64,000 nucleotides of DNA from a virus. Below, piece after piece: positions 1 to 64,000 of this stretch (positions are counted from its first letter, which is position 1; each line of letters begins with the position of its first letter). The notes under the pieces were generated by a model. It did not search any database. It was not told the DNA's origin and worked only from the letters and a program-made list of their open reading frames with translations. Position numbers and translations under genes: made by a program. Location of the stretch: IMG/VR virus record IMGVR_UViG_3300008113_000144, positions 28,981 to 92,980 of that record. One strand, given 5' to 3'.

Positions 1-2135
1 TTTGTGTCTAATGAATTTTTAAGTTTTTCGTATCTATTTTTTACCCAACGCTTGATTTTAGCCGATGCTTGAGCACCTTTTCCTACAGGATCTACAAAAA
101 TAGAAACATATCCTCTTGTATAAAATCTACCACCACTGATTCTTTTACAAGATTCAATTTTTCCATCAGTAGTTAAGATTGCTTCGTATTCGGCAAAATT
201 ACCTTTACCCAATTCATCAATAATTCTAATGATAGGTGGCGACGAATAGTATTGACCTGGATTATCTACTTTTATACTTGTAATTCTTCCTTCTGTTACA
301 ACAGCAGATAATTTTGCTCCTTCGCCAGATGTAATTCTAATTACAGGATCTTCTTGATAGTTGTCATCTGAAATTAAAGTTATTTCTCCAACTGTTTGTC
401 CAGACAAAGATGACAAAGCCTTATTTGGTTGCTCGTTAATTAAAACATAAGGAGCAGCTTCGTAACCATTGCCCTTGCTATCAATAGTAATTGTTTCAAT
501 CTTACCAAATTTTACAGAATCAAAATCTTTGTAACTAAAGATTGGAGTTCCATCAACTAAAATACCTACATCTCTATTTGTAGTTTGATATACTTCAGTT
601 GTTGTAGTTGGATTTTTTCTGATTAATTTTAGATGCTTTTGATCTGCTAACGGCTCAACAACTTCAGTTGTTAATAAATCAGTAACATTTGGGAAAGATG
701 AAGAGCAGATATAAAAATATTGGTCATCTTCATAAATTGCTGATACATCAGCATTTAAATCACCTACTTGACTGTTTACGCCAGGAACAAAAGAATTTAC
801 TTTATCAAAGTCTGTATTTAATAACCATCTTGTGGCATTTGATTCAACATCAAAAATTATTGGATGTCTAGATTCAAAACCAGAGCTTTCTGCTTGTACA
901 ATGTCTCCAGTTTCGGAATATGGCTTGCCATCTTTTGGTAATAGGTTATAAAGTACACCTAAAGTAACAAGAGTTACTCCCGATCCTTCAATAGTAGAAA
1001 AACTGTATACTGGCTGACCTTCTGTGTGTAATTGTTGGGCAGATCTTTCTGTGATAACAAATTGATTTAGGTTCTTTTCTGTGTATTCAAAAATTTCTGA
1101 GCCAATTTGTATTTTTCCTTGCTTTGGAAATCCTTGAGTTGAAAATACATCAATTCTTTTTCCTGGTCCATCAGAAGGAGAAATGTTAGTTCTTAAAGTT
1201 GTTTTACCAGCTACTCTAAAAGAACCATTTACTGTAGAAGGCTCTAAAACAAGCTCGTAAATATCTTCGTTTCCTGCTTTGCCAATGTAAGAAACATTGT
1301 CTACAACAGCAGAAGCAAAGGTAATAGACTTATCAAAATCATCTAAAGCTTGAGTAATTGTGTTGCCAACAAGTGAATTTACGTCACCAGAGATTACTTT
1401 TACTTTTAAAGCATACTTATTAATCCAATCTGAAGTTGATGCTTTTAAAGTAAAATCTTTTGGATTGTATACAGATACTTGCTCTGTAGGATCTTTAGAA
1501 ATGATAGAATTAAAAATAAATCTAATTGATCTATCAGTTCCTTTTGCTCTGTAGAAATCACCAATATTTTTAATTAGTGTTCTCTTGTCTACGTCATTCT
1601 TTAAATACTTTTCTGGAAACGCTCCGAGATATTCAGCTTCAAAGTTTTTAACAAAAGCGTATAAGAATAAATTACTAATGTTGAAAACTTCGTCTCCTGT
1701 GTAATGAGGAGCCGCTTGTGTAGTTACGAATTCGCTTGAAGTGTATAGATCTCCTAGAGTATTGTTGCCGCTAACACCTCTAGATACTTCTAAAAATTGT
1801 GTTTCTGTTCTTTCTTTGTAGAAACAGATCTCGTCACCAATTCTGATATAACCATTTTCTTCTGGGAAAGAAGAAGCATCTTCTACGCTAATTGTTGTTG
1901 CATTATTAGCAATAGATTGTGATAGCTTTGTATTTTGGTTTAATAAATTCTTTTCGTAAAAATTAATATCACGATACTTAGTGATATTCGATAAAATATC
2001 TAATGGCTGACCACGTAGTTCTAACTGCTCGTAGTATTTCTCTACAAACTTAGAAAAGTTTTCGTACTCGCTAGAAATGAACCCAGGTAATTGACTCTCG
2101 ATTAGGGTTGAGATTTTTCTTGTCTTAGCGGCCAT
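1..2135 (-). CDS. Baseplate wedge/virion structural protein, gp7 position (partial)
   Basis: The reading frame starts with ATG (Met-Ala-Ala-Lys-Thr-Arg) just after the gp6 stop and stays open to the window edge, so about 711 N-terminal residues are visible and the C-terminus is missing. The N-terminus is helical and acidic. The rest is beta-rich with recurrent G-Y-x-x-x-P-x-I-like motifs (roughly residues 540-660). Cyanophage genomes usually carry a large wedge-like structural gene directly after gp25 and gp6, where T4 has gene 7. The assignment rests on that gene order and on general composition, not on a diagnostic motif. It probably bridges or decorates the baseplate wedge. Confidence 0.7.
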   Translation of the reverse strand, partial: MAAKTRKISTLIESQLPGFISSEYENFSKFVEKYYEQLELRGQPLDILSNITKYRDINFYEKNLLNQNTKLSQSIANNATTISVEDASSFPEENGYIRIGDEICFYKERTETQFLEVSRGVSGNNTLGDLYTSSEFVTTQAAPHYTGDEVFNISNLFLYAFVKNFEAEYLGAFPEKYLKNDVDKRTLIKNIGDFYRAKGTDRSIRFIFNSIISKDPTEQVSVYNPKDFTLKASTSDWINKYALKVKVISGDVNSLVGNTITQALDDFDKSITFASAVVDNVSYIGKAGNEDIYELVLEPSTVNGSFRVAGKTTLRTNISPSDGPGKRIDVFSTQGFPKQGKIQIGSEIFEYTEKNLNQFVITERSAQQLHTEGQPVYSFSTIEGSGVTLVTLGVLYNLLPKDGKPYSETGDIVQAESSGFESRHPIIFDVESNATRWLLNTDFDKVNSFVPGVNSQVGDLNADVSAIYEDDQYFYICSSSFPNVTDLLTTEVVEPLADQKHLKLIRKNPTTTTEVYQTTNRDVGILVDGTPIFSYKDFDSVKFGKIETITIDSKGNGYEAAPYVLINEQPNKALSSLSGQTVGEITLISDDNYQEDPVIRITSGEGAKLSAVVTEGRITSIKVDNPGQYYSSPPIIRIIDELGKGNFAEYEAILTTDGKIESCKRISGGRFYTRGYVSIFVDPVGKGAQASAKIKRWVKNRYEKLKNSLDT

Positions 2136-2139
2136 TTAA

Positions 2140-3948
2140 TTACTCGGGAAAAGCAGTGAACTTACTTTTTGCTATATCGATATCCAAATAGACATTACGA
2201 ATAGCATTTAAATCATTTGAAAATGGTTTTACACGTACTTCAATACGATTATCGTCGAAACTACCTTTAATAATAGTTAAATCGTATATCATTATCTCTC
2301 CTTTTTCATAATCAACATCACCTAAAGAATCATTTAAAATGATCTTATCACCAGTTAGAGAATCTAATCTATATAGGACAATTTTGCCAGCCCTATCCTC
2401 AAAATACACTGTAAAATTGGGGTAATCACTGGTTGTAAAACCAGTAGACATGACGACTGGACCATCACATGTAGAATCAAATTTATTTTGATAACAAAGC
2501 TCATAATAGAATTTTGAATTAAGTGATGGGAAGAAATCCTTTCTCATCAAAATCGAAGTTTGGTTTGAATTGATTGATCTATCAGCATCATCAATTACAG
2601 AAATAAATTTACTATATCTAAATTTACCATTGAATTTTTCTGTATCTGATTGAGCAATATACTCTTCCAAAGCAGAAATAATTTTACTACGAATTTCTTC
2701 TGGCTTTTGTGTAGTTTTTGATCTATCAAAATAAATTTTACTATTCATTTCAACATACAAAATTGATGGATCTAAAATTTCTGGGATAACAGATCCAACC
2801 ATGTAAGGCTTTAGTTTTCTAATAATTTCCTGTTTAGTCGTTGATGAAAGGAAAGCAGAATTTTTTGGCTTGATTACAATCTTAACCTTGCCATATTCAG
2901 GATTTCTTTCCTCTTCTCCACCATAAGTGATAATATCAGCAACAGCAGGATAAATGTTTCTGCCGCTAATAATAGCAGCATAGTCAGATGCCGTCACAGC
3001 ACGATCTTGAGTGCCGAAATATTTTGGAGCATTGAATTTGATGTTGGTGATAGATTCGATGCCTTCTCCTCCATCAGAAGGAGTGTTGGTGGAGTTTAGA
3101 ACAGTAACCTGTGTTGGATATACAGAATTTCCGTTAATATCTTCTAATACACCAGCAAACGTGAAAGTTCTTGCTCCATTAGTTAACGGACCATTTGTAA
3201 TCAAGTAAGAAATTTCAACAAATTCATTGCTTTCTAGCTTTCTGCCCAATATTCCATCACCAAAAAATATTTCATATCTTTCATCTTCAATTTCTTCGAT
3301 GTAAAATACTGTAGAATTTCTATTGACATTCAGAATGTTATCAGAATATTCGTATTCAGTAAATTGAGTGCTATTTTGATTTGGATATACTTTTACACGA
3401 ACGGTTGAAATATCAGCATTAGGGTTGTCAATAATAAAACGCTGAGATTTTAAAGCTGTGTTTACAATAAAGCTATTTGTTATAATACCACCTTCATACA
3501 CAGGAACATTTCTGAAAGCAGCAGTATTTGAATTAACAGCAGCTTCTTGTGCTTCTACTACAACATATTGATATAGATTCTCATCAAAAATTGTGTTGAA
3601 GCCAGTTCCTTTTCTTAAAAATATAGTATTTGGAGCAGTTCCTGTAAAAACTACGTCAAAATTTACATATGCTACTGGAGCAGTGATCGATTTTGGCTTA
3701 TAACCAATTTGCTTTGCTAATGATACTACATTGTCTCTTATCGTAGCGGAAGACAAGAACAGCTCATTAACCACCATATTGGTGTTAAATGCTGTATAAT
3801 AAGTATTATAAGCAAGTAAATCTACTAACGTACTAAGAGCAGAACCCTCAAAGTCGTAATCAGTGAAATCTGAATGGGATCTTAGATATTCGATTAATGA
3901 AATTCTAATCTGATCGAAATCTAGATTGTTTACTTGAGTATACGACAT
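2140..3948 (-). CDS. gp6: Baseplate wedge subunit gp6
   Basis: 602-residue T4 gp6-like protein of the baseplate J family. The N-terminus (F-D-Q-I-R-x-S-L-I-E-Y-L-R, then D-Y-x-F-E-G-S-A-L-S-T-L-V-D-L-L-A-Y-N) is the typical start of cyanophage gp6. The G-D-G-I-L-G-R motif near residue 230 is also characteristic. gp6 dimers form the inner ring that joins the baseplate wedges. The ATG follows the gp25 stop with no spacer, so the two are probably translationally coupled. Length is normal for the family. Confidence 0.93.
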   Translation of the reverse strand: MSYTQVNNLDFDQIRISLIEYLRSHSDFTDYDFEGSALSTLVDLLAYNTYYTAFNTNMVVNELFLSSATIRDNVVSLAKQIGYKPKSITAPVAYVNFDVVFTGTAPNTIFLRKGTGFNTIFDENLYQYVVVEAQEAAVNSNTAAFRNVPVYEGGIITNSFIVNTALKSQRFIIDNPNADISTVRVKVYPNQNSTQFTEYEYSDNILNVNRNSTVFYIEEIEDERYEIFFGDGILGRKLESNEFVEISYLITNGPLTNGARTFTFAGVLEDINGNSVYPTQVTVLNSTNTPSDGGEGIESITNIKFNAPKYFGTQDRAVTASDYAAIISGRNIYPAVADIITYGGEEERNPEYGKVKIVIKPKNSAFLSSTTKQEIIRKLKPYMVGSVIPEILDPSILYVEMNSKIYFDRSKTTQKPEEIRSKIISALEEYIAQSDTEKFNGKFRYSKFISVIDDADRSINSNQTSILMRKDFFPSLNSKFYYELCYQNKFDSTCDGPVVMSTGFTTSDYPNFTVYFEDRAGKIVLYRLDSLTGDKIILNDSLGDVDYEKGEIMIYDLTIIKGSFDDNRIEVRVKPFSNDLNAIRNVYLDIDIAKSKFTAFPE

Positions 3949-4341
3949 TTATCGAGTTCTCTCTAAAAAGAATGTAACGGATTGTGGGAAGTCTTCTCTG
4001 CCAATAACTTCAAAAGTTAATTCAACTTCAAATCCATTAGAATCATAATTTGTAAATGTTTCTAATGAAACAATCGAAATTCTTGGTTCATAAGTTCTCA
4101 AAACATTTCTAATTTCATTTGTTATTTGAGCAGCTGTGGCAACATCCAATGGTTCAAATAACAATTTATTTAAAGATGACCCAACTTTAGGTTTGAACAA
4201 CCTTTCGCCTTTATTTGTTAATAGCAAACTAACAATAGCCTGCTTGATAGCAGCCTCACCCTTTACTGTAGTTAAGTCTCCAGTAATAGGGTGAGGTTTA
4301 AATGTTATATTCAGATCTTTAAAAGTCTGAAAATCGGGCAT
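3949..4341 (-). CDS. gp25: Baseplate wedge subunit gp25
   Basis: 130-residue gp25/lysozyme-like wedge protein, the family shared with type VI secretion TssE. Conserved features are D-L-x-x-x-F-x-x-H-P-x-T-G-D near residues 9-22, the G-E-R-L-F-K-P-x-x-G-S block near 45-55, and the C-terminal R-x-S-I-V-S-L-E segment. It forms part of the wedge core with gp6, which follows directly. A TATAAATA late-promoter match lies 17 bp upstream of the ATG. Confidence 0.92.
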   Translation of the reverse strand: MPDFQTFKDLNITFKPHPITGDLTTVKGEAAIKQAIVSLLLTNKGERLFKPKVGSSLNKLLFEPLDVATAAQITNEIRNVLRTYEPRISIVSLETFTNYDSNGFEVELTFEVIGREDFPQSVTFFLERTR

Positions 4342-4357
4342 AGGACTGTTTTTATAT

Positions 4358-4365
4358 TATTTATA
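4358..4365 (-). promoter_or_regulatory. T4-type late promoter box (TATAAATA)
   Basis: Exact match to the T4 late promoter core, in the short gap ahead of the gp25 gene. It would be read by host RNA polymerase with the phage late sigma factor (gp55 type) and would drive gp25, gp6 and the next wedge gene. Confidence 0.7.
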
Positions 4366-4367
4366 TC

Positions 4368-4559
4368 TCACTCCTCAAACCTTTCAACATAATCATCGAA
4401 GCCGTTGGCACCGCCACAAGGTCTCGATAAACGATCTTCTGGTACTTTATAATTATTTTTTCTAACTTTTCTCAAGTGTTTTTCTGAAGCAAGGTCTGAG
4501 ATCAGAGTCATACCTGATTGAATAAACGCCTCACTTTTGTCTACGGGTGATAATGCCAT
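4368..4559 (-). CDS. Conserved small cyanophage protein (63 aa)
   Basis: I do not recognise a function. The protein is soluble, with a basic centre and an acidic C-terminus. A good ribosome site (AGGAG, 7-8 nt before ATG) supports the start. Its place directly before gp25 suggests late expression. Confidence 0.7.
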   Translation of the reverse strand: MALSPVDKSEAFIQSGMTLISDLASEKHLRKVRKNNYKVPEDRLSRPCGGANGFDDYVERFEE

Positions 4560-4603
4560 CTGTTTTCTCCTATAAGGTTTAAACAGAACTTTTAGAGGGG
4601 TTG

Positions 4604-5053
4604 CTATCCCTGTACAATCTTATTATACATCTCTTCCGTCCAAAATGAATAATAACGAGTTGTGTGGAGAGACTCTCTAGCTTTTAATAGTTTCTCTTTA
4701 TTTTGGCATAGTATCAAATTATATTTGCCATTATTTGTTTGTACGCCATTGATATAAGTGTGGTCATCTTTATGATCATCTAAAAAAATGTAATCGGGAT
4801 AAGCTTCGTTAAGCTGCCTACAACGCTCTAGAAGCTCATCGAGAGTATGAGAATCATCCAATACAAAAATAGCGACTTCAACCCCTTCTAGAGGCTGTAA
4901 GTCGCTAATCAGACGTTTTTCAATTTGATACTTAGCAAACATAGCGTAAGGGCAGGTGGCAAACCTGCCTAACTCACGCTTTGGTTTTGTAAGACTGAGA
5001 ATCCAGTCTTGAATGTCTTTAGTTACCTTGTCCACGATACTTTTTACGGGCAT
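4604..5053 (-). CDS. Conserved hypothetical protein (about 149 aa)
   Basis: Not assigned to a known enzyme. It contains C-P-Y-A-x-x-A-K-Y near residue 35, then alternating hydrophobic strands and an F-L-D-D-H-K-D-D-H acidic cluster near residue 100, suggesting a small alpha/beta fold. The start is uncertain because the frame is open upstream (ATG at 5074 and 5092, GTG at 5137), but those starts lie inside another real gene in a different frame. I chose the ATG that gives the least overlap. Probably co-transcribed with the 47-residue gene before it. Confidence 0.6.
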   Translation of the reverse strand: MPVKSIVDKVTKDIQDWILSLTKPKRELGRFATCPYAMFAKYQIEKRLISDLQPLEGVEVAIFVLDDSHTLDELLERCRQLNEAYPDYIFLDDHKDDHTYINGVQTNNGKYNLILCQNKEKLLKARESLHTTRYYSFWTEEMYNKIVQG

Positions 5054-5162
5054 TGTTTCGACTAGTGCTAGCATACTTTGTATGCTTTCCATCTCCCTGA
5101 CGGGACTTCTTCGGTTTGGACTCAATTTGGTTAGCACCAGTAAACGAGGGACGCTTTGCCAT
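5019..5162 (-). CDS. Very basic 47-aa cyanophage protein (MAKRPSFTGANQ...)
   Basis: Short lysine/arginine-rich protein beginning M-A-K-R-P-S-F-T-G-A-N-Q and ending R-K-K-Y-R-G-Q-G-N. It resembles a small, strongly conserved protein found in many T4-like cyanophages. It has no hydrophobic segment and its charge suggests nucleic-acid binding, which is inference only. The gene overlaps the next one out of frame. A sigma70-like promoter (TTGACA, 17 bp, TATACT) lies 26 bp before the ATG. Confidence 0.75.
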   Translation of the reverse strand: MAKRPSFTGANQIESKPKKSRQGDGKHTKYASTSRNNARKKYRGQGN

Positions 5163-5187
5163 AGGATTAAAACTCAACTACCCCCCT

Positions 5188-5216
5188 AGTATACACCATT
5201 TACTTCCTGGTGTCAA
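5188..5216 (-). promoter_or_regulatory. Sigma70-like promoter
   Basis: TTGACA, 17-bp spacer, TATACT. The -35 overlaps the last codons of the PAAR gene. The spacer itself carries a 6-bp inverted repeat (ACACCA/TGGTGT). Confidence 0.75.
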
Positions 5217-5529
5217 CAAACACAGAGGTGGCACCAAACGCCGCCACCTGTCCCGAAGGACCAAACTGAGATGTTAATAAACTACCGATCACTGCCATTG
5301 GTTGCTTATCAACAAAAACTGTTGGTGAACCAGTTGATATACGATCTGTATGTACGTCAGGTGGTAGATGTTGATGAGGAAGCGTTTCGTTGCCTACATG
5401 GTGTACTTGCTTCCCATTGATGAATACCCCAGCAGAAGCTCCTGTAGGGGGCGGAGCATACCCCACAGGAGGCCATGGTCCATGTCCACTTGTCATGTCC
5501 TCAGGGGTGTATAGAGCAGGAATGTCCAT
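5200..5529 (-). CDS. PAAR-motif baseplate spike tip protein
   Basis: 109-residue PAAR-like protein, the cone that caps the central tail spike (T4 gp5.4 equivalent) and helps pierce the host envelope. Visible features are the Pro/Gly-rich start, F-I-N-G-K-Q-V-H-H-V-G near residues 36-46, the repeated F-V-D-K-Q-P-M-A-V-I-G-S strand motif, and several histidines that could bind a metal ion at the tip. The start codon overlaps the stop of the upstream gene (TAATG). Confidence 0.85.
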   Translation of the reverse strand: MDIPALYTPEDMTSGHGPWPPVGYAPPPTGASAGVFINGKQVHHVGNETLPHQHLPPDVHTDRISTGSPTVFVDKQPMAVIGSLLTSQFGPSGQVAAFGATSVFVDTRK

Positions 5530-6257
5530 TACTCTTCTTCAAAATTATCTCCTTCAATATTTAGGATAGCATTTATTCTTCTACGCTTCAATAAAAACTT
5601 CAAACGCTCATTCGCTGCCTTTTGATTGTATTGTACAATCATATAAGCAGTTGAAGGATAGGTTCCTAATGTTGAAGTGATCACAACATCAAAATAAAAT
5701 CTCAATTTCTTGTTAATTTTCTTTAAATCGAAAGGTAAATTCGTTGGAAAGTTCTCTAAAGGCGCATAAAAGAATCCGTCACTCGTAAATCGGGTAACGG
5801 CATTTAAATATGACACTACAATCTCTCGATCATACCAATTTCTTTCAGTGAAATAACCTGAAATGGTACAGACGCCACCAGCCCCAGGCGTAGTGACCAC
5901 CAGAGGCTCCAGGAAGAGCCCAGGAGCCCAGAAAGGTGACACTTTAATCTTCAGGGGAGCATCTAGAGAACGGGTGGTTTCAGAGCCAGGTAGAGGGTCC
6001 TCAAGAACACATGATTTCAGAGTTATAGTCAGACTAGTAATAACCTCCAAGGGTGCTGTTGGGATAGCACTCACAGCTAATGTGAATGGCTGATAAGTGC
6101 TGATATAATTGGCATTAGGTCCGCCCTCCCCATCAGGTAACTTATTTGCTACTGGACGAAACTCCCAGGTAGCCGAAGGTATCGCTGGATTTGCTGTCGG
6201 TGGACCTGGGAGTGGTGCTGGTCCTACTGTGAGACCATCAACTAATAACGTTGCCAT
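5529..6257 (-). CDS. Probable baseplate/spike-associated structural protein (242 aa)
   Basis: Unrecognised beta-rich protein with a Pro/Gly-rich N-terminus (about residues 8-30) and a basic C-terminal segment (L-K-R-R-R near residue 225). Its overlap with the PAAR gene suggests that the two products are made together and assemble at the tail tip. Function is inferred only from position. Confidence 0.6.
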   Translation of the reverse strand: MATLLVDGLTVGPAPLPGPPTANPAIPSATWEFRPVANKLPDGEGGPNANYISTYQPFTLAVSAIPTAPLEVITSLTITLKSCVLEDPLPGSETTRSLDAPLKIKVSPFWAPGLFLEPLVVTTPGAGGVCTISGYFTERNWYDREIVVSYLNAVTRFTSDGFFYAPLENFPTNLPFDLKKINKKLRFYFDVVITSTLGTYPSTAYMIVQYNQKAANERLKFLLKRRRINAILNIEGDNFEEE

Positions 6258-6441
6258 TTTCTAACTTTCTAAGTCTTTCATCGAGTTCATCCAGAAACTC
6301 AACAATATTTACATATTCTTCCCGTTGGGGAGGCTTGTACATCATTTTGAATGGGACTGGAAGCTGGTCGAGCTTAGCCTTGAGGTTCTGGACCAGTTTC
6401 ACCAAGGAATTCCATTCCTCTATTGTCACCTTGTTGTTCAT
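6238..6441 (-). CDS. Small structural-cluster protein (67 aa)
   Basis: Unrecognised, mostly helical and charged (W-N-S-L-V-K-L-V-Q-N-L near residue 10, then a coiled-coil-like end). It overlaps both neighbours, the downstream one by 20 nt, so it is part of the baseplate operon. Confidence 0.6.
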   Translation of the reverse strand: MNNKVTIEEWNSLVKLVQNLKAKLDQLPVPFKMMYKPPQREEYVNIVEFLDELDERLRKLENGNVIS

Positions 6442-6622
6442 TCGTAACCTTCTCCTTTCTTACCATACTATCATAGATCGTCTCCACCGAGACTTCGGGT
6501 TTCATGCCAGCATAATACTGATTGGCAATTTCATCGATGTTGTTGGCGAATTCATTGAAGTTGTCAAACATCTTCTCTTGTAATACCCCATCGGGGGTTC
6601 TGAAAGTGATTCTGTGTTCCAT
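6374..6622 (-). CDS. Hypothetical protein (82 aa)
   Basis: Starts M-E-H-R-I-T-F-R-T-P-D-G with AAGG 5-6 nt upstream. The frame is open further upstream, but those codons run into the preceding gene. N-terminal beta hairpin, then an acidic helix. Overlaps the next gene by 68 nt. No known function. Confidence 0.55.
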   Translation of the reverse strand: MEHRITFRTPDGVLQEKMFDNFNEFANNIDEIANQYYAGMKPEVSVETIYDSMVRKEKVTNEQQGDNRGMEFLGETGPEPQG

Positions 6623-6632
6623 AGCGACCTTT

Positions 6633-6965
6633 TTAGTTAAAAAATATCTTGAAAATTTTTTTGAAACTGTCGAAAATAAAATCCCAAATTCCATCCAGGA
6701 TTTTGTCTATAAAATCTGGGGAATGTGGTGTGTAACTGTATTTATTTGAATATTTTGTAGCGGAGCGCCGAGTTGATTTCGGTTTATTACTGGTACTGCC
6801 AGTTGACTCCCTGGTTCTTCGGCGTTCCCTTTTGTAATACTCTTTAAGGTTTTTACGTTTTTGGAGTTCTCTGGAGTAATTTGTTGCCTTTGATAAGTGT
6901 TGACCTTTTCTCATAATTTTTTTCTGGGCGGATTTTTTTATTTCTGTGAGAATCCTTTGAGACAT
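6633..6965 (-). CDS. Strongly basic 110-aa protein
   Basis: Lys/Arg-rich (R-E-R-R-R-T-R-E near residues 46-53, S-T-R-R-S near 63-68) with an aromatic, partly hydrophobic C-terminal helix (I-W-D-F-I-F-D-S-F-K-K-I-F-K-I). No family recognised. A nucleic-acid or membrane-surface binder is possible. It is the first gene of the baseplate transcript after the long AT-rich spacer. Confidence 0.6.
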   Translation of the reverse strand: MSQRILTEIKKSAQKKIMRKGQHLSKATNYSRELQKRKNLKEYYKRERRRTRESTGSTSNKPKSTRRSATKYSNKYSYTPHSPDFIDKILDGIWDFIFDSFKKIFKIFFN

Positions 6966-7337
6966 TTAGAGGGCTCTGGGAAACGTTTATAGCTTAGAAA
7001 GACGGTACTTTTTTGGCGACGCTCGGCGTTTATTATAATAAACGAACGATTACGATTAACTGTTAATTCTTTATACCTACACATACGATTAACTGCTATA
7101 AAGAATTAACAAACACTTAGGATTACAAAGTTATTATAATACACATGTAATCGTAAATGACTGTTTATTCTTATTACTGTGTAATTGTAATTATTGAATA
7201 ATAGTTATTATCATGTATTTTATGTTTTTTCTAATAATAATAGAATTACACATTTTCCACATTGTATAATAAACTGAAAAAAAGAGAAAATAAAAAAAGG
7301 GGCAGATTCTGCCCCCTGATAATTATAGAGAATTCGC
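6966..7337. other. AT-rich non-coding spacer with palindrome, repeats and a DnaA-like box
   Basis: No gene found on either strand. It contains an 18-bp perfect palindrome (7027-7044), an 11-bp direct repeat ACGATTAACTG (7052-7062 and 7085-7095), a 14-bp inverted repeat (7062-7075 with 7097-7110) and one TTTTCCACA box around 7254. An intrinsic terminator lies at its right end. It separates the baseplate operon from the orphan-gene block and could hold an origin or operators. Confidence 0.6.
7286..7316 (-). terminator. Rho-independent terminator
   Basis: On the minus strand a GGGGCAGA/TCTGCCCC-type hairpin is followed by TTTTTTTATTTT. It would end transcripts from the 7.3-12 kb genes. Confidence 0.8.
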
Positions 7338-7616
7338 TCAATCTTGGGCGTAAGGCAGTTGCTGAAGATCGCCGTTTTTCCGTGCCTTGGCTATCACTGA
7401 ACCGAGGGAGAATCCCAGGAGATCGGGTGATTTAATAATCTCGGCAAGGTGTACAGCAAAGCGAGATGTAGCATCGAAAGCGTATGCTTTCTCTGTGTTG
7501 CTCTGGTAGATGATTTCGACGCAATTCTCGTCGATCTCGATGTTATGAATTGCCGAGGATTCGTCAATAGTGAAAGTCCGAAAAATCGGGGCTTTGCTGA
7601 TAACGAAGGAAGGCAT
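7338..7616 (-). CDS. Small protein, possibly KTSC-like (92 aa)
   Basis: A central V-E-I-I-Y-x-S-N-T-E-K-A-Y-A-F-D strand pattern, then a helix and S-L-G-S-V-I-A-K-A-R near residue 75, recalls the KTSC fold. The match is weak. The gene lies directly before a strong terminator, so it is the last gene of its transcript. Confidence 0.6.
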   Translation of the reverse strand: MPSFVISKAPIFRTFTIDESSAIHNIEIDENCVEIIYQSNTEKAYAFDATSRFAVHLAEIIKSPDLLGFSLGSVIAKARKNGDLQQLPYAQD

Positions 7617-7682
7617 GGGTTTGAGTAGAGAATGGGGTGGTGGGGGGGCGGTGTGCCCCCCGTTGCTCGCTATCCTAGCACA

Positions 7683-7979
7683 TCACAGGCGGCTGTTCCG
7701 ATCCTGTGCCCACATCGCCAGGCGCTGGGTGCTCGCCTTGCTGAACACCCGATCGTTCTGGGTGGTGCTGCCGTCAGCGTGGCGGACGACGTGGCGACCC
7801 GCTGCCTTGGCACACTGCTGGAGGGCACGGCGACCGAGGCGGTCGGTCTGGGCGAGGTTGAGCAGGAGGGCTGCTCGGTGCCCGCCGATCACCTGGGGGC
7901 GGTTGATCAGGATCTGAGCGACTCGCTCGGCGTCGCCCATGAAAGCAGCGAAGCGGGAGGAGGGGATGATCTTGAGCAT
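7683..7979 (-). CDS. Orphan protein with SKAST-RLA-W C-terminus (98 aa)
   Basis: Starts M-L-K-I-I-P-S-S-R-F. The C-terminal S-K-A-S-T-Q-R-L-A-M-W is shared with the 59-residue protein at 11235-11414, so the two are related. Very GC-rich compared with the rest of the window. The leader has no Shine-Dalgarno site, only a C-rich run. Function unknown. Confidence 0.6.
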   Translation of the reverse strand: MLKIIPSSRFAAFMGDAERVAQILINRPQVIGGHRAALLLNLAQTDRLGRRALQQCAKAAGRHVVRHADGSTTQNDRVFSKASTQRLAMWAQDRNSRL

Positions 7980-8024
7980 GGGTCTCGGGGGTGGTGGGGG
8001 GCGGTGGTGCCCCCCGATGTCGTA

Positions 8025-8052
8025 ATTATAGCGGATCGGGGGTGGCTGTCGA
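8025..8052 (-). promoter_or_regulatory. Sigma70-like promoter
   Basis: TCGACA, 16-bp spacer, TATAAT. Downstream, a GGGGGGC/GCCCCCC stem-loop lies in the leader of the 98-residue gene. Confidence 0.55.
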
Positions 8053-8079
8053 GGGTCGGCAGCCAGTTCCCGAAGTGTC

Positions 8080-8244
8080 CTAGTGGCGGTCGGAGATGTT
8101 CCAGGTGGTGGTAGGAACGGGGGTGAGCTTACCAGCTCGGATCGCCTGCCGCTGCTCGTGCTCACGCTGGAGGGTCGCCATGTAGGCTGCCATCGCCATC
8201 TGGCAGGCGGGGTCGTTCTTGGCGAATTCGTTGGTGATGAACAT
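8080..8244 (-). CDS. Orphan small protein (54 aa)
   Basis: Starts M-F-I-T-N-E-F-A-K-N-D-P and is followed by a methionine-rich helix and a Q-R-E-H-E-Q-R-Q stretch. ACACCCC directly precedes the ATG, as at neighbouring genes. No family recognised. Confidence 0.55.
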   Translation of the reverse strand: MFITNEFAKNDPACQMAMAAYMATLQREHEQRQAIRAGKLTPVPTTTWNISDRH

Positions 8245-8279
8245 GGGGTGTCGGTTGCTGACTCTGTAATTATAACGGG

Positions 8280-8456
8280 TCAGGGGAGCTGGCAGCTGCC
8301 AGGGAGGACACTGTTGTAAGTGTCACAGCGGCGCTCGGTGGCGGTGTTGACTGCCTGGACAGTATCGGCAGCGAACCCGATGGCTGCCCCACCCACGGTG
8401 GCGATGGGAGCGTAGAAGGCAGCACCGAGGGCGAGCAGGGCGATGGTCTTGAGCAT
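8280..8456 (-). CDS. Small exported or membrane protein (58 aa)
   Basis: The N-terminus M-L-K-T-I-A-L-L-A-L-G-A-A-F looks like a signal peptide or membrane anchor running to about residue 30. Two cysteines near the C-terminus could pair in an oxidising compartment. GC-rich. No known family. Confidence 0.55.
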   Translation of the reverse strand: MLKTIALLALGAAFYAPIATVGGAAIGFAADTVQAVNTATERRCDTYNSVLPGSCQLP

Positions 8457-8523
8457 GGGTGGGGGTGTCGCTGGTGATCAGTATAGCATGGGGGAGGGCA
8501 CCGCTGTGGGTGCCCGTGGGTGC

Positions 8524-8778
8524 TCAGGGAGTAGGATCGAAACCGTCGAAGATTTCCTTTACAATGTCTTCGTGTGTTTGCTGGTTGAGTATACCAGAGA
8601 CGGCGATCTCTTCTGCCCATTCCCAATCCTCAGTGCCACCAGTGAGTACATCAAGGGGGAAGATGTGGGGGTGGATTGTGTTGAGAAGATCCTCGATCTT
8701 ACCCAGCTCAGTGTAGAGATCGGTGGGGATCTCCCATGCTTCGTCGATCTGAACCGTGTCGGTGAAAGCGTAGCTCAT
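8524..8778 (-). CDS. Acidic hypothetical protein (84 aa)
   Basis: Begins M-S-Y-A-F-T-D-T-V-Q. Strongly acidic, with W-E-W-A-E-E in the middle. A TATACT -10 box with a stem-loop in front lies about 25 bp upstream. No known function. Confidence 0.6.
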   Translation of the reverse strand: MSYAFTDTVQIDEAWEIPTDLYTELGKIEDLLNTIHPHIFPLDVLTGGTEDWEWAEEIAVSGILNQQTHEDIVKEIFDGFDPTP

Positions 8779-8802
8779 GGGGTGTCTGTGGTTGACTTGA
8801 TC

Positions 8803-8808
8803 AGTATA
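8803..8808 (-). promoter_or_regulatory. -10 box of a stem-loop promoter cassette
   Basis: TATACT preceded by a GGGGGCA/TGCCCCC stem-loop. No good -35. The leader that follows (ATCAAGTCAACCAC) recurs at 9603. Confidence 0.45.
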
Positions 8809-8849
8809 GGGGGCAGGTGGGGGCATTGCTGCCCCCTGGTGGACAGTGC

Positions 8850-9578
8850 TCAGGCTGTCACAGCTTCACGAACTGTAACCTTCTGGATCTTACGGTTTGC
8901 CCTGGAAGCTTTGCCCCATTCGCTACCCTTAGGCTGTGTACCGTGTACCAGGAGAGCGAACGGACCATCCTCAAAACAGGAGCGATCCTTTACATCAACC
9001 TTGAAACCTGCTGCCTTAGCATGTGCTTCGGTCATGAACACTTTACTATAGCGAGGGAACACACCTTCGTCGATGAGATAATCGAACTTGCCACCATAGC
9101 TAGCGGTGAAGTAGAAATTATCGGGAAGGTTGAGACCAACAAACAGCGGCAGATTCTTGCTGTAGCAGTAGAACTTGATCGTAGGATTGTGGCGAGCAAC
9201 CAACAACCAAGCGAGCAAATACTCTGCTGTGAAGAAGTCACCAGACTCGTGGATTCTCACTTTAGTGATAGATTTAGTGAGATTCTTCTGGAGTTCTTTG
9301 TTGATGAGATCAGCACAGTTACCCTCTTTGAGAGCTTCACGGATCGCCTGAAGGTTACGCTGTCTTGCTTCGTATACTTTCGTATACTGTACTTCACTGC
9401 TAGCAGCAAAGCAGCGAAACTCAGTCTGAGGACCATCCCAAATCTTGCGTTTGCCGTTAGAATCAATCCGAACCATTGAGAGACACTGACTAGCACCAGG
9501 GCAGGTTGTACCTGCTGGCAGGTTGAAGATCAGGGTCTGTTTGTCGAGCTTGTCGTTGCCTTTGGAGAAGCTGAGCAT
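8850..9578 (-). CDS. Gene product 88-like protein (242 aa)
   Basis: Matches the phage gene-product-88 family (named after a mycobacteriophage gene). It has the N-terminal F-N-L-P-A-G-T-T-C-P-G-A-S-Q-C-L-S motif near residues 18-34, H-E-S-G-D-F-F-T-A-E-Y near 109-119, W-L-L-V-A-R-H-N-P near 125, K-F-Y-C-Y-S-K-N-L-P near 135, and a F-T-A-S-Y-G-G-K-F-D pattern near 157. The paired cysteines suggest a bound metal. Biochemical function is not established. It has its own promoter cassette. Confidence 0.85.
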   Translation of the reverse strand: MLSFSKGNDKLDKQTLIFNLPAGTTCPGASQCLSMVRIDSNGKRKIWDGPQTEFRCFAASSEVQYTKVYEARQRNLQAIREALKEGNCADLINKELQKNLTKSITKVRIHESGDFFTAEYLLAWLLVARHNPTIKFYCYSKNLPLFVGLNLPDNFYFTASYGGKFDYLIDEGVFPRYSKVFMTEAHAKAAGFKVDVKDRSCFEDGPFALLVHGTQPKGSEWGKASRANRKIQKVTVREAVTA

Positions 9579-9602
9579 GGCTCTGTCGTTGTTGACTTGA
9601 TC

Positions 9603-9608
9603 AGTATA
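9603..9608 (-). promoter_or_regulatory. -10 box of a stem-loop promoter cassette
   Basis: TATACT preceded by a GGGGGCA/TGCCCCC stem-loop and followed by the leader ATCAAGTCAACAACG, nearly the same as at 8803. Confidence 0.45.
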
Positions 9609-9665
9609 GGGGGCAGGTGGTGCCCCCTGGTGGTGCTAGTGGACAGTGCCTGAAGTGGCACAGGG

Positions 9666-9857
9666 TCAGAAGTCTACAGCCCAGTCTGGGTCATTCTTTA
9701 CAGCAACCCAGAAAAAGTTCTTGCCATTGCTAGAGCGAAGAAACACACGGTTTTCTTTGATCTGCTCAACAATACACTCTGGGTTGCTGTTCATGAGGTT
9801 AGCGAATCTGTTCTTCGCTTTGTTAGACTTAGGAGTGACAAAAGCGAGGTCAAACAT
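9666..9857 (-). CDS. Conserved small cyanophage protein (63 aa)
   Basis: N-K-A-K-N-R-F-A-N-L-M near the start and F-F-W-V-A-V-K-N-D-P-D-W near the end are typical of a widespread cyanophage protein of unknown role. Start and upstream stop overlap (TGATG). Confidence 0.7.
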   Translation of the reverse strand: MFDLAFVTPKSNKAKNRFANLMNSNPECIVEQIKENRVFLRSSNGKNFFWVAVKNDPDWAVDF

Positions 9858-10036
9858 CACAAAACGTAGATACCGTGGGTGTTAAACAGTGTGGGTTGAT
9901 TCTGTTGCCAACCCGTCATCATCTGCTGGAGTTGCTGTTCAGAATAGCGATTGAGGAAAGTATACTCAAACGTGGGTTGGCTATTCTGAACACGAAGCAT
10001 GTTCTGGATTGAGTTAATCAAACGTGAACGAAGCAT
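9857..10036 (-). CDS. Hypothetical protein (59 aa)
   Basis: Begins M-L-R-S-R-L-I-N-S-I-Q-N-M. Gln/Asn-rich, with Q-Q-L-Q-Q-M-M near residue 35. The leader has the CAGTTCAAACAAA motif shared by several other early genes. No family recognised. Confidence 0.6.
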   Translation of the reverse strand: MLRSRLINSIQNMLRVQNSQPTFEYTFLNRYSEQQLQQMMTGWQQNQPTLFNTHGIYVL

Positions 10037-10058
10037 TGTGTTTGTTTGAACTGATGTC

Positions 10059-10064
10059 AGTATG
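10059..10064 (-). promoter_or_regulatory. -10 box (CATACT)
   Basis: Followed by the shared leader motif CAGTTCAAACAAA. No strong -35. Confidence 0.4.
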
Positions 10065-10071
10065 GCATCAC

Positions 10072-10383
10072 TCAGGCACGCTTGGGGGTGTTAGTGGACA
10101 GTTCAGAAAGTGTCACATCACATACCCAATAGTACAGCTTCTCTGTGCTAACACTAAGGAACAGCAGAAACTGTTTGGTATACTTTAGGAGGGTTTCTCG
10201 CCCACCATTGTTATACCAATCGCTGACACGGTTAGCAACCCAAACCGTGACGCCAACGATAACACCAGCGATCGTGGCGATGGTATAAAGAATCTGTTGG
10301 ATGGTCTCGTTGTTAGCAACCTCATCCATCAGTTCATTATACTTTTCGATGATGGGGTTGTTGAAAAGAATGGTGGCGTTCAT
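10072..10383 (-). CDS. Single-pass membrane protein (103 aa)
   Basis: Starts M-N-A-T-I-L-F-N-N-P. One clear membrane segment (I-A-T-I-A-G-V-I-V-G-V-T-V-W-V-A, about residues 40-56), and a second hydrophobic stretch Q-F-L-L-F-L near 76. Function unknown. Preceded by a sigma70-like promoter. Confidence 0.6.
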   Translation of the reverse strand: MNATILFNNPIIEKYNELMDEVANNETIQQILYTIATIAGVIVGVTVWVANRVSDWYNNGGRETLLKYTKQFLLFLSVSTEKLYYWVCDVTLSELSTNTPKRA

Positions 10384-10431
10384 TGTTGTAGAGAATTGAA
10401 CAGCAATGGTCGATCTCTCAACCACGAACAC

Positions 10432-10460
10432 ACCATAGCACCCCCAGCACCCCAGGTCAA
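10432..10460 (-). promoter_or_regulatory. Sigma70-like promoter
   Basis: TTGACC, 17-bp spacer, TATGGT, ahead of the membrane protein gene. Confidence 0.6.
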
Positions 10461-10504
10461 GCGGTAGTGGACACTAGCCAAACTGGCACACACCCCCTTG
10501 ACAA

Positions 10505-10538
10505 ACAATAAAATACCCCCTAGATTACATCTAGAGGG
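10505..10538 (-). terminator. Rho-independent terminator
   Basis: On the minus strand a 10-bp CCCTCTAGAT/ATCTAGGGGG hairpin (one G-U pair) is followed by TATTTTATTGTTT. It ends the transcript of the 42-residue gene. A second imperfect hairpin around AACAAAT/ATTTGTT (about 10544-10562) lies just ahead of it. Confidence 0.7.
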
Positions 10539-10590
10539 TTATATGTTAACAAATTACGATTTGTTTGACATATAATCTATATGTGTTAAC

Positions 10591-10719
10591 TTATTCTTGT
10601 GTAGTATAGTCTATATCTACTACTATACTATAGTCATCATACTCTAATTCTTTATTCTTTATATCTTCTTCTTTCATTTCTTGAATAATATATTCTTCAA
10701 ATGTTATTGTATTAGCCAT
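10591..10719 (-). CDS. Acidic micropeptide (42 aa)
   Basis: M-A-N-T-I-T-F-E-E-Y-I-I-Q-E-M, then an Asp/Tyr/Glu-rich tail. Very acidic, AT-rich, and isolated between two terminators. A TATAAT-like box lies about 35 bp upstream. Function unknown. An acidic DNA-mimic is conceivable, but nothing here proves it. Confidence 0.55.
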   Translation of the reverse strand: MANTITFEEYIIQEMKEEDIKNKELEYDDYSIVVDIDYTTQE

Positions 10720-10753
10720 AAGAATAAAGATTAAAGTTTAATTATTATAGTTT

Positions 10754-10797
10754 ATAAAAAGTGAGAAATCCTATTTTTTAAGATTTCTCACTTTTTT
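10754..10797 (-). terminator. Rho-independent terminator (may work both ways)
   Basis: Perfect 10-bp GTGAGAAATC/GATTTCTCAC stem with an 11-nt loop and T-rich flanks on both sides. It ends the 57-residue gene. Confidence 0.8.
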
Positions 10798-10803
10798 AGA
10801 TTT

Positions 10804-10977
10804 TTAACTTTCTAGCAATTCAGGATAATGATCAGCCACCTCAGTCATCAATTCCTCTTCAGTGTAATCATTGAAGCATTGAACTAGCATGTCATAAGCA
10901 TACATTTCCAGCGTCTTCATGTCCATGTTCTCTAGGACTTGCTGGGCGTAGGCATCAATCAGTTCAGCTTTGTTCAT
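10804..10977 (-). CDS. Conserved small cyanophage protein (57 aa)
   Basis: M-N-K-A-E-L-I-D-A-Y-A-Q-Q-V-L, then N-M-D-M-K-T-L and Y-T-E-E-E-L-M-T-E-V. This is a recurrent acidic helical protein in cyanophages, role unknown. Confidence 0.7.
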   Translation of the reverse strand: MNKAELIDAYAQQVLENMDMKTLEMYAYDMLVQCFNDYTEEELMTEVADHYPELLES

Positions 10978-10996
10978 GACAGTTGTGGTGGTGGAT

Positions 10997-11164
10997 TCAA
11001 ACATCATAGCACAGGTAGGATGCCATCTCATCCTCGTAAGAGTCAACCTCATCATCAGTCAACCAAGGCATGGTCAACACAAAATTGAAGTGGTCAACCA
11101 TCCAAGCATTGAGTGTCATGTGTTCATCATGACGGCTGATAATGTTGGTGTTGAAGTAATCCAT
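10997..11164 (-). CDS. Acidic hypothetical protein (55 aa)
   Basis: M-D-Y-F-N-T-N-I-I-S-R, with a Trp-containing centre and acidic C-terminus. Own sigma70-like promoter upstream, and probably co-transcribed with the gene that follows. No family recognised. Confidence 0.6.
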   Translation of the reverse strand: MDYFNTNIISRHDEHMTLNAWMVDHFNFVLTMPWLTDDEVDSYEDEMASYLCYDV

Positions 11165-11187
11165 GTGGATTTCTCAGGAACAAATTA

Positions 11188-11222
11188 AGAATAACATGGG
11201 TGGGGGCTGGTGTCAAGCCCCC
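11188..11222 (-). promoter_or_regulatory. Sigma70-like promoter with -35 in a stem-loop
   Basis: TTGACA, 17 bp, TATTCT. The -35 lies in a GGGGGCT/AGCCCCC 7-bp stem-loop (PeSL-like). Confidence 0.7.
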
Positions 11223-11234
11223 TGTGACACTTAA

Positions 11235-11414
11235 TCAGATGGCACTGGTGCCCTTGCTCACCCACAGGGCAAGCCTCATGGTGCTAGCCTTGCTCACCTG
11301 CTCCTTAGTACGACCAGCTGCCATGGCGGCAGTCCGAAGGGCAGGGCGACCAGTATCAGTCTGGCTGGCGGTCAGCACGTTACGGGCGGCTTGGAGCAGT
11401 TGCTGTTGGGTCAT
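11235..11414 (-). CDS. Orphan protein related to the 98-aa protein at 7683 (59 aa)
   Basis: Begins M-T-Q-Q-Q-L-L-Q-A-A-R-N-V-L and ends in S-K-A-S-T-M-R-L-A-L-W-V-S-K, nearly the same block as in the 7683-7979 protein. GC-rich. Function unknown. Confidence 0.6.
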   Translation of the reverse strand: MTQQQLLQAARNVLTASQTDTGRPALRTAAMAAGRTKEQVSKASTMRLALWVSKGTSAI

Positions 11415-11460
11415 GATCCTCAGGGATAGTGTTTGCTCGGGGTGTTCCCCCGATGAACAT

Positions 11461-11489
11461 AGTATGGCACCCACCAGAGCCCCCTACAA
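11461..11489 (-). promoter_or_regulatory. Sigma70-like promoter
   Basis: TTGTAG, 17-bp spacer, CATACT. The leader then contains a CGGGGGAACACCCCG hairpin. Confidence 0.5.
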
Positions 11490-11565
11490 GCCCCTCTGTG
11501 CCACTTCTGAAACTGTCTAGGTGTCACACCACCAGGCACATGATCCTGTACGTTTACAAGGTAAT

Positions 11566-11588
11566 AAAAAAGGGGGCTCAATGCCCCC
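11566..11588 (-). terminator. Rho-independent terminator
   Basis: GGGGGC/GCCCCC stem, ATTGA loop, then TTTTTTATT on the minus strand, directly after the 55-residue gene. Confidence 0.85.
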
Positions 11589-11596
11589 CAATATTA

Positions 11597-11764
11597 CTAT
11601 TCCCAATCACCATACTCATCGTAGTCTTTGAATTTAGCTTGTCGTTTTTGACGAGTTGAATATCGTTTGGCATTCTGGACTTCGTATCCATAATCCTCAT
11701 ATTCGTCTTCAAAGATATCCACAGTGTTGAAAGACTCTGTGTACTTACGATTGTTTTTTGCCAT
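11597..11764 (-). CDS. Tyr/Asp/Lys-rich hypothetical protein (55 aa)
   Basis: M-A-K-N-N-R-K-Y-T-E-S-F, an acidic D-E-Y-E-D-Y-G-Y middle, a basic R-Q-K-R-Q-A-K segment, then an acidic end. Resembles short cyanophage proteins of unknown role. Confidence 0.6.
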   Translation of the reverse strand: MAKNNRKYTESFNTVDIFEDEYEDYGYEVQNAKRYSTRQKRQAKFKDYDEYGDWE

Positions 11765-11814
11765 TTTCTAACAGTTTTTGCTCCTTATTAGGGGTAATTG
11801 TTGTTATTTAGTGT

Positions 11815-12039
11815 TCAAACGGCGACAATTTGAAGGGTTTGATCCTCTTTGATCGCCCGATTGATGAATCGACCCACCGATTGGTTGGATTCAATCACTT
11901 TCTCCAGCGAATTTACGAAATTAGCGTCATTCGTGGTGTAGTTATAGGTTTTGTTGCTGCCCTTAAAGGTAATAGCAACGGCAGTGCCTTCCACGTTGAT
12001 GTCGCTAATGGCGGTCGAATCAAGATTTACAAAGTTCAT
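11815..12039 (-). CDS. KTSC-domain-like protein (74 aa)
   Basis: V-A-I-T-F-K-G-S-N-K-T-Y-N-Y strand pair, then a helix and Q-S-V-G-R-F-I-N-R-A-I near residue 57, which agree with the KTSC domain pattern found in phage and bacterial small proteins. Biochemical role unknown. Its mRNA has a long, strongly folded leader. Confidence 0.65.
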   Translation of the reverse strand: MNFVNLDSTAISDINVEGTAVAITFKGSNKTYNYTTNDANFVNSLEKVIESNQSVGRFINRAIKEDQTLQIVAV

Positions 12040-12157
12040 GGTTTTACTGATAATGATTAAAATTTAATTCTGAGATTTTTGAAAAATCTAGATTTCTCAT
12101 TTTTTGAGATTTCTAGATTTTTGAGATTTTTGGAAATCCCTCAAATCTCATGTACAC
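12040..12157 (-). promoter_or_regulatory. Structured 5' leader of the KTSC-like gene
   Basis: Between the promoter at 12158 and the ATG are several copies of AAATCTCA or its complement. They can form a long hairpin: AAATCTAGA pairs with TCTAGATTT (9 bp), then a 3x3 internal loop and CTCA/TGAG. This is much more structure than other leaders here and may control translation. Confidence 0.5.
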
Positions 12158-12186
12158 AGTATAGGGCATCCTGCCAGTCTTGTCAA
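12158..12186 (-). promoter_or_regulatory. Sigma70-like promoter
   Basis: TTGACA, 17-bp spacer, TATACT, for the KTSC-like gene. Confidence 0.75.
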
Positions 12187-12544
12187 GGGGTCTGTGCCAG
12201 TCCCTGAACTGTCCTCGGAAGGTCTCGGAGCCCCTTGGATAGTCTTAGAGGTAGACTCATGATTTTGTCAAGCCCCTGTGTGCCACTTTGAGATCTGGCA
12301 CATTTCGACTTGACTTTCGGGTGCTGGCAGGCTTAGACAACAACACCTCCGTACATTTCTATGCTTTCAGCAACATTTAACGAAACCTTTTGTCAGAGAA
12401 TCAAAACACTCAACTATGTTTTTTTAAACATTTATTAATATACCAGTTTTCCACAGCTTTTTCCACAACCCTGTGGAAAACTCAAAGGTATCGTTGAGAA
12501 CATCCTAGTCATAGACTACATTCTCTCAATGCGGAACTTCTTCC
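12187..12544. other. Non-coding region with DnaA-box cluster
   Basis: No credible gene on either strand (longest frames about 20 codons). A second TTGACA (about 12263) has no good -10. The right part is AT-rich and holds three TTTTCCACA boxes. Confidence 0.6.
12446..12481. repeat. Inverted repeat with three cyanobacterial-type DnaA boxes
   Basis: Perfect 11-bp inverted repeat GTTTTCCACAG...CTGTGGAAAAC, with a third TTTTCCACA in the 14-bp gap. TTTTCCACA is the DnaA-box form used in cyanobacterial oriC. Next to it is an AT-rich stretch (TTTTTAAACATTTATTAATA). Candidate origin or DnaA-sensing site. Confidence 0.55.
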
Positions 12545-12748
12545 TCATTTCCTAAAACTCCTATGGATTTTAGCAAAGTCTATTCGTTTAGCAATCATCA
12601 TATCCATATGATTTAATACATCACCTATCAGTTCAGTCATACCAGAGATAGCATAGAATACATGCTTTAGTATAGGGATGATTAACAATGGTGTACATGG
12701 AATGAAGATAAGAAAACAAATAATTCTTCCTTTCAATGTATACTTCAT
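12545..12748 (-). CDS. Small membrane protein (67 aa)
   Basis: The N-terminal half is one or two membrane helices (I-I-C-F-L-I-F-I-P-C-T-P-L-L-I-I-P-I-L, about residues 9-27). The rest is amphipathic. ATGA-type overlap with the preceding gene shows coupling. No family recognised. Confidence 0.65.
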   Translation of the reverse strand: MKYTLKGRIICFLIFIPCTPLLIIPILKHVFYAISGMTELIGDVLNHMDMMIAKRIDFAKIHRSFRK

Positions 12749-12996
12749 TTGTTTACCATACGAATAGCATCATCAATCATTTCATATGCTTGTTCATTAA
12801 GATAATCATATGATTCAATTTGATCTAAAACTTTAGTTACAGTATCAATAGGTAGATACTGTTCTTCAAATGTTTCTTGGTCGAAGATTGTTACATCATT
12901 CTGTGTGTAGATGAAGGCAGCCACAGGAGCATCTGGTCCTTGTTCTTTAATCAGTTGTTGGATGGACTCTTGGAGTTGTTGAAGAGTTCGTGCCAT
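12745..12996 (-). CDS. Conserved cyanophage hypothetical protein (83 aa)
   Basis: L-Q-E-S-I-Q-Q-L-I-K-E-Q-G-P-D-A-P-V-A-A-F near residues 8-28 is a recurrent motif in cyanophage proteins of unknown role. Acidic C-terminus. Leader with CAGTTCAAACAA after a TATACT box. Confidence 0.75.
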   Translation of the reverse strand: MARTLQQLQESIQQLIKEQGPDAPVAAFIYTQNDVTIFDQETFEEQYLPIDTVTKVLDQIESYDYLNEQAYEMIDDAIRMVNK

Positions 12997-13018
12997 GTGG
13001 GTTGTTTGAACTGTTGAT

Positions 13019-13024
13019 AGTATA
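13019..13024 (-). promoter_or_regulatory. -10 box (TATACT) with shared leader
   Basis: Followed by ATCAACAGTTCAAACAA, a leader shared with other early genes. No strong -35. Confidence 0.45.
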
Positions 13025-13073
13025 GTGGCTGCTTGGTGTGGTGTGGTGGTAGTGTGTGACAGTTATTAAAGTG

Positions 13074-13574
13074 TCATACCTTTTGAGTAGAAATCAAATT
13101 AATACCATCTACAATATGATTATACATGAACTTGGTTTGTTCTATGCTCAAATCAACAATACTAAACTCAACACTATTATTAGTTGTAGAGATATTATAC
13201 TGACAAGGCTTAGTAACAAAATTAGTAATTTTAACTGTTTGTTTTGGTTTAGATTGGATTGTTTTCTCTTTGGTGAAGATCATTGGGAAATGTTGGCGAT
13301 AATCATCAAAAATGTCCATATCCATATGAAGATCAAATTTCTTTTTAACCTTTTCAGATATGGATTCAATATGCTTATTGTTTCTGATATATGGAAAATG
13401 ATACCTACAGTATTTCGCCATTCCCCTCAGTGTATTAATTTGATCTAATGGTTTATTTTTAGTGGTTAATTCATCTAGTGTGTCAGTAATGACATTCATC
13501 CACTTAGTATTAAAATCAACAATAAATTGTGGATAATTATTTTCAATTTGTATTTGCCAGCGACAGTTGCTCAT
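13074..13574 (-). CDS. Hypothetical protein (166 aa)
   Basis: Unrecognised. N-terminal half helical and basic (W-M-N-V-I-T-D-T-L-D-E-L near residue 25), C-terminal half beta-rich. AT-rich. Lies after the oxygenase gene with a 36-bp gap. Confidence 0.6.
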   Translation of the reverse strand: MSNCRWQIQIENNYPQFIVDFNTKWMNVITDTLDELTTKNKPLDQINTLRGMAKYCRYHFPYIRNNKHIESISEKVKKKFDLHMDMDIFDDYRQHFPMIFTKEKTIQSKPKQTVKITNFVTKPCQYNISTTNNSVEFSIVDLSIEQTKFMYNHIVDGINLISTQKV

Positions 13575-13610
13575 GATTTTTCAGCCTCATAATTTTGTTT
13601 AAGTTTACTT

Positions 13611-14180
13611 TCATTCAGATGTACCTATGTTAATATCAAAGACCACAACCCATCGTGGTGTAGGAATAGGTGTAGTCCAATGGAGAATCTTTCCTGGGAA
13701 GATCATTACATCACCTTCCTTACATTGAGTAGAAGAGACAATACCATCAAACAAAGGATAAGTATTCGATGAATTGTTTGTTGGTAGGAATTTTGTTGGG
13801 TTAGGCTCTTCAAGATGTAAGAGATAGATCCCTGTGAAATCTGATTGATAATGCCGATGAGGATTACAGATTTCATGGGGATCATAATAATTCCACCAAA
13901 TCGTTTTTACATTAGATCTGACCAGTTTAACCTTATTCAGGTTAGAATCAAATTCTTTGAGCATCTGGTTAAATGGATCCCAGATAGCATCCCGTACAAA
14001 CTCTTCATGAAACAATTCAAAATTCACCAGACCACTCGTAGTAATGCCTGTACCATTGATTTCACCACGATGAGCACGTTCTTTATCCTTTTCCAGTTTA
14101 GGAAGAAGAATACGCTTGTGCTCTTCGTGGTTGGGTACAGTTTGGTAAAAGAAAAACTCTGGTGTGAATGTGTGAATCAT
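13611..14180 (-). CDS. 2OG-Fe(II) oxygenase family protein (189 aa)
   Basis: Matches the small phage 2-oxoglutarate/Fe(II) dioxygenases (double-stranded beta helix). Metal ligands are likely in N-P-H-R-H-Y-Q-S-D (about residues 107-114) and H167 of G-K-I-L-H-W-T-T. R176 in P-R-W-V-V-V-F is the usual 2OG-binding arginine. G-D-V-M-I-F-P-G (157-163) is the standard strand before the distal histidine. Such enzymes are common in cyanophages. The substrate is unknown. Confidence 0.85.
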   Translation of the reverse strand: MIHTFTPEFFFYQTVPNHEEHKRILLPKLEKDKERAHRGEINGTGITTSGLVNFELFHEEFVRDAIWDPFNQMLKEFDSNLNKVKLVRSNVKTIWWNYYDPHEICNPHRHYQSDFTGIYLLHLEEPNPTKFLPTNNSSNTYPLFDGIVSSTQCKEGDVMIFPGKILHWTTPIPTPRWVVVFDINIGTSE

Positions 14181-14422
14181 TGTCCTTTCTTTTGTTTGTA
14201 GTCTTGTTTCAGTTCATGCTCATTGTAGTACAAGAACACTTCATCAGGATACTGTCCAATCCATTCGATAAACTCATCGCCAATGGCAATAGCATTATCC
14301 ATTTGATTCTCTTCCATTAAATGTTGGAAGCGATCTTGCATATACAGTAGAATCTGGTCTGATTGCTCAGACACAGACTCATACTCTAGTTCTTGTTGTT
14401 TTTGTAAGTCGTGTTCGTTCAT
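14177..14422 (-). CDS. Acidic helical protein (81 aa)
   Basis: Rich in Glu/Gln (E-Y-E-S-V-S-E-Q-S-D near residue 13), all-helical prediction. ATGA-type overlaps on both sides place it in a coupled operon. Function unknown. Confidence 0.65.
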   Translation of the reverse strand: MNEHDLQKQQELEYESVSEQSDQILLYMQDRFQHLMEENQMDNAIAIGDEFIEWIGQYPDEVFLYYNEHELKQDYKQKKGQ

Positions 14423-14655
14423 AGGTTCTCCACGGTGATACGATTTTGTAGATGATCGTAGGAGATGAATTTTTGATTGGATGGGAGAGCGTCAGCTAGT
14501 GCTCTGGCGAAGTCATTGGGGAATCGTCCATGATAACGCCAGAACAGTTCTGTTTCTCTTGTTGATAGGGATTCTTTGGGTACAGGTCTATAGGTTGTTT
14601 CTGATAATGGTATCAGTTGGATTAGTTCCTGTAAATGATCTGCTACAATATTCAT
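14419..14655 (-). CDS. Hypothetical protein (78 aa)
   Basis: Begins M-N-I-V-A-D-H-L-Q-E-L-I. Has F-W-R-Y-H-G-R-F-P-N-D-F near residue 38. Overlaps both neighbours by 4 nt. No family recognised. Confidence 0.65.
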   Translation of the reverse strand: MNIVADHLQELIQLIPLSETTYRPVPKESLSTRETELFWRYHGRFPNDFARALADALPSNQKFISYDHLQNRITVENL

Positions 14656-14873
14656 TTGATGTACATGGGGTGAGGGGCGTAAACTTGAAGGAAATCAACA
14701 CATGCTTTGTAGAGTTGATACTGGTCAGGGTTTAGATCCAACCAATCAATCAGATCTTGTGATTCCCAATCAACTGTACCATCTTGATTCATGTCATACA
14801 TGACGGGAGTACCAGCATCATCAATGCTGATAGCATGTTGACCGACAACAAAGTACATGTCTTCGTGTTCCAT
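14652..14873 (-). CDS. Acidic hypothetical protein (73 aa)
   Basis: D-M-N-Q-D-G-T-V-D-W-E near residue 27 resembles a single EF-hand-like calcium loop, but a pair is absent, so calcium binding is only a guess. Coupled to the next gene. Confidence 0.6.
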   Translation of the reverse strand: MEHEDMYFVVGQHAISIDDAGTPVMYDMNQDGTVDWESQDLIDWLDLNPDQYQLYKACVDFLQVYAPHPMYIK

Positions 14874-14905
14874 TGTTTCAAAACCTCCAGGGTGTTCAGA
14901 TGAAT

Positions 14906-14934
14906 AGTGTAGCAGATCAGTTGGTGAGTGTCAA
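14906..14934 (-). promoter_or_regulatory. Sigma70-like promoter
   Basis: TTGACA, 17-bp spacer, TACACT. The -35 overlaps the 3' end of the upstream membrane-protein gene. Confidence 0.65.
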
Positions 14935-15138
14935 GGCTTTGGGCAGACCCACCAGGATGAGGAATGTGAGTAGAATCACCACATCCCAACACTTGTTCCG
15001 CACCATGTACGGAATCGCCAAGCCATTGGCTACCATATAAATCCTGGCACCTGTTACAGTGTCATGGTACATGGTAATCCAATAGGCTGTGACGACAAGA
15101 ATACTTGAGATTATTCTTGCTTTGACATCAGGTTTCAT
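14917..15138 (-). CDS. Conserved cyanophage membrane protein (73 aa)
   Basis: M-K-P-D-V-K-A-R-I-I-S-S-I-L-V-V is a familiar start for a two- to three-helix cyanophage membrane protein. A second hydrophobic segment is W-D-V-V-I-L-L-T-F-L-I-L-V-G-L near residue 51. Role unknown. Confidence 0.75.
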   Translation of the reverse strand: MKPDVKARIISSILVVTAYWITMYHDTVTGARIYMVANGLAIPYMVRNKCWDVVILLTFLILVGLPKALTLTN

Positions 15139-15388
15139 ACTCTTTGATGATGATATTCTGTTGTGATGGAAACATTTCCTGTCCCGCCATTACAAAATCA
15201 ACAAATTTCTCTACCACGTCTAGACAAGTATCATAAGATTTTGACAACATTGGTCCAGAATACCACAGTTGAAGCAGCAAATCATCTTTACAATCAATCC
15301 AAATACCAAATCGTTTGATTTGAGCGTAATACCAATGTGTATTTGGATTACCGAGAATAGATGGACGACGTTGGATTCTCAATTTCAT
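15128..15388 (-). CDS. Hypothetical protein (86 aa)
   Basis: Basic N-terminus (M-K-L-R-I-Q-R-R-P-S), then W-Y-Y-A-Q-I-K-R-F-G-I-W-I-D. Overlaps both neighbours, hence operon member. No function known. Confidence 0.6.
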   Translation of the reverse strand: MKLRIQRRPSILGNPNTHWYYAQIKRFGIWIDCKDDLLLQLWYSGPMLSKSYDTCLDVVEKFVDFVMAGQEMFPSQQNIIIKEYET

Positions 15389-15675
15389 GGTGTTGTTTCC
15401 GATGCTTGTGGGGGCTCAGGAGGGGCAGGAGGTGCTGCTGGCGTGGGTGGCAGCTGAGTTGGCGTTGGTGCCTGTTGTGGGGGCAGCTGGAGGGGTGTAG
15501 CGAGCTTTTGTTCCAGCTTCTCCTCCAGTTGAGTTAATTTCTGCTCAATAGCAGGTGGTTTCTCCTCTGGTTTGTAGTCTGGTTGTTGTTGTGCTAGTTT
15601 CCAGCCAGCAGCACCAGCACCAAAGATGCTAGCCAGTGCTGCTACAGTTGAAATGGTTGATTGAAACTTACTCAT
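15385..15675 (-). CDS. Membrane-anchored, proline-rich coiled-coil protein (96 aa)
   Basis: N-terminal membrane anchor (V-A-A-L-A-S-I-F-G-A-G-A-A-G-W, about 11-25), a coiled-coil-like E-Q-K-L-T-Q-L-E-E-K-L-E-Q-K-L stretch (44-58), then a Pro/Gln-rich tail. The shape recalls small spanin-like or envelope-spanning proteins, but no lysis gene is adjacent. Confidence 0.65.
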   Translation of the reverse strand: MSKFQSTISTVAALASIFGAGAAGWKLAQQQPDYKPEEKPPAIEQKLTQLEEKLEQKLATPLQLPPQQAPTPTQLPPTPAAPPAPPEPPQASETTP

Positions 15676-15857
15676 TTGTTGTCAATGATGGCTTTCAGTT
15701 CATAGATGGCGTTGCTCACAGTCGCCTCAAGATAACCATAACAATAGGGATAACCATGCTCATTTTGAATGGCAGGGTTCTTTGTCACTTTAAGAGCATC
15801 CTCAAGACCTTCCAGAATGCTTTCCAGGTGCCAGGTGGTAACTTTGGTGGTGCTCAT
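15672..15857 (-). CDS. Hypothetical protein (61 aa)
   Basis: Helical, mildly acidic, with G-Y-P-Y-C-Y-G-Y near residue 36. Coupled to the following gene by a 4-nt overlap. Leader contains CAGTTCACAC. Confidence 0.65.
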   Translation of the reverse strand: MSTTKVTTWHLESILEGLEDALKVTKNPAIQNEHGYPYCYGYLEATVSNAIYELKAIIDNK

Positions 15858-15878
15858 GATGTGATGTGTGAACTGAGA

Positions 15879-16034
15879 TCAGTCTACGCTGATCAGGTCT
15901 TCTAGCAAGTCTTCTGGGACAGTCTCGTAACTGTCCTCAAGATAAATGTCTTCGGCATTTCGTAGGATATTCTGCCGAACAGTGTAATCATCGTAGTAGT
16001 ATTCAGTTGTGTCAAAGTCAGAAAAGTAAGTCAT
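15879..16034 (-). CDS. Very acidic small protein (51 aa)
   Basis: Asp/Glu/Tyr-rich throughout (E-Y-Y-Y-D-D-Y near residue 11, V-P-E-D-L-L-E-D-L-I near 39). Overlaps its upstream neighbour by 4 nt. Unknown role. Confidence 0.6.
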   Translation of the reverse strand: MTYFSDFDTTEYYYDDYTVRQNILRNAEDIYLEDSYETVPEDLLEDLISVD

Positions 16035-16267
16035 GATTCGTGTGAATGATTACCGTTTACAAGTTCAAGTTCGTTTTGTTGATTGGGATAGACTAGCATA
16101 CAGACATCCCGCCTTGGATCATCAGGAAAGTGTCGGACACATACAGTTATATACGACTCACAAGCAAATCGTACATGACCATACATGCCTCTATAATACA
16201 CTTCTGTTCCTTCTGGCAGCATACTCGTACTCGGTGATTGGTTCGTGGTGGACACTGATTGATTCAT
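16031..16267 (-). CDS. Hypothetical protein (78 aa)
   Basis: The core L-P-E-G-T-E-V-Y-Y-R-G-M-Y-G-H-V-R-F suggests a small beta barrel (SH3-like pattern). The start is uncertain: the ATG used overlaps the previous gene by 77 nt, and the ATG at 16222 (M-L-P-E-G-T) would cut this to 32 nt. Confidence 0.55.
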   Translation of the reverse strand: MNQSVSTTNQSPSTSMLPEGTEVYYRGMYGHVRFACESYITVCVRHFPDDPRRDVCMLVYPNQQNELELVNGNHSHES

Positions 16268-16454
16268 AGTCAGGGTACATAACAGAAACAATGTATTGAG
16301 CCAAGTTATGATTAGCTGCCACTACATACACGTCAGCAGTAATTGAGCTTGGTGCTTCTTCGGGGGCATCTTGCCAAGGTAATTCTACCTCAACAAGATA
16401 TACATGCCCGTGTTTTAAACTGTTGTCGAAATCAACGATCAAATCAGACATCAT
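16191..16454 (-). CDS. Hypothetical protein (87 aa)
   Basis: Mixed alpha/beta, acidic N-terminal half (V-Y-L-V-E-V-E-L-P-W near residue 18). The two tandem ATGs are equally good starts. Unrecognised. Confidence 0.55.
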   Translation of the reverse strand: MMSDLIVDFDNSLKHGHVYLVEVELPWQDAPEEAPSSITADVYVVAANHNLAQYIVSVMYPDYESISVHHEPITEYEYAARRNRSVL

Positions 16455-16614
16455 ACTCTTTATTCAATTCAGATGTGAGTTCAAAACGTAGTTCATCAAT
16501 CTCTTCACGAAGAAATTTTATTTCTTGTTGTAAATGAATGATTTCGCCTTGTTGGGTTTTGACAAGCTCAGCGTATTCTTTTACGAGAGCTTCTGCCTGT
16601 TCTAGACTGGTCAT
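16444..16614 (-). CDS. Coiled-coil protein (56 aa)
   Basis: Heptad-rich throughout (I-I-H-L-Q-Q-E-I-K-F-L-R-E-E-I-D near residues 25-40). Likely an oligomerising or adaptor peptide. No family recognised. Confidence 0.65.
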   Translation of the reverse strand: MTSLEQAEALVKEYAELVKTQQGEIIHLQQEIKFLREEIDELRFELTSELNKEYDV

Positions 16615-16615
16615 G

Positions 16616-16732
16616 TTACTTTTTAGAAGACAAATGGTATTTATTGTAGTCTAAACTACCGAGTTTTTGCTCTTGGAGTAGTGTATATTGCCCAACAACA
16701 AGAGCAATCATGGCAATAATGATTGGTTTCAT
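16616..16732 (-). CDS. Small membrane/exported peptide (38 aa)
   Basis: M-K-P-I-I-I-A-M-I-A-L-V-V-G is a short hydrophobic anchor, followed by a hydrophilic tail ending S-S-K-K. Coupled to the zinc-ribbon gene by a 4-nt overlap. Confidence 0.6.
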   Translation of the reverse strand: MKPIIIAMIALVVGQYTLLQEQKLGSLDYNKYHLSSKK

Positions 16733-16938
16733 CCCATACCTCGGGGGAATTGATGGTTACAATCAGGACACAGCCAGTAGGCAATACGATCTTCACCCAA
16801 TGGCTCAACACCAATCACACGAGAATAAAAATACGGAGCTGAATAGTTGTGTCGATACTCTTCGGGGATGGGTTTATCTACCCAGTTTGCCCCACATTCA
16901 GGACAGTTCCGCATGTGTGTGATGTCTTGGTAGTTCAT
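16729..16938 (-). CDS. Zinc-ribbon protein (69 aa)
   Basis: Two metal-binding pairs: C-P-E-C-G near residue 12 and C-P-D-C-N near residue 57, a standard zinc ribbon. Probably a small nucleic-acid or protein-binding factor. Confidence 0.7.
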   Translation of the reverse strand: MNYQDITHMRNCPECGANWVDKPIPEEYRHNYSAPYFYSRVIGVEPLGEDRIAYWLCPDCNHQFPRGMG

Positions 16939-17058
16939 TTACATAAACTCCGCCATGTAATAATCAACAGTCACCTCAAGTTCCGCAGCTTTCTCCTCAA
17001 TGGCAGCCATGAATGCGGAATCAATGTCCAGTTGATCGTGTTGCTGTTGTTCAGTCAT
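16939..17058 (-). CDS. Acidic micropeptide (39 aa)
   Basis: M-T-E-Q-Q-Q-H-D-Q-L-D-I-D then a helix. Overlaps the previous gene by 8 nt and abuts the zinc-ribbon gene. Unknown. Confidence 0.55.
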   Translation of the reverse strand: MTEQQQHDQLDIDSAFMAAIEEKAAELEVTVDYYMAEFM

Positions 17059-17224
17059 GTTGGTCAAGTGCTTTCCAAGCATCAAATAGTTTAGCATAGA
17101 GTTCGTTTCCGTCAATCTTTGTGTGATTTTCAAGATGAACTTGGATGTGTTTGTTGAGATACTGGAGAGCCGAGATAAGATAGTTAAGCTCTCCAGAATT
17201 GAGACGTACAAAGTCTTCAGGCAT
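17051..17224 (-). CDS. Helical hypothetical protein (57 aa)
   Basis: M-P-E-D-F-V-R-L-N-S-G-E-L-N-Y-L-I-S-A-L. The start overlaps the stop of the preceding gene, so translation is coupled. No known role. Confidence 0.6.
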   Translation of the reverse strand: MPEDFVRLNSGELNYLISALQYLNKHIQVHLENHTKIDGNELYAKLFDAWKALDQHD

Positions 17225-17411
17225 CATAGCCAGCGTGACGGAGCATGGCTCGTCGGCAATCATAGGCTACCAGTTCGTTAGGATACACGCCGAGGCAGTG
17301 GCGAGATTCACGATCAATGATCTCCCACTTGCTCGTACCGATCCTAGCACGAACGATGAAGGGGTTGTCAATGCCCAGGGGATAGGGCTTCTTGGTGATG
17401 GTGGTGCTCAT
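17217..17411 (-). CDS. Hypothetical protein (64 aa)
   Basis: W-E-I-I-D-R-E-S-R-H-C-L-G-V-Y near residue 29 is a beta pattern followed by a helix (E-L-V-A-Y-D-C-R-R-A). 4-nt overlap with the previous gene. Unknown. Confidence 0.6.
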   Translation of the reverse strand: MSTTITKKPYPLGIDNPFIVRARIGTSKWEIIDRESRHCLGVYPNELVAYDCRRAMLRHAGYDA

Positions 17412-17584
17412 TGGATTTTACCCTCGCTAATGTCGTTAATGATGAAACGTAGTTTGTCGATAGTTTCTTGATCAACGTAGTTGTCGATCATCGAGTCTGT
17501 ATTGTAGCAGTCTACGAGCAATTTGGCAGCATCGTAGACGGCAGCAACAGCGTCGTCACGGGAGGTGAATTGAAAACTGCTCAT
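17408..17584 (-). CDS. Hypothetical protein (58 aa)
   Basis: Starts M-S-S-F-Q-F-T-S-R-D-D-A-V-A-A-V. Acidic helical protein, first gene of its operon behind a sigma70-like promoter. Confidence 0.65.
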   Translation of the reverse strand: MSSFQFTSRDDAVAAVYDAAKLLVDCYNTDSMIDNYVDQETIDKLRFIINDISEGKIQ

Positions 17585-17610
17585 GTCGAGGTTTTCTTTG
17601 GTACGAAGTT

Positions 17611-17639
17611 ATTATGGCACGACCACAGGTGCCTGTCAA
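17611..17639 (-). promoter_or_regulatory. Sigma70-like promoter
   Basis: TTGACA, 17-bp spacer, CATAAT. Serves the 17584-to-15879 run of coupled genes. Confidence 0.7.
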
Positions 17640-17655
17640 GGGCAGTGTGCCAGTT

Positions 17656-19401
17656 TCAGGACAGTAACAGGTGAGGTGCCGAATCGAACGCTGCTCGTGG
17701 TACACCTTTTACTTCTGCTGTGATGGCACTCTTAATTGTAGTTAAATTATTGTCATAATCAAAAATCTTATATCCTTTCTTACTAATTACTCCGTAAATA
17801 GTCAAGAACATTCTTTGTTTTAAGTAGGTTTGGAAACTCTTACCACCAATGAAAGCAAACCATGCTAACTGAGCATGAACATAGTGTGCCTCAATTCTAG
17901 CATCAGTTTCTTGTGAAGTTGCTGGTCTTGTAATTTGTATCTTATCTTTATCTTTCGCTGTTTTCTTATTTGGATTTGGTATCATGTCTTTCATAGTAAA
18001 ACTAGCATACCTATCCGAAATCTTAATAGATGGGCTTACTTGTTTTCTCACTAGATTAATAAGAGCAACTTGATATGCCGTAGCAGTATTAACTCTGCCA
18101 GTTTCTTCATCAAATGCTTTGAAGAAATCCATTAAGTTTTTGGATTGTTTAACTGTGGATAGAATCTTCTTAGTTAAAAGATCTTGTGTTGCTTTCCTAT
18201 GTAGATTCTTCAATTTTGTTGAAAAACTACGTGTATCAATTGAACCAGAGGTCTCCTTACCAGTTAAAACATAATTAAATGCTTTTGCCCTCATGTGTAC
18301 TAATTTTTGTATCACAGTTGAGTATTCTCTATACTGCTCGTAGAAATGTTCAAATGTAGACACACCACCGCCACCAGTCCAAGGTGGTCCTTGATGACCC
18401 TCAGCAACAAATCCATTCCATCCAGCACCATAACCTTGAGCAAGGAATATGATTTTATAATTCATATCGCTGAGTGGTTCTATATCTCTACCAAATACTT
18501 TTTGTGCTGCTACTCTATATCTAAATGTAACTGGCAGTTCCCATGTTAATACAGATGGCGATACTTTAAATTGACCATATTCAATCTTAATCAAATTTTC
18601 AATTAATGATTTTAATTGTCCTGGGTTAGCAGTATATGCTAAAGTCATGAACTTAGTATATGGGTCAATATAATCAGAAACTTCTTTTCTTACATTTTGT
18701 GTACCAATGATGTTAATATATTTCTTCTGTTCTACTGTTCCTGGTAATTTTAATGATACGGCAACCAATGATCTAGTATTTGACTTGGAAGCAAAATGAC
18801 GATTTAAAATAGTTCTATATGTGTGGCGATTCAAACAATAATTTGAAAGTATTGTAGCATCATCAGCATTAACAATATGTTGATTAATTTCAGATAATAT
18901 CTGCTGTTTTTTCTGTTTGTGTACAATGAATACATCAAAACTTGCTAACATATCAAGTCTAAATGTTAGCCCAAACACTTGTTTAATTTTATTCAATGCT
19001 TCATCTTTTACCGTGGTGGTAAATTTATCTGTTTGATCTAAAAACTCATATACTTCCCAATTTTGACCAACCACTTTTGAATTATACAGACTCAATGCCA
19101 CATCATATACTTTTTGTATTGTTGTGTGAGCAGTGATAGTATCTTTCTTTGGATTGTATTTTGATTTGAAATCATTTATTGTTCTTCTAAAAGGAAATCC
19201 ATTACCTAAATGATTTCTATATTTAATTAATCGTGGTCTTTCTACGCCAGACTCTTGTTGATCTTTTGCCGAAAGAAAGATGTCATAAAATGCTTGTTTA
19301 TGTTGTTCTGCTTCATTAGTATTATAAGGAATCACAGCAAAATGAGCAAATGCTAAACACTGAGCGAACTCTTTAGTATTTCCCGTGTTTCCTTTTGCCA
19401 T
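17656..19401 (-). CDS. Large protein of unknown function (581 aa)
   Basis: By far the largest protein in the early half and unrecognised. It is basic overall, with a Gly-rich loop (P-W-T-G-G-G-G-V-S near residue 350), an earlier G-Y-G-A-G-W-N-G near 333, and a lysine-rich stretch near 490-505. No Walker, nuclease or membrane motif is evident. It starts M-A-K-G-N-T-G-N-T-K-E-F-A-Q-C. AT-rich, unlike its immediate neighbours. It could be a virion-packaged or DNA-binding protein, but that is speculation. Confidence 0.7.
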   Translation of the reverse strand: MAKGNTGNTKEFAQCLAFAHFAVIPYNTNEAEQHKQAFYDIFLSAKDQQESGVERPRLIKYRNHLGNGFPFRRTINDFKSKYNPKKDTITAHTTIQKVYDVALSLYNSKVVGQNWEVYEFLDQTDKFTTTVKDEALNKIKQVFGLTFRLDMLASFDVFIVHKQKKQQILSEINQHIVNADDATILSNYCLNRHTYRTILNRHFASKSNTRSLVAVSLKLPGTVEQKKYINIIGTQNVRKEVSDYIDPYTKFMTLAYTANPGQLKSLIENLIKIEYGQFKVSPSVLTWELPVTFRYRVAAQKVFGRDIEPLSDMNYKIIFLAQGYGAGWNGFVAEGHQGPPWTGGGGVSTFEHFYEQYREYSTVIQKLVHMRAKAFNYVLTGKETSGSIDTRSFSTKLKNLHRKATQDLLTKKILSTVKQSKNLMDFFKAFDEETGRVNTATAYQVALINLVRKQVSPSIKISDRYASFTMKDMIPNPNKKTAKDKDKIQITRPATSQETDARIEAHYVHAQLAWFAFIGGKSFQTYLKQRMFLTIYGVISKKGYKIFDYDNNLTTIKSAITAEVKGVPRAAFDSAPHLLLS

Positions 19402-19417
19402 GAGAATAGTTTTTTAA

Positions 19418-19579
19418 CTATTTAGATTTACGTTTTGGTTTCTTCTGTTTTTCTCTATGTTTCTTCAACGCTTCGATGGCTTCCTCATCAGTCTTGTGAT
19501 CACTGAGTTGAAAGCCATTATATATCAAAACAAAACGGTCCCCCCAGGGGACCGTAGCATATCCATCTTTGGTTATCAT
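19418..19579 (-). CDS. Small protein with basic tail (53 aa)
   Basis: M-I-T-K-D-G-Y-A-T-V-P-W-G-D-R-F-V-L-I-Y forms a beta-like start, and the end is Lys/Arg-rich (K-Q-K-K-P-K-R-K-S-K). The mRNA for residues 9-16 contains a CGGTCCCC/GGGGACCG hairpin inside the coding region. Coupled to the upstream gene. Confidence 0.6.
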   Translation of the reverse strand: MITKDGYATVPWGDRFVLIYNGFQLSDHKTDEEAIEALKKHREKQKKPKRKSK

Positions 19580-19740
19580 TTTAGATGTTCTCTACAATAT
19601 ACAAATCTATTCCATTCTTCATCACTGAAATTATCACTGGCATAAGGAATGCCAACCACATAAGCACAAAACCGATTAATTTGTTCTGATTTATCCATGG
19701 GGGTAGCAGCAATCACAGATGCCATTAGAATTTCAATCAT
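19576..19740 (-). CDS. Hypothetical protein (54 aa)
   Basis: M-I-E-I-L-M-A-S-V-I-A-A-T-P-M-D, partly hydrophobic at the start, then W-N-R-F-V-Y-C-R-E. 4-nt overlaps on both sides. Unknown. Confidence 0.6.
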   Translation of the reverse strand: MIEILMASVIAATPMDKSEQINRFCAYVVGIPYASDNFSDEEWNRFVYCREHLK

Positions 19741-20144
19741 TTGTTCATTTGGAGAGTAGGGACGGGCATTCCACCTTCGGTGGGCACATAGATGGTCACA
19801 TTACCATTCTTGCTACCATCTTCAAGACCAGTAATGTACAGGTATTGGAGATACTCACGGTTGTCCTTCAGGCTATCACCGATGATTTGGTTTGCCTTGG
19901 CAACACCAGTAGCACGGATGATCTCAGCATCAGCAAGTTGTTGTGCCGAATCTTTTTTTGCCTGTGCTTCCAGCACAGCCACCTGTCGGGTGTATTCTGC
20001 TTTCTGAAGCTCTGCTTTACCAGCAAGAGATTGCTGCCACACATTGTATTGTGGACCACCAATGAAGATGAGACCACCAAGCACAATCACACCACCAATA
20101 ACAAAAACAGCAACAGGGTCAATATATCCATTTTGTTGTTTCAT
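19737..20144 (-). CDS. Prohibitin/SPFH-like membrane protein (135 aa)
   Basis: One N-terminal membrane segment (V-A-V-F-V-I-G-G-V-I-V-L-G-G-L-I-F, about residues 11-27), then a long alanine/glutamate-rich helix (E-A-Q-A-K-K-D-S-A-Q-Q near 58) and Y-L-Q-Y-L-Y-I-T-G-L. This is the C-terminal half of band-7/prohibitin proteins. Cyanophages often carry such truncated prohibitin-like proteins. It may scaffold the host membrane. The start chosen has an AGAGG site. Confidence 0.75.
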   Translation of the reverse strand: MKQQNGYIDPVAVFVIGGVIVLGGLIFIGGPQYNVWQQSLAGKAELQKAEYTRQVAVLEAQAKKDSAQQLADAEIIRATGVAKANQIIGDSLKDNREYLQYLYITGLEDGSKNGNVTIYVPTEGGMPVPTLQMNK

Positions 20145-20224
20145 TTTTTTACCTCTTTGTAAATTTTCATAGCAAGGTCCATTACACAATAGCCAAAGGC
20201 AAATCCTGCCATAATTTCAATCAT
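20141..20224 (-). CDS. Membrane micropeptide (27 aa), coupled
   Basis: M-I-E-I-M-A-G-F-A-F-G-Y-C-V-M-D. Short hydrophobic peptide with a basic tail. Its ATG overlaps the stop of the gene before and its stop overlaps the start of the prohibitin-like gene (both ATGA), so it is translated in a coupled chain. Confidence 0.6.
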   Translation of the reverse strand: MIEIMAGFAFGYCVMDLAMKIYKEVKK

Positions 20225-20496
20225 AGTGCTGCTACCTCTTCCATGATAATTTCTACATCCTGTTCATCACGATGACCAAGCACATCCTCAGTCACAGGAG
20301 TATCATAGCACAGCTCAAAGTCATCTTCATTACCTTTGATGACTGCTACTTCATACAGTCCCGAAGTATAACCATATGAACCAGGGAAGCGAACAACACT
20401 CACACCATAACCATTAGGAAAGAAGTGTTTTGCTTGTACCCCATCATCTTTGTAGTGAGGATGGGGTTGAAAGTCAAGATCAGTAAATTTCGTCAT
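20221..20496 (-). CDS. Conserved hypothetical protein (91 aa)
   Basis: H-P-H-Y near residue 12, a G-Y-G-V-S-V-V-R-F-P-G-S-Y-G-Y beta segment near 30-45, and an acidic end. A type seen repeatedly in cyanophages, role unknown. Confidence 0.65.
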   Translation of the reverse strand: MTKFTDLDFQPHPHYKDDGVQAKHFFPNGYGVSVVRFPGSYGYTSGLYEVAVIKGNEDDFELCYDTPVTEDVLGHRDEQDVEIIMEEVAAL

Positions 20497-20654
20497 CAGA
20501 AAGGAATTTCCTCCAGGGTGGGCACAGCAGACATTGTAGCACAGGCAGGATGCTCTTCAGTCACGGTGTCACCAGTGATAACATCAAGAATGTTCAGAAT
20601 CTCTTGACCGTTGGCACCCTTACGGAGCATGGAAATCAGAAGTTGCTTGCTCAT
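20496..20654 (-). CDS. Hypothetical protein (52 aa)
   Basis: M-S-K-Q-L-L-I-S-M-L-R-K-G-A-N-G-Q-E-I-L. One-base stop/start overlap with the next gene (TGATG). Unknown. Confidence 0.65.
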   Translation of the reverse strand: MSKQLLISMLRKGANGQEILNILDVITGDTVTEEHPACATMSAVPTLEEIPF

Positions 20655-20681
20655 GGTAATAAAATGATAAGGTTTACAGAA

Positions 20682-20840
20682 TCACTCTTCAGGGAAGAGT
20701 TTCCAGATGTCAGGGCGAATGCCCAATTCCTCACAACGAACCTCATAGGCGATTCGCTGGAGGAGGCGAAGGTCCATGCCCTCGACCTCCTTGATTATAG
20801 CACGACGGATCTGGGCGTCTTGGGCAGTGTCAGTAACCAT
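20682..20840 (-). CDS. Hypothetical protein (52 aa)
   Basis: M-V-T-D-T-A-Q-D-A-Q-I-R-R-A-I-I, helical and mixed charge. Preceded by a TATAAT box with a GGGGTGG/CCACCCC stem-loop (20877-20892) and the GTCAACAACGGAACC leader. Unknown role. Confidence 0.65.
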   Translation of the reverse strand: MVTDTAQDAQIRRAIIKEVEGMDLRLLQRIAYEVRCEELGIRPDIWKLFPEE

Positions 20841-20912
20841 TGTGGTTCCGTTGTTGACTCACTCATTATAGGGGTGGAACCACCCCGTTGTGGGGTGGTC
20901 TTGTGTCAGTTG

Positions 20913-21377
20913 TCAGGCTGTCACAACCTCGGGCATCGGCAGCTCGTGGGTGTTGCCACTACCCCAGCCGATCCTGTAGGCTCGCCACTTGCCTTCGGTG
21001 GTGTACAGGTAAGCAAACTCCTCGCCAGTGTTGCCACTGGTGAACTCTTCAAAGTCACCGTGAGTGATCTCCAGTTCTTCGCCACGCTCAGTGTGGTAGA
21101 GGGGCTGGGGAGCACGAGTGGGAGAATACACCCAGTTGCCGTCCATGTCACGAGCGATGTCTCCATCCTCAGTACGAACCACAGACGTGATCCACAGATG
21201 GGTGGTCCGAAGCGAAGACATGCTACCGCCGTCGATCAGCTGACGGACAGCTTCACGATCTTGGTAGTGCTCAGCAAGAATACGACCGTTGTGCTCCAGG
21301 TAGCCATCATAGTGGCAGTAAACACTGATAATGCTGTTGTCAGGCAGTTGGTAGCCGATCCGAGAGCGAGTGCCCAT
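20913..21377 (-). CDS. MGTRSRIG-type conserved phage protein (154 aa)
   Basis: Begins M-G-T-R-S-R-I-G-Y-Q-L-P-D-N-S-I-I-S-V-Y, followed by H-Y-D-G-Y-x-E-x-N-G-R-I-L. This strongly conserved family occurs in many cyanophages and other large phages. Function unknown. GC-rich relative to surroundings. It has its own cassette promoter. Confidence 0.8.
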   Translation of the reverse strand: MGTRSRIGYQLPDNSIISVYCHYDGYLEHNGRILAEHYQDREAVRQLIDGGSMSSLRTTHLWITSVVRTEDGDIARDMDGNWVYSPTRAPQPLYHTERGEELEITHGDFEEFTSGNTGEEFAYLYTTEGKWRAYRIGWGSGNTHELPMPEVVTA

Positions 21378-21402
21378 GTGGTCCTCCGTTGTTGACCCTC
21401 TT

Positions 21403-21437
21403 AATATAGGGCAAAAGAAAGGGGGCGTCAAGCCCCC
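21403..21437 (-). promoter_or_regulatory. Sigma70-like promoter overlapping a terminator (PeSL-like)
   Basis: TTGACG, 17 bp, TATATT. The TTGAC is the loop of a GGGGGC/GCCCCC hairpin followed by TTTCTTTT, so the same bases could terminate the upstream gene and start the next. Confidence 0.8.
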
Positions 21438-21456
21438 TGTGCCACTCTGTCAGCTG

Positions 21457-21618
21457 TCACACACCATGTTCTCTCATGCTTCTCACAAGATATGCTGTAA
21501 ATTGTTCCATTTTTTCTGGCGATACTGATTGTGGACAATAATGAATAGCATTCCTTAGAGCAATCATTTCATTGTATTCTTCCTGGTTAAGCTCTTCTTT
21601 TTTGTTGGAATAGGTCAT
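21457..21618 (-). CDS. Conserved small cyanophage protein (53 aa)
   Basis: M-T-Y-S-N-K-K-E-E-L-N-Q-E-E-Y, then R-N-A-I-H-Y-C-P-Q-S-V. Recurrent in cyanophages, role unknown. A TATAAT box lies about 22 bp upstream. Confidence 0.7.
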   Translation of the reverse strand: MTYSNKKEELNQEEYNEMIALRNAIHYCPQSVSPEKMEQFTAYLVRSMREHGV

Positions 21619-21706
21619 GGTGTGTCAGCATTTCAACACATTATACTGGTATTTAACCATGAAACACCAGTTCTTAATGTTATGTTTATATTTGTGTGTA
21701 GTAATG

Positions 21707-21928
21707 TTACTGAGAGAATGGTCCCCAACTACCTTTATCACCACTCATACGTTGCTCAAGCTTATCAATCAACTCATCAATTTTCATGAGCTGATCAATA
21801 TCACCAATCATTGCTGAGATAGTTTTACACACAAGTGGGCGCTCTTGGCGAGCAGCATATGCTAAAGCATTACGAAGCGATGCTTCTGCTTCTTTCAGAC
21901 TAGATTCAACGGATTCGGACAGTGCCAT
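21707..21928 (-). CDS. Conserved cyanophage protein (73 aa)
   Basis: Starts M-A-L-S-E-S-V-E-S-S-L-K-E-A-E, continues R-N-A-L-A-Y-A-A-R-Q-E-R-P-L-V-C. This helical protein is found in most T4-like cyanophages. Function not known. Confidence 0.75.
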   Translation of the reverse strand: MALSESVESSLKEAEASLRNALAYAARQERPLVCKTISAMIGDIDQLMKIDELIDKLEQRMSGDKGSWGPFSQ

Positions 21929-21929
21929 A

Positions 21930-22184
21930 TTAAAAAAACCAAATTTGAATAAGTTTAATAGCTTCCACAATAGCAAAGAATGCTCGGATTGTCAATATAT
22001 CCCACATCCTCATCTTTTGGAAATGAGGCCATGATAATACATTGCCAACCATACGACAATAGATACCAACTTCAACACTGGTAAAAAGAATGACAATGTA
22101 GCCAACAACAAACATCATGTTGCCAACTACTCTCATCCAACTGAGAATTGGATACTTGGGATCTATGAATTTATATTCTGTCAT
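21930..22184 (-). CDS. Membrane protein (84 aa)
   Basis: Two likely membrane helices (M-M-F-V-V-G-Y-I-V-I-L-F near 23-34 and I-R-A-F-F-A-I-V-E-A-I-K near 66-77). Overlaps the previous gene by 4 nt. Unknown. Confidence 0.65.
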   Translation of the reverse strand: MTEYKFIDPKYPILSWMRVVGNMMFVVGYIVILFTSVEVGIYCRMVGNVLSWPHFQKMRMWDILTIRAFFAIVEAIKLIQIWFF

Positions 22185-22456
22185 GCCATAGTATCATAAT
22201 GTTTGATGAGAACATCAATTAATTCTTTAGTTTTTGATTTATCAAAAAGAACTTCAGCAAATGCTCCACAACCATACTTGGATCGTTTACCAAGAATATA
22301 CATGAAGGCATATTTGATTCTATTCAACAACCCAGTGTCTGAAAGGTGAATTTGAAACCAAATGCTATCATTCAACAAAGGATCTGAGTCATAAGAAATG
22401 ATCATTTGATGACTTACATCACCACACTGACAAACAAAAAGATCGTTACTTTCCAT
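22181..22456 (-). CDS. Conserved phage protein (91 aa)
   Basis: C-Q-C-G-D near residue 9 and R-I-K-Y-A-F-M-Y-I-L-G near 46. Similar proteins occur widely in phages. The early C-x-C pair might bind metal. No known function. Confidence 0.65.
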   Translation of the reverse strand: MESNDLFVCQCGDVSHQMIISYDSDPLLNDSIWFQIHLSDTGLLNRIKYAFMYILGKRSKYGCGAFAEVLFDKSKTKELIDVLIKHYDTMA

Positions 22457-22718
22457 GATTGTTGATAGTAGTTTGCCAGAATGTACTGGTCATTTGGGTA
22501 GATCCTGCCATACGAGCAACAACTTGACCATTAATCAATGCTACCAGGGTAGGAGTCGCTTCAACGCCACAATCTTTAGCAAATTGAGACCATTCGCCGT
22601 CAACTTTAGCAGGAGTAATGTTTACCACATTATCCCACCCGTCAACTTTCTTCAGTTGTGTTTCAGCATACAAACAAGGGCGGCATCCCTCTTGAACAAA
22701 TAAATGAATTTCTTTCAT
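22446..22718 (-). CDS. Thioredoxin/glutaredoxin-like protein (90 aa)
   Basis: Thioredoxin fold with a C-R-P-C active site (residues 12-15) and the cis-proline motif A-T-P-T-L (about 54-58), then L-I-N-G. A thiol-disulfide reductase that may support ribonucleotide reductase or redox control during infection. Overlaps both neighbours. Confidence 0.85.
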   Translation of the reverse strand: MKEIHLFVQEGCRPCLYAETQLKKVDGWDNVVNITPAKVDGEWSQFAKDCGVEATPTLVALINGQVVARMAGSTQMTSTFWQTTINNHGK

Positions 22719-23053
22719 GATAGCATTTCTTTAATGGACATTGCTTGGAGTTCCTCATCAGTATATTGTGGATTCTCAGGATTTTCAAGACGAGAGAGTT
22801 TTGCTCTCACATCTTCAAGTTCTTTTCCCGCTTGAATAGAATACCCCCAAGCACGTTGAAATTTAATGTCGTGCTCATCAAGATAGCCCTTGACATAATC
22901 ACCAAGAACAAATAGCATAGATTCTGCTTTTTTGTACTCACGATTATCAAGTTCCTCTTGAACAAAACCAATCATTTCTTTGATATAACCCAGTTTTGAT
23001 GTGATCATATCAAGTTCATTCATTGAATTCCAGACATCATCGTAGCTGGTCAT
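22715..23053 (-). CDS. Helical hypothetical protein (112 aa)
   Basis: All-helical, charged, with Y-T-D-E-E-L-Q-A-M-S at the end. A consensus sigma70 promoter directs it. Coupled with the thioredoxin-like gene by a 4-nt overlap. Unknown. Confidence 0.65.
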   Translation of the reverse strand: MTSYDDVWNSMNELDMITSKLGYIKEMIGFVQEELDNREYKKAESMLFVLGDYVKGYLDEHDIKFQRAWGYSIQAGKELEDVRAKLSRLENPENPQYTDEELQAMSIKEMLS

Positions 23054-23235
23054 GGGGTCTCCGTTGGGACGATGGGTGTATTATAGGTCTGTTGCTCCAG
23101 CCTGTCAAGTCTGTTAAGGATCTCGTATATGGTATTATCAGTCTCAACCAGTTCGGTTTTGAGATAATTAACTTCATATTCAAGATCACGAATCTTATCA
23201 TTTAAAGACTCATATTCAAAACTATAATCACTCAT
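23050..23235 (-). CDS. Coiled-coil protein (61 aa)
   Basis: Heptad pattern across residues 10-48 (I-R-D-L-E-Y-E-V-N-Y-L-K-T-E-L). The next promoter lies inside its 3' coding part. Function unknown. Confidence 0.65.
   Translation of the reverse strand: MSDYSFEYESLNDKIRDLEYEVNYLKTELVETDNTIYEILNRLDRLEQQTYNTPIVPTETP
23080..23108 (-). promoter_or_regulatory. Full-consensus sigma70 promoter inside a gene
   Basis: TTGACA, 17-bp spacer, TATAAT: a perfect match, located in the 3' end of the coiled-coil gene. It drives the 112-residue gene and the thioredoxin-like gene. Confidence 0.85.
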
Positions 23236-23399
23236 AAAATACCCACCTCTTTTAAATAACGACGATATGCTAAAAATCTACCCATTTTGGGTTGACCAGG
23301 GACATTCAGTTGATGACAAATTTCACAATAACACAACCAATCATACCATGGTGTGCTAGGATCTAATTCGTGATACTTTATTTCTGATTGCTTCGACAT
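23232..23399 (-). CDS. Small Cys-containing protein (55 aa)
   Basis: W-L-C-Y-C-E-I-C-H-Q-L near residue 20 gives a C-x-C-x2-C-H cluster that could hold a metal. The start overlaps the halogenase 3' end by 44 nt. Unknown. Confidence 0.6.
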   Translation of the reverse strand: MSKQSEIKYHELDPSTPWYDWLCYCEICHQLNVPGQPKMGRFLAYRRYLKEVGIL

Positions 23400-24774
23400 A
23401 ATCTAAATGATGTATTGTGTCTGTTTTGTATTCTGGTTGTTTAAATGGCAGCACAGTTGATGAAGTATTCCAAGTGTGATCTTTGGCAGCTATTGTGTGC
23501 ATAAACATAATATAATCATCATGATCCATATAATAATCTCCAAGGAGATTTATAATATGTTCTTGGTAATCATATTTTATGTTTTTATGATCTATCCAAA
23601 AACGAGTATCATCTCGTTGACACGTTTTATATTGAGTTAAAATGAATGCTGCCCAAAATTTGTATCTACTTTCAATTCTATCATTAATAACTTGTCTCAA
23701 ACTATTTACAACATTTTTATCTGGAATATCTTTCCATTGTTGTAAAATAGGTTTTAAATGATTAATGACATCAATTGTTAATGTTAGACCAGGAGCATCT
23801 AGTGGTTCTAGAAATCCATTAGCCAAACCCAGAGTACAGTAATTTTCATGATATGTTTTTTTATTATATCGAGGATAAAAATTGACAAGCCTTGGTTCTA
23901 TATCTACACCAACGTCATTAATAAATTCTTGCCTAGCTCTATCTTCACTGATATAGTTGGAGCTGAATGTATATCCTGTACCAATTCTTGAATAAGTTGG
24001 CGTTATCCATCTCCATCCATACTTCATAGTTTTTGCTACTGTGTATGGATGAAATTGATTTCTTTTATCAGTATATTCTAGTGGATATACAAAAGCTTTA
24101 TTTGTTAACAATACATCAGACAAATCTACATATTCTTCATTCAGAATATCATTGTAACCAGTGGCAACAATATAGTAATCTGCTGTGATTACAGTACCTT
24201 TATCAGTAATAAGTCTTTCGATCTTATCATCTATTTTTTCTACTTTATCAATAGTTTCTGCTAGTGTAGAAACATGTTTATGTTTTTTACAGTGCTTAGA
24301 AATAAACTCAATATATTTGCCAGCATCAAAATGCCATGATTTTGGGTAAAAGAAATCTGATTTGAATACCTGATTATCTTTTATAGCATCGTTCAAGTTA
24401 CAAGCAATTAGATCATTTATAGAAACATCCTTTGGCTTGTTTGCCAAAAGCCTATAAAACATGGTCGTATGAATGCTCATAGCATTCGATGATCTATTAT
24501 TTTTAAAATTGTGAATAAAATTATTTTTAGACCAATTCTTATAATAGACACCATATTTTATAGCGGCATCTGATTCAGTGACAAAAATATCCTGATTTAT
24601 TCCAACTTCTTGGTGGAAATCATTTAACTTAATTGTATTAGATTCTCCAACACCAATACTAGGAATGTGTGGAGAACCTACAATTACAATTTCTTTAAAA
24701 AACTCTTTTTTCATCGCCATGGCAGCACAAGCCATCCAGCCTGCTGCCCCAGTTCCAACAATACAGAGTTTCAT
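23356..24774 (-). CDS. FAD-dependent tryptophan halogenase-like protein (472 aa)
   Basis: Matches the tryptophan halogenase family (PrnA type). FAD-binding G-T-G-A-A-G-W at residues 7-13, G-V-G-E-S near 41-45, the family lysine in D-A-A-I-K-Y-G (K73, equal to catalytic Lys79 of PrnA), and a W-R-W-I-T-P block near 254, close to the W-x-W-x-I-P signature. Cyanophages are known to carry such genes, but substrate and role in infection are unknown. It would need reduced FAD from a host reductase. The Ile-Thr-Pro in the signature differs from the classic Ile-Pro order and could alter chemistry. Confidence 0.88.
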   Translation of the reverse strand: MKLCIVGTGAAGWMACAAMAMKKEFFKEIVIVGSPHIPSIGVGESNTIKLNDFHQEVGINQDIFVTESDAAIKYGVYYKNWSKNNFIHNFKNNRSSNAMSIHTTMFYRLLANKPKDVSINDLIACNLNDAIKDNQVFKSDFFYPKSWHFDAGKYIEFISKHCKKHKHVSTLAETIDKVEKIDDKIERLITDKGTVITADYYIVATGYNDILNEEYVDLSDVLLTNKAFVYPLEYTDKRNQFHPYTVAKTMKYGWRWITPTYSRIGTGYTFSSNYISEDRARQEFINDVGVDIEPRLVNFYPRYNKKTYHENYCTLGLANGFLEPLDAPGLTLTIDVINHLKPILQQWKDIPDKNVVNSLRQVINDRIESRYKFWAAFILTQYKTCQRDDTRFWIDHKNIKYDYQEHIINLLGDYYMDHDDYIMFMHTIAAKDHTWNTSSTVLPFKQPEYKTDTIHHLDYVEAIRNKVSRIRS

Positions 24775-24998
24775 AGTTTTCCACCAACAGTCCCTTCATG
24801 TGTTTTTGTTTCTGGAAATCCTTCTTGTAGACATTTAAGATACCAACGTGTAGCTGATACACATTGCTCTCTAGTCCCTGAAGTAATTACACATTTTCCA
24901 TCTTTTGTGTAAGAATCCCAAGTTCCGTACTTTTTTTGTTCCACACGAAATGTGTCGTCAATCCAGTCAACTTCAGCGATTTCAGGATGCTCATTCAT
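24771..24998 (-). CDS. Conserved cyanophage protein (75 aa)
   Basis: F-R-V-E-Q-K-K-Y-G-T-W-D-S-Y near residue 17 and Y-L-K-C-L-Q-E-G-F-P-E-T near 53 are recurrent in cyanophage proteins. 4-nt overlap with the halogenase gene. Confidence 0.75.
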   Translation of the reverse strand: MNEHPEIAEVDWIDDTFRVEQKKYGTWDSYTKDGKCVITSGTREQCVSATRWYLKCLQEGFPETKTHEGTVGGKL

Positions 24999-25315
24999 TC
25001 AAATTCTCCTGTGTAGTTTTTGATTTTTCCTGAGCGATATACGCCCTCAATTCGGGTGTCTCTGTCCACTCCCAGATTGTGCCATCCTTCTGGGTATAAG
25101 ATTTCGGAATTGTTTGGAGTTTCATAAATTTCTACCTCAACTTTAATTTCTTTATCATTCCAGTGTCTCACCACCCCCGCCACAATGAAGACGTTGGTGA
25201 TGAGATATGTAGCAAAGATAATCGTTCTAACGATTGCTACTCGGTCTGCCACGTCGTCTTTTTTGTGTGCCTTCTCGCCCAGTGCTAGTGCCCACAGATG
25301 CCACAGTTTTTTCAT
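24995..25315 (-). CDS. Conserved cyanophage membrane protein (106 aa)
   Basis: M-K-K-L-W-H-L-W-A-L-A-L-G-E-K-A start, one membrane helix (I-I-F-A-T-Y-L-I-T-N-V-F-I-V-A-G-V, about 31-47), then a soluble beta-rich tail. The first 89 nt lie inside the upstream gene in another frame. Confidence 0.7.
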   Translation of the reverse strand: MKKLWHLWALALGEKAHKKDDVADRVAIVRTIIFATYLITNVFIVAGVVRHWNDKEIKVEVEIYETPNNSEILYPEGWHNLGVDRDTRIEGVYRSGKIKNYTGEFE

Positions 25316-25604
25316 TTGGTTCAAAGAATTGTTCAAGAGAAGAGAATAGTTCCTGTTTGGGTTTCCTGCCACGCTTCTTAGGAGTTTCTACAGGATCCTC
25401 CTTGTCCACAACAGGAAGTGGCACAGCAAGTTCTGGATCTTGATAATGGATGGTAGCATCCTTTGCCTTGATTTTGTAGCGAGTCAGATGCTTGTCGAGA
25501 TGATTCTGGCATTGAAACCAGCAGATTTTATGCTCCTTCCCGTCCTGATACTCCAGACGAATCGGAAACCCAGTGTGAGGGAACAGGTCTTGGTCTTGTT
25601 TCAT
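25227..25604 (-). CDS. AT-hook protein (125 aa)
   Basis: The N-terminal domain (F-P-H-T-G-F-P-I-R-L-E-Y near 9-20, I-C-W-F-Q-C-Q-N-H-L near 27-36) is typical of a conserved cyanophage protein. The C-terminal tail has two AT-hook-like motifs, K-R-G-R-K-P-K (about 76-82) and R-R-G-R-P-S at the end, which predict minor-groove binding to AT-rich DNA. It overlaps both neighbours out of frame by about 80-90 nt. Confidence 0.75.
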   Translation of the reverse strand: MKQDQDLFPHTGFPIRLEYQDGKEHKICWFQCQNHLDKHLTRYKIKAKDATIHYQDPELAVPLPVVDKEDPVETPKKRGRKPKQELFSSLEQFFEPNEKTVASVGTSTGREGTQKRRRGRPSSNR

Positions 25605-25950
25605 AATGTTGTAGTTTGCCGTTGAGGAACGTGAGAGCACACTCTGGCCAGTCTTCCCACCGACCATCGTATTTCTGTGGATATACTACCACAGTTTTGG
25701 ACAACTGGCAAGCTTTGACCCTGCCGTGGTTGCCGTTGAGAATGTATTCTAATCCCAATAGGTTTTCATCAGAATCTACAATGTCAAAGATGTCTTCATC
25801 TTCAATGACCCACAACCTACCAGATGGATCTAGCCAATAAAAATCCAAAAATCCTCTGTATTTGTCATTAAATGTCTTGGATTGACATACAGCTTCAGTA
25901 AACTGTTCTCCTAGATCATAAGATGATCTAAACCAATCAAACATGCCCAT
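25528..25950 (-). CDS. Conserved cyanophage protein (140 aa)
   Basis: Start M-G-M-F-D-W-F-R-S-S-Y-D-L-G-E-Q-F, then F-Y-W-L-D-P-S-G-R-L near residue 37. This family is common in cyanophages, function unknown. ATG at the third residue is an alternative start. Confidence 0.75.
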   Translation of the reverse strand: MGMFDWFRSSYDLGEQFTEAVCQSKTFNDKYRGFLDFYWLDPSGRLWVIEDEDIFDIVDSDENLLGLEYILNGNHGRVKACQLSKTVVVYPQKYDGRWEDWPECALTFLNGKLQHYETRPRPVPSHWVSDSSGVSGREGA

Positions 25951-25954
25951 GACA

Positions 25955-26122
25955 TTAAGTTGTAGTAATGTTAAAGTTAAAACTATCTATGAATGTTTCC
26001 CATCCTTGATCAGTTGCTTTTTCATGCTCATAGACAAATTTATATCCACTTTCATTCATCAGTCCTACTTCAATCTCAGCTTTAATAAGTGTCCGAAGAA
26101 TTTCTATTTGTTCTTTAGTCAT
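25955..26122 (-). CDS. Hypothetical protein (55 aa)
   Basis: M-T-K-E-Q-I-E-I-L-R-T-L-I-K-A-E-I-E. Helical start. Coupled to the upstream gene (ATGA), whose C-terminal codons provide a GGAGGAAA ribosome site. Unknown. Confidence 0.65.
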   Translation of the reverse strand: MTKEQIEILRTLIKAEIEVGLMNESGYKFVYEHEKATDQGWETFIDSFNFNITTT

Positions 26123-26796
26123 CCCAGTTTCCTCCTAATTTTATCAAGACAATCATTCCATCCTTCTACCAGTTCTTCAACACCAACAGATTGAGAACCT
26201 TCGGCAGATTGATAACTGGGCATCCATTTCCAAATCCTTTCAACAAGATCTTTAATACATGTGTCAGAATCTCCATCAACTCCAGTTGTGAAGATGTCAC
26301 TCCACCAATCTTCAATCACATCATATAGAGTAGGACCAAAGGTAAACTTGAGTGATCCTTGTGGATTGGCAGAGATGTCAGCAGCAAACATCTTCTCAAG
26401 CAATCGGAATGTTTCTGGATCATCTATACGAGTGAGTTGATCACCTTTATCATTTTCACGCCACCACTTCACCCAATCATCACTATGTCTATACTTCATA
26501 CGATAGTATTTGACGGTATTATAATCAACACAATACACGCTACCATCTTTGAGGAGATCCATTTTACGAATAGGTGTTTTCTCAATCTCTTCAAGTAGTG
26601 CTACTTTCTTTTCAAGAATTTTAAGTTGTGCTTTCAGGTCTTCAAGTTCAGTCATAGGAGTTTCGTATTGTACTGGTTCAGATAGAGGAGACATAGGACA
26701 CTTATTTGGATCAATACATGTACTGTTAATTGAGTTTGTTTTCAGATAGTTTGGAGCATAACACCATCCACAATCCCAGTATTTACAAACAGTCAT
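26119..26796 (-). CDS. Cys-rich N-terminus hypothetical protein (225 aa)
   Basis: C-x4-C-x2-C in the first 12 residues and two more Cys near 27-33 suggest a small metal site. A coiled-coil stretch follows (L-K-A-Q-L-K-I-L-E-K-K-V-A-L-L-E, about 54-69), then a Trp-rich domain. Unrecognised. Coupled to the RNA ligase gene. Confidence 0.65.
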   Translation of the reverse strand: MTVCKYWDCGWCYAPNYLKTNSINSTCIDPNKCPMSPLSEPVQYETPMTELEDLKAQLKILEKKVALLEEIEKTPIRKMDLLKDGSVYCVDYNTVKYYRMKYRHSDDWVKWWRENDKGDQLTRIDDPETFRLLEKMFAADISANPQGSLKFTFGPTLYDVIEDWWSDIFTTGVDGDSDTCIKDLVERIWKWMPSYQSAEGSQSVGVEELVEGWNDCLDKIRRKLG

Positions 26797-27866
26797 CGGT
26801 CTTTGTGCTTCAGAAGATACGAGTTAGCAATCGCCTTGAAAGTGAAATTACTCTCCCACGACTTGAATACTAGACCCTCACGCTTAGTTTGAGGATTCAG
26901 CGATGGACCTTCAGCATATTCTAGCAGATCATCAATGGTATCGTATGCTTGAGCAACACGAAGGTCTCCATCAATGATAGGCACATGCTCAATGTCAGCA
27001 CCCATTTCATCTAGCATTTCAAGAACAGTGTATCGTTCATCTGGTTTCAGATAGTATCCATGAGTGATACTATAGATGTCAAACAAATAGAAGCGTTGAC
27101 CTTTGAGTTTCTCAGGATTACCCTGAATACCTTCACCAATCAGTTCACCCTGAATAGCATACTCTTCACCATGTTTGATGCTAAGTTGAAGCAAAGCATC
27201 AACAATACCTTGCTCCCGTGCTGCTTTCCAGAAACTATTGCCCTCAGTTTCAATCAGATCAATATTACGAGAGCACACACCAATTTCACCATTCTTGACA
27301 TACACAGTCATACTGCTACCATCAAGTTTGGTAGTTACTTCATAGATCTCATCTTTGTGGGTCTCAAAGATTTCTTTACGAAGGTTCTGACAACGTTCTT
27401 GGTCAGTTTTAGGAATGAAGTGAGGAAAGTTACCCTTCATCGTACCTTGAAGTTGAGCAGGAATAGGTGGTTCCCACTTCTGAATACCAAGATATTCAGT
27501 AATATCTGTGCCGATAGTAAATCCTTCTTCACCAACAGTCCAGGGGCGATTTTCTGGACCCCAAGTGCTAAGAGGAAGCAGAAGTCCCTGTGAGATTTGC
27601 CCACGAAGTTTCACAGTTTTCAGACGTTCACCCTTCACACCATTATATTCACGGGGTTCTTGACCTTTACTCAGAAAGGGAGCAAGTTCGTGAGGCACCC
27701 AACTATCAATCTCAAGATAGATGGCAACATCACCAACTTGATATTCACCTTTCTTGACCACTACAGGCCAACCACCATTCACGATGGCACATTCAATAGC
27801 ATCAGCACCTTCAATCGGTTTGATGTAAGTGATTTCAGCGATACTAGCGAGTTTACGAATAGTCAT
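26793..27866 (-). CDS. RNA ligase, DRB0094/Rnl5-like (357 aa)
   Basis: Nucleotidyltransferase-fold RNA ligase. Motif I K-L-D-G-S-S with the AMP-accepting lysine at about residue 180, motif IV E-G-L-V-F-K near 334, and motif V F-K-A-I-A-N-S-Y-L-L-K at the end. The separate N-terminal domain (I-E-G-A-D-x-I-E, G-E-Y-x-V-G-D) is typical of the DRB0094 type, which seals 3'-OH/5'-P RNA ends. The start M-T-I-R-K-L was chosen because ten further upstream codons overlap the preceding gene. Confidence 0.88.
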   Translation of the reverse strand: MTIRKLASIAEITYIKPIEGADAIECAIVNGGWPVVVKKGEYQVGDVAIYLEIDSWVPHELAPFLSKGQEPREYNGVKGERLKTVKLRGQISQGLLLPLSTWGPENRPWTVGEEGFTIGTDITEYLGIQKWEPPIPAQLQGTMKGNFPHFIPKTDQERCQNLRKEIFETHKDEIYEVTTKLDGSSMTVYVKNGEIGVCSRNIDLIETEGNSFWKAAREQGIVDALLQLSIKHGEEYAIQGELIGEGIQGNPEKLKGQRFYLFDIYSITHGYYLKPDERYTVLEMLDEMGADIEHVPIIDGDLRVAQAYDTIDDLLEYAEGPSLNPQTKREGLVFKSWESNFTFKAIANSYLLKHKDR

Positions 27867-28216
27867 TACAGGTCTTCTCCAGCAAGTTGTTCCCAAGCGT
27901 ATTGTTCACGCTCCCTCAATGATTCAATAGAACCTTTAGCAACCTCAGGCCATTCTTCTTTAGAGTTCTGCCACCAATCTTTGTAATCTTCTGGCATTAC
28001 AGAAGATAGTTCGTCATCATAACGTTGAAGACGATCAAGTTCTGATTTGATAATCAGCAAGTTGTCGTAGTTTTCTTTATTAATATCATATTCTTCTTCC
28101 ATCCAAGAAGGGTCACTATCTTCCTGATTCAATTCTTCACGAATCTCCCACGAAAGAGATTCCATGTCACCTGCTGTTTGTTGAAGGAAGTAATCAATCG
28201 TGTCAAATAAAGTCAT
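27866..28216 (-). CDS. Acidic hypothetical protein (116 aa)
   Basis: Starts M-T-L-F-D-T-I-D-Y-F. Glu/Trp-rich helices (D-W-W-Q-N-S-K-E-E-W near 80). One-nt overlap with the RNA ligase start. Unknown. Confidence 0.65.
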   Translation of the reverse strand: MTLFDTIDYFLQQTAGDMESLSWEIREELNQEDSDPSWMEEEYDINKENYDNLLIIKSELDRLQRYDDELSSVMPEDYKDWWQNSKEEWPEVAKGSIESLREREQYAWEQLAGEDL

Positions 28217-28385
28217 GATCGTCAAAAGTAAAGTAATCAGTAATGGCAGACATTACAGCGTCATTGATTCGATCAATGATCACATGCTCTTCTGGATTCT
28301 CTACATGTTTGTGGGCAAGACGCCAACCACGTTGAACACCTTGCTCAATTGCCATTTCAAGAATAACATGGAACTTAGGTTTCAT
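28203..28385 (-). CDS. Conserved small phage protein (60 aa)
   Basis: M-K-P-K-F-H-V-I-L-E-M-A-I-E-Q-G-V-Q-R-G-W is a recognisable start of a small conserved phage protein of unknown role. Overlaps both neighbours. Confidence 0.7.
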   Translation of the reverse strand: MKPKFHVILEMAIEQGVQRGWRLAHKHVENPEEHVIIDRINDAVMSAITDYFTFDDHDFI

Positions 28386-28585
28386 TTAAAAGCACCACCA
28401 ATGATAGCAAAAATCAGAATAACAGCAACAATAGCAAGAAAAATTAGAGCACTAATCCACAAAGGAGACAGCACCCACACCCAAGGCCAAGTGATGTTAC
28501 CAGTGAGTTTCAGACCAATAAACAAAATGGTAAGCAAACCAGTGAAACCAATGCCACTGGAAGAGGAAGAAGAGTTGCTAGACAT
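28382..28585 (-). CDS. Two-helix membrane protein (67 aa)
   Basis: Ser-rich start (M-S-S-N-S-S-S-S-S-S-G-I-G-F-T-G-L-L), then two membrane segments with W-P-W-V-W-V-L-S-P-L-W-I-S between them. A common phage membrane-protein family, function unknown. Leader with CAGTTCAAATAAAACAC after a promoter. Confidence 0.75.
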   Translation of the reverse strand: MSSNSSSSSSGIGFTGLLTILFIGLKLTGNITWPWVWVLSPLWISALIFLAIVAVILIFAIIGGAFK

Positions 28586-28606
28586 GTGTTTTATTTGAAC
28601 TGAAGT

Positions 28607-28642
28607 CAGTATAGACCATAAAAAAGGGGGCGTCAACCCCCC
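28607..28642 (-). promoter_or_regulatory. Sigma70-like promoter overlapping a terminator (PeSL-like)
   Basis: TTGACG, 18-bp spacer, TATACT. TTGACG forms the loop of a GGGGG/CCCCC stem followed by TTTTTTT. It ends the RNA-repair operon and starts the membrane-protein/RNA-ligase operon. Confidence 0.8.
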
Positions 28643-28652
28643 TGTGTCGGTT

Positions 28653-29123
28653 TCAGAACTGTCCTTTACCCTGCCCCACATCAAATACCCAGATGCCACG
28701 CTGAACCCACATGTTTACAACACGCTGGCGATCATCAAAGACACCCAGAATCATGTGAGTTTTGAGGATTTCATCAGCAATCTCGCCTTTGACGACGGCA
28801 TCATCACGATGATCTTTATACTTTCTCATATACAGACCATCCCATTTGAAACCAAAGGCAGTCAACCACTCTTCTGTTTGCTCACGATAGTCGTCTGATC
28901 GACCAGATACAAAGAACAAATCACAATCCATGGTTCCTTTGCTAGCATGTAGTGCTTTATACACATAATCTACTGCTAGATGAGGAACATCTTGTCCCAA
29001 TCCTTTGTTCCAAGCATCCCAATTACGGGGTTTAGTTGCTACGTATTGACGACGATGGCGAACATCACAGATGGTGCCATCGAGATCGAAAACGAAGCAC
29101 TTCTTTCGTACCACATTCGACAT
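28653..29123 (-). CDS. Polynucleotide 3'-phosphatase (HAD), C-terminal half of T4 Pnkp
   Basis: HAD-superfamily phosphatase. D-L-D-G-T at residues 13-17 (nucleophile and acid/base Asp), N-W-D-A-W near 36, V-S-G-R-S-D-D-Y-R-E-Q-T-E-E-W-L near 73-88, L-Y-M-R-K near 97, and F-D-D-R near 134. These are the signatures of the T4 Pnkp phosphatase domain, which removes 3'-phosphate or 2',3'-cyclic phosphate from RNA ends. Here it is a separate protein, overlapping the kinase gene by 59 nt. Confidence 0.9.
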   Translation of the reverse strand: MSNVVRKKCFVFDLDGTICDVRHRRQYVATKPRNWDAWNKGLGQDVPHLAVDYVYKALHASKGTMDCDLFFVSGRSDDYREQTEEWLTAFGFKWDGLYMRKYKDHRDDAVVKGEIADEILKTHMILGVFDDRQRVVNMWVQRGIWVFDVGQGKGQF

Positions 29124-29574
29124 AATCAAATCCTTCTGCTACAGTTGGTTTTTCAAATTGATGATACATTCTTTTCAGAATGTCTTTAGGAATAAACTTA
29201 CCGTCACGATGATTGTTTCGTTCCAGTGCTTCCTCTAGAGTAATTTCAAAGTAAATTGCTCCTCTATGATAGTATGATGGCAGTTTATTCAGTTTTTTCT
29301 TTCGTGCTTTGGCACTAAGATTGGTCTGATCCCAGATAATATCTTTACCATTGTCGATGGCATATGGGATCAGTTTCTCCATCATCCATGTTGCTTCTTT
29401 GATATACTTATCGAACACTTCATTATACGTTTTGCCCTCTTTTTTGGCATAGTAATCAATGTAGTAGTCCGTCGAGAGAACCACAGAATTTTTCCAATAA
29501 TCCAGAGCAAGAAGTTTATCCACATAGGTAGATTTCCCGCTGGTGGGGATACCACAAAGCATTACACATTCCAT
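29065..29574 (-). CDS. Polynucleotide 5'-kinase (P-loop), N-terminal half of T4 Pnkp
   Basis: P-loop kinase: G-I-P-T-S-G-K-S-T at residues 8-16, S-T-D-Y-Y-I near 34 (T4 Pnk has a catalytic Asp in this region), W-D-Q-T-N-L-S near 82-88, and a lid-like A-L-E-R-N-N-H-R near 118. It would phosphorylate 5'-OH RNA or DNA ends. In T4 this domain is fused to the phosphatase, but here they are split and overlapping. Confidence 0.87.
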   Translation of the reverse strand: MECVMLCGIPTSGKSTYVDKLLALDYWKNSVVLSTDYYIDYYAKKEGKTYNEVFDKYIKEATWMMEKLIPYAIDNGKDIIWDQTNLSAKARKKKLNKLPSYYHRGAIYFEITLEEALERNNHRDGKFIPKDILKRMYHQFEKPTVAEGFDYVECGTKEVLRFRSRWHHL

Positions 29575-30731
29575 TGAAGACCTCCGAAGAGCCAACGATT
29601 TTGGTCAATTTTAGTTTGAGTGGTGAGTGATTTGCTGATCATGTCAACGATAGTAGCACGGGATCCTTTGCCGCCTTTCATAGCATACATGATGGGGGCG
29701 TGGATTGGCAAGATTTTGGTCTGAACAAACTGGGTAGCGAAATCCTTTTTATCAGGATACATGGTGTTACCAGCATTATACATGTCTGCCATCTCACCAG
29801 CAAGGTCGTCCACTGCCATCCAGAAGGCGTTCTGGAACGCTTTGAGGCGATGGGCGTCGTCTGGTGTCAGCAACGGAATAACGTCGTCTACAGAGTCACT
29901 GAGGATGGTCTGGAGAACGTTTTTCTCTTGGTTGATCTGTTCTTTCGATTTGTGGCGAAGAACATATTCATCCGCTTTAACTTTGACCATGTGACCAGAA
30001 TCAAAGCGAAGAACAACACCTTCACCATCATCCCATTCACGAACTTGCTTTACAAACAACTCAATGTTTTGAACAGCAAGACCAGCAAGTGCTTTTACGA
30101 CAGGAATACCAGAATGTTCTGCCAGTTCAACCATATTATAATAGGGAAGATAAGTCCCACTGAAAGTATTACGGATACCAGTGAGAATCAGTTGATCTTC
30201 TGGATAATCTACAACGATACGATTTTTACGAGAACACCACTCAAAAATAGGAGTCAGTTTAGCATCAATACAACCACGAATGAAATCATAGTAATCTAAA
30301 TCATCAGCAATGAAATACTCAGCATTCATCGCTACCTCAGTAATACCTGCTTTGGTAGCAAGACGGAAACCTTCTTTGGTAGGGATCGGACGAATCATAG
30401 ACCCATCCAGTTTCTCCAGCACTACATGAGGTTCATATAGATTAATTTTATTGATTGCCGTTTCTTCACGCTCACCAGCATTGAAAAACTTGTGATACGG
30501 ACGGGAGATAAGATTGCCAGTGGCAGTATCAAAGATCAGACCACGACATTCACGACGAATTTTCATGTTGTAATGAGATCGCTCACGAATGAGAGAGAAA
30601 GTATCCTCAAATGCTACCATGTAGTTGATAACAGTATACCAATCCTTCTCCATGACCTTGAACTCAGGACGATCTTCGATGTGTGGAATCACATCGTCAA
30701 TATGTTTGATCTCAGGAAAATCGTAATTCAT
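29562..30731 (-). CDS. rnlA: T4 RNA ligase 1-like protein (389 aa)
   Basis: Rnl1 family. N-terminal E-C-R-G-L-I-F-D near residue 61, motif I E-K-L-D-G-S with the AMP lysine at about 107 (Lys99 in T4), E-G-V-V-L-R (motif IV) near 235, and V-K-V-K (motif V) near 247. The C-terminal tRNA-recognition-type domain is present, so the length is normal. With the kinase and phosphatase that follow it makes the T4-style repair pathway for cleaved tRNA. Overlaps the kinase gene by 13 nt. Confidence 0.92.
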   Translation of the reverse strand: MNYDFPEIKHIDDVIPHIEDRPEFKVMEKDWYTVINYMVAFEDTFSLIRERSHYNMKIRRECRGLIFDTATGNLISRPYHKFFNAGEREETAINKINLYEPHVVLEKLDGSMIRPIPTKEGFRLATKAGITEVAMNAEYFIADDLDYYDFIRGCIDAKLTPIFEWCSRKNRIVVDYPEDQLILTGIRNTFSGTYLPYYNMVELAEHSGIPVVKALAGLAVQNIELFVKQVREWDDGEGVVLRFDSGHMVKVKADEYVLRHKSKEQINQEKNVLQTILSDSVDDVIPLLTPDDAHRLKAFQNAFWMAVDDLAGEMADMYNAGNTMYPDKKDFATQFVQTKILPIHAPIMYAMKGGKGSRATIVDMISKSLTTQTKIDQNRWLFGGLQWNV

Positions 30732-30752
30732 GATTTTGTTTGAATTGTTGAT

Positions 30753-30785
30753 AGTATAAAACCCCTCAACACAATTGTCAAGGGG
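30753..30785 (-). promoter_or_regulatory. Sigma70-like promoter overlapping a terminator (PeSL-like)
   Basis: TTGACA, 17-bp spacer, TATACT, leader ATCAACAATTCAAACAAA. The -35 lies in a 10-bp CCCCTTGACA/TGTTGAGGGG hairpin followed by TTTTAT. Start of the RNA-repair operon. Confidence 0.85.
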
Positions 30786-30798
30786 TCATTGATAAGTG

Positions 30799-31206
30799 TT
30801 ACGGATAGTGAGCAAGGATTTCAACAGTATATTTTATCTGTCCGCCAAACCCAGTAAATGTTGGGTCAACTTCTGCTTTAATTTCTGTTATAACTCCCTT
30901 TCCTCTTGCTACATCTTCCATAACTTTATGGAATTGCTGTTCGATATTTGTTTGATATGGGATAGCAACATTTCTGTGATATGTTCCTATCGTTGAACAT
31001 GTTATTCCATTAGAAACGAGAAGATTATTTGGATGAACATAATTACCAGTTAAAGTAATTCCTGTGTTTGTTAGTTGTGCTGTAGGAATTACAAACTGAT
31101 CTTGTTCTTCTTCAACTTTTTCGGTAGTTTCTTCTATTACTTCTTCTATAGATTCTGGTTTTTCGCCATAAACTTCTTCAAATTTATCAAGTAGTGGGTT
31201 GCTCAT
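30799..31206 (-). CDS. Hypothetical protein (135 aa)
   Basis: Acidic N-terminal helix (E-E-V-I-E-E-T-T-E-K-V-E-E-E near 21-34), then a beta-rich domain with T-G-F-G-G-Q-I-K-Y-T-V near the end. Unrecognised. Just upstream of a terminator-promoter. Confidence 0.65.
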   Translation of the reverse strand: MSNPLLDKFEEVYGEKPESIEEVIEETTEKVEEEQDQFVIPTAQLTNTGITLTGNYVHPNNLLVSNGITCSTIGTYHRNVAIPYQTNIEQQFHKVMEDVARGKGVITEIKAEVDPTFTGFGGQIKYTVEILAHYP

Positions 31207-31546
31207 AATCATCGTCCCATGGTGCTTTATGACTTAATACTCTAGCAATACTTTCATTAAATTGTGGTGGTTCGTTAAGTTTTTCCACAAGATTATCAAA
31301 ATCTTCTTTCGATAATGTAATACGTTCTGGCGGATAAGATCCTTTCCCCCAGAACTCTTCAAACCTATGAACGTAATTCATATGATCCCAACCATGATTG
31401 AGATTCAACCAAAAATCAGCATATCGTTGGTGATCATCCATTCTCCAATAATCATGATTAATAAGACGATACCAATACCAGAAAATTGTATACTTAATCG
31501 GACTAAATCCGATTATCCACTTGTTTAGCCACACTGGAAAGTTCAT
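31187..31546 (-). CDS. Trp/Tyr-rich hypothetical protein (119 aa)
   Basis: Aromatic-rich N-terminal half (I-F-W-Y-W-Y-R-L-I-N-H-D-Y-W near 21-34), possibly membrane-associated. Part of a chain of overlapping genes with unusual Trp content. Unknown. Confidence 0.6.
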   Translation of the reverse strand: MNFPVWLNKWIIGFSPIKYTIFWYWYRLINHDYWRMDDHQRYADFWLNLNHGWDHMNYVHRFEEFWGKGSYPPERITLSKEDFDNLVEKLNEPPQFNESIARVLSHKAPWDDDYEQPTT

Positions 31547-31791
31547 TGTCGATACCAGTTCAAATCACGTTGACGATAAGCAAGGAAATCAAATGAGAAT
31601 GTCAGTTTGTAGATAGTAATTGTAAATCCAAACAAACTTTCTCCTAAAATATTAACTAGAAGAATAGGTCTACATGGCCAATCATTCCAATCAAAGTTAA
31701 ATTGAAACAGATTGAATAAATTTGTACAAAATATGTTCAGATACCATTCATGACCAAAATCATAACAATAAAAGTAATCAAACAATTTCAC
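31543..31791 (-). CDS. Hydrophobic, aromatic-rich protein (82 aa)
   Basis: Phe/Leu/Trp-rich with membrane-like stretches (I-L-L-V-N-I-L-G-E-S-L-F-G-F near 44-57). Coupled on both sides by 4-nt overlaps. Unknown. Confidence 0.6.
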   Translation of the reverse strand: MKLFDYFYCYDFGHEWYLNIFCTNLFNLFQFNFDWNDWPCRPILLVNILGESLFGFTITIYKLTFSFDFLAYRQRDLNWYRQ

Positions 31792-31994
31792 GGCAAGTTC
31801 TCCAGTTCTTTGGATAATCTCATCATATCACCCTTGTCGATCACTGTCAAGTTGTCCAGTCTTGCTGCTGTCATGGTCTTGACATGTTCCATGGTTTTAC
31901 GAATAATAGCAGCGACCAGCTTTTGCTCTGTATCTGCCCAAGTGTTTCTTTCATTCCACACTTGTTCCATTAGTTTTTGTGCTCTTTCTGTCAT
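31788..31994 (-). CDS. Helical hypothetical protein (68 aa)
   Basis: M-T-E-R-A-Q-K-L-M-E-Q-V-W-N-E. All-helical, mixed charge. Coupled operon member. Confidence 0.65.
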   Translation of the reverse strand: MTERAQKLMEQVWNERNTWADTEQKLVAAIIRKTMEHVKTMTAARLDNLTVIDKGDMMRLSKELENLP

Positions 31995-32236
31995 TGGTCA
32001 CATAAGTCCATAGGTGGATAATAGGTTCTGGTATCTCCAGTTTCGGATGTCATCTTATCATTCATCTCAAACCATGTCAAGTTAAGCATATACCAGAACG
32101 TTGCCCAATATCCATCATACCATGTCAGACCATCACCTTCGTCAGCATAATGTGCCCACTCAACTGTATCAGTTGGCAGCGACATCCAATGCTTCCAATA
32201 ATCAAAAATGAGTGTAGTATGTTTGAGTGTTTCCAT
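31991..32236 (-). CDS. Trp-rich hypothetical protein (81 aa)
   Basis: W-Y-D-G-Y-W-A-T-F-W-Y-M-L near residue 39. Similar in composition to the 119- and 62-residue proteins in the same operon, which may be relatives. Unknown. Confidence 0.6.
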   Translation of the reverse strand: METLKHTTLIFDYWKHWMSLPTDTVEWAHYADEGDGLTWYDGYWATFWYMLNLTWFEMNDKMTSETGDTRTYYPPMDLCDQ

Positions 32237-32390
32237 AATTAAGATAATGCCAAAAAAGTTTTCTCATTCTATCTTCATTTGGGTATCCATCAAGATGGTT
32301 CCACATATGATTTCTCCAAGAATATACACAATACTCAAAGAGATAGAGTGATGTCCAGATAGTCCATTTCTTCCAAGTATCTTTTGTCAC
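32202..32390 (-). CDS. Trp-rich small protein (62 aa)
   Basis: W-K-K-W-T-I-W-T-S-L-Y-L-F-E-Y near residue 6. Overlaps the next gene by 35 nt. Unknown. Confidence 0.55.
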   Translation of the reverse strand: MTKDTWKKWTIWTSLYLFEYCVYSWRNHMWNHLDGYPNEDRMRKLFWHYLNYGNTQTYYTHF

Positions 32391-32683
32391 TTGAGAACCT
32401 CATCAACATCAACAACACCATAACCATCAATACCAAGTTTAAACCTTACAAAATCAGTAAGGTCTGTAGCATCTTGTTCATAAACACAGTACCCACCATT
32501 ACTATCACTTTCAGTGTAGTTGGTGAAATAATCGTCAAATGCTACCATAATGGCAAGAGCACGAGACTGATCATGTTCTGTAATGGTCTTATGTGGATGT
32601 GCCACAATACGAGTGATACAATCAAACAACTCTTCACGGGTGTAAGAAAATGCTTTTGCTTCTTCGTTGAGTTTGTAAGTCAT
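32387..32683 (-). CDS. Acidic hypothetical protein (98 aa)
   Basis: E-E-L-F-D-C-I-T-R-I-V-A-H-P-H near residue 17, an acidic Y-T-E-S-D-S-N-G-G-Y turn near 56, and a V-V-D-V-D-E-V end. 4-nt overlaps with both neighbours. Confidence 0.65.
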   Translation of the reverse strand: MTYKLNEEAKAFSYTREELFDCITRIVAHPHKTITEHDQSRALAIMVAFDDYFTNYTESDSNGGYCVYEQDATDLTDFVRFKLGIDGYGVVDVDEVLK

Positions 32684-32865
32684 AGATCATACGGGTGTTG
32701 AGGGTCTCTGGTCCAAAGTTTAGTATATACTAGCCATTTTTCTTGTTTGCTGTCCATTTCAGCAGTCCAGTGGATACCATTCTCATCAATAGCATCAAGG
32801 TAATGAATACCTTTACGGTCATCAATTACACGGGTAACAGTTATAAACTTTACTTTTTCAACCAT
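32680..32865 (-). CDS. Hypothetical protein (61 aa)
   Basis: M-V-E-K-V-K-F-I-T-V-T-R-V-I-D beta start. The chosen ATG overlaps the upstream gene by 8 nt, and an upstream start would extend into it. Unknown. Confidence 0.6.
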   Translation of the reverse strand: MVEKVKFITVTRVIDDRKGIHYLDAIDENGIHWTAEMDSKQEKWLVYTKLWTRDPQHPYDL

Positions 32866-33049
32866 CCTTCCACTCCTCGTAGCGTGTTCGGATTCTACCA
32901 TCATTCACAAAAACATTCAAGTGCCCTGTGCTACCATTCTCAAAATAGAATGCCATCCACACATGATGCCCTTCATCCATCACCTCATAATGATATGCTT
33001 TGATGTTATCAAGCAGAAACTCATCAGGGTCGTAGAGTTCTTTATCCAT
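32858..33049 (-). CDS. Hypothetical protein (63 aa)
   Basis: M-D-K-E-L-Y-D-P-D-E-F-L-L-D-N then V-W-M-A-F-Y-F-E-N-G near residue 30. Small alpha/beta pattern. Unknown. Confidence 0.65.
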   Translation of the reverse strand: MDKELYDPDEFLLDNIKAYHYEVMDEGHHVWMAFYFENGSTGHLNVFVNDGRIRTRYEEWKDG

Positions 33050-33051
33050 GA

Positions 33052-33825
33052 TTAAGAGAAGTTGTAGTGAACACGAGTGTGGAAATCTTTGTAGCAACTC
33101 TTATTAGAGAGCTTCATCATCACAGGAGGAATGTAGTATGAATATTCACTGAAGAAATCTTCTTTACTGAGGAATCTGAGACCATGAAGATGCCAAGTGC
33201 CAAACTGCTCATGGAATGCTCTCACAGCACGATATTCTTTGGTTGTACAAGAAACATACCTATTGGTAGATGTTTCAAAATCTTCAGGATGACCAGGATT
33301 CGCCTGTGTCATCATAATACACACGGTTTGACCTTCACCTGTGCCGAAGTATTCGGAAACCATATACACCCAATGCTCATCCACTGGGAATACATCACGT
33401 TGATACTTCTGCTCGTATTCTTTCATACAAGCATCGGCAACCAGTTGAAAGTTTTCTTTCTTCTTTGCTTGTAGTTCTTCAATCAGTTCTTCATGTTCAA
33501 TTTTACGAAGTTCTTTGAGAGCATCGGAATACTTATCAATACCAGCAATAGCAGTTCTCACAGCATCCATTCGTTCCTCCTTTTCAATATCAGCAAGTTC
33601 TTTTAGAGCATCGCTATTTTCAGCATACAGTTTTTCTACTGCTTCCCATGCTTTTTTGTTTGCTTCCTCTCGCTTTGCTGCTTCTTCAAGCATTTCTTCG
33701 TGTGTCATAAATCCATCGTATTGTGTGTTTAACCAAGGAGTATCATCTTTTTTTGAAGCCCAGCCTAAATTTGGCCATGTATCACGGTAGATTTCGTTGA
33801 GTTTCTCGTTGTCATAGATCATCAT
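33052..33825 (-). CDS. Coiled-coil protein with internal duplication (257 aa)
   Basis: Residues about 40-135 are a charged coiled coil in which S-D-A-L-K-E-L-x-x-I-E-x-E-E occurs twice (near 71 and 99). The C-terminal part is globular, with G-E-G-Q-T-V-C-I-M-M near 162. No family recognised. Confidence 0.65.
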   Translation of the reverse strand: MMIYDNEKLNEIYRDTWPNLGWASKKDDTPWLNTQYDGFMTHEEMLEEAAKREEANKKAWEAVEKLYAENSDALKELADIEKEERMDAVRTAIAGIDKYSDALKELRKIEHEELIEELQAKKKENFQLVADACMKEYEQKYQRDVFPVDEHWVYMVSEYFGTGEGQTVCIMMTQANPGHPEDFETSTNRYVSCTTKEYRAVRAFHEQFGTWHLHGLRFLSKEDFFSEYSYYIPPVMMKLSNKSCYKDFHTRVHYNFS

Positions 33826-34189
33826 CTAACTCCACATCTTTTACAAGATCTTTAAGACGATCAAAGAAATCTTCATCAAGCGGAATCAGTTTTTCTTCGC
33901 CACGATCAATACGATCACACATTTCCATCAAATCTTCAAGGAAGAATTTAGGATAGCATTCATCTTCTCCAAGAGATACCCAAAACCATTCATAACATTC
34001 TGTAAAAGGATCGTCAGTGTGAAGTAAAGTATAATCTTTGAAATTATCTGTCATGAGATCACGCCAAATTCGGAATGCTCCATGAATACTTTGCCATCCA
34101 GTCATCCAACAGTGACCAATCCAATACTCCCACCAATTCATTGTGGTTTTCTTAGATGCTGTTCCTTTTACAGATTTTGAAAATGTCAT
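33812..34189 (-). CDS. Hypothetical protein (125 aa)
   Basis: Starts M-T-F-S-K-S-V-K-G-T-A-S-K-K. W-W-E-Y-W-I-G-H-C-W-M near 18-28 and an acidic C-terminus. Possibly M-N-W-W-E-Y (residue 17) is the true start. Overlaps both neighbours. Confidence 0.6.
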   Translation of the reverse strand: MTFSKSVKGTASKKTTMNWWEYWIGHCWMTGWQSIHGAFRIWRDLMTDNFKDYTLLHTDDPFTECYEWFWVSLGEDECYPKFFLEDLMEMCDRIDRGEEKLIPLDEDFFDRLKDLVKDVELDDDL

Positions 34190-34413
34190 AGAAGATCGGA
34201 AATAATCAAGTTAACTTCTTCGATAATCTCTTCTTTGAGTTTATCGTAATCAGATTTGGGTGCCTCGCTGGTTTCTTCTTTTTCTTTTGATTTGGCAGCG
34301 TATTCAAGTTGAACAATCGTTGCTTGGAGAGTGATAATTTTGCTCTCAAGATCTCGTAAATGCTGCTCCAGGGGAACACAAGAACCAGAGTTGGTGTTGA
34401 CAGTAATTTCCAT
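34186..34413 (-). CDS. Coiled-coil protein (75 aa)
   Basis: Heptads in L-E-S-K-I-I-T-L-Q-A-T-I-V-Q-L-E (about 22-37), then a charged linker and another helix. Unknown. Confidence 0.65.
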   Translation of the reverse strand: MEITVNTNSGSCVPLEQHLRDLESKIITLQATIVQLEYAAKSKEKEETSEAPKSDYDKLKEEIIEEVNLIISDLL

Positions 34414-34431
34414 GATAAAGATTAATAAGAG

Positions 34432-34581
34432 TCAGTTCTTGGCGAGTTCAATGTAGAGCTTTTCGTATTTCATTTCAAGAAGCTCTACCATGTCATAATC
34501 ATCATACTCCTCCAATTCATTCAAAAGTTCCTTGGTGGTTGCCAATGAATTAAGGAGTTTTATCACTTTTAAATGTGTCAT
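34432..34581 (-). CDS. Helical hypothetical protein (49 aa)
   Basis: M-T-H-L-K-V-I-K-L-L-N-S-L-A-T-T. Acidic centre. TAATG overlap with the previous gene indicates coupling. Confidence 0.6.
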   Translation of the reverse strand: MTHLKVIKLLNSLATTKELLNELEEYDDYDMVELLEMKYEKLYIELAKN

Positions 34582-34763
34582 TAGTCAGACGCTCTCCAAC
34601 TTCTTGCTAGTGGTGAGGACTGATACTCTTCAACTGCTTGGAGAATCATGTGAGCAGATTCTAAAGCATCTGCTTCATCCCAGCCATCATCTTGCTGCCC
34701 ACTAATATAATAAGCATACAGATGATCTTTAATCACGTCCATCAGTCGGTCATACTTGGTCAT
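34581..34763 (-). CDS. Acidic hypothetical protein (60 aa)
   Basis: M-T-K-Y-D-R-L-M-D-V-I-K-D-H-L-Y. Helical. Leader with TAGTTCAAAC behind a strong promoter. Unknown. Confidence 0.65.
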   Translation of the reverse strand: MTKYDRLMDVIKDHLYAYYISGQQDDGWDEADALESAHMILQAVEEYQSSPLARSWRASD

Positions 34764-34785
34764 GAGATCGGTTTGAACTACAGTC

Positions 34786-34814
34786 AGTATAGGGGCTCAG
34801 GCGTCGTCTGTCAA
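34786..34814 (-). promoter_or_regulatory. Sigma70-like promoter
   Basis: TTGACA, 17-bp spacer, TATACT, followed by the shared GACTGTAGTTCAAAC leader. The -35 overlaps the end of the upstream gene. Confidence 0.75.
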
Positions 34815-35054
34815 GCGGTCTGTGTTGATCTTAAGATCTTTTTCCAGTTGCCTGGTCATCCTCTCAACACGCCACTTGAGAGTCCAGCGTGGGATTGGGT
34901 TGATAGGGTGAAACCTGACAATCCACCATGCTCTCTTGAGTTGAACTCCAGCATAGCGAACCATCAGGTCAATGAATATAGCTACATTTTTATCTACTAC
35001 CATCATATAAGCAATGATAGCAAAAATAGCAAATATTAGGTAGTAGTAAGTCAT
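34797..35054 (-). CDS. Conserved cyanophage membrane protein (85 aa)
   Basis: N-terminal membrane helix (Y-L-I-F-A-I-F-A-I-I-A-Y-M, about 5-17), then a basic W-W-I-V-R-F-H-P-I-N-P-I segment. Recurrent in cyanophages, role unknown. Confidence 0.7.
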   Translation of the reverse strand: MTYYYLIFAIFAIIAYMMVVDKNVAIFIDLMVRYAGVQLKRAWWIVRFHPINPIPRWTLKWRVERMTRQLEKDLKINTDRLTDDA

Positions 35055-35055
35055 G

Positions 35056-35481
35056 TTATCTATTATAGAAACGCCTATCGAATTTATCTTTCATCAAAGA
35101 TGATATATTTTCAAATCTTAACTGACACACATTTATCCATGATTGAATGTCTGAAAGATACTGATTAATGTCAGCAGAATTATCAATATACCATTGATTA
35201 GATTCTTGAATATCAAAATATGATATATTATTTTTCGTAAATATTAGATTTAGTTCTGAAGTATAGTATATTTTACGATAACGATAATCAATAAATTGGG
35301 TAAAGTTATCAATTAAAATACCTGTTTCTACTGCCAATCTCAACCCCGTTAAATGATTAACAATAGCAGTACAATTGGTCTCAACTATTTTATCATAACC
35401 AGTATAGTTATACCCATTAATAGCAGATTCTAAATCTCGGGAAAATCTTTCTAATTTTTGTAATCCTTCTATTAGGGTCAT
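35056..35481 (-). CDS. Hypothetical protein (141 aa)
   Basis: A helical protein with many Tyr/Asn residues, unrecognised. AT-rich. One-base spacer to the membrane protein gene. Confidence 0.6.
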   Translation of the reverse strand: MTLIEGLQKLERFSRDLESAINGYNYTGYDKIVETNCTAIVNHLTGLRLAVETGILIDNFTQFIDYRYRKIYYTSELNLIFTKNNISYFDIQESNQWYIDNSADINQYLSDIQSWINVCQLRFENISSLMKDKFDRRFYNR

Positions 35482-35496
35482 CGTGGTCTTTTTTTA

Positions 35497-35655
35497 TTAT
35501 TTATTTTGAGAACCAACCTTTTTCATTTCTATAGAACAATCATTACAAAAATAAGAAAATCCAGTTTTAAAGGACTTTACGATTTGATAATGATCTTTAT
35601 TCAGGGGTTTTTCTACCCCACACCGAGAACAATGCCTACTTGTTGTCGTAGTCAA
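35497..35655 (-). CDS. Small zinc-finger protein (about 52 aa)
   Basis: C-S-R-C-G-V-E-K-P-L and F-C-N-D-C form two Cys pairs, a treble-clef-like finger often attached to phage HNH proteins. No ATG lies at the right place. I use an in-frame TTG that gives a short overlap with the upstream gene, while the frame is open further up. Confidence 0.5.
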   Translation of the reverse strand: MTTTTSRHCSRCGVEKPLNKDHYQIVKSFKTGFSYFCNDCSIEMKKVGSQNK

Positions 35656-35836
35656 GTTGTTCCCAGTCTCCCCGTTCTTTTTTACGGAGACTCTTAAGTT
35701 CTTTATAAAGTTTTTTAATTTCTTGATAAGCATCTTCAGGACTCATTTTGTCGGCAATTTCAAGACCAGCGATTAAACCTACTTTATCGCCAAAGCGAGC
35801 TAGTGCTCGTTCAAATTCTGTTAAGCTTTCGTACAT
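35636..35836 (-). CDS. Helical hypothetical protein (66 aa)
   Basis: M-Y-E-S-L-T-E-F-E-R-A-L-A-R-F-G-D-K. Ends with a charged helix. It follows the methyltransferase gene by 10 bp and is probably in the same transcript. A TTG two codons earlier is an alternative start. Confidence 0.65.
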   Translation of the reverse strand: MYESLTEFERALARFGDKVGLIAGLEIADKMSPEDAYQEIKKLYKELKSLRKKERGDWEQLDYDNK

Positions 35837-35846
35837 AGGCAACCTG

Positions 35847-36686
35847 TCAGTTCATAAACGATTCTAGCACACTTTTGGGTTTTGGCTTTGGATGTTCTGG
35901 TTTCTTAACAATGATCAGCTCAGTCTTGTCATACCTCTTGGTTCCTGACATTTGATATGGAAATGTGAGATACCTAAATTCAGTCCACCCTTCATACAAG
36001 TTACGAACACTTTCGCTGTTGTCATAAGACATCACAAAGCCACCACGATGAGACTTTAGAATCCTAGCAAATTCTTCGTGATCAAATGTTTTGTGTAGCT
36101 CGCCATCCTTTCCATAATAATGACTCACAGTTTCGTAATATGGCGGATCAAGGTACATGAAATCATCTACATGCTTAGGAATAGTGTCGAAACAACTACC
36201 GTAGCTGAAGCTGAAGTTAGGATTGTAGAATTTCCTGAGCTTTTCAATGCCAACAAGACGAAACTCAGCACGAGAACGTACAGTAGAACAACCGATCTTG
36301 CCGCTGTAAGACCCTTTAATAGCAATATAAAATGCCCAAGCACGAGTAAACTTATCCTCGTGATCGAGCAGTGGCAAGAAAGATTTGTAGTGGTCACTAT
36401 CTTTTAATGGATAGTGCTTGGAAACCTCAGCAGCAATACGATCGCCGCCCTCGGTAGTCAGAATTTCCCAGAAATCAGCAAGAGAACGGAAAATATCGTA
36501 TGCTTGTACCTTGATTCCTTGGGACGCTAAAAGCATTTCTACAGAACCACCACCAAGGAAAGGAGAAACAACATAATCTACACCAGGATAAACATCCTTG
36601 ATGATGTCAATAATTTCATTCTTCATCCTGTTCTTGCCACCAGCGTAGCGATACAGGGAATGGTTGGTCACTTTAGATGGGGCCAT
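35847..36686 (-). CDS. dam: D12-class DNA adenine methyltransferase (279 aa)
   Basis: N6-adenine methyltransferase of the Dam/D12 class. Y-A-G-G-K-N-R-M (14-21) is the N-terminal AdoMet-contact motif, P-F-L-G-G-G-S (42-48) is motif I, and D-P-P-Y-Y (180-184) is the catalytic motif. It would methylate adenine in a short target. The start overlaps the HNH gene by 19 nt. It could protect phage DNA from the neighbouring nuclease, or from host enzymes. Confidence 0.92.
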   Translation of the reverse strand: MAPSKVTNHSLYRYAGGKNRMKNEIIDIIKDVYPGVDYVVSPFLGGGSVEMLLASQGIKVQAYDIFRSLADFWEILTTEGGDRIAAEVSKHYPLKDSDHYKSFLPLLDHEDKFTRAWAFYIAIKGSYSGKIGCSTVRSRAEFRLVGIEKLRKFYNPNFSFSYGSCFDTIPKHVDDFMYLDPPYYETVSHYYGKDGELHKTFDHEEFARILKSHRGGFVMSYDNSESVRNLYEGWTEFRYLTFPYQMSGTKRYDKTELIIVKKPEHPKPKPKSVLESFMN

Positions 36687-37654
36687 GAATAGTTGTTCCG
36701 AACGATACTGTTGTAAAACTTTTCCCTATTATAACCTGGATTGATGTGGTTTGACAACTCAATGATCTCCATGTTAAACAGGGCGTAGTCCTCACGCTGG
36801 ATTTGACCGTTGAGGTAGTTGCTCCTAAACAGTCTAGCACACTGGTAGATGTCCCGTGCTAGGTCAGGATCACCGAACAAGTGCTCGGCAGCAATCGTGT
36901 TGAGGATGTCCACATAGTTGCCCTGGGTGCCGCCAGCCCGCTTGATACCAGAAGTCTTGAGGATACGAAACTCACTCAGCGAAGACATACCAATGTTACG
37001 CCACACATACTTGTCGTATTTGGTGGTGGTACGAGTGAGCCAATACTGACACAGTTCATGCTCGCTCATCGAAAGAATCTCAGCTTTCATCTTATGATTA
37101 CGCTTCACAGCGTCCTTCATAGATTTATACCAGATGTTGTATTCCATTTCGCCCATTTCATAGCGACGCTCACAGCGTTCTATAAAGTTCTTAGCAGACT
37201 GCTTTTTGTTTTCGTTAATGTTAGCGAGAACAAGCACAATATTCTCTGGACGATCCCCAGCAGTAGGATCAATATGCTCTACCTGGAAATCTAGAATGTG
37301 GTACGGACCATCGCCACTGTAGGCACAGCAACGGTCCTGATTCAAATACATCTGTGTGATCATGATGCCCCTGGCTTCTGTAGGATTAGCACCAGGAGCA
37401 CCGATAGTATCGGTAGCGGGATCGTAGTATCCAGCCAGAAGTTGCTGTCCAGACTTACGAATATCTGTCTGCTCTTCTTTAGTGAAGGTGGCATATGCTT
37501 GAGCAGCAGACTCCCAAGAAAAATCATTGATCTTTGCTTGAGCAATAATAGCTTCAGCATGACCAGTAATAAGATCTTTACGAGCGATCACACCTTCAAG
37601 TTGTTTGAAGGTGAGTAGCTGATCCTTGTAATCAATTGAACGTTTGAGAGTCAT
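36668..37654 (-). CDS. HNH endonuclease (328 aa)
   Basis: HNH nuclease domain at about residues 108-152: C-C-A-Y-S-G-D-G start, E-H-I-D-P (126-130, catalytic His127), N138, and N-I-N-E-N-K-K-Q (145-152). The flanking helices are unfamiliar and longer than in simple homing endonucleases. Position between a DEAH helicase (4-nt overlap) and an adenine methyltransferase (19-nt overlap) suggests the cutting subunit of a helicase-guided system. Confidence 0.87.
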   Translation of the reverse strand: MTLKRSIDYKDQLLTFKQLEGVIARKDLITGHAEAIIAQAKINDFSWESAAQAYATFTKEEQTDIRKSGQQLLAGYYDPATDTIGAPGANPTEARGIMITQMYLNQDRCCAYSGDGPYHILDFQVEHIDPTAGDRPENIVLVLANINENKKQSAKNFIERCERRYEMGEMEYNIWYKSMKDAVKRNHKMKAEILSMSEHELCQYWLTRTTTKYDKYVWRNIGMSSLSEFRILKTSGIKRAGGTQGNYVDILNTIAAEHLFGDPDLARDIYQCARLFRSNYLNGQIQREDYALFNMEIIELSNHINPGYNREKFYNSIVRNNYSWPHLK

Positions 37655-38877
37655 CGTACATCAATGGCGGGTTGACCTTTAACAAAAATGGTGTCTACGA
37701 CTTCTTCCAGACGACGCTGGGTTTTCTTGCCGTAGTTCTTGAAGACAGGCACAGTCACGAAACCAGTGGACTTTCGGTACATGGCGAAGTTTCCTGCCTC
37801 AATCTTACCACAGGCAACGTCACGGGCGTCATCCTTGTTAAGACGGATAACACGACCGATGGTTTGTGCCATTTCCACAATTGGCAGGTTACGAAGCAGA
37901 ATGGTATGAGTCAGACCGTGAACGTTGATGCCTTCAGACAAAATGCTGTAGTGGAAGATGATGAACTTACGCTCAGGATCTTGACCCCAAGCGTTGAAGG
38001 TGTCGAAGAATGTCTCACGATCGACTTTAGTTTGATTCACATAAGCACCGAACTTGCTGGTAATATGGAGAACATCAAAACCACGCTCAGCGAGCTGTGT
38101 CAGGACTTTGGTGCTAGACAGCATCTGCCACAATACTTTGCTGCTAGGAGCAGCCACAAGCACCTTCTGGGCGTTCCTAGCGTCCAGTCCGTCGATCATG
38201 TCGATGAGGGTGCTAGCGTCGTTGTCAGCAGCACTGAGACCCTTCTGGCGTTCATAATCTACTTCATGAACTTGAATAGTTGGAGGAAGAATATTGCCTT
38301 GCTCAACAAGCTCAGGAGCAGAAATGTTAGAGATAATCTGACCAAACACAATCTTGTTGTTCATGCCAGTGCCAAGCGAAGAACGACGATGCTTGGGGGT
38401 AGCAGTGAAGTAATAGTAATTGGTAGCATTACACTCAGCAACGGAACTGAAGAAATCAGTACGAGTAGCGTTGTGTGCTTCGTCGTAATAAGCCACATCA
38501 ATATTGATTTCAGACTCGTTCACACGACGAAGAGAGTTGTACGTCGTAAAGATCAGCTTATGATTATCTACAATCTCATCCCAAGCAGCAATCACATCAG
38601 GCTTGGTAGTGCTCTTGTGGTGGCTTTCGCCACTGTGAACATGAAGAACGTTAGCAAAATCAATGTGCTCAAGAAACTCACTGGACAGTTGCTCTGCCAG
38701 GAGAATACGTGGAGCACACACAACAATGGTCAATGGTCTGCTAGATTCGTTCATCCGACGAATAGCATCAAAAATCATGATGAGAGTCTTGCCAGCTCCA
38801 GTCGGAGCGATGATCTGCCCAAACTGGTGCTTTTTGAGAGCGGCAAGACTCTGCTCTTGTTGGGGGCGGAGTTTCAT
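37651..38877 (-). CDS. DEAH-box SF2 helicase (408 aa)
   Basis: Superfamily 2 helicase of the restriction-enzyme type: Q-like start, Walker A A-P-T-G-A-G-K-T (24-31), D-E-A-H (132-135), F-T-A-T-P (motif III area, near 157), and Q-T-I-G-R-V-I-R (motif VI, about 335-345). Both RecA-like domains are present and nothing else. Such proteins move along or remodel DNA. First gene of a three-gene operon. Confidence 0.9.
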   Translation of the reverse strand: MKLRPQQEQSLAALKKHQFGQIIAPTGAGKTLIMIFDAIRRMNESSRPLTIVVCAPRILLAEQLSSEFLEHIDFANVLHVHSGESHHKSTTKPDVIAAWDEIVDNHKLIFTTYNSLRRVNESEINIDVAYYDEAHNATRTDFFSSVAECNATNYYYFTATPKHRRSSLGTGMNNKIVFGQIISNISAPELVEQGNILPPTIQVHEVDYERQKGLSAADNDASTLIDMIDGLDARNAQKVLVAAPSSKVLWQMLSSTKVLTQLAERGFDVLHITSKFGAYVNQTKVDRETFFDTFNAWGQDPERKFIIFHYSILSEGINVHGLTHTILLRNLPIVEMAQTIGRVIRLNKDDARDVACGKIEAGNFAMYRKSTGFVTVPVFKNYGKKTQRRLEEVVDTIFVKGQPAIDVR

Positions 38878-38899
38878 GGCAAATCAGGTCAATAAAGAT

Positions 38900-38933
38900 A
38901 GTATGTCACAAAAAAAGGGGCTCGTCAAGCCCC
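38900..38933 (-). promoter_or_regulatory. Sigma70-like promoter overlapping a terminator (PeSL-like)
   Basis: TTGACG, 17-bp spacer, CATACT. TGACG is the loop of a GGGGCT/AGCCCC stem followed by seven T. Ends the tail-fibre region and opens the helicase/HNH/methylase operon. Confidence 0.8.
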
Positions 38934-38941
38934 TGTGCCAC

Positions 38942-39322
38942 TTACTGAACTGGCGGCGGTATCCTGTTTGAAAAAGAACTCAAATTATCATTTGAATAAG
39001 CAAGATTACCTTCAGAAAATACCACAACCTGTACGAAATAATCTGGATCTCCGTCTCTATTCATCGGAAAGTTTTCGATAGCAAAATCGTATGCTGTTTG
39101 CTCATCAGGAAACTCAACAAAAGTAAATTCATTATAAAGTAGTTTATCAAAAAGTTCTGGTGATTCTGGTTGAAGATTTTGATAATAGACCGAATAAATT
39201 TGATTTGCTTTTTCAGCATCATCTACATTATCTGGTCCGATGGTTCTAAGAATCATCATGGTCTTTTGTTGTGATTCTGTATAATATTCAATCCATCCCA
39301 AAAAATCTCTAACTACCATCAT
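38942..39322 (-). CDS. Hypothetical protein of the fibre region (126 aa)
   Basis: Middle segment F-P-D-E-Q-T-A-Y-D-F-A-I-E-N near residues 70-83 and Y-F-V-Q-V-V-V-F near 94-101. Its 3' end merges with the terminator-promoter. Overlaps the chaperone-like gene by 4 nt, so it may be a fibre-assembly helper. Not recognised. Confidence 0.6.
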   Translation of the reverse strand: MMVVRDFLGWIEYYTESQQKTMMILRTIGPDNVDDAEKANQIYSVYYQNLQPESPELFDKLLYNEFTFVEFPDEQTAYDFAIENFPMNRDGDPDYFVQVVVFSEGNLAYSNDNLSSFSNRIPPPVQ

Positions 39323-40260
39323 TCTGCCTCCTGAATTTTAACTTTTTTAAACTCTTCCATATCTTTAATTAAATTATACTTCGTAACAAGGTTAGACATT
39401 GTTGGACTGAGTTTAAATCCTTGTTTTTCGTATTCACGTACCAAGTCACCAAATTTAATATACTGATCCATAAGTTCTTGAGATTTTTTAGGATCTAAGA
39501 AATCTGGGTTGGATACAAATTGATCATCTGTTTCCAAATACTTTACTTCAAATTCTGGATACTTTCCATAATATTGATCTGGTCTGATTGGCCACTTCAT
39601 TTCTTCTAGCCAAATAAGATAATCTAGAGAATCTTCAAAATCTGATGGTAACTTGTTTAGTTCACGAATTTTAGATCTCCACATCACCCACATTTCACGC
39701 TCATTTTCAAATACTTCTGGAGCGTCTGGCAAAATTCTCCAGTCAGTATCTCTCAATAATTTTTCGATAAAATCAATATTTTCTTTATTAAATTGTGTTA
39801 GATAATATGATTTCTTTGATAGTTCAAGATAGTCTTTTAAATTACTATAATTTTTAACTTCAGTATCAACAACGATGGCGGCATTTAAAACATTATACAA
39901 TTCTTTTGCTTGTTCTACGGTCAAAAAATCCGAAGTATATTGAATCCACTTTGTACTTTTAGTGGAAAAATCATACTTCATTTTTTCTTTTTCAAGAATA
40001 TATTCACCACTTTCGTAAATGGCAAATAATATAATTCTATCATTATCATTAGACCATTCGTTAGGAATGTTTGCTAAAATATTTTGATTGATAGCATCAC
40101 TAATTACTACAGTATTATATACATACTGACCATCATCATCTTTTGTTCTCAAAAGAATCAATCGATTTTTAGCATCATATTCTAAGATTGTTTTTTTCTC
40201 GTCTGGAGAAGGCAATCTTTCAAATACAAAGTCGTCAGGATTGAATTTTAATTTTCCCAT
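39319..40260 (-). CDS. Tail assembly chaperone-like protein (313 aa)
   Basis: The segment near residues 170-230 (L-R-D-T-D-W-R-I-L-P-D-A-P-E, then M-W-V-M-W-R-S-K-I-R-E-L) fits the pattern of phage tail-fibre assembly chaperones, in which a D-W-T-x-L-x-D-A-P motif is followed by a Trp/Arg helix. The N-terminal domain is unassigned. Location directly after the giant fibre gene supports that role. Confidence 0.65.
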   Translation of the reverse strand: MGKLKFNPDDFVFERLPSPDEKKTILEYDAKNRLILLRTKDDDGQYVYNTVVISDAINQNILANIPNEWSNDNDRIILFAIYESGEYILEKEKMKYDFSTKSTKWIQYTSDFLTVEQAKELYNVLNAAIVVDTEVKNYSNLKDYLELSKKSYYLTQFNKENIDFIEKLLRDTDWRILPDAPEVFENEREMWVMWRSKIRELNKLPSDFEDSLDYLIWLEEMKWPIRPDQYYGKYPEFEVKYLETDDQFVSNPDFLDPKKSQELMDQYIKFGDLVREYEKQGFKLSPTMSNLVTKYNLIKDMEEFKKVKIQEAE

Positions 40261-40277
40261 TGCTGTAGTTTTTTTAG

Positions 40278-40285
40278 TATTTAGT
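40278..40285 (-). promoter_or_regulatory. Possible weak late promoter box (ACTAAATA)
   Basis: Six of eight bases match TATAAATA, 17 bp before the chaperone-like gene. Weak. Confidence 0.3.
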
Positions 40286-43270
40286 TTAATATGCCTTAAT
40301 CATCCACCTTACTTTTGTGTATGGCGTCACTAAAGGAACTAGATCATTTGGAGAAAATGCTGGAGTAGGAATTAACTGTTTACCAAATCCTAAAGTAAAG
40401 GTTCCAGGGAATACTTCAAGACCAACCTGACCAGCTGTAAACGTAACAGCTACAGAAGAATCTGATGGAGCACCACCAAACGATGTTCCGCCGCCAGTGC
40501 TATTGCCATAAGAGAATACATTAGTAATATCAGTAATGGCAGAAAGAGACAAGTAGTGTGAGTGGGATAATTTTTCTGTTGGACTAAATTTAGTGACGCT
40601 AACAAATCTTCTAGGAATTGTAACAGCACCAATCCATCTCAAATTATCACCAGATGTAGTGTCAGCTGGTAGAGCATTTTGATCTACATAATTGTAAATT
40701 TCTGAGAATTGAGCTGAGTTTGGCTGATTAATTGTAATAGAGTTCCAAATTCTAGCATTTTTAGGACTACCACAACTTACGGTAAAGATAAAGTTAAATA
40801 AACATTCGACCGTGCTGCTAGATGGTCCTGGATCAGTATTTGGATTTAAGAAGTTTCCTCTATAAGTGCTTTCAGCACAATTTCCATATTCTCCAATTTC
40901 TCTACCCCAAACAGTTCCGTATGTAGCGATTGGATTTGTTGTTCTAATAGTATTTGCTGAGTCATCACTATTAGATGGATCTCCAATTAATTGATATGAT
41001 GATCCAGTATGGTATCCCCACAAGTTAATTGACGCCGATCCTTCTAATGGGGGGAAAGCATCAGTTCCTGATTTTTGACCAATATCAACAGCACCTGGAG
41101 CACCACCTTGGCTTCCCCAAGAAACACGACCTTTAAAACTTCCAGCATCTGCTTGACCAGTTACAAGATCATGTGTATGGAATGGAGCACTGAACAGTTT
41201 TGTTTCTTTTAATGAAACATTTCCTGATACTTGTCCACTGGTTAAAAATTCAACAGTATCACTAACTTCACTATATCCTGTAGTTGTAATTTGAGCAATG
41301 GCGAAGAATTGGCTATCTTGTGCTGGCTGTCCTGTTGCTGGAGTTTCTACTTGCTCAAGCTCATCAATACCTGGATCAGCAATGGTATCAATATACCACA
41401 TGCCGCCAAATGATCCTGGTTTAAATGCCGAACCATTTCCTTTTTGCTTGGCTGGTCCATACTCAGGAGTAACAATAGGAGAAGCTGGAGATTGGTTATC
41501 TACGTTACCAACTCCCAAGAGTTTCCTGTTTCTCATATCAGGAACTCTAAATTCGCCGCTAAGATTAGCTCCAAAAGTATTTCCAATTACTTCATATAAT
41601 AATGGATAATCATTTGGAGAAATAAATCTACCATCACAGTAAATCCAGCTTGGAAATCTAGAATTTGCTTTACCATTTAACTTATCATCAGAAATACCCC
41701 ATCCATCCTCCTGAGTATTATCTCTAAAAACAGGCATGATAGAACCAACAGGCATACCATCAAATTTAGTATTAAACTTAATTTGGTCAGTTCCTAATAC
41801 TTTAATAACAAATGGACTACTATAATATTGTCCGAAAATTGGCTCTGGTTCTGGTCCTGGAGTAGTTACAGAGAAGGTAGTGTTATATGATCCAACATAT
41901 ACATTTGTCGATAATGTAAAAGCATCAATCTCACTAGATTTTAATCTAACTTGAACAGTATTTCCATTAGCTACTGTGCCAGGATTTGTAGCTGTTAATA
42001 ATTGGAAGCTACCTCCATTAATACTAATTAAACCACCACCTGTAGAGAAAATGCTAACAGATTGCCCTAATCCACTAATAGTAATAACTTCAGAATCAGT
42101 AAATACGCCTGGACCAGTGGCTAAAATAGGAGTAAACAAGAACGGTGATGGAGAAGTTCCAAGTTGACCTTTGTTTGTAACAGTCCAAGTAGTGCTATAT
42201 GTTCCAACAGTTACAACAAATTGTTTTGCTTCTCCAGTAAGACTACTAGTAGTATATGTTAACTGAATACTATCTAAATTATTTACTGTAAATGTTGTAG
42301 TATTGCCAACTGGTGCTATTGGATTAGAAGTATCAGCATTAATAATTACAGATGCTCCACCCGTCACAGTAGCAGTAATAGCTGTGTCAATACCTTGAAT
42401 AGTTCTTGTATTACTGAAGACAGTAGTGTTTAATTCTTGATTAGATAAATCAGTAAAAACAAATCCAATTGGTGTCGTGTCTTTTTGTTTTTCTGTTCTA
42501 ACTTCCCACTGAACTGCCGATCCAGTACCAACAATAACATCGGTAAATAATGATGTCAAATAATCAGGAGAAGATAATAATCTAACTTTAAATCCTTGAC
42601 CGTTAGAAATTTGTCTTGGAGAATTTTGATAGGCATCACAAACTCCACCAGTACAAATAGCAATTTGGGCAGAGTTTGAAGCGGTTATACTTACGGTGGT
42701 GTTAATTCCAGAGACCGTAATAATATCACTTTCGACTAAAGTATTAATTGGTTGATCTATTTTATTTGGAATAACAAATGGAGCTGGTGTATTGTCAGGT
42801 GGTTCACCAGTATTAACATTAAAGAATGATGTTACATTACCAATAGTAACATTTGCTCGATATGTAGTGAAGAAATCATTTCCAGTTGTAAATCTTACTT
42901 GTACATAACCTTCGTTGAAAATTGTAGCCGATTGGCCCCACGCTCCACAAGTGTTTGAATCATTTGGATTACAAGTTCTTACCTGAGCATTATTTCCAGA
43001 TAATGTAGACACAACTCCACCAGTAATACCAAAAATCTGAACTTTATCTGAAGTGTATTGAGTAGCAGGCAAAGCATTATCTACTTCAGGGAAGAAAAAT
43101 GGTTCTGGAGTAATATCTTGTGGAGCATAATTTAACATCACATAACCAAATTCTTGTGGACCAGCACCAAAACTTAAGTTAGTGGTTTCAGTGATAGTTA
43201 CATATGCCGAATTATAATAAGCACCGCCAGTAGTACCACCCAAAGCGTCAAGGTCTGTAGTTTGAATCAC
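40286..43270 (-). CDS. Tail fibre/adhesin, C-terminal part (994+ aa) with collar domain
   Basis: Tandem Ig-like repeats of about 95-110 residues fill the first half (recurrent T-V-S-G-I-x-T and V-x-V-G-x-Y). A phage tail-collar domain follows (G-S-I-M-P-V-F near residue 508, W-I-Y-C-D-G-R-F-I-S near 540, F-R-V-P-D-M-R-N-R near 580), then a receptor-type region with H-T-H and H-S-H-Y metal-binding motifs. Only GTG is available as start at 43270. The frame is open for 140 codons upstream (to 43690), where it carries a Gly-rich domain continuing the 43680-45671 frame, so these two are one gene split by a frameshift. Confidence 0.8.
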   Translation of the reverse strand: MIQTTDLDALGGTTGGAYYNSAYVTITETTNLSFGAGPQEFGYVMLNYAPQDITPEPFFFPEVDNALPATQYTSDKVQIFGITGGVVSTLSGNNAQVRTCNPNDSNTCGAWGQSATIFNEGYVQVRFTTGNDFFTTYRANVTIGNVTSFFNVNTGEPPDNTPAPFVIPNKIDQPINTLVESDIITVSGINTTVSITASNSAQIAICTGGVCDAYQNSPRQISNGQGFKVRLLSSPDYLTSLFTDVIVGTGSAVQWEVRTEKQKDTTPIGFVFTDLSNQELNTTVFSNTRTIQGIDTAITATVTGGASVIINADTSNPIAPVGNTTTFTVNNLDSIQLTYTTSSLTGEAKQFVVTVGTYSTTWTVTNKGQLGTSPSPFLFTPILATGPGVFTDSEVITISGLGQSVSIFSTGGGLISINGGSFQLLTATNPGTVANGNTVQVRLKSSEIDAFTLSTNVYVGSYNTTFSVTTPGPEPEPIFGQYYSSPFVIKVLGTDQIKFNTKFDGMPVGSIMPVFRDNTQEDGWGISDDKLNGKANSRFPSWIYCDGRFISPNDYPLLYEVIGNTFGANLSGEFRVPDMRNRKLLGVGNVDNQSPASPIVTPEYGPAKQKGNGSAFKPGSFGGMWYIDTIADPGIDELEQVETPATGQPAQDSQFFAIAQITTTGYSEVSDTVEFLTSGQVSGNVSLKETKLFSAPFHTHDLVTGQADAGSFKGRVSWGSQGGAPGAVDIGQKSGTDAFPPLEGSASINLWGYHTGSSYQLIGDPSNSDDSANTIRTTNPIATYGTVWGREIGEYGNCAESTYRGNFLNPNTDPGPSSSTVECLFNFIFTVSCGSPKNARIWNSITINQPNSAQFSEIYNYVDQNALPADTTSGDNLRWIGAVTIPRRFVSVTKFSPTEKLSHSHYLSLSAITDITNVFSYGNSTGGGTSFGGAPSDSSVAVTFTAGQVGLEVFPGTFTLGFGKQLIPTPAFSPNDLVPLVTPYTKVRWMIKAY

Positions 43271-43690
43271 AGCTCCAGATTCATCTACTTTATTTGCTGG
43301 GATTGTACCTCCAGCACCCCAGCCGCCACCTCCACCGCCGCCACCGCCGCCGATAGTAGTGTTGTCTTGACCATCAGAACCAGCAAAGTTTAAACCACTT
43401 AAATTAGTTCTTAATGTTGCTTGTCCAGTATAATTTCCATTTTGTGTTGATGTAGGAACTGTAGTGTCATTACCAGCACCAGCTCCACCGCCGCCACCAC
43501 CAGCAAGAACTAATAATGTTCCATCGCCTAAAGTAATAGCAGAAGCGCCACCGCCACCGCCGCCTCCTCCAGATCTATCTGAAGGTCCAGCATTTCCGCC
43601 ATCACCACCGATGGCATATCCCCAACCGCCGTCGCCACCAGCAGCACCATTTAAAAAGCTTACCCCAAATCGTCCAGCGTCACCTGGAAA
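43271..43690 (-). other. Open in-frame extension encoding a Gly-rich domain
   Basis: 140 codons without a stop, in frame with the downstream fibre part. Encodes several runs of 6-10 glycines separated by short strands, such as A-I-T-L-G-D-G-T-L-L-V-L-A. This is the missing middle of the split adhesin. Confidence 0.75.
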
Positions 43691-45671
43691 TAGTTAAACT
43701 ACTTGGGGCATCATCCCCACCATTTCCGCCGCCACCGCCATAAAGAACAAAACTTAATTGTTCTACATAAGATGGAAGATTATATTCAATAAATTCTGTA
43801 GCACCAGATCCACTCGTGCTATAATAGATATTATCTTCAATTTTAGTTACAATTTTCCACGTATCTGTGTAAGTTCCAACTTTATAAACAGCATTAACTA
43901 ATGCTCCCTGAGCAGCAGATGCTGTTGCTCTAACATAGATTACTTCAGCACTAGCTGGTACAGTAACAGTTTTAGCAAATGTAATATTATCTACACTAAC
44001 TTGTACGTTTGCTCCCGCTGTTGATTGAGCATCTACAGCTTGTGCTGTTGTGGAAACATCAAGACCTTCAATAGGAACAGCAACAACATAAGTTTGTCCA
44101 GGTAAAGCAGTGTAATTATCTCTTGCTCTAAATGGATATGGCGTGCTTCTAGAAAGTCTAGTTTTAATTGTAATTGTATCTGTTTTATCTGTGAAAGTTG
44201 GTGTAGTAGGACCAGCGGTTGGGTTTCCATTTGGACCACCAGAAGGAGGACCAGCTAATCTAATTGAACTTGTCTTTGTTGTATTAAAATTGGGAGAAGA
44301 GGTAATTCTTAAATTTACCTGATCTCCATTTTGAACATACAGTTGCTGTACCCAATTTCCTGTATTGTTTTTCCTAATTTCAGCATCACCACTTGTTACA
44401 CTACAAAGAACTTGTACTGTTTGGTTTGCTGTATTTGTAGTTAATATAGGTAAAATTCCAGAAATATAAGAAGGGCTAATTGGTGCTGCTGCTTCAGCAT
44501 ATGTGCCACTTCCATATTCTGTTCCTAATCCAGATACACTAAAGTTAGCATAGTAAACTCTATCTGGATCAGCATTATTAAATGTATTTGTAGAGCTGAC
44601 AGTTACATTATCTGGAGTTCCTGTTAATAACTGAATATTATCATCTGAAGGAGTAAAGATAGGAGATAAAGAAACAGTGTTTGGATACCTATCTACTTCT
44701 GTCCAAATATACCAACTATCTGTTCTAGTTCCAGTAGATTGAACAACTTGGAAAGTTCCTGAACCGTATGTTCCAGCATCATTATTTTCATAACCACCAG
44801 CAAGAGTATCTTGATCGTTTGAAAATATTGTTACTGATCCAGATGTTTTTGTTGTGTAGGTAGAACCTATAGCAATTCTTGTGTATAAAGTATTGTTTAA
44901 AACTAATCCTGTTACAGATTGAGACCAGTTAACGTTATCTTTAGAAATTTGAACGTTTCCAGTAGATGTTGCTCTAAGAACAGCATCTGTATCAATACCA
45001 GTAATTGGTATATTTTGTGTTTTATATCCACCAAAGTCATTAGCTGATACATCAACAAAATCAGTAAATTGCCAAGAATCTACAAGTTGATCTTGTGCTC
45101 TAGTATTAATAGTCCAAGTATCTGATACCACAGCACTTGGTTGCCCTACATTAGTGCCCCATGTTTCATCTGATAAGGTAAGAGTTACACTGGTTCTTGT
45201 AGTATACCAATTTTCGGTAGTAAGTCTAAGTCTAATTTTATCTCCTTGTCTTACTGTTCCGCTAGTAATCCAGGGTCCGATAGATCCCCCACGATCAATT
45301 CTAAAAGCAGCAGCAGCATTTTGACCAGTAGTAGAACCTTTTGGACCAGTAGTAGAAACAGAAATAGAAGCAGGAATTTCAATTTCAATACCATTAACTA
45401 ATATTTCATTAGAATAGTATGTTGTTGATTTTTCAAATGTAGTGGTTACAGTTCCTCCACTAGCAGTTAAAAATCCTTGTTGATCGTTGAAAGAAAAAGT
45501 ATCTGGGCGAGAATCTGGAATTCTAGTTCCAAAAATAATGCCATCGGGATCATTGCCAGTACCAATCCTGACATTAACTGTTACTTTTGTATTCCATGTT
45601 GATGGAGTTGGGTATCTTATTTCTACCTGATCTCCAAGACCAACATATACTGGCGTACTACTAAATGGCAT
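43680..45671 (-). CDS. Tail fibre/adhesin, N-terminal part (663 aa), frameshifted
   Basis: Repeated Ig-like units with I-T-G-I-D-T-D-A, L-R-I-T-S and W-x-I-x-T strands. The end enters a Gly-rich region (Y-G-G-G-G-G-N-G-G-D-D) and then stops abruptly at a TGA while the Gly-rich coding continues in the +1 frame. A single extra base near 43685-43690 would explain this. Without it the protein would be about 1796 residues with the downstream part. TATAAATA late box 29 bp upstream. Confidence 0.8.
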   Translation of the reverse strand: MPFSSTPVYVGLGDQVEIRYPTPSTWNTKVTVNVRIGTGNDPDGIIFGTRIPDSRPDTFSFNDQQGFLTASGGTVTTTFEKSTTYYSNEILVNGIEIEIPASISVSTTGPKGSTTGQNAAAAFRIDRGGSIGPWITSGTVRQGDKIRLRLTTENWYTTRTSVTLTLSDETWGTNVGQPSAVVSDTWTINTRAQDQLVDSWQFTDFVDVSANDFGGYKTQNIPITGIDTDAVLRATSTGNVQISKDNVNWSQSVTGLVLNNTLYTRIAIGSTYTTKTSGSVTIFSNDQDTLAGGYENNDAGTYGSGTFQVVQSTGTRTDSWYIWTEVDRYPNTVSLSPIFTPSDDNIQLLTGTPDNVTVSSTNTFNNADPDRVYYANFSVSGLGTEYGSGTYAEAAAPISPSYISGILPILTTNTANQTVQVLCSVTSGDAEIRKNNTGNWVQQLYVQNGDQVNLRITSSPNFNTTKTSSIRLAGPPSGGPNGNPTAGPTTPTFTDKTDTITIKTRLSRSTPYPFRARDNYTALPGQTYVVAVPIEGLDVSTTAQAVDAQSTAGANVQVSVDNITFAKTVTVPASAEVIYVRATASAAQGALVNAVYKVGTYTDTWKIVTKIEDNIYYSTSGSGATEFIEYNLPSYVEQLSFVLYGGGGGNGGDDAPSSLTISR

Positions 45672-45699
45672 TTATTTTATGACAATTTCCGCTATTTCT

Positions 45700-45707
45700 T
45701 ATTTATA
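45700..45707 (-). promoter_or_regulatory. T4-type late promoter box (TATAAATA)
   Basis: Exact match, upstream of the split giant adhesin gene and just downstream of the 58-residue gene's stop. Confidence 0.7.
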
Positions 45708-45708
45708 T

Positions 45709-45885
45709 TCACTCTAGAGGTCTTACGTCTTGCCAAGGACCACCATTAATTCTAACTTGAATTGGTTGAGTAGCTTTTATTTCTGCTTTTTCGTCTTCAT
45801 CAATATGATCAACCGAAACAATTTGTGATTGATAATATTTTTGTTTTGGTGACATATTAGGAGCGTCTAAAAATTTTCTTTTCAT
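45709..45885 (-). CDS. Orphan C-terminal fibre module (58 aa)
   Basis: Starts M-K-R-K-F-L-D-A-P-N-M-S and ends V-R-I-N-G-G-P-W-Q-D-V-R-P-L-E. The end matches the C-terminal V-R-I-K...W-Q-D-V-R-S-I of the three larger paralogues upstream. A late box lies about 20 bp before it. It may be a free copy of the interaction tail used in fibre assembly. Confidence 0.65.
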   Translation of the reverse strand: MKRKFLDAPNMSPKQKYYQSQIVSVDHIDEDEKAEIKATQPIQVRINGGPWQDVRPLE

Positions 45886-45905
45886 ATCATCAAATCAATT
45901 TTTTG

Positions 45906-45913
45906 TATTTATA
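45906..45913 (-). promoter_or_regulatory. T4-type late promoter box (TATAAATA)
   Basis: Exact match at the junction of the 396-residue gene's end and the 58-residue gene. Confidence 0.65.
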
Positions 45914-47099
45914 TGCTCCTAACGTCTCTCCAGCTCCCAAAGCTAGATGCCCCAGAAGATTTTATTCTAACCTGAGCATTGGAATTATTTGTTCTAATTT
46001 CTACAGGAATTTCAATATCATCTACAGACAATGTATTTGAAGAAATATATTGTTGTGCTGGATCATCTGGTGGAGTTACAATTGTATCAATATCTGGATA
46101 AGGAACTCTATCATCCTCATTTGGTAAATTAAAAGTTTCATTTACATCAGGTGCTCTTGTAGTTAAACTAAACGTTCTTGTTAACGGTCCAACTGTAGCA
46201 GAAAATGAAGCTGTATTAGTTAATCCAGATGGGTCTGTATTGAATGCTGGCGATGTTGCTCTAACCCAAAATTGATTACCATTAACAACTGATATAGAAC
46301 CAGAAGACCAACTAGAACCATTTGTAGATACCTGTACTCCCGCTCCACCAAATGCTGTAATTGGTTGATCAATTCCACTAATTACTCCAACATATATTTG
46401 GGTTAATGCGTTTGGTTCTAACCCAGATACACTATTGATACTAAAATTATTTGGTGTGCCATCATTAAATACAGAAACAGTAACTGATTCTGATACACAA
46501 TTAGAACCATTACAAGCTTGTATTGTATATGTTCTTTGAGCAGGAGAATTAGAACCAGCTACTGATTGCAATCCTGTATTTTCTGATCTTGTGCCGCCTG
46601 CTGCTACCCCAGCACCATTAATAGTAACACTAGTAGCATTAGAAGATGACCACGTTAAATTAAATACATTTGTTCCCGTCATTGTTTGAGGGGAAGCTGA
46701 AATATCACCCGATACTGTAATAGTAGAATCTATTTGAGAAATGCTATCAAGTCTAAACGTAGCGTTGGTGTCATCACCATCATCATCGACAAATGTAATT
46801 GATTTATTATTAACTGCTTTAAAATCATTTTGAATATCAAAAGAAATATCATAATTACCTGGAGTAAATATTCTATCTCTAGTAACACTACCATTTTCAC
46901 CAGGGCTAGAAAAAGTCATACCATTCAAACTAATGGTAGTAACAGCATCTCCAGCTACATTAGGATTATCTCCCCATTCTAATGTAAATTGTATTCTGGC
47001 ACTACCAGTTCCTGTTACAACCAACCTAGCTTGTTTATTTCCAGTTTTATCAAAATTGGCATTAATAGTTGAAGGTATTGTAAACGTTTGTGTTGCCAT
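45909..47099 (-). CDS. Ig-like tail fibre protein, paralogue 1 (396 aa)
   Basis: Unique N-terminal beta domain (1-130), then an Ig-like domain (L-T-W-S-S-S-N-A-T-S-V-T-I near 150) and a conserved C-terminal half (I-S-G-I-D-Q, F-N-T-D-P-S-G-L-T-N, T-T-R-A-P-D-V-N-E-T-F-N-L, then the V-R-I-K...W-R-D-V-R-S-I tail). The latter is shared with the next two genes. Likely a variable distal fibre or decoration protein. Confidence 0.75.
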   Translation of the reverse strand: MATQTFTIPSTINANFDKTGNKQARLVVTGTGSARIQFTLEWGDNPNVAGDAVTTISLNGMTFSSPGENGSVTRDRIFTPGNYDISFDIQNDFKAVNNKSITFVDDDGDDTNATFRLDSISQIDSTITVSGDISASPQTMTGTNVFNLTWSSSNATSVTINGAGVAAGGTRSENTGLQSVAGSNSPAQRTYTIQACNGSNCVSESVTVSVFNDGTPNNFSINSVSGLEPNALTQIYVGVISGIDQPITAFGGAGVQVSTNGSSWSSGSISVVNGNQFWVRATSPAFNTDPSGLTNTASFSATVGPLTRTFSLTTRAPDVNETFNLPNEDDRVPYPDIDTIVTPPDDPAQQYISSNTLSVDDIEIPVEIRTNNSNAQVRIKSSGASSFGSWRDVRSI

Positions 47100-47102
47100 T
47101 GG

Positions 47103-48407
47103 TTATGTACTCCTTACATTTTGCCAAGAACCAAATGTTGTAGAACCAGATTCTTTAATTCTGACTTGAACGTTTGGATTACTAGTTTTAACCTCAACAT
47201 CAATTTCTACATCATCAATAGTTACAGGATCTGATATTATATATTGATCAGGTGATCCAGGAAGCGTGTCAATATCTGGATAAGGTAATGTGTCGTCTTT
47301 ATTAGAAAGATTAAACGTTTCGCTTACATCAGGTGCTCTAGTAGTTACAGTAAATGATCTTCTAGTTGGTCCCACATCAACATAATATGAAGTAGAATTA
47401 GTCAAACCAGAAGGATCTTGATTGAACGGTAAAGAAAATACTCTTATATAAAATTGCTGATTATTTGTTATTGTAATTGTATTAGAATAGGAATTTCCGT
47501 TATTCGATACTTGAACTCCAGGACCACCAGTAACAGTGGTAATCATATCAATTCCTTGTATATTTGGAGAAAGAATTACAACTGCCGAGTTTGGCTCTAC
47601 GTTATTTTGATCTGGTATTGTAAAATTATTAGGAGTATTATCATTATACACAGAAACTGTAGTTTGTGAAGTAACAGTTCCAGCACTATTAGTTGCTGTT
47701 AATGTATATGTTTTTGTAGCTGGCGAATTAGAGCCTTCTATAGATTGGAGACCTGTACTAATTGTACCAGTAGATCCAGATATTGATGATAAATCTCCAA
47801 TTCCTTGATTGATACTTAGAGTCTCTGCTCCAAAAGTAGACCAAGATAATTGAGTAGTATTGGAGGGAACACCTAAAGCTCCACTGGTTTGAGGATTTGG
47901 ACTAGCAGAAAAATTAAAAATTTCTGGTGGATCAAGTAAAGTAAAAGTTAAATTACATTGATAAAAACACCCGACATGATACAAATTATCTCTTGTTGTA
48001 AATGTAAGTTGAAATGAATTATTACTATCTTTTGCTAAAAAATATGGTCCAGGTACTAAAATTGTTTGTGATACTGGTCCTCCTACAGCACAACCTTGTC
48101 CCCCACCAGGAGAAGTTGCCGTGATAATATTAGTTCCATTAAATCGTAAAGTCATGTTTTCAAAGCCAGGATCTTGTGATTCTCCAAGACCAGTTAATGA
48201 AACACTCATATTAAATCTAGCTTGAGCAGTTAATGTAGCTAAAGCAGTTCCTGATTGAACATTTCCATTGGGTCCACCACAATTAGCAGAATCTTGAACA
48301 TCAAATCGTATTGTATTTCCACTATTAGAAATATTCCATCCATATGGAGCACTAACCCCAGCTTGTGATACCGACCAATTAACACTTACTACAGGGGGTA
48401 AAGGCAT
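47103..48407 (-). CDS. Ig-like tail fibre protein, paralogue 2 (434 aa)
   Basis: N-terminal domain with two short Cys-containing loops, then the same Ig-like and C-terminal modules as paralogues 1 and 3 (L-S-W-S-T-F-G-A-E-T-L, F-N-Q-D-P-S-G-L-T-N-S, R-A-P-D-V-S-E-T-F-N-L, tail W-Q-N-V-R-S-T). Start codon adjacent to the stop of paralogue 3. Confidence 0.75.
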   Translation of the reverse strand: MPLPPVVSVNWSVSQAGVSAPYGWNISNSGNTIRFDVQDSANCGGPNGNVQSGTALATLTAQARFNMSVSLTGLGESQDPGFENMTLRFNGTNIITATSPGGGQGCAVGGPVSQTILVPGPYFLAKDSNNSFQLTFTTRDNLYHVGCFYQCNLTFTLLDPPEIFNFSASPNPQTSGALGVPSNTTQLSWSTFGAETLSINQGIGDLSSISGSTGTISTGLQSIEGSNSPATKTYTLTATNSAGTVTSQTTVSVYNDNTPNNFTIPDQNNVEPNSAVVILSPNIQGIDMITTVTGGPGVQVSNNGNSYSNTITITNNQQFYIRVFSLPFNQDPSGLTNSTSYYVDVGPTRRSFTVTTRAPDVSETFNLSNKDDTLPYPDIDTLPGSPDQYIISDPVTIDDVEIDVEVKTSNPNVQVRIKESGSTTFGSWQNVRST

Positions 48408-49958
48408 TTATATACTCCTAACATCTTGCCAAGATCCAAAAGCAGTAGATCCAGCTGGTTTGATTCTAACTTGAGCATTAGAGTTATTTGTTTGTACTTC
48501 AACATCAATTTCAACATCATCTACAGTCAATGGAGCGGTAGTAATATATTGATCAGGTGATCCAGCTATAGTATCAATATCTGGATAAGGCACTTTATCA
48601 TCATAATTTGAAATATTAAATGTTTCATTTACATCAGGTGCTCTTGTTGTTAATGTAAAAAATCTTCTTACTGTACCAATATCAACATAAAATTGAGAAG
48701 AATTAGTTAATCCAGATGGGTCTGTATTGAAAGCTGGAGAAACTGCTCTAACCCAAACATTACCATTAGGAGATATTAACGTGGTGCTAGACCAACTTGA
48801 ATTATTATTAGATACTTGTACGCCAGGACCACCATTTACTGAAGTAACCATATCTATGCCTTGAATGGTGCCAACAGAAATAGTAGTTAATGTATTTGGT
48901 TCTAAATTAGTTTGATTGGGAACAGTATAACTTGTTGGTGTATTGTCATTAGAAACTTCTACTGTTACTGATTGAGTTACACAAGTAGATCCAGCACAAG
49001 CTGTTAAAGTATAAGTTTTAGTTGCTGGAGAATTAGACCCCACTACTGATTGTAATCCCGTATTAACAGTGGTCGATCCATTGCTACTAACAGCTCCAAT
49101 TCCTTGATCAATAGTAACTGAAGTAGCGTCAACTGTAGACCAACTAAGCGTTACATTTGTATCAGGTATTCCATCGTTGCCACTATTTTGTGGATTTGGA
49201 GAATAAGAAAAATTAGTAATTTGTGGTGTTACTAATTGGTAATCAATTTGAATAAATGGAGTTCCAGAATTTAAAGAATCGCCACTAATATATTGTAAAA
49301 CAGATGAATTATATCCACTAGAACCACCAGCACCACCGCCGCCACCTCTATTTTGGTCGATACCATCAAATCCACCACCACCACCTGGGCAGCCGCCACC
49401 TCCACCGCCGCCACCACCGCCGTCATAACCAGCACTGGTTCCATTTCCTCCATTACTTAATCCCCCAACTGATGTTGCCCATCCACCAGCGCCTTGACCA
49501 GGAAAAGCATTTGTATCCCAAGAACCTCCGCCTCCTCCGCCTCCGCCTCCAGAGACAAGGATAGGTGTTCCTGAATTATTTAATATACCAGTAGCGCCTC
49601 CGCCTCCGCCTCCGCCACCAGAATATCCAGTGCCATCTCTACCAGCAGCGTTGCCTCCAGTACCACCAGAAGCTAAACCACTACCGCCACCAGCACCACC
49701 ACCATATCCTCTAGCATTATTAGCTCCATTGCTGCCAATAGCACCAATAACGACGGTGATATTTCTATTTACAAAATTAGTAATATATCTAAAAACACCT
49801 CTTCTTCCTCCAGCGCCAGGACCACCAGAAGCGCCACCATCAACGCCACCATCACCACCTCTAGCACCAGCAATAGTAATAGTTACAGCATCAGCATTAC
49901 TTGGAATGCTAACAGCAGAAGTATTAGTATAAGTATTACTTACGTTAGTTCTAGCCAT
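48408..49958 (-). CDS. Gly-rich adhesin, paralogue 3 (516 aa)
   Basis: Residues about 30-225 are a Gly-rich region with runs up to ten glycines and spaced aromatic/polar loops. This composition is like the polyglycine-II sandwich of T4-like gp38 receptor adhesins. The C-terminal half carries the shared Ig-like modules and the W-Q-D-V-R-S-I tail. Probable host-recognition protein. The Gly-rich loops would be the variable receptor contacts. Confidence 0.75.
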   Translation of the reverse strand: MARTNVSNTYTNTSAVSIPSNADAVTITIAGARGGDGGVDGGASGGPGAGGRRGVFRYITNFVNRNITVVIGAIGSNGANNARGYGGGAGGGSGLASGGTGGNAAGRDGTGYSGGGGGGGGATGILNNSGTPILVSGGGGGGGGGSWDTNAFPGQGAGGWATSVGGLSNGGNGTSAGYDGGGGGGGGGGCPGGGGGFDGIDQNRGGGGGAGGSSGYNSSVLQYISGDSLNSGTPFIQIDYQLVTPQITNFSYSPNPQNSGNDGIPDTNVTLSWSTVDATSVTIDQGIGAVSSNGSTTVNTGLQSVVGSNSPATKTYTLTACAGSTCVTQSVTVEVSNDNTPTSYTVPNQTNLEPNTLTTISVGTIQGIDMVTSVNGGPGVQVSNNNSSWSSTTLISPNGNVWVRAVSPAFNTDPSGLTNSSQFYVDIGTVRRFFTLTTRAPDVNETFNISNYDDKVPYPDIDTIAGSPDQYITTAPLTVDDVEIDVEVQTNNSNAQVRIKPAGSTAFGSWQDVRSI

Positions 49959-49964
49959 TTGTTA

Positions 49965-50345
49965 TCAAATTTTGATAATAAATTCTACCATCATATAAGG
50001 CGAAATAGCAGTATCAAGTTTTTTAACATTTTCTGTTGTAATAATAACTTCACTCTCTAAGCCATCTGCTGCTATTTGAGTGTTAAAGAATTGATAAGAA
50101 AAAGTTGTATTATCTTTTAATTCTGCTGATGCTGGTAATTGTATTCCGTGAGTGTGATCTACAGTAAATCCAGCTCCATCTGGAGGTTCAATTGTTACAA
50201 GAACGTTTGATCCTTCTGTTTGAGCGTCATTGCCCCCTTTTCCACCACCACTAAATTGAATAAAAGAAGAATCAGTCCAATTTCCTAGGTAAGTAAATAC
50301 ACCAACATCAGAATCATGACCGTGAGCCTGGAAATTCCACCATAT
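49965..50345 (-). pseudogene. Collar-type fibre, C-terminal remainder in another frame
   Basis: An uninterrupted 126-codon frame without a start codon. It encodes F-Q-A-H-G-H-D-S-D, then D-H-T-H-G-I-Q-L-P and ends Y-M-M-V-E-F-I-I-K-I. His-x-His and beta patterns match the C-terminal end of collar/short-fibre proteins, and it continues the gene above it after a one-base shift. Confidence 0.75.
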
Positions 50346-50749
50346 CTAATTGTAACAGAATCTCCAACCAGAGATTGTACAATAGTTTCAGCACCAACTT
50401 TTAATGTTGTTTGATCTTGATCTAGAGTAGTATTTAAATATTGTCCAGATGAATTAGCACACCTAATATATTTTGATCCTAAATCTGGTAATTGAAATTG
50501 ACTGTCAGTTAAAACATCAGGATCTTTAGCAAATTTACAATTTTTGCCAGTTCCTAATACTGCTGCCAATTCTGGATAAACATCCGCCGAAAGAATGCTA
50601 CCATCACATCTTAAATATCCTGCTGGCAAAAATTGTCTCCATTCTGCTTGATCTGGTATGTTTACGTCTGGCAATTTAATCATAAAAGGCATGATTAATC
50701 CAGTAATTCCGCCAAATTTTGCTTTTTCTCTAGTGTAATACTTAGCCAT
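50285..50749 (-). CDS. Tail-collar domain fibre protein, N-terminal part (154 aa), frameshifted
   Basis: Collar domain: L-P-A-G-Y-L-R-C-D-G-S-I near residues 41-52, A-D-V-Y-P-E-L-A-A-V-L-G near 54, and F-Q-L-P-D-L-G near 84. After about residue 136 (T-I-R-Y-G-G) the frame loses sense and stops soon after, while the right continuation lies one base away. The full protein would be about 261 residues, a short host-binding fibre. Confidence 0.75.
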   Translation of the reverse strand: MAKYYTREKAKFGGITGLIMPFMIKLPDVNIPDQAEWRQFLPAGYLRCDGSILSADVYPELAAVLGTGKNCKFAKDPDVLTDSQFQLPDLGSKYIRCANSSGQYLNTTLDQDQTTLKVGAETIVQSLVGDSVTIRYGGISRLTVMILMLVYLLT

Positions 50750-50750
50750 A

Positions 50751-52361
50751 TTAGTATGCTCTAATTAAATTTGTTACTGATAAAGATGGCGAAGTTAAAG
50801 TAAAAGCTATTTGTAAAGCTTCTGGAACATTATCAGGAATAACATTTGGCTGACAATCAACGGAAATAAAATCTTTGATATTTAAATTTCCTGGATCATA
50901 TGTAACTAAAAATTCTCCTTCATGATCATGTGGCTCAATAACATCATTAACAGTAGCATCACTTTTACTTGTTACAGTGAAACTAACAGCAGCATTATTG
51001 TAAAGAGTTTTTTTGAAATTATCTGCTAAATCGCTTCCGCTACCGCCAGAGTCATAGTTTGGCTGTTTAATTGGAGAAACATCATCAGAAAAAGGAAGAA
51101 TACTATTGACGTTTAATCTTCCCGTGCTTCTGATATTTATCAAGTCTGCTGTTTCTGTTTCTCCTGATGATTTTGTTCTCAACTTTTTAGCTGATGTAAA
51201 CCAAGGTTTTCCTACACCATGAGAAGCAGAACTTGTTTGAATTGGTGTATGAGTTCTTGCTGGTTTTGATCCACCAATAACCGCCAAAGCATATCTACCA
51301 TATCCTTGAGTAAATGGACTATTAGTTGATCCTACAGTGGCGTCATTACTATTTTCTCCAGTTTGATCCCCCCAATAATTAGCAATACCAGTGCTTTCTA
51401 AAGGACCATCTGGATCACAATTATTATTGAAACAGAAGTCATTAGGACATCCATTGTTTTGTCTATAAGTTTGTGATAAGAAGATCTGTGGATTGTCCCA
51501 AACACCGACACCAGTTCCAGGTTGAGTGTCAGAATCATTTTTATTAATTGTTTCGTATGTTCCTGGGTGAACGTGTTGAGGCATATGATTTCTGCCTAAC
51601 TTACGAGGAACAACGTAAACAGATCTTACATCAAAACCACCAATAAAAGTTTGACCTTCAACTGTTCCTTGGAAGTATGAATTACCTATAGCATCAACTG
51701 TAATAGTAGCATCTCCACCTCCCCCAATAAGAGAACCGCTAATTGTTAAAGTATCTCCTTGTTCGTACCCTTCTCCTTTATCTTTAATCGCTACAGAATA
51801 TGCTCCATCACTTCCAACAATTACATTAAACAATGCTCCTTCTCCAGTTCCACCAGTAGCAGAAATATTTTTAAAGATTTGAGTGGAACCGCTAGCAGTT
51901 CCAGATCCAGTTGCTGTATAAGAAGCAATAAATCCATCTGGATCTGGAGTATAAGTAAAATTAATATCAGTTGTGGCAAAGAATGATGTTGGTGGTCCCA
52001 AGTCTCCATCATCTCCCATAAATTCAGTAACTATATTAGCAGCAGCAGTATCATCAATAGAAGAGGGAGCGATACTAGCACTGGCATTAAAATGCTCTGG
52101 TCCAATATCAGCAAGGGTTTTCTGATTGACAATTGGCAATCTAAAAGTGCCTTCATACTCTGGAAATGAGCCCCCAAATCCAGTACCACCGTAACTATCT
52201 TTTAAAATTCTAGCTAATAAAGGATATTCATCAGCTCTCAATTCAGCTCCGTTACACAATAACCATCCTTTTGGTATTCTTGTTAATTGCCCAGTCCAAG
52301 GCATTACCGAGCCTATCGGCAATGCCTTTTGTGTTCTTACAGCGTTGTAATTTCTTGGCAT
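50751..52361 (-). CDS. Tail-collar fibre protein, gp12-like (536 aa)
   Basis: Collar domain near the N-terminus: L-P-I-G-S-V-M-P-W-T-G near 14-24, W-L-L-C-N-G-A-E-L near 33, A-D-E-Y-P-L-L near 43, and F-R-L-P-I-V near 72. Two His clusters (M-P-Q-H-V-H near 262 and H-D-H-E-G-E-F near 480) may bind metal as in T4 gp12 short tail fibres. No frameshift, unlike its neighbour. Confidence 0.8.
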   Translation of the reverse strand: MPRNYNAVRTQKALPIGSVMPWTGQLTRIPKGWLLCNGAELRADEYPLLARILKDSYGGTGFGGSFPEYEGTFRLPIVNQKTLADIGPEHFNASASIAPSSIDDTAAANIVTEFMGDDGDLGPPTSFFATTDINFTYTPDPDGFIASYTATGSGTASGSTQIFKNISATGGTGEGALFNVIVGSDGAYSVAIKDKGEGYEQGDTLTISGSLIGGGGDATITVDAIGNSYFQGTVEGQTFIGGFDVRSVYVVPRKLGRNHMPQHVHPGTYETINKNDSDTQPGTGVGVWDNPQIFLSQTYRQNNGCPNDFCFNNNCDPDGPLESTGIANYWGDQTGENSNDATVGSTNSPFTQGYGRYALAVIGGSKPARTHTPIQTSSASHGVGKPWFTSAKKLRTKSSGETETADLINIRSTGRLNVNSILPFSDDVSPIKQPNYDSGGSGSDLADNFKKTLYNNAAVSFTVTSKSDATVNDVIEPHDHEGEFLVTYDPGNLNIKDFISVDCQPNVIPDNVPEALQIAFTLTSPSLSVTNLIRAY

Positions 52362-52362
52362 C

Positions 52363-55300
52363 TTAGATTTCCATTAACCACCAACCTTGTTGTGATGGAG
52401 GAGCACCAGTAGTAGTTCCATCATAATTTAAAGCTCCAATATAAACTAATCCAAGTCCAGCATTTGGAGATTGTACTACTAGTTCACCACCATTATATGT
52501 AGAACCGATAGCAGGTCCTTGTCCAGAATTTGTGCTATCACCTTGTACACGAACACCAGTAGGTGCTCTAAATCTCAAGGAGATATTGTAAGTTAGGTTT
52601 CCGCCAACATCAACTACTCTAATAATATCACCTGTTGTTGGACTTTGTGGAAGTTTAATAATTGTATCAGCACTAGGAGCAACAAAGTAATTTACATTAG
52701 ATGTTGCTTCAATAACATCTTCGCCACCACTTACATATACCCACTTTCTAGCACCAGATGGAGTAAAGAATCCAGTAACTCCAGCAAAATCCATTGATCC
52801 ATCATTGCTGATTTCAAATAGTTTTTGCTCTAAAGTACCACCATCTCCATCGCTAACAATCTTATTAACTGTTAAATCACCACCATTAATCTTAACATCT
52901 CCAGAGAAAGTGCTGAGACCAGTTCCTTCAACAGATAGAGTTCCAGAAATTGTTAGGTTTCCAGTGCTATTCTGTAGGAATAGTTTCTGACCATATACAA
53001 GTCCTCCGTCTCCATCATCAACAGGGTTGTTGTCGGTGATTAGTAAATTACCACCTCTTAGTGTAGTGTTGGATGTAGCTCCATCAACTGTAAATCTATC
53101 ACAGTTGGCTCCACCAATTCCAAGATCACCAAAAATACATGTATCACCAGTAGCACTATCAACAGCAAATCTTTGGCTAGTTCCGTTAGTAATAACTAAA
53201 CGTTCTTGATTTGTGGTTGTTGACCCAATTAAAGTAAACGTCTTGTTTACATTTAAAGTTCCAAGGATGTCTGTGTTGCCAGTGGTAGAATCTACAACAA
53301 ATACTTCAGTTGATGGATTACCGCCATCATTAATAACAAATTTCTGATTTGTTGTTTGGTTAATAGAATTTACATTCGCTAATTCTCCATCACTAAATCT
53401 TAAAATATCACCAGAAATTACGGATCCACTGAATACCCCAGTTTGAATTGTTTGAGTAGTTCCAGAACCTGGATTGTTTAATCCATTTACTTCATTAATG
53501 TAGCTAACATTTTCAGCTAACGTGTACTTAACAAGAACAGCATTATCTGGGTGATCTGTTCTTAGGTAACGATAAGTTCCAGTAGATGATCCTACATTTG
53601 GACCAGGAACCAGTTGTTGATCACCAGTGAGAGCATTTCTTGCTCTCTTGACTTTAATTCTTAGTGGTAGATCAGAAATATCATTTAAGTTAGTTAACTC
53701 AATAACTTGTACAAGTTCACTGTACTGTTCGCCAACTGGAGAAGCTGTAGTATTCTGACCTGTTACTTGAACAGAACGATCAATAAGAACATAATCACCA
53801 ATACCAAATTGATTGAAGCTTTCTTCACCAATAGGTAAGAAGTATTCTTCTGGATTAGCTGGGTTAACCTGATACTCACTTCCACCCCATAGTGATAGAC
53901 CTTGAGTATCAATGGTTCTTTCAATTTCAACTTTCTTGAAGATATCGATATTTAAATTATCAATATTTCCTCGATCATGTAATGTAGTTGGAGTTCCGAA
54001 TGAACCTCTTCTTACTGTAAAGGCACCAGCATTTAGACCACCAATTAGAGTAATATCACCTTTAACTTCAGCAGCGTTTTCAACAACGAGAGTGTTGTTA
54101 ATGGTTGTAAAACCACCAGCACCACCAATCTCCAATCTGGTAACAGAAGTAGCAAAATCTAGAGTTGATACGTTTCTACTGAACATTTCAAGCTCTCTAG
54201 AATTCGTTTGGAATTCTGAGAATCCAGTACCAGGAGGATTGTAAGTACCAATAGAAAGATTACCATCAATTTCAGTATATCTGTTTTTGATGTTGAATAA
54301 GCTTTCTACGTTACTCAATTTACCATAAGCACCACCCATTCTAATAATGCTGGTGTTAGTGCTGGTTTCAGATACAGTACCAATATCAATTAATGAATTT
54401 GTAGAACCACTATGAATCCAAAGTTCTGTAGTTGGAGCAAATCTACCAACGTTTACTACTTGAGTATTAGAAACATTACCAATATTGATTGTCTGATCTT
54501 CATTTGTAATGTTACCAATGTTTAGTTCTTCAGCTACACTGAAAGCATTAACACTAGTAGCAATTGTATCAAGAAGATTGAAAGCAGTGCTAGTAGTGGT
54601 TAGCGATCCACCATTAACTGCTAAATTAGATTCTAGCTTTAAGTCATTCGTAATTCTAGCATTACCTTTGACTACAAAGTTTCTATCTAATTCAGATAAA
54701 GTAGTGTTAATACCAATTCTACCGCCAGCATTTGAAGCGGTTCCTACAGTTGTTGAGGCAACACGTAAAACAACTTCATTTTCTGGAGTATTTACTCGTG
54801 GATCAAAGCCAACAATGAAAGCATGATCAACTTTATTAAATGTTCTATTTGCTAGAAGTGGATTATCAATAAAGTTATTTGGAGTTGTGCTTAGAGTTCT
54901 GCCACTAATAAAAGCATTACCAACTACGTCTAAGTTTGCTCTAGGATCAACTGCTTCGGATACAAATCCTTCTAGTTGATCTCCATCACTACCATGCTTT
55001 GCTCTAGAAAGAGTGTTAATTCCTAGCTTAAAGTCACCGTAATTGTTGGTGTTTGTTCTGATTGTTTCAGCACCGAGAACACCAAATTCTTTCCATGAAT
55101 TTCTAGAAATTTCAATCTTCCAATCGGAAGGAATGATAGTTGGATCTTCTACGCTAGTAGAAATAATGAATGGGGAAGTTACTTGGAACTTGTTAGTAGT
55201 AACTGTTCCAACAGTTCTTAAACCATTTAGATTAGCAAATCTTCCAGTAAATCCAGTAATTTTTAGTTTAGAACCTTGTACAAGACCAATATCAGAATTA

Positions 55301-58300
55301 GTTACTCCAACTTTTAAAGTAAATTCAACAACGTTTGAACCTAGAGCAGTTACAGTAAATACACTCTCGGTTACTTCATCATAGAAATTGCTGAAAATCC
55401 AACCAAGAGATCCAGTTTTATCTACTTGATTTCCTTTCAATAAAATATCGCCAGGAATTGGATCAACAGAACCAAACTTAACATTCAAGCCAAGAGTGCC
55501 TAGCTCTTGATTTGGTGTATAGTTTGATGGAACATTACCATTAGTTTGGTCTACATGAGTTCTGATGCTGTAGTTTTGACCACTTAAAGCAGTATTTCCT
55601 CTTGGGTTTAACGTAAAGATAGCAGAATAAATGTTATTCTTGCTCAATACAATATTTCCTTCAGAAGGAATATCACTGAGAGCGAAGGTAGCACTATCTA
55701 GCGTTACATCTTCTCCAGCGGCAGAATTTAAGTTAGAAACTACAGTTAGAGCGAATGGCTCCTGTGGTTCTACATTGATTGTAACTGGATTATTGAAGTT
55801 GGCATCGCCATCTACAGTAATATCTCTTTCAAATACTACAGGTAGTTCAAAAGTAGTTACTAGACCACCGAGATCTCCCTCTTCATCATCAGAAGAAACT
55901 AGCTCAGCTTTTTCAAGGAATGTTTCCTCACCAGTAATAGCATTGATCTTTCTGTTACCAATATAAAGATCACCATTAGAGTTTAGACCAGTGTAGAATA
56001 CAATACCGCCATCTTCACGCTTAGACTGAGCATAGAAGTCTTGGATGTCCGAAAGAACAACTTCCTGACGTAGTGGGAAACCAGTAGAGTAGTTACCAGG
56101 ACCGAAGCCTAAGTATTCAAACGTGTGGTTTCCAGAACGAGCGATAGATGGTCTACGAAGCTCTACATATAGTCTATTTTCAGTTGGATATGGAGAATCG
56201 CCAGAAATAGGAATTAATCTATCTTCAGAACCAGAAGTAGCATTTCCAGGCTGAGCAGTAATAGCGTTTGAAACATAATCATATCTTTCTAATGCTGGGT
56301 TGTTAACAAGATCAATAACAACTTCTTTTGTTTCGCTATTCTTTGAATCGTTTGTTGTTACAAGACCATGTACAAAGTTATCAGCAGCACAAATTGTAGC
56401 AGGAACATCAGTGATTGATGTATCTCTAGTTCCATCTGGTCTTACTTGGAACCAGAGTGGATCATTCTTATAATCTAATGGATATAGCTGAGAAATTGGC
56501 TGACTAAACTTAAAGTTTCTAAAGTTTGTGCCAACACCAGGACCAGTTGGGTATGGAGAAATATTACCCTTGATACAGGTTAGATAGTAAATACCAGCTT
56601 GCTGGTTAGGAATACGACGCTGAATTTCATCAATGTCAAAGATGTAGAATGAATCTTCAATTTCGCCAGCATCTTCAACAGAAATAATTCTGTACTGAGT
56701 GCTATCATCGTCTTCGATGATATCGCCAGGAGTCATTGTAAGGACATTAGCATCCTTAATGCTGTATAGGTAATCTTTTCTATCCGACTTACTTAGGGCA
56801 TTGTCTGGGCTTCCAACACTGTTTTCTTTTGCTTGTAATGTAGCAAAGATTACAACAGCATTTCCGTTTCCATCAACTACTGGCTCACCATCATTATCTA
56901 ATACAGGTTGAGTAAACACTGTGTCAACAAGTGAATTGTACTCGATTCTCTTGTTGTCGTCAATATTTTTGATGATTAAGTAATGCTCATCAGTTCCATC
57001 TACTGTGAAGTAACCTTGTAAGTAACCAGCTCCAGCAGAGAAACCAGACCAAGTAATTCTATTGTTAGATACACTGCTTAGTGTATTAAATCTAAACGCT
57101 CCTCCCTGAGGAGCATCAATTTTGACAGTAGTAAATTTCTCGTTTCTTAGCTGATCATTAGTAATACCATAATCAAATACAGTTAACTCAATATAATTTG
57201 AACCTTCTACTTCTACTTGTCTAGCAGATTGAATGCTGAACGATACCTTACTCTGTGTCTTATCACTATCAATTACCTTAACTTGATTGATATTGTAAGG
57301 ATCATAAGCAAAATTAATATCTAATTGATCTTTTGGAAGACCTAGTTGCTGAGCGATTGTGCCACCAGTTGGTTGCTGTACTTGAATTTCAAAGTAAGCA
57401 AGATCAGGAGATCCAGAAGCAACAGGAGCAAGAACAATTTTTTGAGGAAGAAGTCTTCTAGTTTCGTCAGTTCTTGCTTTGAGAACAAATCCATTGAGAG
57501 GATCACGAACACTCTGAGCATATTCAGGAATTACATAACGTAGACGATAAATTCTATCTTGAGCTGTTCTACCGTCCTTAAGTCTCTTGTAGAATGTATT
57601 CTTACTTCTAGCGTCTTTTAATGTATCGCCTAGTTCTTGTATTCTGCTAATGATATTAAATTCGTTGCTGATCTCATTTTTAGTATTAATATACCACTGA
57701 CCAGTTGTTGTATCATCATTTACCAAGGAAGCGTCAAATTTTACAGGGCTTTCTCTCTTATCTGAGAATACATAGAAGTTTTTACCAAATCCAGGAGTAA
57801 AGATAATTCTAGGAGTACCAGAAATAGCTTCTGCTGGAGTATAGAATAAAGCAAAAGTCTTAGGAGTTACAAATCTAGCATAGTAATAGGTGTTGATGTC
57901 AATTGGCTCAGTGATGCCACCATTTGTAATCTGTGGTAATTCAGACTCACTTGGATCACCAAATGTTCTGAAGAACACCTTATGTACAGTATCAGCAGAA
58001 GCAGGTACGTCAAAGATGTGTGGTACATCAGTCTGAATTACATCAGTTTGACCAGAAATAAAATTACATAGGTATTGATGTAGATCATAAGTATCATCAA
58101 GAACATACTGCTGTAGTTCGATCTCTACTTCGGGATCAACAGAATCTGTTTCTGACGAATAGATGTAGATACCAGCGGCAGCATTTTCTTTTGTCCTAGC
58201 AAGCATGATCTTAGTAGATTCATCAGGACCAAAAGTATTTGGATACTTTGCTTCATCCGAATAATCTTCTGGTGAAGTAGCTCTACCAGGAGCAATTACA

Positions 58301-61300
58301 TAGTAAATTGTGTTTGTCTCAAATCCTCTAGGAAGTCTGATAACTCTCTTATCTGGATTTGTTCCCTCTCTTGCTTTTGGTACAAGACGAACTGGAGTGC
58401 CAGTTTCAAATTTATGTGGGTTAGAAGTTCCACCACCAGTATTAACTGTGAATAGAGTAGCTCTAGAAGCAAGATTAGCAGTATCTAAAACTGGTTCTAC
58501 TCTGGTTACATTATTAAATTCTGGTTCAACTCTATTGATTCCCGTTAAATCTCCAGGATCAGCATCTGTTCCAATTGCTTGAGTTAAAATGCCTGTAAAG
58601 GTAGTAATAGAACTAGCAACATCAGCACAATCATTTGCTGGATCATATACTCCAGGCTGCCCAGAAATATCACCAATGACAGTATTATCAATTACTTGAG
58701 ATAGATTGTGATCACCTTCAATAGTAATCACTTGATTTCTCATTGCCTGAATGGCAAGATCTCTTACTTGAACATATACTTCAATAGCTTCAGATCTTTC
58801 TCCAGATAGAATGTTTGGCTGAAGTACATATTCTCTAGAGAAATCATATACATTATTATTACCACCATACTTAACATTATAAGCAATGGCATCAACATAA
58901 AGTCTTACATCATCAATAAATTCTGGGTAGAAACTAGACAAGCTAAATCCAGAATTATTAGCCAACATTCTGTCAATTGCTTCTTGTACAATCAACTCTT
59001 TGTTTGAAATAATTAAGTTAGAAGCATCAATTTCCTTACCTCCCAATGGAGTTAAGCCTTGGTTAAGGATTAAGAAAATATTTACAAAGTATTCTTGAAT
59101 AGCGTTAGCAACGTTAGAACATTCAGGATAACCATTTCCTTCAGTTGGTCCCCAGGTACTTACATCTTGAACTAAAGTATCATCCTTAATTGCTGGTGTT
59201 GCTGCCCAAGTTCCTTGTAGGTTTGAATCGCTATCTAAAGTATTTGAAGTCTTTGGTAATTCAAAATAAAGATAAGCAGAAGAAGAATTTAGGTTAGCAG
59301 GAACACTTAGACCTTGATCTAACTTACTTCCAAGATTACCTAATTCAATTCTAGTAGCATCAATAATTCTCTTAACATATACATTATTTGGAATTACTGA
59401 ACTTACCTGAACTGGGGTAGCACCAGGATTTAATTTGCCATTTGTAAAATTAGTGGTATTGTACTCATATTGAGTGACCTTCATACCAACAAGAATACCA
59501 CTAGTATCTCCAATATCTACAATAGAAGATCCTTGAGTGGTGATACAATTTCTGATGAGATAATCATAATTTCTCATCGCTGCTATACAAAGGTTCTTAA
59601 CGTAATCTAACGCTTCGATAGTTTCGTTAAGTTCATTTGGAATATAAGCTAGCTGTCCGCCAATATAATAACCTTCGGCAGCTTGAATAGTATTGATATT
59701 TCCACCAAGTCTCAAGTCTTGTACAACAGCATCTACAAAATAACCGATATCTCTTTCACACTTAGAAATATTGATTGTTGTTTTAGTAGAAAGTTCTGGA
59801 TACTTTTGAAGGATGTATCCATAAGCTTCTTGCTGAATAAATGTCTTATTAGTTTCAATAATATTAGAAGCATCTTGTGCTCTATTATCAATTAAAATAC
59901 CATCAGGATTTAAAGTTTCTAAAGATGTAGTATATCTCTTAAATCCATTAGGAGTAACTGTGGAGAAATAATTCTCTGTTGTTCCTGAAGGAGACTTTAA
60001 TTTTAAGTAAATTTTCTCGTCTGTTTTAGCACCAAGTCTATAGCCACTGATTGATGTCGATGGTCTATCAAAAGGACTATAAGCATCATCGCTACCATAA
60101 TATAGTTTAGTTTGGTTAGAAACATCTTTCGATGGCTGTAAAGCAATCGAGTAGTATTTTAGATCTATTTCATTAAAGGCGCTATCATCAATTTCTTTAA
60201 CTGGAATAATATCAGTAATGTAACCGCCCTTGTCTTGGTTAAAAGCAAAGCCTTTGAAACCAATAGCATGTAGTGAAGTATTACCAAAGTTAGAGTTAGA
60301 GTTGGTGATCGACATGTCACCACCAGACTCCATCAAGAAGTGATCAAAGAAGCCTACAGCGAATACCGAAACACACTGAATGAAGGCGTCATCAGAAGCA
60401 CGGATGTGGAAGTTTCTCCAATCATCCTTCCAATAAGCATCGCCCTTGGTGTGATAAGGAATAGTAGCAAAAGCATCAGTCAGTGATGCCTGGTTCCAAG
60501 TGTTAGAGAATTCATCATAACGGATAAATGCTCTGTCGTCTCTCTGTAGAGATACGCCCGTATACTGGGCAACAACCATTGACTTGAATCCAGTTGCCTT
60601 AGATCCGTCTGCCCACATGCCACAGAGACCCCAGGTGGATCTGATCGAGCAGTTGAAGACGTATGGAGAAGCAGATTCTACAGAGTCGATTTCAGCCTGT
60701 GATCTAGCACTTAGATTTAGAGATGGAGTGGTAGAATTGCTATAACCAGTTTCGTTAATATCAAGACCTAAAATTGCTGGTGTTGTAGTAACTTCGTACT
60801 CAAATACTCTAGGATCTTCTTGGTCTACAGCGGTTACTTTAAAAGTACCGTTTAGAAGATCATTTAGACCATTATCTACAATAGCAACATACTGATTTAC
60901 GAAATATCCGTGAGCAATTTTAGTAGTCGCTACAATAGTAGTTCTTGAAGGGTTAGAAGATTGCTTTAAACGAAGATTTACAATGCTTCTAGTATCAGAA
61001 AGTGGACCAACAATTCTGTTTTCTTGGGGAAGAGCCTCTAGATCGCCGTCATCAATAGTTGGCTGGAATAGAGCAAAAGCAGTAGCAACTTTATCATAAT
61101 ACAAACCAAGATCGTCTGTATCAGCATAAGTCATGATACAGATTTTATGGTGAGAATACTCAGGTACAGCTAATTGAGTATTGTTACCTTTTTGGAAATA
61201 AACTTTACCAACTCTATCGTTGCTATCATAAAGCGGAGAATTTTCAGAAAGATCACCATCTTTAATGGTAAACTGCCATAGATAGCAACCACCAGTTAGG

Positions 61301-62877
61301 TTGAAGATCGAGGTTCTCTCCTGAGTGCCGTCAGCAGGGTCTGGAACATAGAGAGGTCTTACAATAGTTCTACGAAGGTCATAACCAATAAGTGAACAAC
61401 CTCTAGGAACAATAGCACCACCAGAAGCAGCATTAAACTTGTAAAGAACGTTATCTGGGTTGCTGAGATCAAGAATGGAATTATCTTCCCATTCTTCTAA
61501 AGCTCTATTGTAGTTAAATACTGGAATATCGCCAGTAATTTGAATGTCCGAAAGACTGAGAATATTGCCTTCAGAAATAACAGTGGTGATAATGCTAACA
61601 AGTGTATCAATTGATGCCTGTACATCAATACAAGTAGCAGCATTTCCTGATGGAAGATTTGGAACAATAGGACCACCAGAATTGTAAGTTGCTGGTCCAG
61701 AAAGGATATTTAAATCTTTTGAATAAAGCTGATTGGTTACAGCTTTCTTCATCATGTCACGAGCAGCATTGAAAGCAAATACTGATTGTGCTTCTTCACC
61801 TAGAAGACCGTTTGAAATTGGAAGACCTTCTTTCGTGAAATATGCCTTAGCAGCAGCAACAATATTAGCATTTCCGCCATTGGCTAAGTCAGCAGCAACA
61901 GCGTCAACAACATAACCGATATCACGCTTACACTTAGACTCTCCAGTACCGATAGTAGCAACTGTTTCGGCAGGAAGATTCTCAAGATTGCCAGTATTAA
62001 TAATACTAGTTACAAGAGTAGTTAAAGTATCAATTGTTGTTCTAATATCAGCACAAGAATTTGGACTTGTGTTAGATCCAGTAATTGGATCTTCTGTAAG
62101 AGTTAAATCTTTGTAAGTTAGCTGATTGGTTACAGCCGATTTCATTAAATCTCTTGCTTTGTTGAAAGCAGTAATTGACTCAGCTTCTTCTCCTTGAAGA
62201 CCGTTATCAATCCAAGCAGTTCCAGAATTATTGAAATAATTTTGAAGGAATTTACGGGTGTATCTGTTTCCTCCACCTAAAAGAACATCTAAAGATACAG
62301 CGTCAATAAAGAATCCAATGTCACGCTGACACTTAACAGAATCAGGATTTACAAAAGTTGGGTGAGTAATGGCAATTTGAGCAAAAGCGCCAGTAATAAT
62401 TTCCTGACGATTTTTTTGAATTAAACGATAAGAATCAAATCCTCTGTTTAACTCACTTTGAGTTGGATCTCCAGGTACTACCCAATCTGTGCCCCAAGCA
62501 GCTTCGTCGTATTGGATAGCAATTTCACCAAAAGCTCTATCAATAATTTCTTGTCTATTAGCAAGAATTAAATTTTTGGCGTCAAAGTATCTTTGCTTTT
62601 CGCCTCTATCAATTTCAACAAGTCCAGGTCTGTTATCAATAAAGTGATCACCAGGCATCAGCATGATGCTAAACTGGTCAAATCTATCGTTATCTTGTCC
62701 AGGTAGATAAGAATAACGGGCTACTTCAATAAAGGCTCTTTGAATTGTTTTAAAAGGACGTAGAGGTGAATTACCTCTGTTGTCTAATTCATCAGTAGCA
62801 TTAAAATCATCTGGAGAAACATAAAGATATTTACCAGTTTTGCTTGAATACAGATTATCAAGTCTTGTAAGAGCCAT
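52363..62877 (-). CDS. Giant tail fibre/virion structural protein (3504 aa)
   Basis: The N-terminus (Y-L-Y-V-S-P-D-D-F-N-A-T-D, then P-L-R-P-F-K-T-I-Q-R-A-F-I-E-V-A) is typical of the largest cyanophage fibre gene. A module with (K-C-x)R-D-I-G-x-x-V-D-A-V and a downstream G-G-N occurs at about residues 182, 314 and 1039, and in a diverged form near 1320. Each is preceded by an N-(R/K)-x-x-I helix. The C-terminal third has beta-helix-like repeats (A-V-D-S-A-T-G-D-T, F-T-V-D-G-A-T-S-N) as in long tail fibres. Likely the long distal or proximal fibre. Late box 42-49 bp upstream. Confidence 0.85.
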   Translation of the reverse strand: MALTRLDNLYSSKTGKYLYVSPDDFNATDELDNRGNSPLRPFKTIQRAFIEVARYSYLPGQDNDRFDQFSIMLMPGDHFIDNRPGLVEIDRGEKQRYFDAKNLILANRQEIIDRAFGEIAIQYDEAAWGTDWVVPGDPTQSELNRGFDSYRLIQKNRQEIITGAFAQIAITHPTFVNPDSVKCQRDIGFFIDAVSLDVLLGGGNRYTRKFLQNYFNNSGTAWIDNGLQGEEAESITAFNKARDLMKSAVTNQLTYKDLTLTEDPITGSNTSPNSCADIRTTIDTLTTLVTSIINTGNLENLPAETVATIGTGESKCKRDIGYVVDAVAADLANGGNANIVAAAKAYFTKEGLPISNGLLGEEAQSVFAFNAARDMMKKAVTNQLYSKDLNILSGPATYNSGGPIVPNLPSGNAATCIDVQASIDTLVSIITTVISEGNILSLSDIQITGDIPVFNYNRALEEWEDNSILDLSNPDNVLYKFNAASGGAIVPRGCSLIGYDLRRTIVRPLYVPDPADGTQERTSIFNLTGGCYLWQFTIKDGDLSENSPLYDSNDRVGKVYFQKGNNTQLAVPEYSHHKICIMTYADTDDLGLYYDKVATAFALFQPTIDDGDLEALPQENRIVGPLSDTRSIVNLRLKQSSNPSRTTIVATTKIAHGYFVNQYVAIVDNGLNDLLNGTFKVTAVDQEDPRVFEYEVTTTPAILGLDINETGYSNSTTPSLNLSARSQAEIDSVESASPYVFNCSIRSTWGLCGMWADGSKATGFKSMVVAQYTGVSLQRDDRAFIRYDEFSNTWNQASLTDAFATIPYHTKGDAYWKDDWRNFHIRASDDAFIQCVSVFAVGFFDHFLMESGGDMSITNSNSNFGNTSLHAIGFKGFAFNQDKGGYITDIIPVKEIDDSAFNEIDLKYYSIALQPSKDVSNQTKLYYGSDDAYSPFDRPSTSISGYRLGAKTDEKIYLKLKSPSGTTENYFSTVTPNGFKRYTTSLETLNPDGILIDNRAQDASNIIETNKTFIQQEAYGYILQKYPELSTKTTINISKCERDIGYFVDAVVQDLRLGGNINTIQAAEGYYIGGQLAYIPNELNETIEALDYVKNLCIAAMRNYDYLIRNCITTQGSSIVDIGDTSGILVGMKVTQYEYNTTNFTNGKLNPGATPVQVSSVIPNNVYVKRIIDATRIELGNLGSKLDQGLSVPANLNSSSAYLYFELPKTSNTLDSDSNLQGTWAATPAIKDDTLVQDVSTWGPTEGNGYPECSNVANAIQEYFVNIFLILNQGLTPLGGKEIDASNLIISNKELIVQEAIDRMLANNSGFSLSSFYPEFIDDVRLYVDAIAYNVKYGGNNNVYDFSREYVLQPNILSGERSEAIEVYVQVRDLAIQAMRNQVITIEGDHNLSQVIDNTVIGDISGQPGVYDPANDCADVASSITTFTGILTQAIGTDADPGDLTGINRVEPEFNNVTRVEPVLDTANLASRATLFTVNTGGGTSNPHKFETGTPVRLVPKAREGTNPDKRVIRLPRGFETNTIYYVIAPGRATSPEDYSDEAKYPNTFGPDESTKIMLARTKENAAAGIYIYSSETDSVDPEVEIELQQYVLDDTYDLHQYLCNFISGQTDVIQTDVPHIFDVPASADTVHKVFFRTFGDPSESELPQITNGGITEPIDINTYYYARFVTPKTFALFYTPAEAISGTPRIIFTPGFGKNFYVFSDKRESPVKFDASLVNDDTTTGQWYINTKNEISNEFNIISRIQELGDTLKDARSKNTFYKRLKDGRTAQDRIYRLRYVIPEYAQSVRDPLNGFVLKARTDETRRLLPQKIVLAPVASGSPDLAYFEIQVQQPTGGTIAQQLGLPKDQLDINFAYDPYNINQVKVIDSDKTQSKVSFSIQSARQVEVEGSNYIELTVFDYGITNDQLRNEKFTTVKIDAPQGGAFRFNTLSSVSNNRITWSGFSAGAGYLQGYFTVDGTDEHYLIIKNIDDNKRIEYNSLVDTVFTQPVLDNDGEPVVDGNGNAVVIFATLQAKENSVGSPDNALSKSDRKDYLYSIKDANVLTMTPGDIIEDDDSTQYRIISVEDAGEIEDSFYIFDIDEIQRRIPNQQAGIYYLTCIKGNISPYPTGPGVGTNFRNFKFSQPISQLYPLDYKNDPLWFQVRPDGTRDTSITDVPATICAADNFVHGLVTTNDSKNSETKEVVIDLVNNPALERYDYVSNAITAQPGNATSGSEDRLIPISGDSPYPTENRLYVELRRPSIARSGNHTFEYLGFGPGNYSTGFPLRQEVVLSDIQDFYAQSKREDGGIVFYTGLNSNGDLYIGNRKINAITGEETFLEKAELVSSDDEEGDLGGLVTTFELPVVFERDITVDGDANFNNPVTINVEPQEPFALTVVSNLNSAAGEDVTLDSATFALSDIPSEGNIVLSKNNIYSAIFTLNPRGNTALSGQNYSIRTHVDQTNGNVPSNYTPNQELGTLGLNVKFGSVDPIPGDILLKGNQVDKTGSLGWIFSNFYDEVTESVFTVTALGSNVVEFTLKVGVTNSDIGLVQGSKLKITGFTGRFANLNGLRTVGTVTTNKFQVTSPFIISTSVEDPTIIPSDWKIEISRNSWKEFGVLGAETIRTNTNNYGDFKLGINTLSRAKHGSDGDQLEGFVSEAVDPRANLDVVGNAFISGRTLSTTPNNFIDNPLLANRTFNKVDHAFIVGFDPRVNTPENEVVLRVASTTVGTASNAGGRIGINTTLSELDRNFVVKGNARITNDLKLESNLAVNGGSLTTTSTAFNLLDTIATSVNAFSVAEELNIGNITNEDQTINIGNVSNTQVVNVGRFAPTTELWIHSGSTNSLIDIGTVSETSTNTSIIRMGGAYGKLSNVESLFNIKNRYTEIDGNLSIGTYNPPGTGFSEFQTNSRELEMFSRNVSTLDFATSVTRLEIGGAGGFTTINNTLVVENAAEVKGDITLIGGLNAGAFTVRRGSFGTPTTLHDRGNIDNLNIDIFKKVEIERTIDTQGLSLWGGSEYQVNPANPEEYFLPIGEESFNQFGIGDYVLIDRSVQVTGQNTTASPVGEQYSELVQVIELTNLNDISDLPLRIKVKRARNALTGDQQLVPGPNVGSSTGTYRYLRTDHPDNAVLVKYTLAENVSYINEVNGLNNPGSGTTQTIQTGVFSGSVISGDILRFSDGELANVNSINQTTNQKFVINDGGNPSTEVFVVDSTTGNTDILGTLNVNKTFTLIGSTTTNQERLVITNGTSQRFAVDSATGDTCIFGDLGIGGANCDRFTVDGATSNTTLRGGNLLITDNNPVDDGDGGLVYGQKLFLQNSTGNLTISGTLSVEGTGLSTFSGDVKINGGDLTVNKIVSDGDGGTLEQKLFEISNDGSMDFAGVTGFFTPSGARKWVYVSGGEDVIEATSNVNYFVAPSADTIIKLPQSPTTGDIIRVVDVGGNLTYNISLRFRAPTGVRVQGDSTNSGQGPAIGSTYNGGELVVQSPNAGLGLVYIGALNYDGTTTGAPPSQQGWWLMEI

Positions 62878-62918
62878 AATTACTCAGACCTACTAGTTGT
62901 GTGCTTTCTTCTTCAAAG

Positions 62919-62926
62919 TATTTATA
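62919..62926 (-). promoter_or_regulatory. T4-type late promoter box (TATAAATA)
   Basis: Exact match between the tRNA-cluster terminator and the giant fibre gene. Confidence 0.75.
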
Positions 62927-62927
62927 C

Positions 62928-62955
62928 AATAAAACCTCCCCCGAAGGAGAGGTTT
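62928..62955 (-). terminator. Rho-independent terminator of the tRNA cluster
   Basis: On the minus strand AAACCTCTCC, TTCG loop, GGGGAGGTTT: a 10-bp stem (one G-U) with a stable UUCG tetraloop, then TTATT. It separates tRNA transcription from the late fibre gene. Confidence 0.8.
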
Positions 62956-62997
62956 CAAAGCACACGGAAGGGGTTTTGGTTCGGCAGTATCGCCTAT

Positions 62998-63078
62998 GGG
63001 CAGGGAGGGATTTGAACCCCCGTAGGCTGAGCCAGCGGATTTACAGTCCGCCTCCATTAACCACTCGGACACCTACCC
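62998..63078 (-). tRNA. tRNA-Tyr (GTA)
   Basis: Complete cloverleaf with a long variable arm (class II), GGGTAGG acceptor, GTA anticodon in C-T-G-T-A-A-A loop. Last gene of the cluster. Confidence 0.9.
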
Positions 63079-63082
63079 TAAC

Positions 63083-63153
63083 TGGAGTGGCAGGGATCGA
63101 ACCTGCGACCAATCGGTTAACAGCCGACCGCTCTACCGCTGAGCTACACTCCA
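63083..63153 (-). tRNA. tRNA-Asn (GTT)
   Basis: Complete cloverleaf. TGGAGTG acceptor pairs with CACTCCA. Anticodon GTT. Four bases from the Tyr tRNA. Confidence 0.9.
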
Positions 63154-63159
63154 ATAAAA

Positions 63160-63324
63160 TCAGTGTTGTTCCAAAAGAAACTCCACTGTATTAGCAATGT
63201 CATTCATCGCTATTCGTAAATCTGGTTGTTGACCAGATTCTTGGCGAACCACAGGACGATAATCATCTGTAAGAGTCCATCGCCATTGGTTCATTTCTGT
63301 ACAATACCAAAGATTAATTTTCAT
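63160..63324 (-). CDS. Small conserved cyanophage protein (54 aa)
   Basis: M-K-I-N-L-W-Y-C-T-E-M-N-Q-W-R-W-T-L-T-D-D, a pattern found in cyanophage small proteins. ATG directly follows the stop of the next gene upstream. Located inside the tRNA cluster. Confidence 0.7.
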   Translation of the reverse strand: MKINLWYCTEMNQWRWTLTDDYRPVVRQESGQQPDLRIAMNDIANTVEFLLEQH

Positions 63325-63468
63325 TTAAAAAACTTCTTTAGATTTAAGTTTTACCCAATTGAGTAAATTCATATATTGAAATTTATCGTCCGTTTCCTCC
63401 TTAGTTTGGATTAGGGTTTCTAGAGCTTCAATCACCATTTCGTGATCTTTCTTCGATAGAAGAGTCAT
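63325..63468 (-). CDS. Small helical protein (47 aa)
   Basis: M-T-L-L-S-K-K-D-H-E-M-V-I-E-A-L, charged helix. Stop codon abuts the next start (TAAATG), so the two are coupled. Unknown role. Confidence 0.65.
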   Translation of the reverse strand: MTLLSKKDHEMVIEALETLIQTKEETDDKFQYMNLLNWVKLKSKEVF

Positions 63469-63563
63469 ATTTTTACCCTCGACTTTTTTGACGATTTTTT
63501 GGCGGGAAATTTTTTCCCGATTTCATGGATTTAGTTTTTCAATTTCGGATTTCTAAATCCGAT
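63469..63563. other. Spacer with two hairpins between tRNA-Leu and the small genes
   Basis: CGGGAAA/TTTCCCG and CGGATTT/AAATCCG stem-loops (7 bp each). Likely RNA-processing or pausing structures. No gene seen. Confidence 0.45.
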
Positions 63564-63644
63564 GTCGGTAAGAGGACTTGAACCTCCACGAATTACTTCA
63601 CTGGAACCTAAACCCAGCGCGTCTACCAATTCCGCCACACCGAC
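63564..63644 (-). tRNA. tRNA-Leu (TAG)
   Basis: Class II tRNA with full cloverleaf and GTCGGTG acceptor. The anticodon loop T-T-T-A-G-G-T gives anticodon TAG (reads CUA). Confidence 0.9.
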
Positions 63645-63736
63645 TTATGGGGCGAGGATGTCCACCTACGATAATCTACGATGTGGCTGAGGGGATCCTT
63701 CATTTAATACAACGTTCCTTGTTGTACCCTTTGTTA

Positions 63737-63807
63737 CCTCTGTCTAGGAATCGAACCTAGTTTCCATGTGTGTTGTCCACCTGTCCTTACCAATAGACTA
63801 CCAGAGG
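63737..63807 (-). tRNA. tRNA-like, probably degenerate (identity uncertain)
   Basis: CCTCTG/CAGAGG acceptor, good D arm and a perfect T arm (CTAGG-TTCGATT-CCTAG). The anticodon loop, however, reads GACAACA with an imperfect stem and lacks U33, so no anticodon can be given safely (CAA by position). Likely a decayed tRNA or one with a sequence error. Confidence 0.5.
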
Positions 63808-63814
63808 GTTGGGA

Positions 63815-63884
63815 GCGAGAGGTGGGAATTGAACCCACTACCTGAGGCTTATGAGACCTCCGTGCAACCGTTACACTTCTCCGC
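63815..63884 (-). tRNA. tRNA-Met-like (CAT)
   Basis: Anticodon arm GAGGT-CTCATAA-GCCTC gives CAT. D and T arms are normal. The acceptor stem is imperfect: GCGGAGA against CTCTCGC works only with one bulged G, so a base error or a weakened tRNA is possible. It could also be a CAT tRNA-Ile. Confidence 0.65.
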
Positions 63885-63891
63885 AATGATG

Positions 63892-64000
63892 AGAGGGGTA
63901 GCTCAAAAATGCTAATTTAAAATCAGCGGGTAAGCATCCCTCCCCAATTCCAGTTATTGCTACGTCATTCTCTACCTAACTGGCAACCTTCAAGATGACG
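63892..64000. other. Structured region of uncertain type in the tRNA cluster
   Basis: A 7-bp helix GGGAGGG/CCCTCTC encloses a short GCTGA/TTAGC hairpin, too short (about 54 nt) for a normal tRNA. It is followed by a CCAGTTA/TAACTGG inverted repeat. No CDS found. Could be a truncated tRNA or another RNA element cut by the window edge. Confidence 0.35.

What the first reader, a model, noticed from the sequence alone, without database searches (positions are those of the whole stretch)
35847..38877. Phage operon of DEAH helicase, HNH nuclease and Dam-type methyltransferase
Three genes overlap tightly (4 and 19 nt) behind a single terminator-promoter. Seen directly: Walker A and DEAH plus motif VI in the helicase, E-H-I-D-P/N-I-N-E-N-K-K in the HNH protein, and D-P-P-Y-Y in the methylase. 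This combination of translocase, cutter and protective modifier is the parts list of a restriction system, yet it does not match a classical Type I, II or III arrangement: there is no specificity subunit and the nuclease is a separate HNH protein. Inference: a phage-borne exclusion system against competing phages or host DNA, or a host-genome degradation module with self-protection.
Basis: partly seen in the sequence, partly recalled or inferred. Interest (0 to 1): 0.72.

Follow-up and report, generated by a model that had tools for sequence, protein, structure and literature searches.

The report
Cyanophage-borne nuclease–methylase pair avoiding YGCR
A virus of photosynthetic bacteria appears to carry its own two-gene DNA-cutting and DNA-protecting kit, and phage genomes that carry the kit have lost almost every copy of one short DNA word (C/T-G-C-A/G), which points to the word the kit recognises.

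Summary
The three genes are as described: coordinates, 4- and 19-nt overlaps, motifs and terminator. The grouping needs correction. The helicase is a core cyanophage gene (528 GenBank phages) that normally lies beside a DUF7219 gene. The unit is an HNH–methylase pair inserted between those two, conserved in about 38 IMG/VR contigs and found once without the helicase. Both genes are under purifying selection with intact catalytic motifs.

New finding: every carrier genome measured lacks the degenerate palindrome YGCR (observed/expected 0.04–0.21, against 0.42–0.85 without the pair, one exception). An unbiased 4-mer scan picks its words. Relatives with a similar helicase but an empty slot keep YGCR. 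Avoidance changes protein sequence (Met-His/Gln at 0.56 of expectation; 1.11 in non-carriers). Methylase homologs with the window's DNA-contact-like stretch come with YGCR avoidance; those with a different stretch do not.

Best reading: an orthodox Type II-like restriction-modification system carried by a phage, specific for YGCR, with a divergent HNH nuclease. The methylase is nearest to N4-cytosine M.CbeI, not Dam, which fits because CGCG has no adenine. Cutting and methylation are inferred. Main rival: avoidance driven by host restriction. The use (host DNA destruction or excluding rival phages) is unresolved.

The parts
38900..38934 (-). Rho-independent terminator (38934-38916) with overlapping promoter-like site TTGACG-17-CATACT (38928-38900); the -35 lies in the terminator loop
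   Evidence: Scan; same arrangement in L006, L008, L009, L010. Promoter activity not tested.
37651..38877 (-). SF2 DEAH helicase, core cyanomyovirus gene; resident neighbour, not judged part of the unit
   Evidence: T4-like GC 36 in Syn1; found without the pair in sister phages
36668..37654 (-). HNH nuclease, predicted restriction endonuclease of the pair
   Evidence: dN/dS 0.04-0.09
37202..37279 (-). HNH active-site segment EHI...N...N (H127, N138, N147 invariant)
35847..36686 (-). alpha-class (D12) DNA methylase, nearest solved relative M.CbeI (N4-cytosine)
   Evidence: dN/dS 0.03-0.07
36249..36326 (-). Methylase stretch IAIKGSYSGKIGCSTVRSRAEFRLVG, putative target-recognition hairpin that predicts YGCR avoidance
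   Evidence: equivalence to the Dam DNA-contact hairpin is from own knowledge
36135..36149 (-). Methylase catalytic motif DPPYY
35636..35842 (-). DUF7219 gene that directly follows the helicase when the pair is absent (far border of the insert)
23502..46406 (.). 22.9-kb stretch around the operon with no YGCR site; only 17 sites in the whole 64-kb window

Best explanation
The HNH gene and the methylase gene form a phage-borne, orthodox Type II-like restriction-modification pair that recognises the degenerate palindrome YGCR. The methylase is proposed to place N4-methylcytosine on YG(m4C)R and the HNH enzyme to cut unmodified YGCR, of which a genome without the pair holds roughly 5-10 per kb. 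Newly replicated phage DNA is methylated too slowly to be safe everywhere, so carriers have been selected to lose nearly all YGCR sites; the remaining sites (for example 23 in the window genome, 206 in G005) are kept safe by the methylase. Incoming or host DNA that has the sites and lacks the methylation is shredded. Shown: conservation and linkage of the pair, intact motifs, purifying selection, YGCR avoidance in every carrier measured, and correlation with the methylase recognition stretch. Inferred: cutting, methylation, which base is modified, and the benefit (host-DNA destruction or exclusion of co-infecting phages).
For: (1) The pair is co-conserved in about 38 contigs with overlapping or abutting reading frames and is an insert between helicase and DUF7219; in G046 it occurs where no such helicase was found. 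(2) Catalytic residues are invariant and dN/dS is low for both genes. (3) YGCR observed/expected is 0.04-0.20 in 17 cyanophage carrier genomes against 0.42-0.80 in 23 others; the groups do not overlap. (4) Of 136 four-base words, TGCA (0.09 vs 0.66) and CGCA/TGCG (0.13 vs 0.75) stand far out in carriers against helicase-level relatives, next being GGCC (0.18 vs 0.41); CGCG is low in both groups. (5) Carriers fall in three separate helicase clades, and carrier G001 shares more similar proteins with non-carriers G028/G031/G032 (median 72-78%) than with clade-B carriers (45-52%). (6) The methylase stretch SGKIGCSTxxSRAExR goes with YGCR 0.05-0.28, SGDLGHTSxxSRKNL with 0.66-0.76, also in unrelated phages G046 (0.21) and G026 (0.29). 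(7) Met-His/Met-Gln pairs (ATG-CAN always makes TGCA) are at 0.56 of expectation in carriers, 1.11 in others; the other dipeptide sets tried show no comparable carrier deficit. (8) No C-to-T replacement signature. (9) Published: only orthodox Type II systems cause avoidance of their sites in the genome that carries them, and leftover avoidance can mark a lost system (PMC4687349); G028 and G032, empty slot with YGCR 0.48 and 0.42, fit that.
Against: No biochemistry. Hosts are unknown and contigs are metagenomic fragments. Strong avoidance of other 4-mers (CCGG in most, GTAC 0/164 in Syn1, RGCY in S-H38) exists in cyanophages without this pair, so host restriction can produce such footprints. 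G026 avoids YGCR with the methylase beside a ParB-like gene and no HNH in the held 56 kb. HNH proteins differ widely (down to about 22-24% identity) although the inferred site stays the same. The carrier/non-carrier phylogeny rests mainly on one helicase tree with about three independent contrasts; another linked gene could be the cause.
Confidence: 0.7

Rival explanations
1. Host-driven: carriers infect hosts with a YGCR-specific restriction system. Site loss and the methylase are both anti-restriction adaptations; the HNH is incidental or captured.
For: Phages commonly avoid host restriction sites (PMC6286503). Other 4-mers are fully avoided in phages without this pair (Syn1 GTAC 0/164). G026 has methylase and avoidance but no HNH in the held part.
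Against: Coliphages with a protective base modification lose site avoidance (2.4% vs 55.8% of sites; PMC6286503), yet here methylase carriers are the avoiders. Relatives with an empty slot do not avoid YGCR to the same degree. The HNH is under strong purifying selection. No close homolog of either protein turned up in GTDB genomes, though those scans reach close relatives only.
Confidence: 0.17
2. Unprotected or methyl-directed attack: the HNH cuts YGCR regardless of, or only after, methylation, destroying host DNA; the phage survives by lacking sites and the methylase marks rather than protects.
For: Avoidance is near complete (0.04 in the window genome). HNH enzymes directed at modified DNA exist (the DUF1524 half of GmrSD described in PMC12707154).
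Against: Carriers still hold many YGCR sites, for example 206 in 156 kb of G005, which would be lethal if every site were cut. The gene pair has standard restriction-modification layout.
Confidence: 0.06
3. A free-standing HNH homing endonuclease beside an unrelated orphan methylase, spreading by recombination through helicase and DUF7219.
For: Empty and filled slots at one site; HNH homing genes are common in T4-like phages (own knowledge).
Against: Homing enzymes recognise long sites and would not deplete a 4-bp word genome-wide. The methylase is adjacent to this HNH type wherever both ends are held and the pair is retained in an unrelated phage.
Confidence: 0.03
4. One reading: a three-part translocase-nuclease-methylase restriction system in which the helicase works with the HNH.
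For: Tight overlap or abutment of helicase and HNH in three clades.
Against: Helicase found without the pair in the inspected GenBank phages and in many sister contigs; pair found with YGCR avoidance in G046, where no such helicase was found in the held 49 kb.
Confidence: 0.04

Closest known systems
Chlorella virus restriction-modification systems (CviJI and others; PMC7019647)
   Same: Virus-borne, nuclease and methylase genes adjacent, short 2-4-bp sites; CviJI recognises RGCY, the complementary class to YGCR. Thought to degrade host DNA.
   Different: Eukaryotic algal viruses; nucleases packaged in virions; homology to this HNH not tested here. Published tests did not find them responsible for mutual exclusion.
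CbeI / M.CbeI of Caldicellulosiruptor bescii (PMC3425538, PMC8616854)
   Same: M.CbeI is the nearest solved relative of the methylase by sequence (1.6e-21) and fold; alpha-class N4-cytosine methylase at a GC-centred 4-bp site with a DPPY motif.
   Different: Bacterial, site GGCC, about 24% identity; the recognition stretch differs.
HNH-containing large proteins of cyanophages S-TIM5, ACG-2014f, RN05-S, S-CBWM1
   Same: Share the helical segment plus HNH core; S-TIM5 has a C5 methylase gene beside it, ACG-2014f a dam-like gene two upstream.
   Different: 528-859 aa, some annotated as virion proteins, no YGCR avoidance in the stretches held; association with a methylase is looser.
Dam-like methylases of cyanophages (PHROG 56)
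   Same: Same D12 fold class.
   Different: About 31% identity and located elsewhere; their neighbours were not surveyed.
Clade C methylases (L080, L095 and others)
   Same: About 60% identical, also near a related helicase.
   Different: No HNH, different recognition stretch, no YGCR avoidance; a neighbour is a ParB-like phrog_27790 protein.

Membership tests
Type II (orthodox) restriction-modification system | Separate nuclease and methylase genes, linked | tested here: met
Type II (orthodox) restriction-modification system | Both enzymes with intact catalytic motifs under purifying selection | tested here: met
   HNH H127/N138/N147 and DPPY invariant; dN/dS 0.03-0.09
Type II (orthodox) restriction-modification system | Avoidance of the recognition site in the carrying genome (seen in about half of known cases, PMC4687349) | tested here: met
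   YGCR 0.04-0.21 in all carriers; that YGCR is the recognition site is itself the inference
Type II (orthodox) restriction-modification system | Nuclease and methylase recognise the same site | tested here: inconclusive
   Methylase recognition stretch correlates with YGCR avoidance; nuclease specificity not measured
Type II (orthodox) restriction-modification system | Methylation blocks cleavage | not testable with these tools
   needs enzymes
Type I or Type III restriction system | Specificity subunit or methylase working with a helicase-nuclease Res/HsdR subunit | tested here: not met
   No specificity subunit in the operon; helicase not fused to a nuclease and separable from the pair
Dam (GATC) methylase | NCBIfam TIGR00571 dam above cut-off | tested here: not met
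   56.3 bits vs 114.85
D12-class (alpha) DNA methylase | Pfam PF02086 above cut-off | tested here: met
   67.6 vs 22 bits; fold match to M.CbeI and Dam
Alpha-class N4-cytosine methylase (M.CbeI-like) | Modifies cytosine N4 | not testable with these tools
   Nearest relative is M.CbeI; CGCG lacks adenine, so cytosine is the only candidate among the usual methylated bases if the site is YGCR
HNH nuclease superfamily | beta-beta-metal fold with H-N-N/H motif | tested here: met
   Pfam HNH_4 below cut-off, but model matches 4h9d over 55 residues and the motif is invariant
Homing endonuclease | Long target site, intron/intein or free-standing mobility | tested here: inconclusive
   Empty site seen, but a 4-bp genome-wide footprint is not expected

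The most novel reading that the evidence does not exclude
Lytic cyanophages carry a self-contained restriction-modification system with a specificity not known to the author (YGCR, proposed N4-cytosine) and a divergent HNH nuclease family, used to destroy host DNA or competing phages; the phage genomes are purged of the site so thoroughly that protein sequences changed.
Probability: 0.6. Interest if true: 0.82.

Novelty: new variant of a known kind. Interest (0 to 1): 0.72.

Why it matters
Restriction systems are usually read as host defence. Here a phage seems to hold one as its own tool, with a genome-wide footprint that names the target word and predicts the modified base. That turns a vague guess into a cheap in vitro test, offers a possible new frequent-cutter specificity, and suggests a way to find other phage-borne restriction systems: look for words missing only from genomes that hold a given nuclease-methylase pair. 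It also bears on how co-infecting cyanophages compete.

Tried and rejected
Dam/GATC hypothesis: GATC is not avoided. Methyl-induced mutation as cause of site loss: TGTA/TACA not specifically enriched, ratio 1.06. Host origin: scans of GTDB genomes with HNH and methylase profiles found no relative (close relatives only); plasmids: none. The relation between helicase and HNH as a functional complex was dropped after G046. PADLOC: no defence-system match for the HNH; the methylase hits MTase_II models. The ParB-like neighbour of G026 is not an HNH relative. In the helicase tree L197, L200 and L204 were labelled 'none' by my script because the HNH reading frame was called too long; they carry the pair, as does probably L208 (cut off); corrected labels are used. 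A scan with the divergent HNH of L053 found only its own two contigs.

Full report
Observation. The three reading frames, overlaps and motifs are real. The window is part of a 92,980-base IMG/VR virus record whose genes (tail assembly chaperone family, T4-like core helicase) mark it as a T4-like cyanophage relative. The terminator before the helicase is convincing; the promoter is a weak match by count, but terminator and the TTGAC-loop/CATACT-like arrangement are kept in four relatives despite stem changes.

What belongs together. The helicase has relatives in 528 GenBank phages, with one place covering at least 80% of it in 525, and in Syn1 is annotated as T4-like cluster 36. In Sf-FR1 (73% identical helicase) and S-CAM3 the helicase is directly followed by the DUF7219 gene that in the window follows the methylase. 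The HNH and methylase are therefore an insert of two genes at that junction. The order helicase-HNH-methylase recurs in about 38 IMG/VR contigs, some cut off by a contig end, in three well separated helicase clades. In phage G046 the same pair, HNH 348 aa and methylase 63% identical, lies elsewhere and no such helicase is found in the held 49 kb. The unit is the pair.

The proteins. The HNH protein has no solved relative by sequence. An alignment of 22 sequences keeps H127, N138 and N147; the model (mean pLDDT 85) matches a solved HNH nickase over the core only, so the flanking helical domains have no recognised counterpart. Distant kin are large cyanophage proteins in S-TIM5, ACG-2014f, RN05-S and S-CBWM1. 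The nuclease diverges faster than the methylase: clade B about 45-48% vs 72-80%, and L053 about 22-24% (full-length by profile, 99.4% probability) vs 78%. The methylase is a D12 enzyme whose nearest solved structure is M.CbeI, an N4-cytosine methylase of GGCC. Both genes show dN/dS of 0.03-0.09 where it could be computed.

The footprint. A composition check showed TGCA at 5 of 216 expected in the window. Across genomes, carriers are all low and others not. A scan of all 136 four-base words, carriers against contigs with similar helicase and no pair, singled out TGCA and CGCA/TGCG (z of -28 and -21; the next word, GGCC, z -5); with CGCG, low in both groups, these spell YGCR. YGCR observed/expected is 0.04-0.20 in 17 carriers and 0.42-0.80 in 23 genomes without the pair. 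At locus level, 30 carriers lie at 0.04-0.28 and 24 non-carriers at 0.30-0.80; the lowest non-carrier, L172, belongs to G028, which is 0.48 over 100 kb. Avoidance is even along the 190 kb of G001. ATG followed by a CAN codon always makes TGCA; Met-His plus Met-Gln pairs are 86 against 154 expected in carriers and 146 against 132 in others, while the other dipeptide sets tried show no comparable carrier deficit. Site loss did not go preferentially to TGTA/TACA, so it looks like selection, not deamination.

Phylogeny. On the helicase tree carriers occupy three supported clades separated by non-carriers (label correction). By shared proteins, carrier G001 is nearer to non-carriers G028, G031 and G032 (median 72-78%) than to clade-B carriers (45-52%), though phages are mosaic, gene overlap between fragments is limited, and one clade-A2 carrier (G005) is at 70%. 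G028 and G032 have an empty slot but intermediate YGCR (0.48, 0.42), as expected of a recent loss; published work describes such traces in bacteria (PMC4687349). The pair could also lie outside the fragments.

Link to the methylase. Methylase homologs fall into two types at a stretch (window residues about 121-146) that by my knowledge of Dam corresponds to the DNA-contacting hairpin. Type SGKIGCSTxxSRAExR: YGCR 0.05-0.28 in every locus, including unrelated phages G046 and G026. Type SGDLGHTSxxSRKNL: 0.66-0.76 by locus. This ties YGCR to the methylase. Because CGCG has no adenine, protection of all YGCR sites needs a modified cytosine, in line with M.CbeI.

Mechanism and rivals. The best fit is an orthodox Type II-like system. 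Published data say only such systems produce avoidance in the carrying genome (PMC4687349), and that coliphages with protective base modification do not avoid host sites (PMC6286503), which weighs against the methylase being only an anti-restriction device. The residual sites in each genome argue against a nuclease without protection. The host-driven rival is not excluded, since hosts are unknown and other words are avoided in phages lacking the pair. G026, with the methylase, a ParB-like neighbour and no HNH in the held part, avoids YGCR (0.29) and is unexplained.

Known or new. Chlorella viruses carry comparable pairs (PMC7019647). In the papers searched I found no report of such a pair in cyanophages; the library is partial. 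I know of no characterised enzyme with YGCR specificity, which is recall and not a database check.

Noticed in passing
L286 (G046) 11894-13231: Next to the HNH-methylase pair lie a second, beta-class-like methylase (TSPPY) and a small possible PD-(D/E)XK-type protein; the 49-kb contig has 0 GGCC against 154 expected.
   Followed up: no
L157 (Sf-FR1), L159 (Syn1), L160 (S-H38), L122-L126 (G020), L127-L129 (G022): Other strong 4-mer avoidances: GTAC 0/164 in Syn1, RGCY words in S-H38 and Sf-FR1, ACGT 8/117 in G020, CATG 28/171 in G022, CCGG absent in most cyanophages. Causes unknown.
   Followed up: partly
L094 2800-3888; L095 4968-5966; L080 2842-3843: A ParB-like protein (phrog_27790) lies next to the methylase in G026 and clade C; possible alternative partner or chance neighbour.
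   Followed up: partly
L035 4762-7152; L033 5110-7689; L001 5431-7089: Large cyanophage proteins with this HNH core; ACG-2014f and RN05-S copies share an N-terminal segment, S-TIM5 is annotated as virion protein. A packaged nuclease is conceivable.
   Followed up: partly
window 63104, 63618: Two of the 17 residual YGCR sites of the window lie inside tRNA genes.
   Followed up: no
L172 / G028: Empty slot with intermediate YGCR avoidance; downstream genes up to 90% identical to the window but tail genes 26-30%, so a mosaic.
   Followed up: partly
L214 / L244 (G029): Avoids TGCA (0.23) but not TGCG (0.70), a different specificity from the carriers.
   Followed up: no
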